From assembly GCF_000003815.2 (NCBI RefSeq), contig NC_049983.1, positions 10,669,482 through 10,733,481 on the forward strand: DNA of 64,000 bases. Direction: 5' to 3'. The notes beneath the pieces were generated by a model. That model was not told where the DNA came from. It was given only the letters and a program-made list of their open reading frames with translations, and did not search any database. The position numbers and the translations under genes were made by a program. This DNA is from Branchiostoma floridae (taxonomy: Eukaryota > Chordata > Leptocardii > Amphioxiformes > Branchiostomatidae). Positions 1 to 64,000 of this stretch are shown piece after piece (within the stretch, counting starts at the first letter, position 1; each line of letters starts with the position of its first letter).

Positions 1-159
1 ATACATAATAAAAATTCTATAGTAGCAACGTAGTTCCAGGTCATTCTCACATGGGATTTATTTTTTCAAATCAATTTTGGAACAGTCCATGTTTGCATAA
101 AGGGGGAGAGCGGAGTGAAAATAGCTGAATTTGCTCCTAAGCAAATACCGGCCTTTCTA

Positions 160-1203
160 GTTTCAACATCAAATCTTGCGTACCATGTTAGATCGTGACC
201 GTGGCGGCTGTAAGAAGCTGTGTTTGCTAGTATTTTAGGGCTTCTTTATATAATAAATGGGGCTTCTTTATATAATCATCATCATCATCGGTCGGCTGCG
301 ACGCAGGCGACTGTAAGTTTCTTCCAAGACCTTCTGTCGGCAGCTAGATGACTGATTTGCTTCGCGGAGATCTGGTCATTGTAATCTCCTAGGAGCTGTT
401 GAATGTAATTTAAATAGGAGGTAGCTTGGCGTCCTCGTCTGCGTTTCCCATGCGTTGGTACATACAGTGCATAGATATTGGCAGGTTCGTCCTCGGGCAT
501 GCGCAGGATATGACCAAGAAAGTTCAACTGCCTCGAGCGTACATGTTCAGTCAACGGCTTTGTTTGGGTTAGTTCATAAATCCTGGAGTTTGGTACCCGG
601 TCGAGCCTTTTGATGTTCAGTATATAATAAATGGTTGTGTTCAGACAAATATTCTTGCTGAGCTATAAGTATAACGTTACACACTCGCTCAATGGTCAAT
701 ATACCACATACCACAACACGGGACATGCCACTGGTCAGTAGCTAATTTCATCAGTGCCTGAAGGAATGAGCAGAAAACGCCAACAGCAAATGAATTTCGG
801 TGTTTGTGAATTCAGAGCATGCAATAGAAGGCTTTTCAGCACCAAGGAAAGATCTATCATCTGGATCAAGACATCTGAACCACAGGAAAGCGGTGGTAAC
901 TTCAATCGTTTGTACTTACATGTGAAATAAGATTTTGTACATCGATATTATTCAACGTTATCGCTTTAATGTCAAATGTCCCTCAAGCTAACGATAACGC
1001 ATGATTATGTGACAAGTAGTTTACTTTGCATTGTTCACCACTGATGGCATTTATTTTGTGTAACGAACATCGAAAGTCGATGTTCAAAAAAGAAAAGGGT
1101 GAATACAACTGGAGATCTTTTGGTAAAGCTTCAGCTGCATTCAACAACAAAAACTGTGTCAAACGGAAAGCTTTAATATCGAAATATTGGTTCTAGAACT
1201 TTG
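160..1203. repeat. Copy A of a segment duplicated on both sides of an assembly gap
   Basis: This segment matches 1305-1978 almost base for base. The two copies differ by point changes, by small indels (for example near 184-190, 667-672 and 705-711 of this copy), and by one 352-bp insertion present only here. The copies face the same way with 100 Ns between them. This fits two alleles of a very heterozygous genome laid end to end by the assembler better than a true tandem duplication. No gene is seen in it. Confidence 0.85.
277..620 (-). mobile_element. 5'-truncated non-LTR retrotransposon insertion (RT C-terminal end)
   Basis: The minus strand encodes an 89-residue open frame (554 to 285) typical of the C-terminal end of a non-LTR reverse transcriptase ORF. 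It has an LGHILRMP motif near residues 14-21, a GKRRRGR motif near 36-42, and an LAADRRSWKKL stretch near the end, finishing in AADR. The stop codon runs directly into a short (TGA)n tail at 277-290. The insert is flanked by an 8-bp direct repeat, TATATAAT (269-276 and 621-628). Copy B at 1305-1978 has a single TATATAAT and no insert, so it is the empty site. The exact clade is not assigned. Confidence 0.85.
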
Positions 1204-1204
1204 A

Positions 1205-1304
1205 NNNNNNNNNNNNNNNNNNNNNNNNNNNNNNNNNNNNNNNNNNNNNNNNNNNNNNNNNNNNNNNNNNNNNNNNNNNNNNNNNNNNNNNNNNNNNNNN
1301 NNNN
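1205..1304. other. Assembly gap (100 Ns)
   Basis: A run of exactly 100 Ns, the usual placeholder for a gap of unknown size. It separates the two copies of the duplicated segment. Confidence 0.99.
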
Positions 1305-1978
1305 GTTTCAACATCAAATCTTGCGTTAGATCGTGACCGTGGCGGCTCTAAGAAGCTGTATTTGCTAGTATTTTAGGGCTTCTTTATATAATAAATGGGG
1401 CTTCTTTATATAATATTAAATGGTTGTGTTCAGACAAATATTCTTGCTGAGCTATAACGTTACACACTCGCTCAATGGTCAATATACCACAACACGGGAC
1501 ATGGCACTGGTCAGTAGCTAATTTCATCAGTGCCTGAAGGAATGAGCAGAAAACGCCAACAGCAAATAAATTTCGGTGTTTGTGAATTCAGAGCATGCAA
1601 TAGAAGGCTTTTCAGCACCAGGGAAAGATCTATCATCTGTATCAAGATATCTGAACCACAGGAAAGCGGTGGTAACTTCAATCGTTAGTACTTACATGTG
1701 AAATAAGATTTTGTACATCGATATCATTCAACGTTATCGCTTTAATGTCAAATGTCCCTCAAGCTAACGATAACGCATGATTATGTGACAAGTAGTTTAC
1801 TTTGCATTGTTCACCACTGATGGCATTTATTTTGTGTAACGAACATCGAAGTCGATGTTCAAAAAGGAAAAGGGTGAATACAACTGGAGATCTTTTGGTA
1901 AAGCTTCAGATGCATTCAACAACAAAAACTGTGTCAAACGGAAAGCTTTAATATCGAAATATTGGTTCTAGAACTTTG
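1305..1978. repeat. Copy B of the duplicated segment (empty site)
   Basis: Same sequence as 160-1203 but without the retrotransposon. At 1401-1425 the sequence passes straight through the target site. It continues past the point where copy A is cut by the gap, so copy B appears to be the haplotype joined to the rest of the window. Confidence 0.85.
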
Positions 1979-2029
1979 TAATGGTTCCCCCTTCCACTCG
2001 TCTGGGTGGAATAGTCCAATTGTTATGTC

Positions 2030-2120
2030 ACCACGCCTCTGATTGGCCAACAACAAGCGGTGATGTGAGCGTTCCTATGATTGGCCAGTACGGTCAATCT
2101 ACCTTGTCTCTCATTGGTTG
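2030..2120 (+). promoter_or_regulatory. Cluster of three inverted CCAAT boxes
   Basis: ATTGG (reverse of CCAAT) occurs at 2042-2046, 2080-2084 and 2113-2117, two of them as GATTGGCC or ATTGGCC. Regular spacing of about 33-38 bp is typical of NF-Y-bound promoters. The cluster lies about 460 bp upstream of the ATG at 2580 and may be the promoter of that gene. No TATA box is evident. The regulatory role is inferred. Confidence 0.4.
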
Positions 2121-2579
2121 CCACAATGTTTCCATAGTGACGGGAGACGCACAACTTCTGTTGTTTTGTTGACAAGGTCAAGTTGCCCTGGTCATACGAG
2201 CAATCGCTGTTATTGTTTACATCCGGGGTATTCGGCGCACGAGCGCTGACTGGTAGGCAGAAAGCGTTAGGAGATCAGATTACTAATTAGCATACCGGCG
2301 CGGAAGCAGATCGTACTGTTTACGCGAATTTGCGCATTTTCAGCCACGTTTTTATCGCATCCATGGGATTTTTTCAGATTTTGTATTTTTTTCACTACTT
2401 CTTAGTCTTTTTTTTTTTTTTCTTGTGTAATATTTTGGGAGAAAATGACCCTTGCCCTCTTGACTTCCGTCATGTGTTTCCGGTTGTTTTGATTTTCCCG
2501 CCGTACGGGCTTTCTGTCATCCGTTCCGGGCTGTTATATTTCTGTTCCTAATGTGGTTTAATTAATACGTTTAATCAAT

Positions 2580-3384
2580 ATGAGTTCTTCAAACAGCTAC
2601 ATTAGCTCTTTGGAGCCTAATGACCGAACCAGGTATTTTGAGAAATTAATGGTAAGTGTCGAAGACGCCGGCGATAGTTCAAACCCGGAAGTGACTGGTT
2701 CGGCGGTGACTGGTGACGGTGTACGCCTACCTGACCCATACAGTCTGACAGGTGAGGATCATGTGTACATGTGTTTCTAGATTTTGATAAGGTAGATTTT
2801 TGTGTCAGATAAAGGTTACAAAAACATGAGTACGTGTAAATGTGTTTGTTGCTAATCTCTAGAAATTCTGGCTACGTAACGTTATGTTTATTATCATTTG
2901 TATGTTATACAGGTTGGAAGGATGATTTGAGCCTCTGGCCAGATACGGACTATGGGTGCATCTACACCTACCTAATCGAGGCTCCAGGTCCGTTTAACGG
3001 AGAAGCCATGAAAGCCTATAAATCCCTGGAGGCGTATAATCTCTTTATAAGTGGCCATGTGAGGGAGTGCAGGTACCACCCTATTGGAAAAAATGTGAAG
3101 GTCTGCTTCCTTAAGGCCAAGGTTGTGCCAGGTGGGTGTTGGAGTGCATTGGAACAATATTTCTACTTACATGTACCTGTAGTGAGAACTCTTGAAGATG
3201 AAGAATGAGATGCGTGATTAGTATTTAACTGTCAGATACGTTTTTATATTTACTGTATTATCTTTTTTTTCTGTTACATTTGTGTTTCAGGACAGAGAGT
3301 AACAGAGACTCCTCACAACCCATGGGTGTGTTTGACCAAAAAAGAGGGTTATGTCATGGCAGCTCACTGCACTTGTATGGCAGG
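2580..3384 (+). CDS. YqaJ/SWIM-family uncharacterised protein, N-terminal part
   Basis: Three exons join in frame: 2580-2751, 2913-3131 and 3291-3384. They have GT donors at 2752, 3132 and 3385 and AG acceptors before 2913 and 3291, and give about 161 residues. The product has LPDPYSL, a WKDDLSLWPD motif, LKAYKSLEAYN-like sequence (here MKAYKSLEAYNLFISG), PHNPWVCL, and ends in AHCTCMAG. This order is characteristic of a family common in aquatic animals that joins a SWIM-type zinc finger to a YqaJ-like nuclease domain. The last exon ends between the CxC and CxH halves of the SWIM finger. No exon supplying CxH or the nuclease was recognised downstream, so the gene is partial or broken here. The THAP gene lies tail to tail with it. 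The molecular role is not established. Confidence 0.7.
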
Positions 3385-3409
3385 GTAGGTAATATAACTG
3401 CATTGACCA

Positions 3410-5945
3410 TCATATCCAAAAAGTCACATTTTTATCTAACAGTGTTCTCGTCAGATGAGGTCCATGGCAAGAAACAGTTTTAGAAATAATGAAAGTCAAA
3501 CTAGTACTCACCTCTAAATGTTCCTCCGTATATTTCCAGGGAGGAGCGACCATGCAGTTTGTATGTGGCAAGATAACTGTCTTAATTTTTTTTCTTGGTT
3601 CATGTTCTTGTGCTTGATGGTTTCCAGTTGTATTTGTACCTGTTGCAAATGCATTTCTTCTTGTTGATGTTCTTGTTGCAGGTTTTACTTGTTGATGTGT
3701 TTCGTTTTCTAGGTAATTTGGAGTTATCAACAGTTCCTGAGAGTGAGTATACTTTAGAGGAGCAATGAAATCACTAACAAGTCTAAACACAAACATAAAC
3801 AGTGCAACAGTAGGTATTCCAGTGAAGAGCTTGCATTTTGCATCTGTGAGATTGGAGGCTGATGTTGATGATTTCTTGATTTGTTCTTGAAGGTGATCAC
3901 GTTCTTCCCTAAGGTTGTCAGCTTCACTTTGAAGGGACTCGCAAAACTGTTCCAACTTACATTTCTCCTCTTGTACTTTTGTGAGCTGTTCTCTCAGAGT
4001 CTCTACACTTTCAGGAAGGGGGTCTCTCAGAGTCTCTACACTTTCAGGAGGAGGGTCAGCGATCATTTCTTCATCTGAAATAAAGCAAATCCGAAGTTCA
4101 ATGAAAGTGCTATGTGATTATGAGTGTCATATATCTGAACTGAACTGAATGTTCTAAACTCTGATTCATATGTATGTATTGTTGTTTCAATATTTTACTC
4201 ATGCAGGTTGCATGCTTCTCTACTTGATTCACATCTATATCCCCACTCCGAAAACCAAGCGGATAAACTTTGTAGCAAGTAGTCTTGTGTGTATGGTATG
4301 TGATTCATGTTGAATAAGTGACAAGTGATAGATTTACTTGTTGAGCAAGAATGATAGATTAAACTGTTGATCAAGAATTTATATGTTTAGGATTACTGAT
4401 TGTATCCATTAGACACTTTTCTTATTCCCTCTGTAATGCCCTTACCATTTAGTGATGTAGGTGGGGCTTCATTCTCTGATGACACCCGTAGCCTTTTTGC
4501 TGCACGCATATACCTGCAAACAATGAAGCATGTTGTAAGTTGTAAATCAAAGTTGCATGCTTTGTTTCCTACATACATTCTGTTAGCATAGCATTTAGTG
4601 ATTACTGCTGTGAATGTTATGAAATATAAAACATTTGACTAGGTGTAAACTCTAACATGAGTAACTTACAGGATCTTTGTGAGATTTAACTGAATCCTTG
4701 GTAAAACTTTCATGGTCATCTTCTCAGGCAAGGAGGTAGAGTATAGCAATGTTTCACACAGGCATGAACAGCCTGCCTGCATGAACAGCATGAGCAGTAA
4801 ATCAAATTTCAATAAAGAAACATTGAAAACCCCAATGTTACCTACCGATCTTTCTTGGCAACTGGGTTTCTTGAACGATTGCAACTTGCTGAGGTTGGGA
4901 GGTTAAACAAGCTTGGGACGTAATCTGGATCTGCAGGGTCTTTAGAAGGGTTCCCTGCAATGCAAGAAGCAAAGAACTTGTCAGTATTATAAACATGATT
5001 TTAAAATGAGGTGGCAATTGGTCTTGTGGTTAGGGTGTAGGACTCATAATCCAAAGATAAGTATGAGTTGGAATCCCTGATAGGTCACTTTGTTGTAGTG
5101 CCCTTGGGAAAGGTACTTAAACCATACTTTACACCTATTTCCTCACTTCACTAAGGTGAAAAATGAGTACCTGGCTTCGGCTACACACCTCGGCATGTTA
5201 AACTGAAAGAACCCACCACACTTATCGAAAAGAGCAAGGGATCACCCCGGTGTGAGTGGATCAAACTCCACAGTCTGGTTCTTTCTTTCCCCTGCACTAT
5301 CCCACAATGGTCCGGACCAAGGTGGAGGTCTACCCGCTGGGGGCCTCCCCACACAATATGCTCCAGTAGGGGCCATCTGGGGGTATTCCCATGTAGATGT
5401 AGATGATTTTAAAGACATTTTAAAACATTTGTAGATGTCTTCGTCAATCAGTTAAGTGATGTACGTTATACTTCTGGTATACTATATATGTATACGTCCA
5501 TCCCAGATACTTTACCACTATTTATAAGTCAGACCCCCCCCTCCCACGTGGACGCGCTGTAAAACTTTGATACATGTAACATTAATATTCACTATCCTTG
5601 ATATGGCATGAATCAGCGACAAAACTTACTTAAGCTTTCCGCAGATGTGTAACGAAAAGTACACTATTACATCACGAAAAATGTATTTATGCAAGGGGGA
5701 CAACAACAAAATATAAAACATATAGATCACAAACCTGAGATGAAATGGTCGCTGCACACTCTCTCGTGGCCTCGTGGTGTCCACGCCGCGGTCGGGTTTT
5801 TCTTTCCCTGCTCAAAATCTGACCTTTTTAAGGCTCTAAGCCATGCAGCCCTTCGTCCTGGTTCCGCAGGGATTCTAAAAAACTTCTTTCTACTGCCTTT
5901 ATCCTTCCGGTTAGTACAATTCAGCGCACAACAACTGGTCGGCAT
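3410..5945 (-). CDS. THAP zinc-finger protein with coiled coil and transposase-like helix
   Basis: Exons (minus strand): 5735-5945, 4846-4954, 4446-4513 and 3512-4074, all joining in frame to give 317 residues. The ATG at 5945 is chosen because THAP domains normally begin at or near Met-Pro. The THAP finger (residues 1-70) has the paired N-terminal cysteines and the C-S-D-H-F signature, so it should bind DNA. Next comes a KDPADPDYVPSLF motif, common after THAP domains in transposase-related proteins. Residues 154-198 form a charged coiled coil, preceded by a doubled PESVETLR repeat. Near residue 213 an FTGIPTVALF segment resembles the helix before DDE transposase domains, but no DDE domain follows. 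A strong donor (GAG then GTGAGT) at 3511 implies another exon not found; reading through instead adds 33 residues to a stop at 3410. This is probably a domesticated or truncated transposase relative. Confidence 0.75.
5013..5406 (+). mobile_element. tRNA-derived SINE in THAP gene intron 1
   Basis: A tRNA-like head has box A-like sequence at about 5020-5034 and box B-like sequence at 5065-5077. A middle part follows with the CCCTTGGGAAAGG motif (5101-5113), also seen in the other SINEs of this window. The 3' end finishes in short GTAGAT repeats near 5390-5406. It lies antisense in the first intron of the THAP gene. Confidence 0.7.
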
Positions 5946-6098
5946 GTTTGCGTTTCCCGCGCGCAACTGGTGGGCGAGGAGGGTTCAGCCCGCCCTCCTC
6001 GCCCACCAGCAGCTTTTTGCCTACCATGACGTCACGTGACGTAACCGTGACGTCAGCGCGATCGCTCGTATTCTATGCTTGGATCTCGCGGCGAAAAC
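5946..6098. promoter_or_regulatory. Divergent promoter with CRE and E-box palindromes
   Basis: Only 153 bp separate the THAP ATG (minus) from the ATG at 6099 (plus). The interval is CpG-rich and contains two perfect CRE palindromes TGACGTCA (6027-6034 and 6048-6055), an overlapping TCACGTGA E-box (6032-6039), and a half-CRE TGACGTAA (6037-6044). No TATA box is seen. The arrangement suggests one bidirectional promoter driven by CREB/ATF and bHLH-ZIP factors; the factors are inferred from the motifs. Confidence 0.7.
5967..6009. repeat. 17-bp perfect inverted repeat in the divergent promoter
   Basis: The arms 5967-5983 and 5993-6009 are perfect reverse complements, with a 9-base loop. They are GC-rich and lie 18 bp from the CRE cluster. 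They could form a cruciform or place two symmetrical factor sites, one facing each gene. Confidence 0.8.
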
Positions 6099-9000
6099 AT
6101 GTCAGAAGTTTACGGAGAGACGAAACAAGCGTCAGAAAGCTTTCTTCAGATGTCAGAGATGCCTCAAGTGTCCTTTTTGACCTTGGTAAGTTAATGATAA
6201 GCTGTGTTGTTGTGTAAAAGGTTTAGGGGTCGACGTTTTGTCAAACCATTGGCCTAAAAGAGGTTTTTATCTGTCAACAGTAGATTCACTTTATCATCAT
6301 ATCCATCCGGACTTGTTGACAAGGATTTAACCCAGCCCACTGAATTGTCCCCTGTACCGTTAACCGTGAACACAAAGGGTTTTATTTGTAAGCTGTTTCT
6401 TGAGTTGAAGAATTTTTTTGTGAAGATACAAAAATCATAGTGTGTAACAATGAAACTGTCAATAAAGGGCCCCGCCCCCACTAACAAAACAACAACAAAT
6501 ATTTTAGACTCCCCTCTCCTTCATTTCTGACGTTACATGATAGCTAAAACACCCGTGTCTTATTTCAGGACGGCAAGTACCACGTCTGTGGACAGGATGC
6601 TGTGTACTACACAGATGATAACGGTACAGAACGGTTTGTAGAGGGCGGGACAGTCGACCTGTGCCTGACAGAGGACGAGTGGGGTTGCGTCATGCCGATA
6701 GACGATGGGTACGGGCCGGATTTCATCTTGAAGAAATATCTCGAATGCCCCTGTGAAGTTTATGAGGAGATAGAACAAGATGTTCAAGAATGTGAGGAGA
6801 AAGTGTGCGTCCAAGATCACGACGACATGGAGGCGGGAAAGTGGAATTTCCCATGGTTTAGTGCTTGGAGCGTTGAAGAGTTCCTGGATGAGATGGAAAA
6901 TCTCCAGAAACCAAAGGAGGTAAACAACATTAACAGCATCAAGGCAACCAGCCACACGTCTCAGAATGACGGAGAAGTGTCCAAGAAGTTTGAGAAGGAT
7001 CAGCCCCACAACCAACCACATGTGGAGAGACAGAGGATGTGGGAAGACGGCATGACTATCTACATGTCGGAGAGTGATCTGGATGAACAGCTTCTGGGAC
7101 ATGCAGAGGTAAACTGGCTGTGTTATTTTTGTTTATTTCTTTTTCAATGACAATGTTTTTGTCAATGTCGGAGAATAATTTGGACAAACAACTGCAGTTT
7201 CTGGGGCATGATGAGGCAAACTGGCTGTCTTGTTTCTTGTGTTTGTTTCTGATGTTCTTGTCAATGGTGTTGTTTGTTTGGTTTAAAACACTAAATCTAA
7301 GAGTTCTAAACAGTATCATGGAGGGGATAAGCATAGCTATAAAATACAAGTGACAACATTTTGTATTCGTCCTTAGGGTTTCTTGAGTCAGAACTTGTGG
7401 GAAGACGGCATGACTATCTACATGTCAGAGAGTGATCTGGACCAACAACTGCAGCTGTTAGGACAGACTGAGGTAGGTTGGCGGTCTTGTTTCTTGTGTT
7501 TGTTTCTAATGTTTTTGTAAATGATGTTTTGTTCTTGTTTGATTTGATTAATAACACTGAATCTATGGGTTTTGAACAGTATTATAATGGGGATAAATAT
7601 AGCTATAAGATACAAGTGACAACATTTTGAATTCATTGTTACTTCAGAGTTCATTGAGTGAGAACTTGTGGGAAGATGGCATGACCATTTACATGTCGGA
7701 GAGTGATCTTGATGAACAACTGCAGCTTCTGGGGCATGATGAGGTAAACTGGCTGTCTTGTTTCTTTACTTAATTTCTAATGTCCTTGTCAATGTTTAGC
7801 TTTAAGAATGAGACTGACTTTTTTGTGTACAGTGTATTCATTGCACATCCAAAGGTTGATAATAGCAGATGTGCAGAATTCAGCAGCATTTTTCTCAAGA
7901 ATTAATAGACTAACAATTGTACAGCTGGAATAGCTTTAGTTCTTTGCATTACATACGAAAATAAATAGTAATAAATCTAAAAATTGACAACATTCTGTAA
8001 TACCAGCCATGTCTACGTGGACATAAGACTGGATTCTATAATCTTAATGTTTGTGTGAATGTATGAAAATACCTATTGGATTACAACAAACTGGTCAGAT
8101 TGGCCAGGTGGTTCTTATGTAGAGGTGGTCACAAGTTCAACTGTACATCTGTCATTTCTTTATATATGAGTCTCTCTCTCGGTTTGGCTTCGCGAACAAA
8201 GTCTATGGAATAGCAAAAGGACATGTCTGATTATCAGGTACACTATCTTTCTGTAGGCTCCCATACTGTATGAGAGTGAGAATATCTACCATCCAGTCAC
8301 AAAGAAAGCTACCAGACTGTCCAGGTACGACCTACATCACGGGCCAGATCACGACGCTCGCTCACCAAGTCGTCCTCTGATTGGTAGTTGTGGTGACAGC
8401 AAGGGAAGGATCGTTTTGGATTGGTGTTTGTTGGTAAGTTTAAAGTTATGACACATCTTAAGGCTGTCAAACATAGCTGCCCTTCTCCCAGGTTGGAAGT
8501 CACTAAGTAGTCCTAATACCCGTCACATTATCCACGATCTTCTGGCCTATCGATGCAAGATCGGCCATATTTAAGATTGACAGAGGGTTGCGCGTATTTA
8601 TCACCTGAAAACTGTCCCTGTCACACATAAGCTATGCTTAGTACCTTGTACAATTGTTGTGTAATATTTAAGTTATTATCATAAGCTAGGCTCGCATGAT
8701 TGCCGCAGAATTGCCGTCCGATCGATTTTCGCCAAATGTGACGGGTATGAGGAAGTTCATCCATGGGAGTTGGTCATGAGGGTGCCATGATAGTTGACTG
8801 TTACTTTTGAAAAAGTTAAAAAGTATTATAATTAGTACTGTAGTGAGCTGGTTGCGATCAGAGGAGACTGAACTGGACCTAGAATAGGGTGGAATCAGGG
8901 CTTCAGACAACTTTTGACCACTTTTACCTAAAATAAGTATAGCTTTTGATTCTTGCATTGTATACATGATGTTATGTCATACCTGTGACGCGAAAACGTT

Positions 9001-9967
9001 CGATACGGGTGTTCCGGACCGGCTGATAACTTTCCGTACGGCCCGGGCGTATCACACGGGCTCCATTCTAATAAATCGAACTGTTTCGAGTCAGCCGCCA
9101 CGCCACGTCGAGAGTTCGAGGCAGTTTTGTTTTCCTTCCGCGAGAGAAAGTAGTCCGTTCCATGACTCCGGGCGTCAACACGCGTTACAGAAAAGCTTGC
9201 CGCTGGAGTATATAACCACTTACCGTCTTAATTTCAAGTCATTTACAATACTTCAGGTTCATTTGTTACTCCTATAGCTTTTTTGAACCGCTGTTTTATC
9301 GCTTTCCCGTAACCATTACGTCGCGAAAACTGGCGATTTTCGTGTTATTTCCCCCGTTGTTTTCACCCTGGTGTAGATTTCAAACCAACAGGAAATTAAG
9401 CGTATAAGAAAGAGCAAAAAGTCTACTTTCTTTCGGTATATGATTTAGTATAGATTCTGAGGGCGACACGCATTTGCCCCCAATCCGCGCGAGTCCATGT
9501 CACTAGGAGTGGTCATTTTTATTCCAGAATAGAACGCACTACAGTAATTTGGTATGTGCGTGCCGCGGAACTCGTCCTATTCCCCAATCAGAGATTTCGT
9601 TACGGGGGCTAGTGGCGGCCGCGATTTTGCGTCTCCCGCCCCCGAAATCTCTGCTTGGGGAATGGATCGCGATCATAGGGCAGCCGTCAACACGTTTTCT
9701 TATGGTTCCTCAGTCCTATGATACTACTTTAATTTTTGTTTGACCTGTAACTTACAGTTCGAAGACTCAGTCAAAGCGAAAGTTCTGCTCTTTAGCCAAG
9801 TTGTCAATCCCAGTTTTATTAAGGGTACCGACTTTGATAAACCTAAAACTACATGTACCTCTGTTCTACGCACAATACTGTACTCAATTATTTCTAAACA
9901 ATTAGATAATATGTATTACAAATATCAAGAGATGTATAGTTTTTTGTACTTTGAAAAATTCAAATAA
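6099..9967 (+). CDS. Unrecognised protein with tandemly duplicated acidic exon
   Basis: Six exons, all in phase 0: 6099-6185, 6569-7108, 7377-7472, 7648-7743, 8257-8433 and 9758-9967, giving 401 residues. The TAA stop overlaps an AATAAA poly(A) signal (9963-9968), which supports the last exon. I do not recognise the family and see no signal peptide, membrane segment or catalytic motif. Residues near 30-90 are acidic with several cysteines. The unit WEDGMTIYMSESDLDEQL occurs three times: at the end of exon 2, and as the whole of exons 3 and 4, which are both 96 bp. These repeats are acidic and Ser-rich and look like kinase targets or docking peptides. The gene shares a promoter region with the THAP gene. 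The exon 5 to exon 6 link spans a 1.3-kb intron and is the least certain join. Confidence 0.65.
7165..7217 (+). pseudogene. Decayed copy of the duplicated 96-bp exon
   Basis: This stretch encodes MSENNLDKQLQFLGHDE, clearly the second half of the repeated exon. The first half and the acceptor are deleted: intron-like sequence runs straight into it. The donor has become GC (7216-7217) in place of the GT found in the live copies. It lies in intron 2 and is probably not spliced in. Confidence 0.7.
9579..9662. repeat. Imperfect inverted repeat in the last intron
   Basis: Left arm 9579-9609 and right arm 9638-9662 share ATTCCCCAA-CAGAGATTTCG and GGGGGC in opposite orientation, around a GC-rich centre containing GCGGCCGC. 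It sits in a CpG-rich part of the intron (about 8980-9700). It could be a small foldback element or a structured regulatory site. Confidence 0.5.
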
Positions 9968-10484
9968 AACTTTAAGAGATGCCGAAGTTTGCCCTGCCGT
10001 TCCCATGACCTACATCATCACCGGGGTTAATCCTACAGTCTTTGGTTACAGTTCCTTGCTACAGTTCCTGCTTACATTTTATACTCATATTGGATGTCTT
10101 TTGAACAGGTCATGTAGGGTATTGGTTGGACATACATGCATTTACATGTAATTACTTTCGCTCACTCCTTCACTAATAGTCACTATTCGAATTATACCTA
10201 GAAGCATGGAATGATGTAATCTGTCAGTAACAAGTGCCTAAAAAGGGTCACATTTTCTTCTGTCCTTTCTTCATCTTAAGTACTGAATTACCCTTGCTAT
10301 TGTAAAATATGCAAAGAGTCATATGTCAAATGTAAGCCACACTTTATTGAACAAATATGTCTAACGTGTTACATATGAATGGCAAGTTGGAGACAAGATT
10401 TGTGTTGTAATCAAACAATATCTATGGAATCTGCTGCCACACAGCTGACCATTTTGCCAGATAATATACATGTTATTCCAATAA

Positions 10485-10994
10485 GGCCAAGTAAGTGAAT
10501 TTTATGGATGACATCATCGCCCCCATTAGTTTTTGCCTGATTTCAGAAAAAAAAAAACAAGAATTTTTTTTCCTCTTTTGGGATGGTCAGATAGACCAAA
10601 ATGGGCAAACATACTGTGTTGTACTAAAGCCTAATGATTATACTTGTAGAGGTAACACGAGAGAGGTGACTATAGTTGCAGAAGTGAAACTTGTTGGATA
10701 GTTGTAAAACTAAAACCAATATGGAAGCGATGAATCATATGCTAGTTGCCATGCTTGGCAAGTGATACTAGTGTACCACACCAGTATCACTTAAACTATA
10801 CTAGTTCACTTCTTTAATACAGGAATGAATGCCTTGTTAGTTGTGATACCACGTTTTGTCACTTCAAATCGTGTTACAATGTTTATGGTGTCTATTTTGA
10901 AAATTTAGCCATCTGTTTTTTTCATTGTATTACTATCTCATTTACAGTATTTTTTCATTTGGCATGTCATCCATAAGATTAACTTGCTGTGGCC
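10485..10994. mobile_element. PIF/Harbinger-like MITE, copy 1
   Basis: This 510-bp element is related along its length to 16103-16599. Its ends are inverted: the left reads GGCCAAGTAAGTGAATTTTA and the right ends ...TTAACTTGCTGTGGCC. TAA precedes the left end; the right flank is degraded. It encodes no transposase. The GGCC ends and TAA target site point to the Harbinger type. Confidence 0.7.
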
Positions 10995-11319
10995 TTTTGT
11001 GAAATGATATTCTGTACAGTATGGTATAGATATAAATGATACATAGTAATGCCAATCAGCCAAATGATATGGCTAAGTAAACACAGCTGTCAGCCTCATC
11101 AGATCCACAGCAGAGCATCACCTGTATAAAACATAATATTTCACAGTATGAAAATCAAATATAAGAGATTGACAATGATTAATAGTAGGCTGTTATATTT
11201 GAAATACTTTACTTATTATCTGTGATAATATAATGTCAACTATAAAAGCAACATTTTCCACATAATGCAGAATATTTCCTCCCAGTAATGAAAGAAGTGT
11301 GGAATTATGCCCACCAATC

Positions 11320-12215
11320 ATGCAGATAAGGTGCCAAGTAGAGCAACACACATTTCTTTTAATTGGCACTTGCCTTCTTGTATCTCCAATTTGAAGTTCC
11401 TACCATTAACAAGAAAGCAATATAGAGTTTCTGCATTAACTTGATAGGTAACCATAAACATTACCCACATTCCATTCTTTCCTAAAACTTATTACATGTC
11501 TAAAGACAATCCCCATTATTGACCAAAACAGAAATATGAAGCTTTTGTATTAAGTATGCAAATGAGGTCAACATTAGCATAACAAACATTCTGTTGTATG
11601 CACCTTTCCTAAATGTACTGCCACCTCTGATATGACAAAGTAGTCCAAATCTGCATTTGATTATGCAAAGTAGGTCCTAATAAAACATAATTCATTTCAC
11701 CTTTCTCTATATCATGGTTATGAATTATCTAAAGGTATCATTAAGGAAAAACATTTACTTCAAAGGCAATATAATATCTGGATATCAATTATGCAAATAA
11801 GGTCTTTTTGTAGCACAATTAGTATATCATTGTAATATGTCATTGGCATGTTCCCCAATGATATTTTTAAGCAAAATTGCAAAAGTACCATCATTTCTAC
11901 ATATGATGTTTCATGTATGATACTAGTGTAGTGGGTATTATTGTGCAAATATGGACCTAATTAACATTATCTATATCAATTCATGTTTATGTATATGTCA
12001 GCTAACTACCGTGATGTGAGATTAAGTTCCTATGATTCAAAATGCAGAAAAAAAAAGATCTAGAAAATACAGCATGTCCTCATGCAAACTATTAAGTCAA
12101 TCCATTGTGTAGCTGTTAGACTGTGTAAGGACTTCCTATTGTCATAAAGAAGATATGGATTTTCCCACCAAATATAGGTTTTCCTATTTAAGTCTGCAAA
12201 TGTGGGTCCACTCAG
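11320..12215. repeat. Degenerate array of octamer-like TATGCAAAT motifs
   Basis: Variants of TATGCAAATNAGGTC recur near 11321, 11555, 11662, 11790, 11942 and 12193, several followed by CCTAATTAACATTA-like sequence. Spacing runs from about 107 to 250 bp. This looks like a very old tandem satellite with a monomer near 110-150 bp. Chance in AT-rich DNA cannot be fully excluded for the weakest copies. Confidence 0.4.
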
Positions 12216-13332
12216 ACTAATCAGTACTTTGCTGTGCTCATCTCTAATGAACCTACCTAATGAAAGTTACAGACACTGTGAGCTGCAAGAAGCACATCCT
12301 CAGCTGATCTTGGGTAGAACTCTTTCTAATGAAAAAACAACAAAAAACATGTTAGTATCCATTTGTGATACCGGTACCCAACATTGCCATTCTTTGACTA
12401 CCCATATCACACAGATATTGGACACTGACACTACCCCTTCACTACCCCTTTTTAAATTATGTTATATCATATCAAGACTTATACATTATAGGTTTATGAT
12501 ATTATTCATATGTTATATAAAGATATGTTATAGACTCATTTCAAAATTCATATCATATCATATCATATAAAGAGTTATCCTAAGATTTATATTACTTTAT
12601 ATGTTTATCAATGACCCTAGTACTCACAAGGTAGAGAACCTGGATCAAATGTATTAGCCTGTAATCACAAGATGGGCAGTAGTACACAGTCTAATGCCTG
12701 TCAACTCCTCAAATTCAAAAGCAGATGGCTTCTTAAAAGGGGCAAGTCTGGCCTGTCTGGATGAAACTTAGTAGGTTTATCTCCCCCACAAAACAAAGGT
12801 GTTGCTATTACAGTCTAATCATGTGCTTCTACATCTACAAACTTGTTTTCATCACTGAGAAAACTATCCCCTTCAGTAACTTAAGTTTTACATGAATTAA
12901 TATACTAGTTGTGTCTATAGCAGATTACGTATACCTTGAGTTGAAAGTTGAAGGGAAAGAGCCAAGAGGCCACTGAAGCTTTCCCATCATGAATTATCAT
13001 GAGATGAACTAAACTGTATTTGATAGCACTCACATTTCCTCCCCTCCTTAGTACCCTTAGTGGTTACAATATTGGACACATTTCCTCCCCCCCCAGACTA
13101 CTGTAAATGCACCTACCTAGTGTTTAACCTGTTCCACCCAGCCTGAAGGATTAAGAGGCCCACCATATAACAATCTTACCTTCTTTGTTTTACCAGTAAC
13201 CCAGTCCTACACCTAGTGTGCTGAACCCTCTTGATACAGCTGTACTCTCCCTGCCCTTCCCAATAAGCATGTAGGACAGTACTTCATACTATACATCTTC
13301 TACTTCTTGATACTATATCATCTCTACACTTA
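12216..13332. other. Gene-free AT-rich stretch
   Basis: No coding exon, RNA gene or clear repeat is seen. Open frames here are short and have no supporting splice signals or recognisable protein sequence. Confidence 0.5.
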
Positions 13333-13450
13333 AACCCCTCTACCTTCCCTATACTAGCCCCTCTACCTTCCCTACACTAACCCCTCTACCTTCCCTGCAC
13401 TAACCTCTACCTTCCCTGCACTACCTTCCATACACTAACCTCTCTACTTT
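13333..13450. repeat. Short tandem repeat, unit about 23 bp
   Basis: The unit CCCCTCTACCTTCCCTACACTAA is repeated about five times with small deletions, the later copies shortened. It is pyrimidine-rich on the plus strand. Confidence 0.8.
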
Positions 13451-14869
13451 TCCTGCACTATCCTAGATTATATAGGCCAGTATCTCAAATTTCTGTATGC
13501 CATGGAAAATTATCTAACACACCAAAAGCTTTCAAATTGATATAGGATGACATTTGTGTGTAAACTCAGAGTAAGTGCACATACATTATTTTCATCATGA
13601 TTGTATTCCTGGGTATACTTGCAATTAGCCTTCGGTCATGAATTTGCAATAATATTTTTTATTATGATAATAATTTCATGATGTAATACATAAAACAATG
13701 TAGATGTGGTATGGAGATGTGGTATGGAGATGTGATGGACATTGTTGTAGATTATGTACTTGTATTAAGATATCTGAATAGTATTCAGACTGGGTGTAAA
13801 TATTGCTACATCATGAACATGTTGCAGACCTGTCCACCATGAACCTACGTTGTTATGCATGTTTGTTTGTCATCAAACGCTAGCCTAACAACATCGCACA
13901 CGTGACAGTATTAGCGGGAAATTCTTGTGCGTATCACTATCAGGTTATGTTAACACATTGAAGGATAGATTTTTCTTAATTCTCCGCTGTTAATAACTTA
14001 ACTTTCTGTCAGCGTCCAATGGATTCTCACTGATAAAGCTCTGAATCAGGAAATTTGTCCCGTATAACTCCATTTACACCGTACCATGCACGTTAGAACC
14101 GCGGTGGTTGTTGAGTTTACAAGAAATACCGACGATAAAGCACATCAGTCACATGTAACACAGTGAAAAACTTCCATAGCACCTGCTCTACGTACGCCGG
14201 TGTTGGCGAAAAATCACTAAAAATGTGACCCTGGCAGACTTGAAATTACATATCTACCCAGATTTCAAACCAACATGATTTTCACATGGGATACAGACGA
14301 AGGTTAAACACGTCTTACACGCCATCGATGGAGGACGGGTCGGAGAGCGACAAGTATTTGCCCCCAATCTGAAAATCGCCGAAATTTCAACTCTTTACGG
14401 CGCTGCCATTTTGCTAATTTGACTGTGTTCCGAGTTTGATCATCAAACAAATTAAAATCGTTATAAAACCCCACAAAAATGGATTAAATGGAGAGCAGAT
14501 AGCAAACACATCCGATACTTACCGCCATTTTCGCCGAAAGGCCGTACATCGTGATGCAATCAGCTGTCAACTCGGATGATATTTCATCCCGCTGGTGGCG
14601 CGAAAAACTGCGCCCTTAGCAACGGCGTTACTATGCACGGCGGAAGGATACGTAAGAAAACAAATAGCGTTCGAAAGACATTCTATTTTAGACGTGGCTT
14701 GGCGGCTGGAGTGGGCCGAGTACGGCGCCATCGAAAGTTCGAATACCTGATTCGGACGTTGGAACATTGCTGTTGCAACACTTATTGTTCGAGGGCACCA
14801 AATTTGTTCAACTTCTGGCGCATTTCGCATCAAAACATGGGTTTTCTCAGGTGGGCATGACATAAGTAA

Positions 14870-14963
14870 AACACAACACGGCGTATTCCGCATCACCCTC
14901 GGTCTCAGCCCGACCCCGGGTCGGCTGATACCTTGGGCGATACGGAATACACCGTGTTGTGTT
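14870..14963. repeat. 94-bp near-perfect hairpin element
   Basis: The left arm begins AACACAACACGGCGTATTCC and the right arm ends with its complement, with one base changed. The pairing continues inward with mismatches to a palindromic centre GACCCCGGGTC. Such a full-length foldback is typical of short hairpin MITEs. A structured RNA is the alternative. Confidence 0.7.
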
Positions 14964-15036
14964 CTATATTTACTAGCCACACTATATATGCAATGCCAGC
15001 TGCATACCTAACCCACCACTCTTTTTCATTTCTCAG

Positions 15037-15263
15037 GAAACATCATTGCTTGTATACACCACAGCTGGTGCAGGGCACCAGAGGAAAGAAGTTCACAAGA
15101 CAACCCGAAAGAGAAGACTGCAGCAGACATCTATGTACATTAAGCAGCCGTTCAGTGGTGTGGTTTTTGAGAAAGTTTGTTTCCCCTACATCTGCTGCTC
15201 CTGTTGGCTTCTTCTCATGGGTTTACCAAGTCTTTTTATCCTTGTGTTTGGGTTACAAAAGTT
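15037..15263 (+). other. Candidate exon with hydrophobic segment, low confidence
   Basis: The stretch lies between a pyrimidine-rich acceptor ending TTTCTCAG and a GTAAGTG donor. One phase encodes a basic segment followed by a hydrophobic run (PYICCSCWLLLMGLPSLFIL) that could cross a membrane. All three frames are nearly open, no partner exon was firmly identified, and the sequence matches no family I know. It may be chance. Confidence 0.2.
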
Positions 15264-15786
15264 TGGTAAGTGTGTGGGAAAAAGCCGACAGGGGCAGCAA
15301 CGCTGGCAACCTCCCACATGACAGAAAACAGGTCCTACATCATCCTAGTTAGGCATTGCAAGATGGAGGACATGTTTTCTGTTGTGTTGGAGGTTGCCAT
15401 GGTTACTGACAACCAGACTATGGTTGCCAGGTAACGAAGTAGCTGCCCCTTTTTGTGTGCACCTACATCATGTATTGGTGTGAAGCTCAACACTCTGTCC
15501 ACATGTTCTACATTTCATCAACATACATAAATACATTGGCTTCACACTGGTAGGTACACTGAAAATATTGTTCTGATAGATGTAGTCATATCATAGTTTT
15601 CAATATCTTTAATATTACACACCCTATGTACTCCAACGTGAACAGCACAACCACTACTTTGTCAGGAGAGACTACATTGTAAATTTTCTCTTGAGGGTTT
15701 GTAATTTCATACCCATATTTGCCAGTTTGTGGAAAGAATAAAACTAAAATCCAAGGACATTAAACATTTTGTACCACTATGTAGTT

Positions 15787-15886
15787 NNNNNNNNNNNNNN
15801 NNNNNNNNNNNNNNNNNNNNNNNNNNNNNNNNNNNNNNNNNNNNNNNNNNNNNNNNNNNNNNNNNNNNNNNNNNNNNNNNNNNNNN
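15787..15886. other. Assembly gap (100 Ns)
   Basis: Exactly 100 Ns. Unlike the first gap, the flanks show no obvious duplication of each other. Confidence 0.99.
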
Positions 15887-16102
15887 TTCAGTTTGCCAAA
15901 TAATGTTATACTTCATGCATTAACATGTGCAAAGATATGTTTTTAATGATCAATGACCTCAGACCATGTTCTCTCTATTTGACAATCACGTTTAATAAAT
16001 GTGAGTGAAATATTGTACTTGAGTTTATACGTTATCTTTGACAATAATTGTCCTTTTGTGATGAGTGTAGACCACCCCAACTCATTATCACCTTCCTAAT
16101 AA

Positions 16103-16599
16103 GGCCACAGCAAGTAAATTTTATGGATGACGCATCAGCGCACGCGTTAATTTTTGCCTGATTTCAGAAAAAAAAACAAGAATTTTTTTCTTCTGCAGGG
16201 ATTGTCAACATGTTGTAGCCTAATAATTGTACTTGTACAAGTGACAATTGCAAGGTACCCAAGACTGTAGTTGTAGAAATGAAACTTATTGGATAGTTGT
16301 AAAAGTGACACCAATATGAAAGCTATGAGTGTGGTTACCAACTATGTCTACCACACCAGTGTCACTTTTACCACACCAGTACATGTATTAATTAAATACA
16401 GGAATGAATGCCTTGTTGGCTCTGATACCATGTTTTGTCCCTTTATTTCTTTTTACAACAGTCATCACAACTTTATGGTGCCTAATTTTGAAGATGTAGC
16501 CATCTTGTTTTTTTTCACCCATCTTGTTTTTTTTCGCCCTATCGCACTATTTTTGCAATCTGTGGAGGATGTCATCCATAAAATTTACTTGCTGTGGCC
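16103..16599. mobile_element. PIF/Harbinger-like MITE, copy 2
   Basis: A 497-bp element with near-perfect terminal inverted repeats of about 28 bp, starting GGCCACAGCAAGTAAATTTT and ending in the complement. It is bounded on both sides by TAA (16100-16102 and 16600-16602), the target duplication of the PIF/Harbinger superfamily. It has no coding capacity. It is homologous to 10485-10994. Confidence 0.85.
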
Positions 16600-16734
16600 T
16601 AAATGTATACAAGCAAGTACGCCGTCCCAGAGACGCCAAGAATAGCCGGGTTGACTGTTGCAGGCTTTTCTTTCTTACGGTCGCTATGGCTAGGTACATT
16701 AAGTGATTCCTGAATTCATTGATTGTCTAACCGA

Positions 16735-17125
16735 ACCTGTCCTTGGTGCTAAACACCATCCACACAGATGAACACACTTGTCCCTGACGCTGACCAACAT
16801 ACGCCCATAAGCGAGCATACTTGCCCTTGGTGCTGAAAACCATCCACACACTCAGATAAACAAACTTGTCCCTGGCGCTGACCACCATACACCCATAACC
16901 GAACATTCCCGTCCTTGGTGCTGAACACCATCCACACACTCAGATAAACAAACTTGTCCCTGGCGCTGACCACCATACACCCACAAGCGAGCATACCTCT
17001 CCTTGGTGCTGAACACCATCCACACAGATAAACATAGTTGTTACTGGCGCTGACCACCATACACCCATAAGCGAGCATACCCGTCCTTGGTGCTGAACAC
17101 CCACACAAGAAAGCAGACCTGCCCC
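16735..17125. repeat. 88-bp minisatellite, about 4.5 copies
   Basis: Successive units start at about 16778, 16866, 16954 and 17038, giving periods of 88, 88 and 84 bp. Each contains CTTGGTGCTGAACACCATCC and GCGCTGACCACCATACACCC. Since 88 is not a multiple of three, the long Cys-rich open frames on the minus strand are by-products of the repeat and not a gene. Confidence 0.9.
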
Positions 17126-18416
17126 TGCATAGTTCATACACGTGGGGCCTTTTACCCAACTAGCACAACATGTAAAATCTCTAGGCGCTTAAGCTAGCAG
17201 AAAGAGTTATGACTCTTCAGTGCACCTTAATACATAGTTCTGATGGGATGTATTCCATGAAACCAGCTTAGGCCAAAGTAAGCAAACATAATGGATCTGC
17301 ACACTTATCATCAAATTGGCCTTCATAAAACATGCTGGGCAAAAAAATAAGATGTCTACATTGTTGCAAATTTAGAGATCAAAAACCTCCCTGTAACAAG
17401 AGTTGAAGCGATAAGAAATGTTGTCACAACCAACAAGAACGTCATTCTTCACACAAATTAAGAATTATATTCTAGAGTTTTAAAACACTAGATACACTCA
17501 AGACTCAGTCTTATGTGTCTCAGCTAGGTCCACACATTGACAATACTTTCTCAATCGCCAATGGTGAGTGCACAGAAAGGAAAGAGAACACTTACACTTG
17601 AAATATCCAATCTTTACTGCTTCAAGTTCAACGTCCAAGGTGACAAAGTAACATCTATGGATATAACATCTGTATGGATATAACATCTGTATAAATAAAT
17701 CGATGTCAAAACTGCAGAAATGTTTATATGTAAATATATAAAAAGGAGAGGAGATAGGCGCCGCCAGGGGACTAAAAGCCTGTTGAGTCAGCATAACATG
17801 TTGTACTGCCCCTACGGCTACTTACGGCTGATTAAAAGGCTATGGGACGAACGAACGAACGAACGAACGATATGAAAATGTAAACTGCAACTGTTGTGAA
17901 ATATAGAATTATTGTGTGCTCGAATATACGTATATATATGAAATATTACACTGCAGGCTTTACAGTATACTTTAGACTTTATATTGCGTGTAAGTGATAT
18001 AAGGCTCGTTCCACAACAATGTTAAGTACATCTTTCTCGGCAGTATTTCGAAGGCAAGTCTGTCTTTGAAAGTAGGCAATAACATTAAAATATACCATCT
18101 TCGCCCTAATATATGTTTCCGCTTATATTTCCGGGTAGTTTCTCGCACATGATTCAAGAGCAAAATCAAGAGAAGTAATGAGGATGATCCTTACTACGTG
18201 TAAGCAAGGAATTCAAACTTGTCCTCATTTCGCAGTGATTGTGTAAACCTGATATTGATAGCATCTGAGGTAAGTAAATACATGTGCATATATATAGTAT
18301 TTTGCTAGTAATGAAATATAGATGCTAAGTAAAATAAGCTCTTTTAGTGTGCATTTGCACTACATCAGATAAATATATTAGCACCAACCAGGTGCATAAA
18401 GTTCTACATGTAGGCG
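17126..18416. other. Intergenic; possible retrotransposon tail
   Basis: No transmembrane or SEFIR exon for the neighbouring receptor-like gene could be found here on the minus strand. A (GAAC)n run at about 17846-17871 follows a short CTACGGCT/TTACGGCT segment and resembles the microsatellite tail of a non-LTR element. Nothing else is recognised. Confidence 0.5.
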
Positions 18417-18422
18417 TTTATT
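18417..18422 (-). terminator. Poly(A) signal AATAAA of the short receptor-like gene
   Basis: TTTATT on the plus strand reads AATAAA on the minus strand, 128 bp after the TAG stop at 18550. It supports the view that the transcript ends here and has no downstream transmembrane exon. Confidence 0.5.
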
Positions 18423-18549
18423 TCTTGCTCTAGTATGCACTCTCCTGGTACGGTCTATCACAGATCTAGAGTACCATGCACAAAATGTCAAATAGTAAAA
18501 TATATGAAGATCTGCAGAGCAGATGGACACTTCAGTCGCTGTACTTCTG

Positions 18550-21500
18550 CTATTCTTCAATTTCGTTACTACGCGAGAGCCTGCCCTCGCTGCGGTTATG
18601 TTTACGTCTGCGCCTCCTGTCCTGGCGGTTCTTCCTGCGGCGCGAGCTCGAGCGGCGTGGGACACGCAGCATCAGCAGATCACTCCGCTGGGCGTCGTCA
18701 TAGGGTGCCGATACCTGCACGTACAGTCAAGACTGTTAGAGTGCCAGGTTTGAGAAAAAAACTGCTCAGCTGGATGGACATGCAATAGTGCTATTCTTTG
18801 AGAAGCTTCAAAATGAAATTACGGTTATGAACATTTCATCTGTTTTTGGAGTGTCTGTGTGCATGTGGCGAAACGGCTAGTGCGTTGGAATCAGAATCGG
18901 TAGGTCCTGAGTTCGGTACTCACCATGCCCATGCCCATGCCCCCCATGACGGTGGAGTGACGCCCATCGAGCCTCACGGCCAATCTGTCTAAAGGTGCCT
19001 AAACCACCTACGCATTTGCCCACTTACCACTAAGACCCTTGATTTTCTTTTTAAATCTATTTTTGGAAGACAGTGTTCTTGGATTTTTCCCAATATCTAG
19101 GAATGAGGTGATTGTACCGCCTAAAAGTTTTAAACGATATATCCATGTAGAATCCATCTATCATGTAGATCAATTCGGACATAACAGAAAAACTAGTACG
19201 AAAACTTTGTATTCATACAAAAGTATAACACCATACCTGAAAGAACTGTATCCCTCCCGGCATATCCTTCAGCACGGCCGTCACGTTGGTCCAGTTCTCT
19301 GCCTCCGGCTGTTACCAAAAAAATGAACCCAACAGTAAGAATGTGTACTCTCAAATGTTGAATCAAATACTCATTTGTGTAGCACGAACAAGAAGGGATT
19401 TCGTGTATTTTATTCTACAGACGAAGCTATAAAATATGTCAATGATATTTGTTATCAGACTGCAGAACACTTCTCCACAAGTTCCGAAGAGAACTCCCAT
19501 TCCGTCTACTCATCCCGAATAGCACAAACATAAGGAGAGAGATACTACGATGAGGAATTAGAGGGGCAGGGTAAGGCTTGGAATAATTAGGGAATGAGGG
19601 GAGGTTCACTAAAGCTGCTGTTCTGTGACAGGAGATGAAATTTACCCGAGGAACTGTCTGGCGCTCCAGACTTGACGGGTCCTTCCCGTGGTACAGGTAA
19701 AACCCGCTGTAGTCGTACTTCTGGTGAGGCTCCGGCCGGGGGAACGTCAGGCGTACGCGCGTCTCTTGCTTCTTGCGGCCGCCTTTGCTCTTCTTACCGC
19801 GTGGCCTGCTGGCTCGGCCCCTAGAGCGTCCTCCAGAGTGACCCTTGGAGTGGCCACCGCCGGAACGGTCACGACCCGCTCTCACGTTCACAGACTTGAC
19901 TTTGACATTTATATCCTGTTTCCTCGGCACCCAGTCTAGAGATAGAACAAACAAAAAAACGGTAGGGGTAAAAGTTACATTCTTGTTGCAGTGATTTTGT
20001 TACTTTCACAAGTTTCCCCCTTTCAAACCCCCTTACTAACAGTAAGATGATGCTTAGTGACATTACTATTAGACTTTTTTTCTCCAACTGTAAAAGCGAA
20101 AATTTTCGATATTTTTTTGGCCTTCGTGGTTGTTTGTGTTGAAGTGTACAGATACTTGATTCGAGCAATGAGATTGAAATTGCTTGACGTTCTTCATGAA
20201 TTCATTAATTCTATGTAGCATATCGAAACTAACCTGTTACTTCGATTATCATTTCCTTCACAGGAAATGCGTCTGGAAAAGGGGAGGATACCTGCAAGAC
20301 AAAACCAAGAAATTATGTCATGTGTCATCATCGTTGAAAAAGGAATATCGATTAGATACAAACGCAGGAATCAAGTGCAAGAAACATTCAAAGACATATG
20401 TACATGGTTACTATGATGGTTAAGAATCACATGTATGCGCCTACCTTCACAGCATATATGTCTGGCTTTAGGTTCGCGAACACAACGGAGACATTTTTCT
20501 CCAAGATGACCTATAAGATGTTCACAAAATAATGTTCATTGACATTTTCGTACATTTAAAATAAGAGAGATTTGAGAAATAGCGATATCATCAGCAGATA
20601 ACAAGATCGTTTTGCTACAAACTCTCTTAACGTTATATATCTCGATCTATTAAACAAATTATATCATTCCAAACAAATACGCATGTAACATTTGTCGACG
20701 ATGAAAGGCAGTAAGCCCAGACCTTTTATGATGAGAAACAACCATTTGTAAGTTTGTTGCTTACATTCCGTGTCCATGTGCACTCAGGATAGGACTTCCT
20801 GGTGAGAATGACGGTGCAGGCAGACAGGTTGTACTCCGGTGGTGGGCCTTCAAACTCAACCGTCACGTTACGACAGGATTGTTGGACATTAATGTCACCA
20901 GGTATCCAGTCTGGGGAAAAATGAAAGGTTGTACTATGAAGTTCATCATTTGTGATATTGTTTGGCCAGAAGACGTTGTACATTTTCCCGAGACAGTTAG
21001 TTGTGGTGGAATGCATGAATCTTCCTCATGATAGTGCAATGTGCAATGGAAGAAGTTTAATACTGTTAACATCACGTATGTAACGGTACATATCTTACCT
21101 GTGACAGTAAACTGCAACGGGTAACTCCTGAATGGATCTCTAGCATCCACGCTGTACTGTAGGAATAAAACCAGGGATACATAAATATCACATTTCCTCA
21201 ACAACATAAACTCAAGTTTTCCGGTTAGCTAAAGAAATCACATCTCACTTTCCACAAACTCACATCTTACTTTATTAGTAAGTGGGCAAGTGGTTAGAAG
21301 TAGAATTGATAGATCAATATCCAAAAATGTCCATTTTACAGCGGTTTCTTCAATACATATCTGCATCTGGTCACAACTAGTTTGAAATATTGACAAAGTA
21401 TGCCTCCCAGATCACATGACAAAAATTCCGTCTCATCTACGTAAATCTCACCTGTAAGGTGTACTGTCCAGGTGCGATGTTATTGAAGGTGTGTTGGAAG

Positions 21501-24500
21501 TACTTCTTATTGCTGTCTTTAAGGGACTAGGAAAAAGGGAGTAGAGCAAATGTTTCAAGATTGCCTCGGGAATACACTTGTTGTATTGCATACAAAAGTA
21601 GTACTTCATGGAGTGTTGGCCAAATAAAGCACGTCTAGCTCACAATTTTATCGTCAAGACTTAAATACGTTTTTTTAAACTCTTAATACAATCAGTATTT
21701 GCAAAATCATGCCCGTTGGCTAATTGCATGAACATTCTCAAGAGAAAAGTAAATGGGTACTTAACACTAATGTAATATTTAATCAACTGTTATGTGCATC
21801 TAATATGTCTAATATTGGTTTAGGCAGTGGTTAATGAACTATCTCACTGCAAAATTGATGGGTTTTGTGATTTAAGTAAAAACGTAGTCTTTTGGTGATA
21901 TCCAGGATTACAAAAGCTCGATGACATTGACGTGACTGTTTGGAATAATCTGTTTTAGCAATTAAGTGTCAATGGTATCTATTTCATATGAAGTGTGGTT
22001 GGTAATCTTACCAGGTTTTTCCGCGTCATGCTGATGATTTTCGGGTATGGCCTGCTCCCACTCGGTTGTCCCAGGTACAGGTTGTACGTGCGGATGTTGA
22101 ACTGTCGGGCAGTCCTGGCCCTGACAGTGACGGTCCTGCCGACGGACCGTACTGTTGGCTGGGGCGGGTTCCATCGGGACGGACTGGGCCTCGTCTTACA
22201 CCCCGGGATGTTCTCACAAGCTGGAACATTGCAAGGAAGTTGCCAACTTCACAGAGCAGCCAAAGATATGTCAACGATAGTCGACATCAACACTGTATTT
22301 CAATAATGAAAAGGAATGTACATGTTTTCTGGTTCTAGCGGAACACGGAATGGACTTTCAGGTCACAAGTACGAGCTCTGCATACAAAACGCTTGTGTAT
22401 GAACAGTGAGAACAACTTCGAAGATAAAAAGAAGGCTTCTGAAATTTGTTTAAGCATGGATATACATATACATGTTGTTTGTCTGAGAACAAGGGAAAGT
22501 TTGAGTCCTACATAATTTTATCTGCTGAATTATCTCTTTGTCACATGTAATGGCAACCAACTGCAGTGCACAGTGTACCAGCCAATCTTGCCTTGAAGAA
22601 GAGGACAGACGGCCATCGAAACGTCGGCTTTTGAAAACCATGTGACTTACGTCTTTGTCACATCAGTTAATAATGACACCTAACTGCAGTACAAAGTGAA
22701 CCAGCCATTTATGCCCTGAAGAAGATAACAATGTTTGTGAATAAAGAACTTTGATGTGCTGACTTACATCTTGTCCTGTACCTCTGGATGAGCACACTGT
22801 CCTCATCCCCATCATCAGGCCTGCGTGCCGGGAGGGACCGGACCGTGATGCCGTACCTGGTATCCGGGCGGAGACCCCGTACCACGTGATTGAACCTCTT
22901 CTGTGGGACAAGTCCATACGTCAACTGTAAGGCTTATATCAGTACCACATACAGGCAGCACAAATTACAAAGCTGCATCAAGAGATCATTTTCTAAGTTG
23001 AACTTGAAAACCAAAGGAACAACAAACTGTAGGCTGAAAATCACAGGTATATCTGAAATGTAGTGTTGCTATTCTCTAATATTAGGACGTTACCAGTACC
23101 AGTGTCAATGATTCTATGTTAACCTTAGTGCGGGTGCTATCCTGGTCCATAATTTCCCTTCTTTCCAACATTTGGTATATGGGGGAAGGGCAATACGAGA
23201 GCTCCAGTAAAATACCTAGGATGGCAACAGGCTTACTTTTACAATCCATGACCAAGTTTATTGATTTGATTTATGGTCAAATTTGATTACAACGCATGAG
23301 GCACATGACAGCAATGTGATACCCAAACACGAGTCCGGATGGGTGGATCATATTTGCAGAAGGCGCCGGTGTGCTGACTCACGGTAGAACAGCTACTTAC
23401 ATGTACTCATTAAGACAACAACAAATGTTTGTGTTTCCTACGTGCACAGTTAAGCGCAATACGAATTAGAGGAAGTTCGAAGCAGAACTTAAGGAACTCA
23501 GTAAAAGCCAATACACACAATGATACGCCCTAAGGAGATTCCTGTTTTCTGTTTTTCTTTGTTGAATCTATTCACGGACTTGTTGCTATGTGTTTTGCTC
23601 CTGTTATGGATCTTTTATGTCAAAGGCTACAGTGGTTATAAGCCTCTTTGGTTGATGGGTGTTTTTGTTTGTTCAACTAACGACAACGTTTTACTACAGC
23701 AGGTGAATCATTGTGCCTGTCACAGATAAGCTGTTATTGTGCTTCAGGTAGAATTGACAAACATAACATTGCAAACATTCTTGACCCTTTGATATTTAGT
23801 CTTTCTTGTCACACAAATCGTAATGTGTGATTCTCTGTTGATAAAGATCGGGCGTCAAAGCAACGCATGGACCCCATTACATTGTACAGACCACTACATG
23901 CAAATGTTTATCACTGCACAACACGTCAGAACAAGACAGTTTTACACGACAGGAGTCTAATCTGTTGGTTTCGCCTATACTTCTACCGCTTAAAACTGAG
24001 TTTATTAACGGGTGCCTAAGATTTTTTTTAGCGGATGAAAGCGTCTTCTGCCCCGTCAAAACTCCAGTCAATCCAAGGTAGACTGGATTTTCAGGTTAAT
24101 TATGAATAGTCGTTATATAAATGTATTGTTTAGACATATATATGATTATATTTGACGAACAATTTTTGTGGGTTCATCATTTGTCCGATATATCTGTCCA
24201 TTCATTTGTATGTAGCCGGATCACACAGAAACAAAGGTTATGTCAAAGCAGGTGTAAAATTTATGATTATACATACCAAAAGGTATGCCACAAGTAATTT
24301 GAAAATTAAAAGAAAAACCCCTCACCTGATTATCTTCATGTGCCAAAGTAACATTAAAGCCCAGGATGATCTGATGACAGATGGATGAAGATGCCGGACT
24401 CATCTCGGCCACGAGTACTGTGAACCCTTTCAGACATCTGATGGCTAAAGAGGACAGTGGCACAAGATAACAAAAAACCATGTCACTGGATAAATTCTAT

Positions 24501-27351
24501 GAAGAACCAAACGTTTATCATAGCAGCCAATATATCTTTTATCAGATCGTTTACGAAAAGACAGTGGGTGCTATCTGAAACTTCTTACTATCAAGAGAAA
24601 TTTTGCAAATGCTTGAATAATTTTGTATTGCGTAGTGTCTAATTGACGTATCGAGAATGACAAAAAGCTATCATTTGATGTACATCCAACTACAATGATC
24701 TTGTTATAAGCTTTATTGATTCCACTATTCAGCGATATTATTTTCAAAACTGTTGATCAGTACGTACAGATCAATGGCTGAATTGTCTACAAAATATGCA
24801 AGACAGGCTTTTAATTACCTGATTAGTCATTAAACCAAAGGGACTATCATCTATATTTCTCTTAGACTCACTTATAAAACTGTCCCATCACAGATTGCAA
24901 ATTCCGGTACGTACCGTCTCCACTGGGTTGCCAGCTGATGTTGACTGCATCCTGTCTGTTACTGTTACTGTCTACCGGCGTTACATTCAGATTACGCGGT
25001 CCGGGCACAGACTCGTACACGGGGAGCATGTCAAATGGCCATGCCGTGCATTCTGGAAAATTCCATTAACATGGTGTATCAAGCCAAACACGGCAAAACA
25101 TGTTTGTTGTGTGTTGGTTCGAATAAAGTTGCTAAACGGGGAACATGCGGCTCCAGCGTCTTTTCTGAAGATGTGGCGTAAGTGTGAACGGTTGGGTTGA
25201 GGTTGTCCTTCTCCTCATACTCTACGTAAAACTAATATGAAAAGGACAACAGGCAAATAGACGTACCACCAGTTTTATTTCAAAATTGTAATATTTCTAA
25301 CAAAGAAGCCTTGGATTTCATCATTGCCTTTGCCAAGAAGGTTCTGTTTTCGGTTGAGCCATGGTGAAGTGCCTGTGGTGTGTGTGTACTGTATGCATGT
25401 TGACAGCATAACACGACATGCTATGGATGGATCTGCATGCTATTTTATTGTACAAAAGCGAAGTTTAAAGCTTGAATGTTTTCCCACCTCCTGATGATGG
25501 ATATCTCAGACAGACCTCCGTACAGTTCCCAGACGTCCCCAGACCACATATTCTATCTGAAGCAGGCTGAAGAACATCAACAGAGGTTAGTTCTTTAAAA
25601 TACATGGCCATCACAAGGGGTTTCAATAGAGGTCTCAACCTTACTCAGAAACAAGGGACACAGTTCGAATTTCGGGGTGCGAATTTCGGGGTATGAAGTG
25701 TATGGGGCTTTTATGAATACTCACTAAAGCTGAAATCATGTTGTGGTCATCACTTTGCAGGTGGCGCCAGCCATTTTGAAATCAATAGGTCAAAGGCATG
25801 GAAAATGCGATTATAATATAGCCGCTAAGTCTGTGTGAGTGGGTTCTTATGCCCCATGTGGTATGAAATCTGCGCATTCAAGAACATCGTCGACACTATT
25901 GACGAGGAATCAGTTCGTATTTCTAAGTGATTTAAATCAGGGCAAAGAGAGCCTTAAAGGTGACCCGCACACCTCTAGCAGCAGCTCAATTGCTCATGGT
26001 TTTCTTTCTCTCTCGCCTAACCTTACCGACTTCTATAACGGCGTGGCTTGTAAAGTAATGATCACAGACGCTTGGATTCTGGTGGACATTCAGCAAATGC
26101 TTCATACTTAACAACTTGCGATCCTTATGTCTTCGTAAGGCCGAGGACTTGTTTAACGTCCCTCGTAGTATAATAAATGTACGTTCAAAGTAAGAGTAAA
26201 ACTGGCGAAGGTTATGTGATTTTAAAAGCTTATCATGTTGCATGTTAATTTCAAAGACTGGCACAAATATTTGTAGTTCTTGGTCATATTAACAGACAGG
26301 TGGTTTACACCTGTTTTGCCTCCCTCAAAGTAAATCCGAGCATTAATATGACTGACGACTGAGCAAGGCTGCATTCTTGGGGGACCAAAAAGGCATTTAC
26401 CAACACAGATGAACTTCTATACAAAGAAGACATTGTGCAGTAAATCAGCAGCATGAAACCAGCTACACATGTACTTTCAAATCCGCTGTATGAAACTAGT
26501 CATACTTTCTTATCCACCGTGTGAAACCAGTGATACTTTCAAATCCACAGCCATTATCTTGAAAGGCTTTAGGAGTGGAGTTTGAACACAATCCGTTAAT
26601 CATGGAAGCCGTTGTTGGGAAAAATAGTGATCTTTCATGAGTGACTGACATTAGACTAGTGCTCCACAATATTGACCACAATGTCTTTATATGATTTTTT
26701 TGGTGACTGTTTTGCTATGGGTAACATGGTACCTTCTGCAAGTAGCAGCTGGTATATGCAGCTGCAGCAAGACGCAGTAGCGGCTGCGTGCATAGGTCCA
26801 ATCTTCATACGTGCGTTTTAGTTCAGAGACACGGAAATATCCTTATAGATACGGCTTAGCATCCGTTGAAAATCCTAATTTGGGATTTCGTTGGGATCCA
26901 AACATTCCGGATCGCTGAAAATCTAAATTTCGAGTATTCTACGGATTCAAGTTGGATCCGTCTGTATCGATCCGCCTGTATCTGGTTGAAATATCTCGTA
27001 TTTTGCTGTATTTTTTAAATTTTCGCGCAAAGGTTGTATTTCTAAATAGGCCTTTGTTCATCCATTTGAACTATGTCGTATCAAGCATTTCCGTTATCGT
27101 CACGAAGGACCAGTTCCAAGTATTTCAGACTTCCTTCTCAGAATGCTTCAGCTGCCAAGGGAAGTGAGACTATCAGTTCTCAAAGGAGTAGTTCAAAAAT
27201 AAAAAGGCCGGAGGAATTGATAGTTGCGTTTCCTCACGAAGTGCTACTGCAGCTGATATAAACTCACCTGGGAACAGAGCGCCTGACAGAATTCTTGCCG
27301 GGATTCCCGAGCCTGTGCCGGGGCGAGAAGGAGCAACAGCAGGGCCAACAT
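18550..27351 (-). CDS. Secreted IL-17-receptor-like ectodomain protein
   Basis: Fourteen exons (minus): 27268-27351, 25488-25566, 24915-25052, 24326-24444, 22768-22924, 22012-22220, 21452-21526, 21099-21156, 20765-20910, 20445-20510, 20234-20291, 19646-19935, 19237-19308 and 18550-18714. Every junction keeps frame, giving 571 residues. The signal peptide is MLALLLLLLAPAQA. A short Cys-rich linker follows, then four fibronectin-like modules matching the neighbouring full-length receptor exon for exon. Module 1 has CLKGF where the paralog has EFLRGF; modules 3 and 4 start DWIP and DWVP. Module 4 carries about 40 extra residues rich in Gly, Ser, Arg and Lys. The last exon has lost the donor used by the paralog and reads into a tail with runs such as RRRKNRQDRRRRRKHNR, then TAG. 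There is no membrane helix and no SEFIR domain, so the product should be secreted, perhaps bound to heparan sulfate, and may capture or present IL-17-like ligands. That function is inference. Confidence 0.85.
18864..19032 (+). mobile_element. tRNA-derived SINE remnant
   Basis: Box A-like TGGCGAAACGGCTAG (about 18867) and box B-like GAGTTCGGTACTC (about 18909) sit about 42 bp apart, as in the SINE at 32648. The cloverleaf is poor and the body is decayed. It lies in the last intron of the secreted receptor-like gene. Confidence 0.5.
22520..22763. repeat. Two tandem copies of a ~123-bp unit in intron 5
   Basis: CTTTGTCACAT, AACTGCAGT, ACCAGCCA and CTGAAGAAG-like blocks occur in the same order twice, about 123 bp apart (for example AACTGCAGTGCACAGTGTACC near 22559 and AACTGCAGTACAAAGTGAACC near 22682). 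The first copy continues into GAAACGTCGGCTTTTG, a phrase often found near the ends of old retroelements. The second copy ends just before the exon 5 donor at 22767. Confidence 0.5.
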
Positions 27352-27388
27352 GTTGGGTTGTACAAGAAAGGGGAATACCGTACTGATC

Positions 27389-27434
27389 TTTATAGTACAG
27401 CAGGTACTGTTGGGTACTACAGAGGGGAAGTCCC
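27389..27434 (-). promoter_or_regulatory. TATA box and kappa-B-like site
   Basis: On the minus strand, TATAAA (27389-27394) lies 38-43 bp upstream of the ATG at 27351, implying a very short 5' UTR. Thirty bp further upstream, GGGGAAGTCCC (27424-27434, read on the plus strand) fits the Rel/NF-kB pattern GGGRNNYYCC. The pairing suggests an inducible immune promoter. It is a motif match only. Confidence 0.45.
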
Positions 27435-28689
27435 TCACATTCTTCCTTAATTCTCGGTAGGTAACACATAAAAGAGGTAAATTGTTTGCTTTTTTGCTTA
27501 AGACCAGGCGTAAATGGCCACCGATCCCAAACGTTGGTTTCCTATTGGCTCTTATTTGGAAATTTAGAGCTCGCTGTATGGTGTACGCATGCGGTTCCTC
27601 CATCAGTGATTAGTGAGTCATTTTGAAAGAGAGGAAACAGAAGTGTAGGTAACAAGGCCCCGTCGACCCGATACTTGATTCGATGGCACATTCTGTCCGA
27701 AGGAAGAGTTCTGCAAATTTACGGATGAGTTGCAATGCCTTTCTCATACCTGGCAGCTCAGTTATCAATTTGTAGTGGAAATGTACTATACATCAGCGGG
27801 ACACGTGATGCAGCTTCTGTTATATCAAGGGTAAGTATAACCAAAGATCGTACATTTGAAGCGTGGCTTCTTTAGTGAATATTGTGCTATATTAGAAGCT
27901 CGGTCATGAATTGGGAGAAGACATTGTTTGCCAAGGGAGTGTAAAGCAGGACGTCAATCTTCCAAGAACTCATGTCAAATTGGCCATATCTTTCCCGATA
28001 GAGCGCACTAGATTATGATTGCTCAGTATTCGTGTCTCTTGATATATATACCATAACGCTTTCTTTCCTGACTGTTTTGAATTTGTTCCTTACAGACATC
28101 TTTGTAACTGTTTCCGCCATTTCTCTATGGAATTACATTTGGCCGCAGCAAACATTGGTGAGAAAGATGAGTTCTTCAATCTGATACTGATGGAATGTCT
28201 GCACATCATCATTTGATGGTTGGTATTGATTATCGTATCACGTGGAAAGAAATCGGTGAAGAATTATATGTATGTCTTCTTCTTCTTTACAGTCGAGCAA
28301 AGACATTATATTGTTGTTACTAATACATCATCTTACCGGGATTTCCCCACAGTCGTACCTGCAATTGACACAGGGAAGTTTTTCTAAGCTTAATGATAAC
28401 ACACGAAGAAGACAACCAGTTTATCACCAGAAAGGGCGTAAGATGTAACTTCTCCATTTTGTTGGTCAACGACCGTCAGATCGACCCTAGATCGTTGACC
28501 TGTAGCAAGTCTCAAACTAAGAGAGGACGCGTCGCTTCTACACATTTAAATCATGGTACATGTCCATACTAGCAAGCATCAATTTACAATCGGAGAGCTC
28601 TTTTATGAGGGGTCAGTTTATTAGATTTTTAGATTTGTTTCTCATGGTGTAACACACCAGCTTTAACATTATATTCGGATAGATTTGTT

Positions 28690-28935
28690 TCATCAACTCA
28701 AACTAGGAAGCACCCCTTTTCTTTGCGATAAGCGTAGCGGGATCCTTAACGTGCTCGATGTGGCTCTTCTCAAACACAGAACCTCCATTAACGTCCTATC
28801 CGAGAGATCTCCGTAGCCGAAATTACTCCCGAGTGAAGTGGAAGAATTCGCTCAAGTGCCTCTCCCAAGGGCACAACGTCGGTGACATATCAGAGGACTC
28901 GTACCCAGGACCTTTGGGTTTTGGGCAAAACAACC
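28690..28935 (-). mobile_element. SINE, minus strand
   Basis: Read on the minus strand it contains GGTCCTGGGTACGAGTCC (box B-like), then CCCTTGGGAGAGGCACTTGA, then AGGTTCTGTGTTTGAG and CGCTTATCG. These occur in the same order in the SINE at 53015-53310, so the two belong to one family. Confidence 0.75.
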
Positions 28936-29520
28936 TAACAGTTACGCCCAAAGCGACAACTCTAAATACCTGAGTGTCTGTCCGTAACATTTTTGACATT
29001 TAGTTGCTGGTAAATACCAACATGACGTAAAATTACAGTCATGGATAACTTCTCATTTTAGCCTTCTCAGTAGCCCTCAGAGGGAAACGAGAAGTACACA
29101 GATGGCGTCCGTACACAATGGGAAGGGAACTTCGTGGGTGTAGAGTGCTAACATTTTAACGCCCTTCCGGTCATATATAGTCGTTCATATATTGATATGC
29201 CATTCTCAGAAATATAAAAAAAGAACGATAGGCAAAAAACTGGGTAATGGCTTCTTTGCCTGGCCCTTTCTGCTGAATTTCCTTTCAGCAACTGGAGTGT
29301 AGCCGAAGTAGAAAGGAGTGGGACTTCTGGATCATATTTGGTTTGAAACATTGAAGTAGATTAAATCATTTAGTAATGCTAGGCAGCGATCAATCAGAAA
29401 CTATTGAACGACCAAAATTGGAATCTTTGACTTAAGAGTCATGGCCATCCGTGCCACCAGCACGCCCAGCCGGATGATGATGATGATAACTTAAAAATTG
29501 GTGTATAATTAATGAATCTC

Positions 29521-29552
29521 TTTTTTTTCTCTCTCTCTCTTATACACACGCA

Positions 29553-29600
<48 letters not shown>

Positions 29601-29606
29601 CACACA

Positions 29607-29651
<45 letters not shown>

Positions 29652-29655
29652 ACAA
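29521..29655. repeat. CT/CA microsatellite
   Basis: A poly-T and CT run leads into about 100 bp of nearly pure CA repeats. Interruptions by A and G are few. Confidence 0.95.
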
Positions 29656-31074
29656 ACAACGCAAAAACAAATCGTTCTCTATGTACGATGATCGTTGGTA
29701 GCTCAGAAGTCACACTAGTCTCTATTATGGAAAGTGTGTGTTGGTGTCACAAATGAATTATCCATCCGAAAGAATTTCTAAACTGTTCATGGACGTATTC
29801 ATATTGAGCTATAGAGTCCATTCCGAGACACCATGAGGGTTTTTAGACAATAATTGTAATAAGTTGTAATTATTTTGAATAAAAGAATATCTAAGCTCCA
29901 ACAATCATAATTTTTTCAAAAATATTAATATGGAATTTTGAATCTATTTGAATTCCTTTGAATACTTTGGAAACATTTTGAAAGAGATCTCACAAAAATC
30001 TCTTTGTTTACAATAATTTTCAAACATCTGCAGGATTCTTTCACTTTTAGAAATATTTACAAAAAATGGTAAACCTTGCCAAATGGTAGAATTAATTTAT
30101 TGCCCCATAAAAGTTAGCCCCTTTTGTCTGCCTGGTCTATTTTTAGATTTCACTGATGGGCACTGATGGGTCCTTTGTGGTAGGCCATTGACATGACACC
30201 CAACCATACTTTGCAAGGATGTGTGAATTGCTTTCTTCCCACCCCACTGACCCAATATTACAAAAAATGGTAGAAAATGGTAAATAATGGCAAAATGCTG
30301 TTACCATTGTTTACAAACTGTTATAAGTGTTCTGTTCCACATCGTGAATATTTCAAAGGTTTTACAGACCGGGGAAAATATTTAGAAAGTTCAAATAGCA
30401 TTAGAAATATTTCAAAAGTATAAAATCTCCTGGACATATAATTGAAAACAATTGAAAACATTTGTAAATGATGACAATTGCAACCCTCGTGGTGACTCGG
30501 AATCGACTCTAGAGACAGAACAATAACCGCATGTTATTTTTTCAATCTTTTATTGCACCCTTTAGTAAAGGCAGTGAGAGGCTTATCACTATTCATACAT
30601 GGGCTTGATTCCGTTTATATAACAATCCAAGCGTAATTCAATACGATAACACTGATATCGTTCTTGTACTGGCGGATTTCAAATTGATAACTACTCTTTG
30701 CTCTAAATCATCAACACCAAATGGTACAGAAAAACTCACATTTAAAATTGTAAAGTGTTCTTGAAACTACTCTGAGTATGTCAACACAGGATAAAATGAA
30801 TCACCAAATTGTAAAATAGCGAAGCGATTGTCATGATAGCTGCTCGAATAGTTTGTGCTTGTAATTTGACAAGAATCTTTAAAACATATCATCTTCATCC
30901 CATAGCTTTCGTTGAAAAATATTTTTTAAGCTTCGTCAAAGCGATTAATACTTTTGCGGTATATTGTACAATACACGGCATTGTTATTGCTTAGCAGATA
31001 TAAGCTATAATTAAGAACAATCTGCAAAGGCTAAATTTGCTAATGTATACTTTTTCAACACTGAAAACTAAATT

Positions 31075-31080
31075 TTTATT
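31075..31080 (-). terminator. Poly(A) signal AATAAA of the full-length receptor-like gene
   Basis: AATAAA on the minus strand lies 159 bp after the stop codon at 31239. A second candidate is at 30549-30554. Confidence 0.5.
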
Positions 31081-31238
31081 GATTCAAATTTTTTTTTGTT
31101 ATTTCAGGCTCAATGATTCATAGACTCATACATACATCTAACCAAAGCATCGACAATATCTACAGTACAGGCATCTACAAGCAGCACTCATATATACATT
31201 AGACTTATTCTGTTACTTAGTCTAGGATATAATTCCCT

Positions 31239-34200
31239 TCAAAACCTAGTTTCTCTGTAAGACTGCCCGCTGTCCTTCTCCATATACCTTAACTGTGAAT
31301 CTCTGTTTAACTGAGACAACTGGTCCATAATGTTAAAGTTACTGGAGGGAGGAGGTAACTTTGGTAATCCCCCGTTCAGAGGAGGAGACTCGGCCCGGGG
31401 TAAACCCGAAGGTGGCCCGGGCGGAGGACATTGTAAGTACGGTCGGGAGGGGGAAGACACCGTGGCGTGGGAAGGGGAAGTTTCTACCATTGGGCCTACT
31501 TGAAGGGATGGATACTGACCGGCTGTATGATGTCCCCCTTCTGTAAAATGTAATCTTCCGTTCGCTCTGTTAGCATCTGACGTGTCTGTCTCGTGACGCA
31601 CTGACTGTTCTTCACTTGGGAGAGGACGTCTCTGGGAATAGGACGCATGGCCTGCATACGGGAAGTGTCGGAATGGATACGGAGGGAAATTTGGGGAAAC
31701 TACTTCCACTTTATTCTGGGAAGAGTGATACCCAGTGTCGTGAGCCGAGAACGCAGGTACTTGGTCTGTATTATCAAACGAAAGGCTCTGTTCTTGGGGG
31801 ACCTGGTCTGGTGTTTTAAAACTCGTTTGGACACAACCTTCTATATGTTGAAAATGATCAGCTCGATGCCCAGCAATAGTTCTATAGTCGTCAACTTCAA
31901 AATCCCCCAGATTGCCCATCCCAATATGGGTAGAATTCATTTCTACTGCATGGTGTGCATGAGCATATGTGCGATTCGTCGGAACGTCAGCTATAGACCC
32001 ACCCTCTCCTATAACGGCTACCCCGGTTGAACCTTCAGTGCCATGCACTGGAAGGGAACTGACATTAGCTGAGCAGGCATCGGCATTGTACATACAGGCA
32101 GTTGGTGAAAGTTGGCCATATCTATCGTCAAGGTAATTGTTAAACTGGGATATTTCATCTAGATTGACTGAATCCAGAGACGCACTCTGAGTATCCCCTT
32201 CTATCGCATACTCCCCCTCCATTAAAGACTCTAAGCTTGAACCACGTGGTAGCTGGTCAGGGGTGTTTGGGACACTAAGGCCCATCCCATCACCACCCTC
32301 GGGACTACCCAGGACGGCAGCGTTACGTGAGAGGGCGGCCTGGAGGTTGCGTTTGCATGCCATCACGTCGTTTCCCTGCTCCCCGATTCTGATCGTCAGA
32401 GACTCGGGGTTGAGTTGATATCTGTAGAGGGGAGAGAAATAAATTCATCTTCTGTCCTTTCCGTGAACAAAACATTAGCAACATCAAGCATGGAATATGC
32501 GGAATGTAAATAGATGAAGAGAGCTATCAGGATGATGACTGAACAAAAAACCATCAAGTCAATAAAACACTCATAAATTGAAAATAACCAACTAATTGGT
32601 CTTGCAGTCAATCATCGAAATAGAAAGGATCTGTCTACACGTATTTGGTGTCGTGTTGGCGCAGTGGTTAGATTGTTTGGTCCCGAATCCAGAGGTCCTG
32701 GGTTCGAGTCATCTGACGTGCCACCGATACTGTGCCATTGGAAAATGCACTTTATACGACTTTTCTCACTCCACCCAGGTGCAAAAATGGGACCCTGTCT
32801 TTGGTTGTGCAGCTAAAAGGTGCTGGAAGGAGAGGGATGGGCACCGCATTACAGTACCGTACCCTAGACACAATGGATAGCAACCCACTGCCCCCTATGG
32901 CCCCAGAAGGCCATACCTTTATTTTAACCTATCCATCAAACACATCTTACCTCTCAAACTTGTGAAAATGACAGAACAGGTCCACGACGGCATCGTCAAA
33001 GTCTGGGTCTCGCGCCTTGATCTTGTAGTGCCGAGCAGTGCCCAGGACCTGCGGGACGGTGTGTTTACCGCTGTACTCGAAGCGGACAGTCAGGCACTTG
33101 TGGTGTTGGGTGGCGAGGTCGGTGGAGAGCTTCTCTCCCAGGATGCGGACACAGTGTGTGTATATGGGGTCCGGCTGGGCTTCTTCGCCGTCACCTGATG
33201 AAAAAAAAACAGAATTGTAAGGAAGACGATTTTCAATTTTCCTTAAAGCATATTTGGTGTAAAATCTGTCTTTTAGTGAAAAATGAGATAGAGGGGTACT
33301 ATCTCATTTTTCACTCGCGATCGTACAGTACTAGTAGACTGTTAATGACATACCTATGCAGACATGATTTAGTACAACTTATACAATTATGACGTTTTCC
33401 ACCTAAACGTCCTTCATAACTTAGTAAATGTGATAAATAATCAGGTCTAAAAATCTAGGCACCAGAAAATAGTTCTGGTATTCAGTGATGCCCAGTGATA
33501 CGATTTCTATGATATTCAAACAGATAGTGCTGTGTCCATGTTCTTCAAAAGATGTCATATATTCACGAATCATACGCGTTGTCAAGTTGAGAATAATCTT
33601 AAACACATGCACACTGAATGTGCGAAAAGGAACGAAAAGGAACGTTTTCTTACCAGTGTTGTTGGGTGGACAGACGACCACCGTATAGTCGGCAGCTTCT
33701 ATCTTGTCTATGTACCACTGTGCCGCTCCCACAAGGTCCACCTCCCTCTGACTGGTCAGCTCCGTGATGACGTCACAGTACAGCCCCGTTTGCAGGAGCT
33801 TCGCAAAGTGGTGGACGGCTCCATTTGGACCCCCGTGAGAGGGGGGATTCTTTGTGGAGATCACCAAGACTTTTTTGGCTTCTGTATGCATAGTAATATG
33901 AGGGTAAGTCCGACAACAGTAAAGAAAAAAGAAGAAGAAAGTGAACTAAGTAGGTGTTGGGACTTGAAGTTGAAGTTGAAATTGAAATATGTCATTTCAG
34001 CCGGACGTTTCCAAAGAAGAAAACAACAGCGACCAAGATAGCCAAACCTCACACCTTTAATTTCGGGTACTCCGCTGGGCTTTCGACCTGGAATAAGCCC
34101 TTTAATGATGCCAGTAAATGATGCAGACTTCTTGTCGACCATCCTCTTTACGTACATGATGACGAGAATCAGGATAAGGCAGAATCCACCGACGATACCA

Positions 34201-37200
34201 CCGATCATGGGTAGGGGCCAGGTCTGTGGGCTGACAACCTTTCCTTTAACATGGGAAAAAAGAGAACTCGGATTGTTAGACGTACTAAAAAAAGTCAAAA
34301 CTTTTCAAAATGTATGATAGAAAATAACATATAAGAAATCGACAACTGAACACATAAAGCAAATTTCCAGGGAATTGCGTGTACCAGAATCTAAATTAAC
34401 GTTTGGTGAATTTCTCACCTGGTATCTGGAAATGTTTCAGTTTACTCCGGGCTGCATCAGGATAAGGAGGTGACACCTGGGAATACAAATAGTCTCCAGA
34501 TGACTAAAGATGTAAAAGCCTGTGCAGTGTATGCATGTTGATGTGTCTTTAGGGGCGTTACAACAATGTCTTTTCTCATTTTACAAAAAAAAAACGATGT
34601 CTAATGCTACGGTCCTTTTTAGTAGAAAAAAAGAGTCGGGCTGATTTTTAAGTACTTTCGGTCATGACGTGACGTGGCAGCGTAGCACACCCTGTAGCTT
34701 CCGGGCTACGAGTACTTAGTATTTTGGGGCACCGCGGGGTCCTTGTGTTTTCTTCATAACCTCACAGATAAAACCCGACAGCAAATAGATGCGTTTCCGC
34801 AGTATCTTACAGTCCATCGGGACAAATTTGTTTCGTCAGAGCCCGAACGGGACTATATCCCCTACAGGCATGGGTGGAAATGGGGCCGTAGTACTAATTA
34901 CTAAGCATGATGTAATTTGATCAAATTTATCACTCATACCTGGAAAAATAGGTCGCTGCTCTGGACGACATCCAACTGCACTGTGACGTTCTTTCTGTCG
35001 TCATCATGAGGCTGGAAAATGAAAATATAAGAGCCTAGATGAATTTTCAAAGAGTTAAAGTAAAAAGTTGTAAACGTCCGTGGAATGGTGAGTTGGGACA
35101 AACATCATCCACAGGAACATTTGACAGACTGGATATGTGAAGAGTGAAAGCAAGTATGAGGTTTCAATCATTAATGCTCTTCTACGTTGCTATGCAGTTA
35201 CCTGACAAATTTCCATGTACTGCAGTTTGTCAGTCTGAGGTCCATAGTACACGTAAAAGCTGGGATAGTCGTGGTCTGGTGGGGGTTTGGGGAAGAAGAC
35301 GGTCAAACGTGTGGAGTTCGCGGTCGGTCTCATGGAGTCCTGGACCAGCTCTATGTCTTCCTGATTCGGCACCCAATCTAATGGGCAAAAGTACACGGTA
35401 GGTGATTTAATTCCTAACATGTACTGAGAATGATGTGGGTAAACATTTTTTGTCCGTCATTATACATAAAATACGTACATAGCATGTCTTTTAAATTCTA
35501 CTGTTTGTTGACGAATCAAATCTTGTTTTCCTGTGTCCCGGTATAAAAAGGAGGGTACTTTACCTGTAATGCTGAAGTCTTTTTCTTTAAAAGGAAAGGC
35601 GTCTTCGAACGGTGCAGACACCTGTAAAAATGATTATAATATTTACTTACAAAGCTAAAAGACAATGTGAAACAGCCTGAAACATCAGCGATGAAGTCAC
35701 AAAGAAGGTATACGTAGTCGTAGAATATAACACAAACCTTAACACGGTACGTGTCTGGAGGAAGGTTCCAAAGGTGAACAGTTACAACCGTTTGGTTAGG
35801 GTCCTGGAATGAGAGAAACATACAGTCATTCTTTTAATCTTGATCAAGTTCACAGTTTCTAGTGTCTATCCCTTTTACATTTGCTTTATGTGTATCTTCA
35901 TTCAATGGCGCATCTTCACAATACTTACAAACTCATTGGATTTGAAATCCAGTTCGTCGTCATAGCGGAAAAGCCTGACGTAGCACTTCGAGATGTTGTA
36001 CTTCAGCGGTGGGGCGTCGAAGCGGACTGTTACGTTACGTCCGTTCGTCTGGGTGGTGACGTTGTTTGGCTTCCAATCTGAAGTGAAAAAAAAAATGTCT
36101 TACTGATGATCGACATTACCGAATACAATTTTGACGCTACCAGTAAGAATGACAAGATGACATATATTTCATTGTGACATTTAAGTCTCCTTGCCTAGAG
36201 AATATGAGTAATCAGGAGTTTATTACAATTTAACTAGACGACAAGATAACGTATATAAAAACTCAAAAGATGTTTTCAAAATATAGATTAGATAGATTTG
36301 TAGTTGGTAACTGGGAGACACCCGTGCAATCCTAGCAAGGGCTGCAACAGTCTGTCTGGAGCGACGTAAAATGGGGGTCCCGTGTTTGAGGAGGTGCCCC
36401 GAGCACGACAAAAGGGAAACGGTGGTAAACCATACTTCTAAATATTACCCTTCAACTGAACTGAATATTACCCTTCCACGAACTATAGAAAAGTTGTAAC
36501 GAACCGTCGAATTAGTAAAGGAAACGTCTTATTGGTACCACGAGATGGTGATGGTTTGCCTTACCTTGCACTGTAACATTTACTGGATATGATCGCCAGG
36601 GATCGTGCACAAACTTTAGTTTCAACGAAATGGCATACTGTGGATGAAAGACGAGGAGAAGTTAGCGGCATCTAACGTTGGTATAAATACTGTCTTCATG
36701 AAATTGGTAAGTCTGTTTGTACGATGAACTTCCTGAAAGGACTGGATTTCTCTAATTTATCGAAAGGTATAACCCTACATGCATGACAGAAAGTGTTGAA
36801 ATTTGTAGCTATGGACGAACCTGTAGTGTGTAGTTTCCTGGTGACAGGTCTGAGATCGTGTAGTTGAAGTATTCTTGATTACTCTCTTCAGGTGTCTGAA
36901 TGAAGAAAAATCTATCATTACAATAGTACTGTCATGTTGCAGGTACTCCAATCATTTCAATGTCTTATAACGGCTTGCCCAAGACAATCCCTCTAGGCCT
37001 TCTCAAATTATCGTGTCGCAGACAGACAGACAGACAGGCAGACGGGCACACAGGCACACAGGCACACAGGCACACAGGCACACAGGCACACAGGCACACA
37101 CACATACACACACACAGAAAAGATCAGATTGGACATCAAATATCTCTTTGTTGAAAACAATAGGAAAATGAAAAGTCCATTTGCTCACCAAGTTTATGTA

Positions 37201-40200
37201 GATAGTGTCTTCTACGGCTGGAGACTTTTGGTTCCCTTGTATCTTGCCTAAGTATAGGGCGTACTGGTTTATGCAGTTTATTCGTCCTCTTTGCGTGGTC
37301 TTTGTCTTTGCTCTGATGAAGATCTGACGGCCCACTGTTGTAACATTGAGTTTCTCAGGGCGCCATCTGTTGGCGTCGCTACAACCTGTCGTCACAGGAG
37401 ATAAACCAACGAGTTAGACCTTGCGTTTTTCTTATTCCTGAACAATATGGATCTATATCCATGACCAAATAAAATCTTAGGTGAAATGGAACAACTGATT
37501 TTCAATCAATCAATGAAGCCGTGAAAGAATCAGTCGTGTCGTACCTTTGTCTGCCCTGCCACGGCGCCTTTTGGGGTCTGAGAACAAGTGGGAAAAGAAG
37601 TAATTTTTTGAAAACGGCACGTGAAAGAGAACAATGTGTACATGTAGTATGGCTGCACCGAATTTCATTGTAAAATCGAAATATATATCTAAACAGCTAA
37701 ACAAATCAACAACTTATCGTGAACATACTTTGGGCCTTATAGTGATACGTTTGTTGTAGATAGTTGCCATTGTCCCTATCTTGGCTTTTCGGCAGAGACT
37801 GCACAATGACATCGTAGTCCTCCTGATATAGACCAGACACTTCTTCTTGAAAGATCAACTGTTCAAGCAAAGATCAGGATGCATTAGTTGACTTAAGGCA
37901 CCAAAAAGTACTCAATGGTAGTATGGACTATTTGTAATCACAAAATAAAACAAAACTGGCTCCTGCAGTATTAAAGAAAGCCACTACCCTACAGCACTTA
38001 CTCCCTGTTCCAAGTGTTCATCACAGTCATAGGATGTCCAGAACACGAGATATCAAAATTGGAAGTTCTGCTGCAGTGCCGTGACAAGACGCTAGGCCCC
38101 CCTCAATGTAATTATTTTGAGGTCTTGTTAAGACCTACCGACAAAATATATATCGACAATTCTCGAGTAATGCTTTCCATCCACATACATGATAATACAT
38201 ACACATACAATAAAACGCTACCAAAAACATAAACGTCTTGGCGAACGTAACAAAGCGCATGTATGTACCTCACTGTCTGTAGGCTGTAACCGCACGCCTT
38301 CTGGGATGATTATTTGACTACACGGCCTGTGTTCCTGCATGGACCTCAAGTTCAGTTGGATCTGAAATCCTCTCAGGAACTCAATACCCGAGGCTGACAG
38401 AAGAAAACAGACAAAAGTATTAGCAGATTGTCATTCAATTTTGGGTTGTAATTGTCTATCTATATGGCTTGTCCTTGTACAAATGGTAAGTAATGAACAG
38501 TACTTGCAGTTGGTAACAATTCGTTCAGACCCTTTTCGTCGCTTTCTTTTCTTTATCTGTCGCTGCTATCATGTTCTCACCGGTAGCGTTTGTCTTCCAT
38601 GTGATCCTGACGGTGTCTTTGTTCCATCCTTTGACCTGCAGCTCTACGGGGGCAGGAGGCACGTCGTCCCCAAACGACGACTCCAGGCAGTCATCTTAGA
38701 GATTAAAAAAAAAGTAGATAAAGAGTTATGGAATGCGGTAAATCTTCAGCCTGATCCATAGACTACGCTCGTTTGTTCGTTGATAACCTTTTAGTTTGTT
38801 TGTTTGTTTGTTTGTTTGTTCGAACCTTTATTTATTCATGAAAGCTCAAATCGGCCTACAGGCCGCTTTTCATTGAGGTCATGAGGGAAGAGGCAAGGGT
38901 CAGACAAAGTATATAACAGAGATAAAGTTACATCGTTTTGAGTCCTTATAGGTCCTATACGTCTATATACACCATTTACATTTACATACATACAGAATAC
39001 ATGATAAAAACTGCTACATTATTCAAGTCCGTTCATTTGGCCGTTCCCGTGACTTTAAGAGTCTCTTAAAGGAAGCCAGGGTTGGGGCTGTGCGTATGTC
39101 CGGTGGTAGACTGTTCCAGATGGTGGGTCCACGGTAGGCGATGGCTCTTCTTCTAGTGCCTAGTGGCAAATAGGGTAGCAAGTTTCTTTGCTGTTTCTGT
39201 AGTAGGGTATAGTTTTACGGAGAGGTGTTGCTACCTATTTTCCCCTGACGTGCTCGAAACACACCATCGAAGACATGTCTTCCGAAAAACGGTTACAGCC
39301 CCAACCGAGATGCCCTCTCCAGGATTCTCCCAGCTACTAACTAATTTCAACCAGAGGCTCAACTGTGAGGCTGCTTCCAGTTGAAGTACACAGATCTATT
39401 ATAGTGTTATCTACGATGTACACTGAAACCGTCTACTTTTAAATCTAAAAAAAGGATATCAAGAAACAAGATATATGCGTAAGGAAGAAAATATCTACCT
39501 TTTTTGATAGCCGCACACCCATTTATGCAGTTTACTACACTCCCGCGATCACTGGAACTCTGAAAAACACGTGGGAAATATTTAGTAGACCTTTTTATAG
39601 CATGTAGTGAAAGGTATTGTTATTAACGGGTTCATATTTGAACGATCCATTTTAATTCTCTGAGGCTGTATACCTCTCGTGAATCTGAATAAGATTCAAC
39701 GCCAGCCTAAATAAACAAAACGTTAACATGGTCAGCCATCGAGTCTGAATTATGCCATGTAAAGAGCCACTAGTCGGCGATGCGTAAGTCGGACTTTGTC
39801 CATTTCGTACACGGTCGTTGCCATTTCATACGGTCGTTGCCATATCCCTGACCGGTCGATACGATTTGTACGAGCGTTTCATGATATTTTGGAAGAAGCA
39901 ATATTGAAATACAAATGTACGACAATATCGTGAAAATTGATTAAAAAAAAATGTCTGTAAAAGAATGTGACTACCTCGGGTTTGACATTTCTGAACTATG
40001 TTCCCTAACCAACTACGTTGTGATAAACTTTCAAAATGTATGGTAACCAGGCGCACTATACATGCGTAAAACGGCGATGATCGTTTAAGAGACGGAAATT
40101 AGCGAAGACGATCACTGAGCAACTACACAGTGACCAAAGTTGGATTTGTGTGACCCAGGACATTATATCAAAGTATGAACAAAACATAAGAAAAACGTTC

Positions 40201-42320
40201 GTTTTGTATCAAAGTTATTGAGAAACTCGTCAAAACTTGGGTCGTAGAGAGGTCGCCACCTTCAGTGGAAAGGGGTGTAACGCAACTTCCTTACCAGAAT
40301 ACTCATATACGTTACCCTCTTATACATAGCAACAGCCACCCTTACTAAAAAGGCGGGTGACCATTAATAGCCTATTTACTTTACGTGACATTATATCCCG
40401 ATTTCTTCCCCATTTTCTTTAGTTGTTATTGAGGATAGGCTGGGAGGTCAACCTTAAATCAACAGTCACAATGGTGAACACACAACATAGGATAAACTAC
40501 AAAATGATACCGATTTTGTTCAAAGTATTTCGCGTCCTGTGTATCAAAATTTTGTCCGCACGATCCATATACGAAACTGTGTCTATGTGTAGAGTTTTCT
40601 TATGAAAACGAAAGCTGACATAAGACGTGCAAACAGGTGACATAAGACGTGCCACTACATTGTACATCGATTTTTAAACACTTCCATTTACCATAATGAC
40701 TAGAAATAGTAACAAGGCCAGAAATCGATCGTTTTCTGAGACACGTTCGTCCATACGGCCTTTTAAAGCTGTATTCTCGGAAATGCTTAATATCTTTGTT
40801 GTTTACATCATTTACAGTGTAGAAACCTTGCATGACCTTGCATGAGAAAGCAGGGGAACGTGGTCAACATACAGGCAGTTGAAAACATGTTGACTTGTCT
40901 CCGTATAACACAAAAAGTGTACGTCCCAGTGTTTATGTACTTTAGACAGAACAAATAGAAATACAACAAGGAGACAAATATCTATACAGCCACCAACATT
41001 ATACAAACAAACAAGCATAAAGGGCACTGGTGCAGAGTTCTGCTATTTTCTGTTGAAAATTGTTCCTTGTTCTGCTTTCACGTGGGAAAAGGCAAACAAC
41101 AGCTTTCTTATATCTGAAACCGACTTACCTGACATGTGTGTTTGAAGACGGAAATGCCTTGTCATGATACGGGCAAGTAGTCTCTACAAGACTCCCGCCT
41201 AGCCGACTAGAAATAGGGGACTTTGGCCAAGCTAGGAATAAAAGCCTAGTAGGAGTTAAATTGGCATAGGAGCGAGCGGCGGTGAGGAAATAAGTCCTCT
41301 GGCCGGCCGACTCCGCTAGCGTACTATAGACTCTATTTGTCCAATTTCTACTATTAGACCACCGATCCGCGGAACCTGGTAGAGGCTACGGGCAATGGCA
41401 ATGTAACAATGGTAGCACGGAGGTCGCTTGTTAGTGGGAAAATGACCAATACAATCGCTAGTCTATGAGGATTAATTAAGGAAGCCTATCGTTCAAACAT
41501 AAATCTTGTCGAGTTTTGTCAACTATACATCGTATTCATGGTATAACTAATGGTGAGAATGAATGAATGAATATTGTACGAAAGTACGTCATTCGCCAGA
41601 GGGGTCACCTGACAAGCTTAAGGTAAGACGAGATGTCCGACAGTGAAACTGTATAATGACCTATTTTCTATCATTCATTCAGTCCTATGGACACTACGAA
41701 CATAGCCTCAGAATATCCTCAGCAACTTGGTCGAGTTATTGATATTGTCGCAGGCGAAACAAAGATCAATCTTGTCCCCCTTAAAAATGTTACCTTTAGT
41801 TATTTCCAGCTAGAACTACCTTACTTCTGATAGCATTAAGGCTAGCATGTTTTTTCAACGTTCTGTGGCATATTGCCATAGCCAGGATTAGGAACATGTT
41901 TTACATGAATTAGAAGCTAACTATCACCTGCAGAAATAACGTACCCTTGTTCTAAATACCTATATATGTACCCACCGCCAATTCTTACAACCGACAACCC
42001 CAAATATGATACCAAAAAGGAACGCAAACTCCGTCAGACCCAAAAGTAATTCCATGACAGAACTGAACATATCATCATACAAACCAGGCACTCCTATACA
42101 GTATCAACTTCCCTAGCTGTCACCTGTGCTTGGACAAAGCATGGGGAACCGTAAAACACGCGGAAAGTTTCCCCAAGAAGTGAAAGTTCCTAATACTGTC
42201 AAAAATTTCCCCATGTTCTCGCATTCTTACCTGACTGCACGTCTTGCAGGACGGCCTGGCAGAGTTCTCAAGTCCTTCCACTCTAGCTAGAAGGAGCAGA
42301 AGTAAGACGAGAGGAGCCAT
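31239..42320 (-). CDS. IL-17-receptor-like transmembrane protein with SEFIR domain
   Basis: Nineteen exons (minus): 42231-42320, 39499-39559, 38581-38694, 38269-38393, 37729-37858, 37545-37577, 37189-37385, 36821-36895, 36565-36637, 35929-36077, 35738-35803, 35564-35621, 35202-35377, 34940-35011, 34419-34476, 34055-34243, 33654-33881, 32951-33194 and 31239-32421. They sum to 3321 nt in one frame, giving 1106 residues. The order is: signal peptide (1-16), Cys-rich linker, four fibronectin-like modules (module 1 has the GIEFLRGF motif seen in IL17RD-type receptors), a transmembrane helix (MIGGIVGGFCLILILVIMYV, about 505-524), and SEFIR from about 557 (KKVLVIS strand, later YTVVVCPP and LTVRFEYS) to about 700. 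A Pro/Ser-rich tail of about 390 residues completes it. By family knowledge, SEFIR domains recruit Act1/CIKS-like adaptors. Vertebrate IL-17 receptors have about two ectodomain modules, so four is unusual. It is either an IL17RA or an IL17RD relative. Confidence 0.92.
32648..32935 (+). mobile_element. tRNA-derived SINE in the last intron of the receptor gene
   Basis: Box A TGGCGCAGTGG (32657-32667) and box B GGTTCGAGTC (32701-32710) are well preserved. The body has TTTTCTCACTCCACCCAGGTG, a variant of the CTCACTTCAC block in the other SINEs. Its 3' end stops about 15 bp from the exon 18 donor. Confidence 0.8.
33275..33315. repeat. Intronic 16-bp perfect hairpin
   Basis: The arms 33275-33290 (AGTGAAAAATGAGATA) and 33300-33315 are perfect complements with a 9-base loop. 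It lies in the intron that splits the SEFIR domain. Confidence 0.75.
37018..37116. repeat. Tandem repeat (GCACACAG)n with CAGA and CA runs
   Basis: CAGA repeats are followed by about nine GCACACAG units and then CA repeats, in the intron between exons 7 and 8 of the receptor gene. Confidence 0.9.
38794..39190 (-). mobile_element. 3' end of a CR1/L2-type LINE
   Basis: The minus strand encodes LPLGTRRRAIAYRGPTIWNS and then LPPDIRTAP followed by a SFKRLLK motif, stopping at 39023-39025. This is the usual C-terminus of CR1/L2-like reverse transcriptases. A roughly 200-bp 3' UTR ends in AATAAA and an (AAAC)n tail at 38794-38820. It is inserted in intron 2 of the receptor gene and is 5'-truncated. 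Confidence 0.85.
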
Positions 42321-42963
42321 GATTTCTACAGGGAGAGACTTTGAAGTCCGGGCGCGTGGCCTCCCCACGCCACGCACATGTGTGCTTTAAAGGCACGTAT
42401 GGGCGCTTCCAGGGGTTTCTTGAACACCAGAAACGGTAAAATTCTTCCTCTCAAGTTCTCAAGACAGAATCAAAATCAAAGAAAAAAATGTAAGTAGTCT
42501 CTATAATACGCGGCCTAAATCAATTAAAGATATTCATTTTTCTTTAGATTGGAATAGATTGATTGTTTTCAGATGAAATCTGTGAAAAATTGTAATCTCC
42601 TTGCACACCCTTAAGTTAGACGTAATGGAACAGTCCACTTGACAACCCTAGGTGTGCCTGAGGGACTTCCCCTTTCTCCTTTTGTGAAACAAAAGAAGAA
42701 AACAGAAGTGGCCGTATCTGTTCCTGTTTAAAGCACAATAGTCCTTCTGTGGCAACCTGTGACCTCTTTTAAATTCAATATGGCATTGGCTTAATTGCAA
42801 TTCTGAAGCAATAACTGACAATAAACAGATTAAAAAATAAACAAAGGATCGTAGGTAATTTATTTGCTTATCTCAAGTATGTTGGCCCTGTGACAAGTGT
42901 AACATGTAGGAGGTATTGATTGACTGCGGGGGTGGGTGATCGACAAGAAGTGACCTACAGTTA

Positions 42964-43077
42964 TCTCCAAGCAGAGGTTAGGCTCTATGTCTTGCGGCCT
43001 ATAAATGAAAACGGTACAAAATAGGAAGACCGATAAAAACGCCTAAAAACAGCCGGAGCCTAACCTCTGCTTGGAGA
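42964..43077. mobile_element. Foldback element with 22-bp perfect arms
   Basis: The arms 42964-42985 and 43056-43077 are exact reverse complements containing CCAAGCAGAGGTTAGGCTC, around a 70-base loop. Such short hairpin elements are usually dispersed non-autonomous transposons. Confidence 0.7.
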
Positions 43078-43214
43078 GTAACCTACAAGGCATATTCAGT
43101 AAATGCCACCAACAACAGACGCGAGTTAAGCATCGAGTGCCGATTCCGTGACAGCCCAATAATACTGTCGAATAATATGAACAAAGGTTCAAACAAACAA
43201 ACAAACAAACAAAA

Positions 43215-43365
43215 GGTGAAATGTTCGTGGTGGATTTATGTTCGCGGTTTTCACATTAACCTCTTCAAAACAACCACGAAAATGTTTGCCCTGTCTTTTG
43301 TCCACCTATCCCATTATTGTTTCAACCGCGAACTTAGAACCACTGCGAACACTCCATTTTCTCCA
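43215..43365. mobile_element. Degraded MITE related to 52240-52451
   Basis: It shares ATGTTCG(C)GGTGGATT-TATGTT-GCGGTTTT and CCGCGAACTTA-AACCACTGCGAAC with the better preserved copy at 52240. The ends are not clear. Confidence 0.5.
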
Positions 43366-45884
43366 TACGATACAATTAAATTAAACCCTCTTGAACGTCC
43401 CCTTTCACAGTACTTCAGTTACGCCGAAAATTAAGGAAGTGGTGCATATAATATATGCCTTGCAAGTTTGTAGAGGGTAATGGGAGTATTCGTTGGTACA
43501 AGCCTTCCACGAAATCTGGCCGCAGTTCCAAGTAAAGGGGGTCACTGAAGTGCGGTACGTTGTTCGACCTCGCTGGGGCCGAGCGATTTGACAAAGGGCT
43601 CAACGAATTGATGAGACAAAAATCTCTAGCTTTGTGTGTTTTGTTGTCATACTTGTACAGCTTGCATGATGATTCCATTATTTTGTCAATGGTAGCACAA
43701 GCTGAATTTAGAATACAGTGACGCCGCCAACGTTTGACAATCTAGTGAGACATCCTCAACAAACAGAAGTATGTTGCTGTAATGGTAACATGAGTTATAC
43801 TTCGATCCCTACTGCGACACAAACTGTTTCCTGGTCATACTATCGCCCCCTCCGTCCTCACGCCCACATGTACACGCCCACCTGTGCGCCCACGTGGTAA
43901 AGGTCGTACAAGGTCAGCTGCAAATAACTACATGATTGAGCGAGCGAGCGAGCGTGAGAGAATACTTTTATAATTAAGTGTGTGGCGTTGGGAAAAGGTG
44001 TTACCCCGTCTTGTAACAATAATCTTCCTTCAAATGCCGTACAAATTAAAAGGCGCTTTGTGTTATCAACAGGAAAGATCCTTGACAGGGTGATATTCAA
44101 ACACCCAAACATGATCCAAAACCGGGAAGACTTCCTCTTGACCCCTTCGGTTGACCCTTTTGGTTGAATGGTTAAATCGTATTACGTGCTTGTGTGACAG
44201 TTCTATCGCAACGCAAACATGCGTAAACGCCGAGACAAAACAGTACAAACGTGTTTAAAAATATGTACGAACGCTGTGACGCGAAAACAAACAATAGAAG
44301 GTACTTTCTAGAGTATTGATCCACAACACAACGTTTCTTCTAGAATAGTACAGATATTGAGATACAACGTTAATGCTGTTGACAAGACGTTGCGACGAAT
44401 TACATAGATAAAGTAAAGATTTTTCAACGCTTTGTGTGTTTGCCTGTGCTTTAGATCATGGTTAAATGTGCATCAAATTTCAATCTTAGAATCAATGGTC
44501 ACAAAAATGCAATTTTGGTCAAGTTTCCCCTGCATTGCTGTACTACCGCTCGCTGAAGCACTTCTATAGCGCCCCCTTGCGATAGATGCTGTACATGCAA
44601 TGTACGAAGCTTAAATTACTGAATCATTTCCTCTATCCATGTACTCAGGTTTTCACCGATGCAGTACTTCCTGCTAACCTTCAGTTCGGCAAAATTTCCA
44701 CAAAAACGCAAACGAATGGGAATTGACATTGACTGATTTTCCATTGAAACATGTGAGATGAAACTCTGTCACTTCTAAATGCTGACATTGCATGAATGAC
44801 CACATGCATTGAAAACCTGGGACAAAGTGAGTCAGTGGTCACTCCATACTGCAAACGTCATAAAAATGACCATCCCAAAGCCTTGAAAATGGAGTAAGGT
44901 TGAGATGGGTTCCTTCACACATACCTAAGGACACGGCGCGTTGTCCACAGTCCACTGACTACTAATGTATACGTTCCACCGTTCAGCAAGACCGCTACAC
45001 ATCGTAAATCATGTGACTATTGCATGTCATGCACCATTTTTCTTCATGCACTTGAGTGGTAATGTCAGGCTGTTAACAGTGTAGGGACTGGCACCCCTGT
45101 CTCTGTATCACTTTCTTGGTAATGTCAGGTGTTAACAGTGTGGGAACTGGCACCCAGGTCTCTGTATCAGGATACCTCTGTGTTTTTACCAAAAGGCAAA
45201 GGTTGTGTCTGTAGAAGTTCAGAGGAAATTGAAAACCTGGTGGCACTAATACAAGTTGTATGTGCCTTACATCATATTGCAGCTGACTAGGGGTGGGTAC
45301 CAGTACAAAATTTATTTCTTGTTGGACTGGTCCAGAATAACAGGACCCGGAAAACAATCAGTGGACGTTAGCCCGCTTTGAAAATGAACAGATTATACCA
45401 GCAGGCATTCATTTTTTCTGGATTACAGGACTTTCTATCAAATACATTCAATACTTCAGAAATGATGCTTCACTTGTCAATATATTGTTAATCATAGTGG
45501 CTGGTTTTGTACAAAAAACTATGACGTTGTTCAAACAGTGTATACATTGTATATACTGTGAACATTTTTCCCAAAAGTTACCAATTTAAATTAATTAATA
45601 TCTTGTCTATCTAAGAACACTGGAAGATCATCCTTTAAACTGTTTGGCAATTTGACACAGTGCTTTCTTTACAACAATACAACTAGATTTATAGTCATAG
45701 TGGATAGTTTTGTATTCAAAAAAGCATGGCGTTTTTCAAACAGTGTGTTTATACTGAACATTTTTCCAAATCATTACCAACTTAACTCAGTTAATATCGT
45801 GTCTATCAAAGAATGCTGCAATATCATCTAATAAACTGTTAGGCAATTCGATGCAGTGTTTTCTGCACATTATATGACTACATT

Positions 45885-48800
45885 TTATAGGCAGGTGGCA
45901 AAGGGTAGGACACTGTCCAGGTATTTCTGTGGTAGATATTCCTTCATCTCTTCTGGGGTGACCCATGCAAATTCCTCAACACCTTCACTGTCACACTCTA
46001 TGTCTCCTCCTGTCAGCTCTGCCTTGAAGAAGAAGACCTGAAATGAGTTTGGAAAACATGTCAGCAAAAGTTTAGAAGAATATATGAATCAGTAATGCTA
46101 CTTCACCTTTATCCACGAAGTAACCTATATCCGTTGTTTTATAAAACAGGGTATTAAGGTACGGTTGTTTGGAATTGCAAGGTTTTCAAAATATGCAGTT
46201 TGATACCATCGTCCGTCAACATGATATCACTACAAGTAGGTACACTTTTTTAAAATCAATTTTTAATATAGGTTACACAGAATTCTATAGACTATACCAT
46301 TTGTCTTGCCCGAGGTGTCAGGAAAAAGACAACAGGCACAATTTATGCAACTGAATTCATTCAGTTTTGCAAAACGTTTTGCCATACGATTGAATATGCA
46401 CAAATCTTGACACATTCAGGTCTTTCTTGTGCATTTTAATAAAATAGAATCTGATGTAATTTTTAAGGAACGTTCAAACTAGATTAACAGACAAGTATTG
46501 TATGGTTGAAGCCATTCAACCCTCATGGCCATTACTGGGAAATATAATTATTTACAGTAGAATCGAAAAGAAGTTGCAGTTCATATTACTAATTTTTTTC
46601 AGTCTGAAAAAATTGCAAACCTCCATTTTCAAGACCTGTCCAACTAAAATGAGGAGCACTTGAGGACAATTTCCCTCCTTGTGGCTCCATGGCATACGAA
46701 TGGTTAGTTTATGCATGGAAATTCCCCACAGAAGGGCCACTCATGGCAACACTTGTTTCTCAAATTGGCTGATGAACGACCCGGCTTTAAACGAGCCATT
46801 TGCAGATACTCAGCGCTGCGCCCTCCCCGCGTGATGATACCCCGCAGATGCAGGTTTTATGACCCAACAAAAGAAACCCATTAGGGAGTCCTTCACCGGG
46901 ACTGATTACAGCTTAGGCCATACCACTTAACTTCATCGCTTCTTGGTAATTTTATGATGAAAACATGCTAAGAGCAGTGTTCTAGCCAGCCTGACTTTTT
47001 TCTCCGTCCCTAGATTTTGAATTTGGAAATACTGTTGAGCACCTAAGGCACGACAATCCTAGGGGAGACTGGGTGAATGCTCCCCTCTGGAAATTTTGAC
47101 ATTCAGACCCTATGAAATGCTATTTCCTGCATTTTGAGGGGCAAATTTTGCTGGTAGACTCTGTTAGGATCAATGGCATCTGTTTTAATATCTTTACATG
47201 CTGATTTTGTCTGAAAATGGAATGGACATAATTTCTGTTCATCCCCAGCAGCAAATTTCCATCAAAGGACGGAAGGATGGACACTGCCAAGAACCCTATG
47301 CTAGAGAATACTGAAAAGACAGTACTGGGAGGAAAACTTAAATTACTCTCTAACACTATCCTGCAGTACAAACTTATTAGTCAGACTCTGTTCATGTTAA
47401 TTGTACATTTTTTTATTCAAGAACAAACAAATCAGATTATTTCATTGATAGATAGTTTGGTGGTTTAGAGTTCAGGATAGGGATATAATCTTCAACTTAA
47501 CAGGTACCCCCAATAAATCATACTATTGTACAATTTACAGTATGTATGAGTAGTGCTTTGACAAGCTAAAGGGGTAGGAGGGCAGAAAACAGAACTTTGC
47601 AACATTATGAATGAACAAGACATTAAATGTAAAACCACTGCAAACAATGTGAACAACACATTAAATGTAAAACCACTGTAAAAAGTAAATGTAAAGGCAT
47701 TTACTGTATTCTTAAGACCAAATTTCCAGCCAGACTCAATATATTTATGTCATCTTTTATTTTTAATAATCTTTTTATTGATTGTTGTTAAATCAATGTT
47801 AAATCTACTGTCAATTATTACGATTCTATGATTCTATGAACCAACGAATTAGATTGGTACAGCCACCAAGTGCACACGTACATATATGATGAATACAACC
47901 CACCTTGGCTCCGACGTTATTTTCCGATCGCATGGTCCGGGGGTACTTGTACTTGTAGAAGCCGCAGGGGGCATTTCCATAGAAGGTGGTCCGAAGATGG
48001 GTGCCGCAGCAGGTCAGCAGTATTCGTTCTGCAGTCTGCAGAGGGGTGATAAGGAAGAATTAGACAAATGTGGCCATGTTGCAATCCTAGAGGGCTTTCC
48101 TTGCCGTTTTCTGTAACTGTTATACAAATGTATGAAGTACTGTATGATGAAGTTTGGAGTTTTCTTCAAGCTGTTACTCTTCCAGTATACCACGAGCACA
48201 AGAACAAAATAATCAAAAGCAGTAAAAGGGGTATCTCATTAGATTGCTCTGAAGTGCAAATCAGTGCAAGTTTTGTGCCTCAAAACTGCAAAGAAATTCT
48301 CAGTTTGCAAAATGACACAAATGGGCGCAAAATAAATGACAGAAAGTGACCCAATTAATACATTTAGTGTTATCTTACCTATTTTGCACCGAGTATCATA
48401 AGTAATCATCCTTTTGTATGAGCTTTTTAAGCAAATGGCCACATCAAATCACACACCAGTGTGGGTATATGACACACAAGGGAAAATTTGTTGAATTGGC
48501 AAAGTTGGTGCAATTTTCCAAGGCAATCTGGCTCAGTACAACATGATACGCGTTTCACAGCTATAAACACTTTGAAATGTGTGCTACTTTACAGTTGTTG
48601 ACACAGATAATCAGCAAGGAATTCAACATAAGTGCTCCATACTTATGCATCATTTACAAACCATTACACAGTTGGTGTAAAATGTGCAGAGATTTTCCAT
48701 ACAATGGTATGCAGATGTCTACTGTAAGTTCATCTATGACAGTAATGAACATTATAATACAATTTTACACTCACAATTCCAAACAGGATTACTTTCTAAG

Positions 48801-51800
48801 GGGAGTGAAAGAGGTCATTTACATCAGAGCCCAACAACCTTCCCTCAATCGAGACGGGGGCCGATACCGACTTCCAAGCACCTTTAACCCATTGCTGTGT
48901 GTGGATGTGTGACATAGGCTTTGGGTCATTTCATCTTGATAAGGATCAGAGGACTGATAAAAAGCTTGTTGGTAAGCTCTCTATTTTGTGCACGGATTTA
49001 ATGTGTAAAATTGTATCATAATATATATATATACAGATGTCCTTGATTTTCCTTGATCATGGCTTTCTACAGGACCCATTCTGGGATAGAAATTGCTTGC
49101 TTCACTCCACAAAATAATATGTTTTCAAAGAAAATTAACAACATGGGCTCACAAACTACATGTATGAGTGGAATGGGAAAAAATGATGAGCTGAAGCTCA
49201 GATTTCACCATATGCTATCAAGTTGTAACATGATAAGTGTTACAACTAACTGCAGTGTTCCTGAAAATCAAGAGGGGCTATCATTTTTCTAAGACTATCA
49301 TTTTTCTAAGACTCTTACAAATTTGAAATAGAGGTGGTTTGGCTGTGCCAATAGTGGACCATGTATCTTTGAGGCATCCACATTTTACTGCTACAATTAC
49401 TGACAAGGGCATAACCTACCAACAAGGGCCTGTTCACAACTGGTCCTTAGAGGAACATTACCTGAAGTGACATATGTTTCTGTACAATAGCAGATAGATA
49501 AAATTTGTTCCCACACATAAAACACACACAGGTAACAAATTTTAGCTGACCTCTTGAAGCCTTGCTAGGGAGCAAAGTACCCACAATGATATTACCATGT
49601 AAAAACTCAACATTTCAGCTATGAATCATGAATGTATGCATCTAGGCTCTAGAAGTTCCTCCAATGATTGTAAAAGCCCAATCTCATCCTATACTACACA
49701 TTTTTGTATTAGGTAGATTACCTTTATAGAACTGTAGTTATGCACCAGTAGATGCCATAATCTGTAGTAATTGGACCTAATACGATTGTTGTACAATTAA
49801 GTTATTACTATAACCTTAGATCTGTTTTGTAGTAAGGGAAAGATATTGATTAGAAGACAATTATGACAAGACTTACTGAACAAGACATTTCTTGGGCATT
49901 ATTAGAAAATTTGCTTCTAAACATATTTAGTAGAAGCAACTTAAAATCAATCAATTTGTCCTAAAATAAGTCCAAGTTATGAAATATCTCGGACCTTTTG
50001 CACTAGCCATGCAAAATGTTCACTCAGATGCAAGTATCCTATTACTAGGGAATGTCTACACTATTCGAAAATCTTTGACATATCATGAATTCACACTTGT
50101 GATATTGTTTTTACACTGTTTGAATCTTTTATGTTATCTGCAATTAGCCCATGGGCACGAATTTGCAATACACTTTACAATTATTATAATTTATCTAGGA
50201 TTAAACAAAAGTCACAGCTTGTGAGCGCTTTGACATGGGATACTTCTTTGAATACTATACTCATCCGGCTTATGTATGAACACTGCATCTGGATTCACCC
50301 TCCCTTATTGGAAATACATACACGATTTTATCGTTCATAACCCTGTACACAAATTCACCATCTCATACATAGCAAAATTACACAGACGCCTGAGCATGGT
50401 CGTGTATTTTCCCTGACACTTCCATCGATTCCACATAAACGCACATTTTATAACAATCAAAGAGCCAAGTCTTCTTCTGCTGACAGATAGCAGCTTTTGT
50501 TAATGACAGGCATTTTTCCTGTATTTTATGTTTGCATCGTAATGACCTGTTTTCCCCCCACCAGATGGCAGTTCACAGGGCACGTGAAGCGTTTGAGATG
50601 GAGTAACAATTTAGGTCTCGCACAACGCCTTTCATCTCAGCCTGAAAATTATTGCCGGGACAACATGTTACAGGGTTAAGCAGGTTATGAAAAAAGCAAT
50701 AAATATACATGAGAATATCACCGGAGAAATTGAATCGCGATTTCACACACCTCGGACCAATTTACAGGTGGCTGAAATCAGTTTTCCGTGGCGAGGAGAG
50801 TTTGGACGTCGATGGTCGGGATTTGGGGATGATTATTGCATTTCTGCTTGAGCGGTTGCTGGGAAATTGAAAGGTCTTTGCGCTCTGGTTGTGTTCTGAC
50901 CATGTTTTGATGAATGTCTGCAGGTTGGACGTGATAAGATTGTAGTGTGTAATAGACTCTGCAGGGGTGGATACACATCACAGGAAAGGTGAACAGTCTG
51001 CCTTACAGAGGATTTCTAGTCCCAGTTCTTAAGTTGTGCAGTTTTATTTTCAGCTGCAAGATTAAGTGTTACTATTTCTCATGAGGAAAAAATCCTACTG
51101 TGGGTTCTTGTTATTGTTAATTGGTGAGCCAACTATGTTTTGCAGCCCAGGGCTGAATTATGAAAAGCTAGCAACTGCAAGGGCTAATCTGCAAGGGTAT
51201 GAGCAGCTGCCATTGAGCACTAAACTCAGGTGACCTCATGACAATACAACAGTAGTTGTCCTAGGTGCAGCCACAGTTCTGTCAAAGATTGTGACAATAG
51301 TTTTCATAAAAACCAATAAAGATGCATTGATAAGACTACTTCAGCATGGTATTACCTGTCTCAGTGTCTCCCCTCCTGTTCCCCAGCCTTACCTGTCTCA
51401 GTGTCTCCCCCTCCTGACGGCTGCCTTGTGGCATCACCCACACAGCCTTGTCTCCCAGCTTCTGTTTCACCAGAAGGTACAGTGGGACGCCCAGTTTCCT
51501 CAGCTGGCTGCTTCTGTCATTCTTCATGTCAGCTTCTGTAAGGAACATCAACGTAGCAGGTTGGGGGTTAGAATCCTGGCTGTGTTTCTCAATCAACAGG
51601 CATGCTGTTGAAAAGATTGTAGTCCGTAGGACAGGACATTAAGCTCTGATGCATTGTTCATTGTAGCTAGGGGAATTTCCCCGAGTTAATAAACCTGTAA
51701 ATACTGAACATATTGTCTGTCTTCCTTGTCAAAATTTGTGGCAGGGACCAGCCTGCCCCTTGCCAGCACCCAAGTGCTGACATACAACAGGGAGAAATGG

Positions 51801-54800
51801 AGGGAGGCAGTGTGCTCAGCGGCAAGGCGCCCCCACGACCACCCCCCGTCAAGGGGTAAAGTTCAGGCAGCATCATAATGTACTTGAAGACTTAGATATT
51901 GAAGACTTTTAGATCTACATGCAGATGGTCAACTGGTGATGTTGTCAACATCAACTGATTTTGAATGTCCTCTTACATCAAAACAAGCATGTGTTAGATG
52001 TTCTTGAATATGCATGTACATACGATTAGAAGAATAACACTAGTTTACCTTTATCCACGGTTATCTAGGGATGTTGTAGTCTTGATGTTGAGTCAACAGA
52101 CAGTGATTTCAAACTACAGTATTTTGTAAATATTGCAATTTGAAACCAATGTCCATAGACACCTTTTTCAAAAACAACGGATATAGGCTACCCCACAGCT
52201 AGCGTTACAGACTGAGCATGAAAGCACTCATTACTGATATACTGTAAATGCAGAAATGTTCACGGTGGATTAATGTTTGCGGTTTTTGCAGTGACCACTT
52301 CACCGCGAACTTAAAACCACCGCGAACATTTTTCTATTATGGTATTAGACTGCAGTCTATGGTGTTACCTCGAAATTAAAACCACCGCGAAAAGTCCTTT
52401 TCCCCGCTACCGCGAAATTAAATCCCCCCGTAAATCAATGTATTTACAGTAATATACAATACTTTACCTGTAAGGCGGTCAGCAGGTTGGAACTCCTGGA
52501 ATTTATCAGCTGCCAGGTCCTCCTTGTCTGCAGCCAGGAGGAGGGAGCCATCTTCATCATCATCATCGTACCCCCTACTCCGACGTTGCTTTAGTTTTAC
52601 TCTGTAATGTTACATCAGGAATATGGTAAATATTAAAAAAAACATGGCATAATTGCACATTGAACTGGTTCCAGATGTGGAAAACCAGTACAAAGCTTTT
52701 AAAAAAATTAATGAAAATATGCATCATTAGAAATCAACAAACTTCACTTCACTCACTATCCAGTTTAGCGTCCGTAAAAGTATATGTATAAGAAATCATT
52801 TGACCTCAATACAATGCAAATAGTTATAAAAGACTTGATCCAAATGTACCTATTTTTTGGTTGTTATTCATTTCAAGTTCATGAAAATACATCTTCATCA
52901 GTTTTATGTCATGTAGTTCAGATTTATGAGATGTACAGAGTGAAATTATTCTTATGTCCCAACAAACAACTTCCATCCCAGGATGGAGACATGGGTCCTG
53001 GAGACAGCCCTGATTAGTATGTGATTGGTGGGATTATGTGGCCCAGCGACAGAGTCTTTGTCCCATACTCCTGCCTGTCCTGGATTCGCTGGTATGTCAC
53101 CAGTCACCCTTGGGAAAGGCACTTGACACAACTTTCCTCACTTCACTCAGGTGGAAACGAGTACATAGCTTTGGTTAGGACGGTCCCTCGGATAGGACAT
53201 TAAATGTAGGTTCTGTGTTTGAGGAGAGCCACACCACTTAAAAATTCCACCACACTTATCGAAAAAGAGTAGGGGTCCATCCTGATGTGAATGGTTCAAC
53301 CCTACAGTCCTGTGGTAATTACTGTTGTATTGAGGTCACCTGAGTGGTGCCAAATGGCAGGTCTCTCAAGACCCTTGTGACAGTCATATTGAGGTCACCT
53401 GAGTGGTGGCACAAATGGCAGCTACTCTAGACACTTGCGATTTTGGCCAGCATATTAGCTCTCCACAGTTCAGCCCCTGGCTGCAATGAGAGAGTAGTCG
53501 GCCCACCCAATACTGTAATTCACTTTGTCTTCTCGGTACCAAACTTTCACGGTCTGAGAAATTTAACTTGTTCTCTGAACTAAATGTTCACAATAGCAGC
53601 AGGTGCGCATAAAAAAAAAGTCTGTGAATTATTTGTTATCTGTAATGATAAGTTCATGTTACAGTCGTCACAGTGAAAACTGTGAACATAAAAGTACAGT
53701 GAAAAAATCAGGAATTACAGTGTATGACCTACTTTTCCTCTATAAGTTGTAGTTCATGATCTGATAGAACGCTGGTCTCCAGGTGCAGCTGCTCCAGGTG
53801 TGCCTTATATCTCCGCTCTACGTCCGACAGTTCCGCCATGATGAGGGGCCGCCGAACCATGCACACCGCGCTCATCAGGGTCCACGGGGACTGCCTGGGG
53901 AACAACAGGTTTTAGAGACTCCTTAGAAAAAAAACAGACACTACAATATGAAGTCAATGCATTTACAAGAACTATCAACATGATATCACTCAGATTATTG
54001 CTGTCAATAATGGCAATTTATCCATGAAACCATTACAACCACATGAGTGGTGAGATGTAAAAAAAATGTGTTTCCCTAACTGTCTTGACATGATTTGTTC
54101 CTCCTTTAAAAAGAACTTTATATATTTATGATAATGGCCATGTGCATCTTTATGATATTTCCACAGATCATTACCGGTTTCCTATTCCAAGGAGCTTCAA
54201 CCTCCTTGCCTATAGTATATACCAATACAGTTCAGGTCTACTTACTCAGCTTGTGAACTGTTTTCTTCGCTTTCTGCAGGTCCTGTCTTAATCCCACAGA
54301 CACAGCACCTCATCTGGGCAGCCACTGCATTCTGAAGCAAACCTGGCAATGGGTGAAATGAAAATAAAAGTTACAACATGTAGTACTTCCTCCCAAACTA
54401 ACCAGTGTAGTCAACAACAGCAGGACAAAGGGGGCTTGGAATCTTTAGGTCAGCAGGATCAGGACTTACAGACCTGAAATGTAAGGACAGCAAAACTGAC
54501 AGGGGTGAAGCATAATTTGGGACTCAGGACTGAGGGGGTACTAGTATGCAGATCCCCCTCTATAATTTTTTGGAACAGCCCATTGTTGGGATAAAAAGAT
54601 TTGATGATCCAAGTGCCGTACTACGTTGTAAACGTACACGCAAAATACGTGTACGATACGGTACTTGGATAATCATGAATAAGACGTACATCTTGAACTG
54701 TAAGAGTGAAGGCTGAACCTGCCTCTTCCCCGGAGACAAGGATCAGGTAAACGATGCATGTGCAACCAAAAATTATTTGAGGCTCTATCATATATCGCGA

Positions 54801-54997
54801 CGTGAATTCTCGAGGTTTCCCTGCTCTTGTGGAGTTCTACAGGTAAAATATGACAGCTGTACGTGAACCACAATGTCAGGTACAAATTTTACTTAATATT
54901 CCATACCTTTGTGAGCATGTGAAGCGGCAATCAAGGCTGGTTTTGCTAGACGATTTGTGGACATCAAAAACGCGTTTCTCACCAAGGGCGCCGCCAT
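45885..54997 (-). CDS. MRPL46: Mitochondrial ribosomal protein L46
   Basis: Seven exons (minus): 54907-54997, 54246-54342, 53733-53894, 52468-52601, 51393-51535, 47904-48035 and 45885-46037. They total 912 nt in one frame, giving 303 residues, close to the vertebrate protein of about 280. The first 30 residues (MAAPLVRNAFLMSTNRLAKP) look like a mitochondrial targeting sequence. Key family segments are SPWTLMSAVCMVRRPLIMAE, GVPLYLLVKQKLGD, WVMPQGSRQEGETLR, FYGNAPCGFYKYKYP and the C-terminal WVTPEEMKEYL. The second half is the Nudix-fold domain of mL46. The Nudix catalytic glutamates are not kept in the expected pattern, in line with a structural role. It acts in the large subunit of the mitochondrial ribosome. 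It is unrelated in function to the receptor genes downstream. Confidence 0.95.
52240..52451. mobile_element. 212-bp MITE with TACTGTAAAT terminal inverted repeats
   Basis: It starts TACTGTAAATGCA and ends TGTATTTACAGTA, an inverted pair. Inside are repeated CCGCGAAxxTTAAAACCACCGCGAA words in both orientations. It lies in MRPL46 intron 4, and a related copy is at 43215-43365. Confidence 0.75.
53015..53315 (+). mobile_element. SINE in MRPL46 intron 3
   Basis: It contains ACCCTTGGGAAAGGCACTTG, CTCACTTCACTCAGGTGG, GGTTCTGTGTTTGAGGAGAG and CACACTTATCGAAAAAGAG in the order of the SINEs at 5013 and 28690. The tRNA-like head is decayed. Confidence 0.7.
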
Positions 54998-55000
54998 TTT
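54987..55000 (-). promoter_or_regulatory. YY1-like motif over the MRPL46 start codon
   Basis: The minus strand reads AAAATGGCGGCGCC, matching the YY1 consensus AANATGGCGGC, with the ATG of the motif being the start codon. This arrangement is frequent in housekeeping and mitochondrial genes. Confidence 0.55.
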
Positions 55001-55207
55001 GCTTCTAACCTTTGACCTCAAGAATGGTAACCTGATTACTCAGCTACGACACAGCATGCATATGTACAACATACACTAGACTTCTCGATATTTTAGGTGT
55101 GGGAGCTATGTACCTGAACAAAAGAAAGACAAGAAAAATGTTACAGATGTGGTATATTTACAATAGTTTAGATACATATAGCTAACTACCTTGACCTCCA
55201 GGTCGTT

Positions 55208-55222
55208 GGGGGGGGGGGGGGG
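55208..55222. repeat. Run of 15 G
   Basis: A pure G homopolymer on the plus strand upstream of MRPL46. Its length is prone to sequencing error. Confidence 0.95.
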
Positions 55223-57984
55223 AAGGTAGCCATGAAGATGGAGAGTTATTGCTAACTATATTGTCTTATTTGTATGAGAATTTTCATATTTGGGTCTGGA
55301 TAATTTGGATATTTGGAAAATTAATTCTACTCGTAAGTTTTCTTAATCTTCCAACCGCAATATTGTCAAACTTGTCATCTAGGAACGGGATTTACTTAAC
55401 TAAAAAGTATTGTCCAATAGTGCTTTAGTTTCAACAGGTATAGGTACACTAGGCGTTCATGGTAACAGCGATTTTCGCTAGAATAACAATTCAGTTCACT
55501 AGAATCACACTGCCGAGTCCTATAACATTTTCACAGACAAAAATCTCATTTCAAATACCTAAAAGTCTGTATTTGTGTATGAGAACGCTATTGCAACTCT
55601 CAACAAGTATGATCGGTTGGTTAGTTGGTGTTATAATGCTATTCACAACATCATTTGATTTTCCTTGGCAATCGACCGAATTCTAACAGCTAGGTACAAC
55701 GCCTTTACCTTACATTATCGTTTAAAACTACATCTGACTAAGGTTTCCCTTGCGTGTTCCACTCTAGCTCTAGGGAACTAGCACAAGACTTTCATCATTA
55801 ACCTCTGTTGACAACATCATGAATCTTGTACTTACGAAATGTTCTCTTTCTTTTTCTGGGTCAATAGCATGTAATAACGTTAAAGCGTGAGCATCATGTG
55901 CTCCAGATCGCTGATAGGTCTATAAATTCAGCAATTTTATTCAGACCGACTGTCCTGTGTACTATATTTGTTAGAATCAAGGATTATATGTCGACAGGCG
56001 TATCGTTAAAGACGTTATCAAGGCCTATTAAAGTAGTGCAGGAGTCTTGTCGATACAATATGAAGGTAGACTGGCTGGCGACGGCGCAACAATAATCCCG
56101 GAACACTGTCTCCGCCAGCTACGGGATTCAGAAAACTTGTCTGATATGCGTAGATCCGTTTTCATCATCTTGGCTATTTTCTCTTACTTCGTATTGAGCT
56201 TATTGCAGAGTGTGTCTCTTGTACTAATGTAGCTACAGATATTATTATGGTGCTAATGTAGAGTCTTTATTTGTTGCGTTCCAACTACAATGTTTTAGAG
56301 AGTGATACGGGCACTTGTTCAAGTGATAACCAAAGGCAAGTGCTGTCTTTCTGAAATTATATAGCCTTTAGGTAGATGCAATGACTGTACTCACAGCAGA
56401 TGGAAATAGATTTTTTTATTGGAAACGTAACATATCTATCCTCTGAAACTAGGTCGACTTCTACTTATCTACAAAAGACACACAGTTAGAGTGGTGGGGT
56501 AATAGTTTCAAATGAATAACGTTACGAAATAATGCTGAAAGCTACTGTGTAATCTGAGGGGAAGACTTGAATGCAAACATGAAGCAGCATACATATTACT
56601 AGGCTGATAGCTCAGTTGTGGGTTAGAGGCATGAACTGGTGTTTTATCTACAGAGAATGCGTGCTGATGAAACTTGCAACATAATGAGAACATCGAACTG
56701 CAGATTTTGAATATATTTCCCATATTTGAGTATCAGAGTTTGGATATGTATTTTGGATATGTATTTTTTTTCGCCACATAAGCAATGGCTGTTATGAACT
56801 CCAAACGTACATAACGTTATACATCTTCCCCGAATACTCCAACTATTATGATTTGCCAGAATACATTACATGCAGAACTTTTCATCCTTCGAAGCCATAA
56901 ACCTGCTTTTCTTCCGCCGATTCGATATGCCAACTTGGATTTCATGCAGTAGAAATCAAAGATTCGCTGCTTGGTTTTGAAACATGAAAGCCGTTGATGA
57001 AGCAAAGACTGGACTTTAATAAAGCCGTTTCATTCCTTCCACGCATACAGAATGTATCCACCTCTTTTTTATGATGACATTTTTGCCCTTGGAGGCATGC
57101 CTGTAGTTTGCGGTTGCCTCTGTGGCAGCCCTAGTTCTCATCTGCACCTCTAACCATTATCTGAGGCATGGCTCGTTTTCGATCGGGAGCTTACGCCTCA
57201 TCAGCCGTACCAATAGCTGTCTTTTGTGATGTTGGGAAGCGAATCCATCTCCAGTTGGCAGGGGATCCGTCTGGTTGGGAGAGATGCAGAGATGTACGAG
57301 TCGCTGTCATTCACACGCCTATCCTTTAATCCGCCGAGCGGTTTCACGGTTTCTCCGTCTCTGTCGCCGACGGTTTACCGTCTCCTGAGACCAGCACATG
57401 ACGAATCTCTGATCCTCCGCGTTTCATAACGGTAAAGGTTACGAAAACTGGATGCTGTGTACATGGGGACATGTAAAATATCACACATATAAAATATTCA
57501 TGCCTAACAAGATGTAAGTATGCATTCTGCTTCCTGTATAACCTGGTAATGTTTCAAGATACATTTTGAATAATTTAGCTGTCTTTCCAATTAGCTTTAA
57601 ATCGAGTAAAGGTTTTATATTCATGACTTCTTTCTATCCTCCGTTAAATTTTTCAAACCCTTGTTTGGCTTCTAATCCTTTGTTACCAAGCCTCCAGCTT
57701 TGCCATAATGCTAGCCTACTCAGATGTGTTTGATCTTACACTATCAGAGTAAACGGTTGGGATAGGTCTTAGGAATGTGGACGGAGGTTATGATCACATG
57801 CAGCTCACTATGAAGCCATCAATAGCTTTCTGTTTCGTGCAATTGTCGTCATCTACTTTCTGGATTTTTTTTTCATTCCAAGCAACGCTTATGAATATCT
57901 TATTGGATATCGCTATATATAAAAAGACAAGTAAAAACCCATTGCCTTTTCTAAATGTGTCTAGAGCGCCAACCAAAGTCAGGT

Positions 57985-58090
57985 ACCCAATCTTACACCA
58001 AGGTTGAGTGAGATAAGTCGGTAAATACCTTTCCCAAGGTTACAAGATCGGCAACATGACAGGAATTGAACAAAGGACCTTTAAGCCACA
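57985..58090 (-). mobile_element. SINE fragment, minus strand
   Basis: Read on the minus strand it has AGGTCCTTTGTTCAATTCCTG (box B-like) followed by AACCTTGGGAAAGGTATTTA and ATCTCACTCAACC, the shared SINE core in order. Confidence 0.6.
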
Positions 58091-61000
58091 TAAACCTGCC
58101 TCAGTGGTGCAGATATTTACAAACTGTGTCATGTAATGCTTTATCCTGACCATGGGGACACGTTACACTTCTGATTATGACATTCAAATATACAGCGATG
58201 GCATTCCAAAAAAACACGGTGTGATTGTAAAACGCATGCGCGTTGAGAGACTGAAATTAAGGAGAGAGAAAAGACAGGCTACACGCTGAGAGCGAAGACG
58301 CGACGCTCTCGCTTCTTAGTCTAGCCGCATTGCTTGCGCTCAAGAATCCGCTGGCTGGCCATGAACTCATAACCTGCGGGGAGAAAAGGCGATAAAAGGT
58401 AGGACCCAATAGGTGCTATCGTTGGTCTCGATTTATCCTCCTTTCAAAGTCCGCGTCCGTATCATATATATTGCAGACGTGTATCTTTTGATATTCTATG
58501 GAGGAAGTGAGAAGCTCGGTTAAGAATGCAGCAACTGCCCTTGCGTTTTCCCACTGCTGATGTCGCTTTCTTTGGTATTCAACAGGCTGGTGAGAAGATT
58601 GTTCCTCTAAAATCCCGGCGTACTTTGTAGCCTTTGTGCGGAGAATGTTTTTGAAGGCAGTGGGATCCATCAGCACTTTTCAGTTGATGGCGCGTGCCAT
58701 GATTGCGTGGTAGTTGGCAGAATGATGCGTTTTACTTCACTAATTTTTACAATCACTGCCTGCTGATAATTTACATCCTCCGCGATGGAAGCCGAGATTC
58801 CACGCGAGGGGATTCTCTCGTTAACGGGCGTAATGTTGCGTAAAACAGGGAGGATACCATCACACCATATGTTCGAAATCACTCACTACCGCTTCGTACT
58901 CCCTTCTGGAAAACGGAATATTCTTCTCATACGTTCATGAGATGCTCCGTTTTATCAAGCGCAAAGTAATAGCACGAAACGAACTGAACGCCCTTTTTCC
59001 ATACGTTTAGGTGATGCTTCGTTCATCAAACGTAAAGTAATAGCACAGATTGGACGCCAAACGACAAGACGGTTCATATCTCCAGGGCCACCCTCATGTA
59101 ATCTTCGTCTTGTGCAGAAAAAATGATCTGCCTGTTATTTGGGATGATCCACCGCCAGGGCGATAACGATGTGTAGATACAGGCCGGGAATCAATCATCT
59201 GTACCCCAAGGGAGTCGTGCGGTGAGCTCTGACGGCAAGATGGGCAAGCCTCGTAATTGAACAGACAAGCTCTGTGTGTATTCTGTCCCCCAACAGCCAT
59301 TTCAGTCATGTATTCCGAAACGACGACGCAATTGTCAGCGCCTTGGGTACCATGATTGACGGACTCACTTTAGGTTTACAGGCGCATTGCCGGGACTAAC
59401 ATCACTCGCTTGGTTACCGCTGACTTTAACTCAACTTCTACTCCTCCTGGCGAAGCCTTTACGCAGGTTGCTATGCAGCCAGTCTTGGGAGATAACAGAA
59501 GTAGTATTATAACACTGCCTAACGCCGGCAATTCGTTCCGTCTGACATTTTATATGTAATTGCTTTTGGACTAAACTTTCGAAGGCTTACCTCCAACACC
59601 CTGTACCGACCTTACGCGTTAACTTTTGTAACGGTGCCTCTGTTGCAAGGAAAGTTACGGAAAGATACGAGTAAAGGAATCTAACAGGTTGACCTTGTGT
59701 AACCTTGCAACGCACTTAACTTAAGTAATTCCTGTACACTCGACGGGATAAACGTGTATTAGTATTTGGTGCGGTAAAATCTTGGAAATCTTCCCTATTT
59801 TGTATGTCGCATCGGTCCAACCCTGACCACTTTTTATCATCTTTTTGATTCTACAATTCATGCATCCGCAATACTAAGTATGTATATATAGTGGCATTCT
59901 AGATTAGGTTTGGATGGAATGTTCAAGTAGGGGTGGATTAAAGATGCCATCTTTCAAGATAGTTTACAAGCCCTTCTACATTTCCTTCAGAAGCAAGCTT
60001 GTTATGAAGGTTTTTTCTTGGAAAGGAACAGAGTTTATACCACCCATGCACGTCTGCGTTCACCTTGACTTCATTTCCGGGATGCTGGTGGTTTGTTACC
60101 GCCTGGATGAACATGTTTTCCGTGCCCAGGTCACGGAGATAAGCCCAGGCGCAAATTTGTGAACTTCCCTCGGAAGACTTTCCACCTGAAGTATGATTAC
60201 GGTAAGTCAATATTCCCAGCGGCGTGCGCCGGCATACCAACTACTGCCGCGCACTTATCTCGGTACCGCCCATGGAGGACGATTTCCTTTTCTTCTCAAA
60301 TCCTCGCTAAGGATAGACCTGCGTTACGCGGTGGAGCTTTATCTACAGGCCGCATGCAGGGCAGAGTAATTCCTTGCCGAGTTGTACAGGATGCCTCCGT
60401 GCTTCGCTGATGTGATTAGAGTAAAGCCGAGGCGCGACTGACGCAGCTCATCAGCAAGTCCGCGAGCTTTTACTGCCTTCCTCTCCTTGGTCCTGGAAAT
60501 GCGGTGGTTGTGCAGAATGTGGGTGGGGTTCGGAAAGCGTCTTAAAACTGAGCTGTCTTAACTGTCTTAGCAATTCTATCACTCATTATACTACGTATGT
60601 TGTACACAAATGCAGAAAAAGGAGTAAATGGCAGCTGAATGGATTTCTTCCGGCAGTCTAGCCCTTACCACAACTTACAGCACACGAGAACAGAACAAAT
60701 CGAAAAAGAAGCGAACGAATGCCAAAATTCGATTATCTGCAATATAATTAGGAATGCCCTTGCATGAAAAATTGAATTCTCCTGACGATGAAACTCAGCC
60801 AGTGTGCTTTCCAGTTATCCAGAACATCCCATTTGTGGGGTAAGGAGATTTTACACGGCGGGAAACCGCATCGAGTTAGGGCGGCAATGGGATTTACCTT
60901 CTGGACATCTTGGTGCCCATCATACTCTGAAAGGTATCATGGCTAATATTATGAGACAGTCTTATATGTGTGCTTTAAGATGATAACTTATTGAGGACGC

Positions 61001-63590
61001 CTCAAGTTTTTAAGGTTCAAAATGTTGGGATTACTTCTTAACCTTGTGCACATGTTACAGTGGAATATCTAACTTACCACCGTCAAACAACAAACCACTA
61101 CACTACTCTAGTTGTTATTTCAGAGCAGCATTATGTTTCAATTGTGGTCTAAAAGCAAATATTACTTTACTCATTGCAGAAAGTATAATAAATTCGTAGT
61201 GTTATACTCTGTCTAGACCAATGCTGATGGGAATGCTCTCTTCACTTATTCTCTCGGGTACCTAAATACTATTGCAGCTTAGCAATCAGCAAAATATAAA
61301 TCCTACAAAGAAGTATCACAGCTGCATCGAAATGAACCGCCAAACTTTGCCGTATGACCTTGTTTGACTTTCAGGAATGATATGCTGTTCCTAAGTACCA
61401 ACCGATTTGCTCGGTCTGAATTGATTGCATTTCGCTGGTAGGGATAATAGCGGACATCTGCCATCGCTGTACTCCTATTTGCCCATTTGCGCTGCACGTC
61501 ATCGGCTGACCGAACAGGGGATGGTGTCACATTAGAGCCGGCTTCAGGAGTTCTGGGGAACAGCTTGCACACGTCATACACGCTATCAATCAAGTCCAAA
61601 ACATCCGCGGTTGCTTTGAAGTCATAGGAGCTAGCATCGTAACGAAATACATCTTATGTGATCTTCCTATCAGTAATATCCTAGCTCCTATACAACAGGA
61701 GATAATCAACGTATTAGCATACAACCTTGTCTTGACTTCGTCTTATGTAGATGTCAATTAAGAGTTGTAGTTTAATTCCTGGTGAGCTCCACATTCTTAT
61801 TGAGTCACCGATGGAAGACAGTGGATACAGTCTGAAACGTCTGACCATTTTTAATTCTATCCAGTTGCCTTATCTTGCTTATCTTATCTATTATTTTGCT
61901 TATCTTATTCCTTGGATTTCTAACTTTCTTTGACGTATGTATACGACGAAATAGAGTAGAGCATACACAACGAATTGTGCAGGATGTTGTCAAATTTGTC
62001 TGCAAAAAAACGTTATGGTGATTTCCTTATATATTCGCTAAGAAATTGGAAGAATTAGGGTTTGGATCATATGTGAAAGTGTTGAATGCCTCTTGAATAT
62101 AGGCCACTTAACGTTATATGAAATTTCGCGTACTTGACCTACGTGGCGATTGCATTTAATCTGAAAATATATTGCATTTATCTTATTTGACATGATAAAA
62201 TTCATTAGTAAAAATAGAAAGAAAAGCGTGTTCATGAGTCCGGAAAACAAAATTACGTTTAATTTCACAGCGTTGAGAAGGATCAATCCAGAAATCCACA
62301 TAATGCAACCAACCTTGAAGCTTTATAATGGTTTAAAAACAGTAATTAGTACTTTCCATTCCTCATACTGTGCTCTCTCCTGGTACATGACGTCTTTTGC
62401 GTGTCATAATTGCACAACCTGTTATTCTGGGGTCACATTACATTCACAACGTCTAGTAAGTTCCATCAAACAATTGGGAAGGGCGGATGGGTGCATAACT
62501 TAACTCGCACTCGTGTGTCATACCAAAACTTTGAATTTTCTTGTGACGCATTGAAAACTTATCACTTGTACATACAGTTTTGTAGATATGTCTGCAATAG
62601 AATGGCATGGGAATGCAAACGAACGATCTTGTGTGATGTATGAAGCGAGTCTGATTGCGTATGCATTTATCAACTGACGGCACCTGCAACATAATCTATT
62701 GCAGCATTAATAAGGTTTCCCTTAAACGTTCGACATTATTTGTTAGCATACCAACGTACAAAACAGCGTATAAAATTGGCGTTCTAATGAAAGAGTAATA
62801 TTCGTGTATATCTTCTATTGTAATAATTTTTTAAAGTTTGTGTTCTCCCTTTATAGCTTCCGTAGTTACCAAATTTAAGTTTTCCTTTGACGTATTAAAA
62901 ACATATGATTAGGGACCAACCAACCAGTATAGATATGGTCAGCGACATCAGAAATGACCAGTGACCACTAAACTCCAATATAGTTTTTTCTGGTATAACG
63001 TTATATATTTTCAACTGGAGGCACCTAAAGCACAATCGGTTACAGCAGAACTTTACCGAAAATGCTTCACATAAAAGTAAACATTATGTTGCCAGCGTAC
63101 AAATTCAGCGTAAATAAAATTGGCATTGTAACGTGAGGATAGTATTTCGTGTATATTACTTTCAGTGATAAGGTTATAAAGTTTGTGTTCTTCCTTTATA
63201 CTTCCCGTAATTACAAGTCAAACTTGCATGCCGCTCGCTACAAAAGATCTACTCTCCCCCTGGGAGACCGTTTGTTGATGCTCACATTAGCGGTGCAAAT
63301 TGCGTCTTCGATAAAAGCTTTCAAGGGACGCCAACGTTTGAAGCTACACTGGCGCAGTCGGTATGGGGCATACTAAGTGTTGGGAGTGTTTACAGGGGCG
63401 ATGGAGCGAGTCAGTGATGATTTTCTTTAAGTAGGAACAAATGCACATTTTATAGTCTAATAATCTAATGCTAAACTTTATTGAGCGCTATGCAACATGT
63501 GTGTAGAAAAAGTATTAGGATGAAATACCAGTTGTTGCTTTGCATTATTATCTTCACCAAGAAGGTTATGTTTCGTTCGTGCCTCTCTTT

Positions 63591-63663
63591 ACCTCTCTCT
63601 CTCCTTCTCTCTCTCTATCTCTATCTCTATCTCTATCTCTCTCACATTGTGTGTGTGTGTATC

Positions 63664-63713
<50 letters not shown>

Positions 63714-63715
63714 CA
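63591..63715. repeat. CT, CTATCT and GT microsatellite
   Basis: CT repeats pass into TCTATC repeats and then about 50 bp of GT repeats. Confidence 0.95.
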
Positions 63716-64000
63716 TACATATAACTCAAGGAAAAAGTTGTGGATTGATCTTTATGATATTTAGAAAGTGGATAGGGGTTAGAAAAACAAAGGTTAAGTT
63801 CGATAATGAGATCCCTAGCAACTTTTTAAGGTACAGCAGGTATTGGCATGCTTTTGTCGTAATTGTAACGTGGTAGGTAGCTTCTGGGGCAGAGAGTAAG
63901 TCTTTGGGTTAAGGTAACAAGTTTTATTTTTCCCTTACGTTCCCAATCAGCGTTAAGATCGCACCACACTTCAAATAGAGCAAAGTTTCTAGGGAGTTTT

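Follow-up and report, generated by a model that had tools for sequence, protein, structure and literature searches.

The locus analyzed here raises the question of whether Branchiostoma floridae devotes a separate gene to a soluble IL-17-receptor-type ectodomain and, if so, what the product of that gene might do. The window, by which we mean the whole stretch of 64,000 nucleotides analyzed (C5:10669482-10733481), contains two receptor-like genes, A and B, both on the minus strand. An earlier note, made from the letters alone, had described them as a tandem pair, and this was confirmed when both genes were modeled exon by exon on that strand and the spliced proteins were compared with Pfam: A runs from an ATG at 42320 to a stop at 31239 and B from an ATG at 27351 to a stop at 18550, with GT/AG at all 31 introns of the two models. 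The features that the argument draws on are as follows.

31239..42320, minus strand: gene A, membrane receptor of IL-17RD/ILCR1 type by profile, 1106 aa, 19 coding exons (spliced model, Pfam)
39559-39499, minus strand: A exon 2, with which the frame is restored (spliced model)
37545..37577, minus strand: extra 33-nt basic exon of A, NPKRRRGRADK, missing in B (spliced model)
34419..34476, minus strand: A exon 15, donor CAG/GTGAGA of 11.7 bits, to which nothing corresponds at the homologous position of B (donor scoring)
34055..34243, minus strand: A exon 16, encoding the membrane helix, whose hydropathy peaks at 2.67 at residue 506 (model, hydropathy)
32951..33881, minus strand: A exons 17-18, SEFIR domain, protein residues 577-693 (model, Pfam)
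18550..27351, minus strand: gene B, ectodomain only, 571 aa, 14 coding exons (spliced model, Pfam)
27268..27351, minus strand: B exon 1, with the ATG and a sequence resembling a signal peptide, judged by eye (spliced model)
19646..19935, minus strand: B exon 12, module 4 with a basic insert, 16 of 44 aa being K or R (model, scan)
18550..18714, minus strand: B exon 14, closing module 4 and running without a donor into a basic tail (16 K+R in 36 aa) and the stop
18417..18422, minus strand: AATAAA, candidate poly(A) signal of B

A membrane receptor gene and an ectodomain-only neighbor

The predicted A protein consists of a signal peptide (judged by eye), an ectodomain of ∼490 aa with four modules, a single membrane helix, and a SEFIR domain, and it scored above the Pfam cut-offs for SEFIR (31.9 bits, cut-off 23) and Ig_ILCR1 (30 bits, cut-off 27). 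Its SEFIR domain and the combination of signal peptide, FN/Ig-like modules, and single membrane helix place A in the IL-17 receptor family, and both the helix and the SEFIR domain were found in this one gene of the pair, as the earlier note had it. The B model yielded the 571-aa product expected from that note. B is an IL-17-receptor-type ectodomain by its Pfam matches (Ig_ILCR1, 49.7 bits, cut-off 27; fn3, 28 bits, cut-off 25) and by its similarity to A (E = 3e-68), but, unlike receptors of the IL-17RD/ILCR1 type, it has neither a SEFIR domain nor a membrane helix, its highest 19-residue hydropathy being 1.18 compared with 2.67 for the helix of A. Judged from its predicted protein, B is a derived soluble relative of the IL-17 receptors and not a signaling member. 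Because Ig_ILCR1 was above its cut-off in both proteins and IL17R_D_N below (A, 16.9 bits; B, 19.9 bits; cut-off 25), the two ectodomains appear to be of the ILCR1/IL-17RD type, an assignment made by profile comparison only and one that does not extend to IL-17RD itself.

The match between the two genes, proposed to run exon by exon from the signal peptide through module 4, was borne out: each of the 13 introns of B has an A intron in equal order and phase, A exon 15 has its homologue in the final exon of B, and all four ectodomain modules are common to both proteins, with 182 of 469 aligned residues identical (39%). Five sequons lie at common columns (12 in A, 11 in B), as do six cysteines (10 in A, 13 in B). 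Because the frame is intact over 14 exons and all 13 phases are kept at 39% identity, B would seem to have been under long constraint, as judged from A-B divergence alone; at the same identity, B may no longer bind the ligand of A. Interleukin-17 receptor D is given among the 20 fastest evolving genes between two amphioxus species (Ka/Ks 1.4422), an entry that could be A, B, or another gene (PMC5787515).

Relatives, basic segments, and possible roles of gene B

The genome searched comprised 513 Mb in 431 contigs, and the best candidates were scored, so that all counts are lower bounds. With B as the query, at least 15 matches were obtained, 14 on B itself and 1 on A; with the first 746 aa of A, there were at least 20, 18 on A and 2 on B. 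Among the matches listed, A and B are thus each other's only cross-match in the genome, no further copy appears, and the idea that B was copied from some other receptor was rejected. A genome scan with Ig_ILCR1 at E ≤ 1 gave at least nine matches, one of them over the cut-off; those of A (E 0.084) and B (E 0.216) were under it. Six of the loci are on C5, namely A, B, and places at 13.906, 22.296, 22.311, and 22.426 Mb; the reading frames of three further matches, on C11 and C3, are very long, and these matches were attributed to other proteins and left out. Each of the four other C5 loci is followed in the same orientation, ∼2-10 kb downstream, by a SEFIR match with which it was counted as one gene without gene models, and B alone of the six has none. 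The SEFIR scan (E ≤ 0.001) also found C4:6306207 and four C19 sites, none of them with a listed Ig_ILCR1 match; the SEFIR domain of A itself was not among the matches listed. When 18 loci were compared, E ≤ 0.05 was reached three times (A cytoplasmic part with L020, 0.002; A ectodomain with L011, 0.034; B with L021, 0.037). Solved structures searched by sequence returned no significant IL-17 receptor match: the best row was a Lar fibronectin module (E 0.022), the A/B profile gave Lar (0.085) ahead of IL17RB (E 0.14), and the cytoplasmic part of A found no SEFIR domain at E ≤ 1, only unrelated proteins (E 0.37-0.62). None of seven neighboring frames passed a Pfam cut-off (for one coiled-coil frame, among 25 of its 29 rows).

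Soluble human IL-17RA is, like B, the soluble ectodomain of an IL-17 receptor, but unlike B it is said, by Sohda in 2013 (cited in PMC12003107), to arise when the gene of the membrane receptor is alternatively spliced. IL-22BP is a class II cytokine receptor not known to have large basic segments, in both respects unlike B. Osteoprotegerin has a basic heparin-binding part, comparable with the basic segments of B, and belongs, unlike B, to the TNF-receptor family. The list of separate-gene soluble receptors in one review names CLF-1, IL-18BP, osteoprotegerin (TNFRSF11B), and IL-22BP (IL22RA2) and gives no IL-17 receptor (PMC11727785). The genomic anatomy of B, as modeled, fits this layout: osteoprotegerin is a soluble receptor with its own gene, and IL-22BP has its own gene for a receptor ectodomain with 34% homology to that of IL-22R, near the figure for B and A (PMC11727785). 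Like A, the sea urchin receptors SpIL17R1 and SpIL17R2 have a SEFIR domain, a membrane region, and a long stretch outside the cell (535 or 662 aa); both have the membrane and SEFIR parts, unlike B, and the available part of that paper reports no separate soluble gene (PMC5457136). Among the matches listed, no open-access title or abstract opening contained an earlier report of a separate-gene soluble IL-17 receptor, a result that does not establish priority.

B also differs from A in charge. From residue 16 onward, it has 89 K+R and 53 D+E in 556 aa, whereas the A ectodomain from residue 17 has 57 K+R and 59 D+E in 477 aa, and much of the excess in B comes from the insert in module 4 and from the tail, which have 16 K+R each. 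The basic tail and stop closing the short gene had been noticed earlier and are present in exon 14; the second basic segment, the missing donor, and the upstream kB and TATA motifs described below are additions to that account. When all six frames of the window were scanned, 14 of 21,831 stop-free 36-aa segments contained at least 16 K+R, all of them in exon 14, and the same content was reached by 26 of 15,128 segments of 44 aa, 12 at the B insert and 14 at exon 14. Heparin-binding patterns are of the XBBXBX or XBBBXXBX type. B contains three such matches, GKKSKG, SRRRKNRQ, and DRRRRRKH (with H counted as basic), and A contains two, PKRRRGRA and ARHYKI. The presence of two basic segments suggests that B was selected to bind an acidic surface, for example heparan sulfate; they may serve another purpose, and the tail could lose its end by cleavage at its furin-like RRRR motif.

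Taken together, these features lead us to favor, at roughly an even chance, a role for B as a secreted, sugar-held IL-17 decoy or reservoir under feedback control. The predicted product would be secreted with the ligand-facing modules of the receptor kept, would be held on heparan-sulfate-type sugars, and by capturing IL-17 would dampen or shape signaling through A and its relatives. The same sequence evidence serves equally well for a secreted and sugar-bound protein that would act as a carrier or presenting co-receptor, concentrating IL-17 and promoting signaling by A with no blocking, since the basic segments would likewise keep B at cell surfaces, and no sequence feature tells the two apart. 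CLF-1, which acts in a signaling complex with a partner, provides a precedent for such a carrier, but IL-18BP, osteoprotegerin, and IL-22BP in the same review list are all antagonists (PMC11727785), and we regard the carrier as unlikely. Less probable again is that B binds no IL-17 and controls FGF-type signaling in the manner of vertebrate IL-17RD/Sef. In favor of such a role, ILCR1 is the closest profile of B, albeit with IL17R_D_N under its cut-off, vertebrate IL-17RD/Sef controls growth-factor (FGF-type) signaling, and FGFs bind heparan; however, the effect of Sef on FGF needs mainly its cytoplasmic part, which is missing in B, and IL-17 ligand genes do exist in the genome (at least 13 matches).

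The missing donor and the search for hidden exons

At the position of the A exon 15 donor, B has CCACGCCGC and then runs into the basic tail, the stop, and the AATAAA at 18422. The 31 real donors of A and B have a median of 9.0 bits (range 4.7-13.0). GT sites were scored over the 700 nt that begin with exon 14: the top eight are all past the stop and none exceeds 6.7 bits, compared with 11.7 for the homologous donor of A, and no GT site in the coding part of exon 14 was among these eight.

We consider it very unlikely that B has a membrane or signaling form made through unrecognized exons, for example beyond an assembly gap, with exon 14 skipped. There is indeed a gap of 100 N at 15787-15886, 2.7 kb downstream of B, and, because real donors start at 4.7 bits, the few GT sites past the stop with 5.0-6.7 bits are no worse than the weakest of these. 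Against such exons stand the low rank of the exon 14 coding sites, the stop and AATAAA that come next, and the search with the membrane/SEFIR part of A: neither the remaining window nor six flanking pieces of 10 kb (30 kb on each side) contained a similar sequence at E ≤ 1, and hidden membrane/SEFIR exons for B were therefore rejected over the window remainder and these 60 kb. With three queries, the sole match in the rest of the window was one of the A ectodomain at 6087-5944 (E 0.26), with a stop inside. Splicing of the short gene into membrane and SEFIR exons, which the earlier note had raised against its own proposal, is thus unlikely because B has its own ATG, stop, and AATAAA, no good coding donor, and no membrane/SEFIR match nearby. 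That B is a decaying or untranscribed copy is the least probable of the alternatives, and a pseudogene is unlikely, with 571 codons intact in frame across 14 exons and their GT/AG sites even though 61% of aligned residues differ from A.

Overall, the DNA gives good support to the view that B is a gene dedicated to a soluble ectodomain of the IL-17-receptor type. Of the earlier proposal of a gene-encoded soluble decoy or carrier, the dedicated gene is the part supported (own ATG, own stop, no helix, no SEFIR); the decoy or carrier role is something we infer. Because B encodes just the ligand-facing half, the animal may make a dedicated soluble receptor and not one cut or spliced from a membrane form.

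Upstream motifs and the proposed origin of gene B

Motifs upstream of the two starts bear on the feedback part of the preferred decoy or reservoir reading.

27425..27434, minus strand: kB consensus GGGACTTCCC, 74 nt upstream of the B ATG
27389..27394, minus strand: TATAAA, 43 nt upstream of the B ATG
42662..42671, plus strand: kB consensus GGGACTTCCC, 342 nt upstream of the A ATG

A further kB match, GGGATTTCCC, lies ∼1 kb upstream of the B ATG. Three of the seven kB matches in the window fall within 2 kb upstream of the two starts (0.22 expected; Poisson P 0.0015, a value that is partly post hoc, as the first match had been noticed before counting), and in a shuffle control, 7 of 100 shuffles had at least seven matches. 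The stricter form GGGRNTTTCC has two matches in the window, neither close to the A or B start. The TATAAA of B is followed by G, which places it outside the longer TATAWAW scanned, and TATA-like words are common in the window (107 versus 59 expected). A B promoter composed of the kB and TATA motifs is accordingly suggestive only; were it inducible, B would be a feedback gene.

We propose that an ancestral receptor gene of the IL-17RD/ILCR1 type underwent tandem duplication and that copy B then probably lost the splice donor that follows the final ectodomain exon, a direction of change that we infer. Because of the lost donor, this exon would read through to the basic tail and stop; the membrane and SEFIR exons would have gone, and a second basic segment would have been gained in module 4. 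The complete proposal, an inducible, matrix-anchored IL-17 decoy or reservoir with its own gene in an invertebrate chordate, arising by tandem duplication and donor loss, is put forward tentatively, at somewhat less than an even chance. By analogy, the mode of action of B would be like that of IL-22BP and osteoprotegerin, without membership in either family. If the proposal is true, B would give the IL-17 receptor family a separate-gene soluble antagonist that converges on the layout of IL-22BP and, through its basic tail, on that of osteoprotegerin, and separate-gene soluble control would have arisen for IL-17 too, by a route as simple as the loss of one donor.

A basic exon in gene A

Comparison of the spliced models revealed that gene A, the membrane receptor gene, contains a 33-nt exon (window 37545-37577, minus strand), sited between modules 1 and 2 and encoding NPKRRRGRADK, which has no counterpart in gene B, the paired ectodomain-only gene. 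NPKRRRGRADK is gene A's own small basic insert.

Retrotransposon-like and repeat-built frames

Window 39023-39214, minus strand: non-LTR-like reading frame within gene A intron 2, containing AYRGPTIWNSLPPDIR...
Window 285-662, minus strand: second non-LTR-like frame
Window 16727-17188, minus strand: open frames made of repeating units, e.g. CGWCSAPRTGMLAYGCMVVSA; minisatellite-like

We take the intronic frame, after which a AACAAACAAAC run lies further on, to resemble a non-LTR retrotransposon polymerase at its C-terminus. The second frame, whose sole Pfam match was DarP, below threshold, presumably resembles the C-terminus of a non-LTR element.

Related loci elsewhere in the genome

Profile searches of the genome (G000) found two ILCR1-profile loci on opposite strands, ∼15 kb apart, at C5:22295961-22311468, with SEFIR matches downstream of each. 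On another contig, at least four SEFIR matches (L002-L005) lie within ∼11 kb (C19:8165280-8176394), in open frames of 197-234 aa, and no Ig_ILCR1 match was among those listed for this interval. These four loci may encode SEFIR adaptors or a different receptor class.
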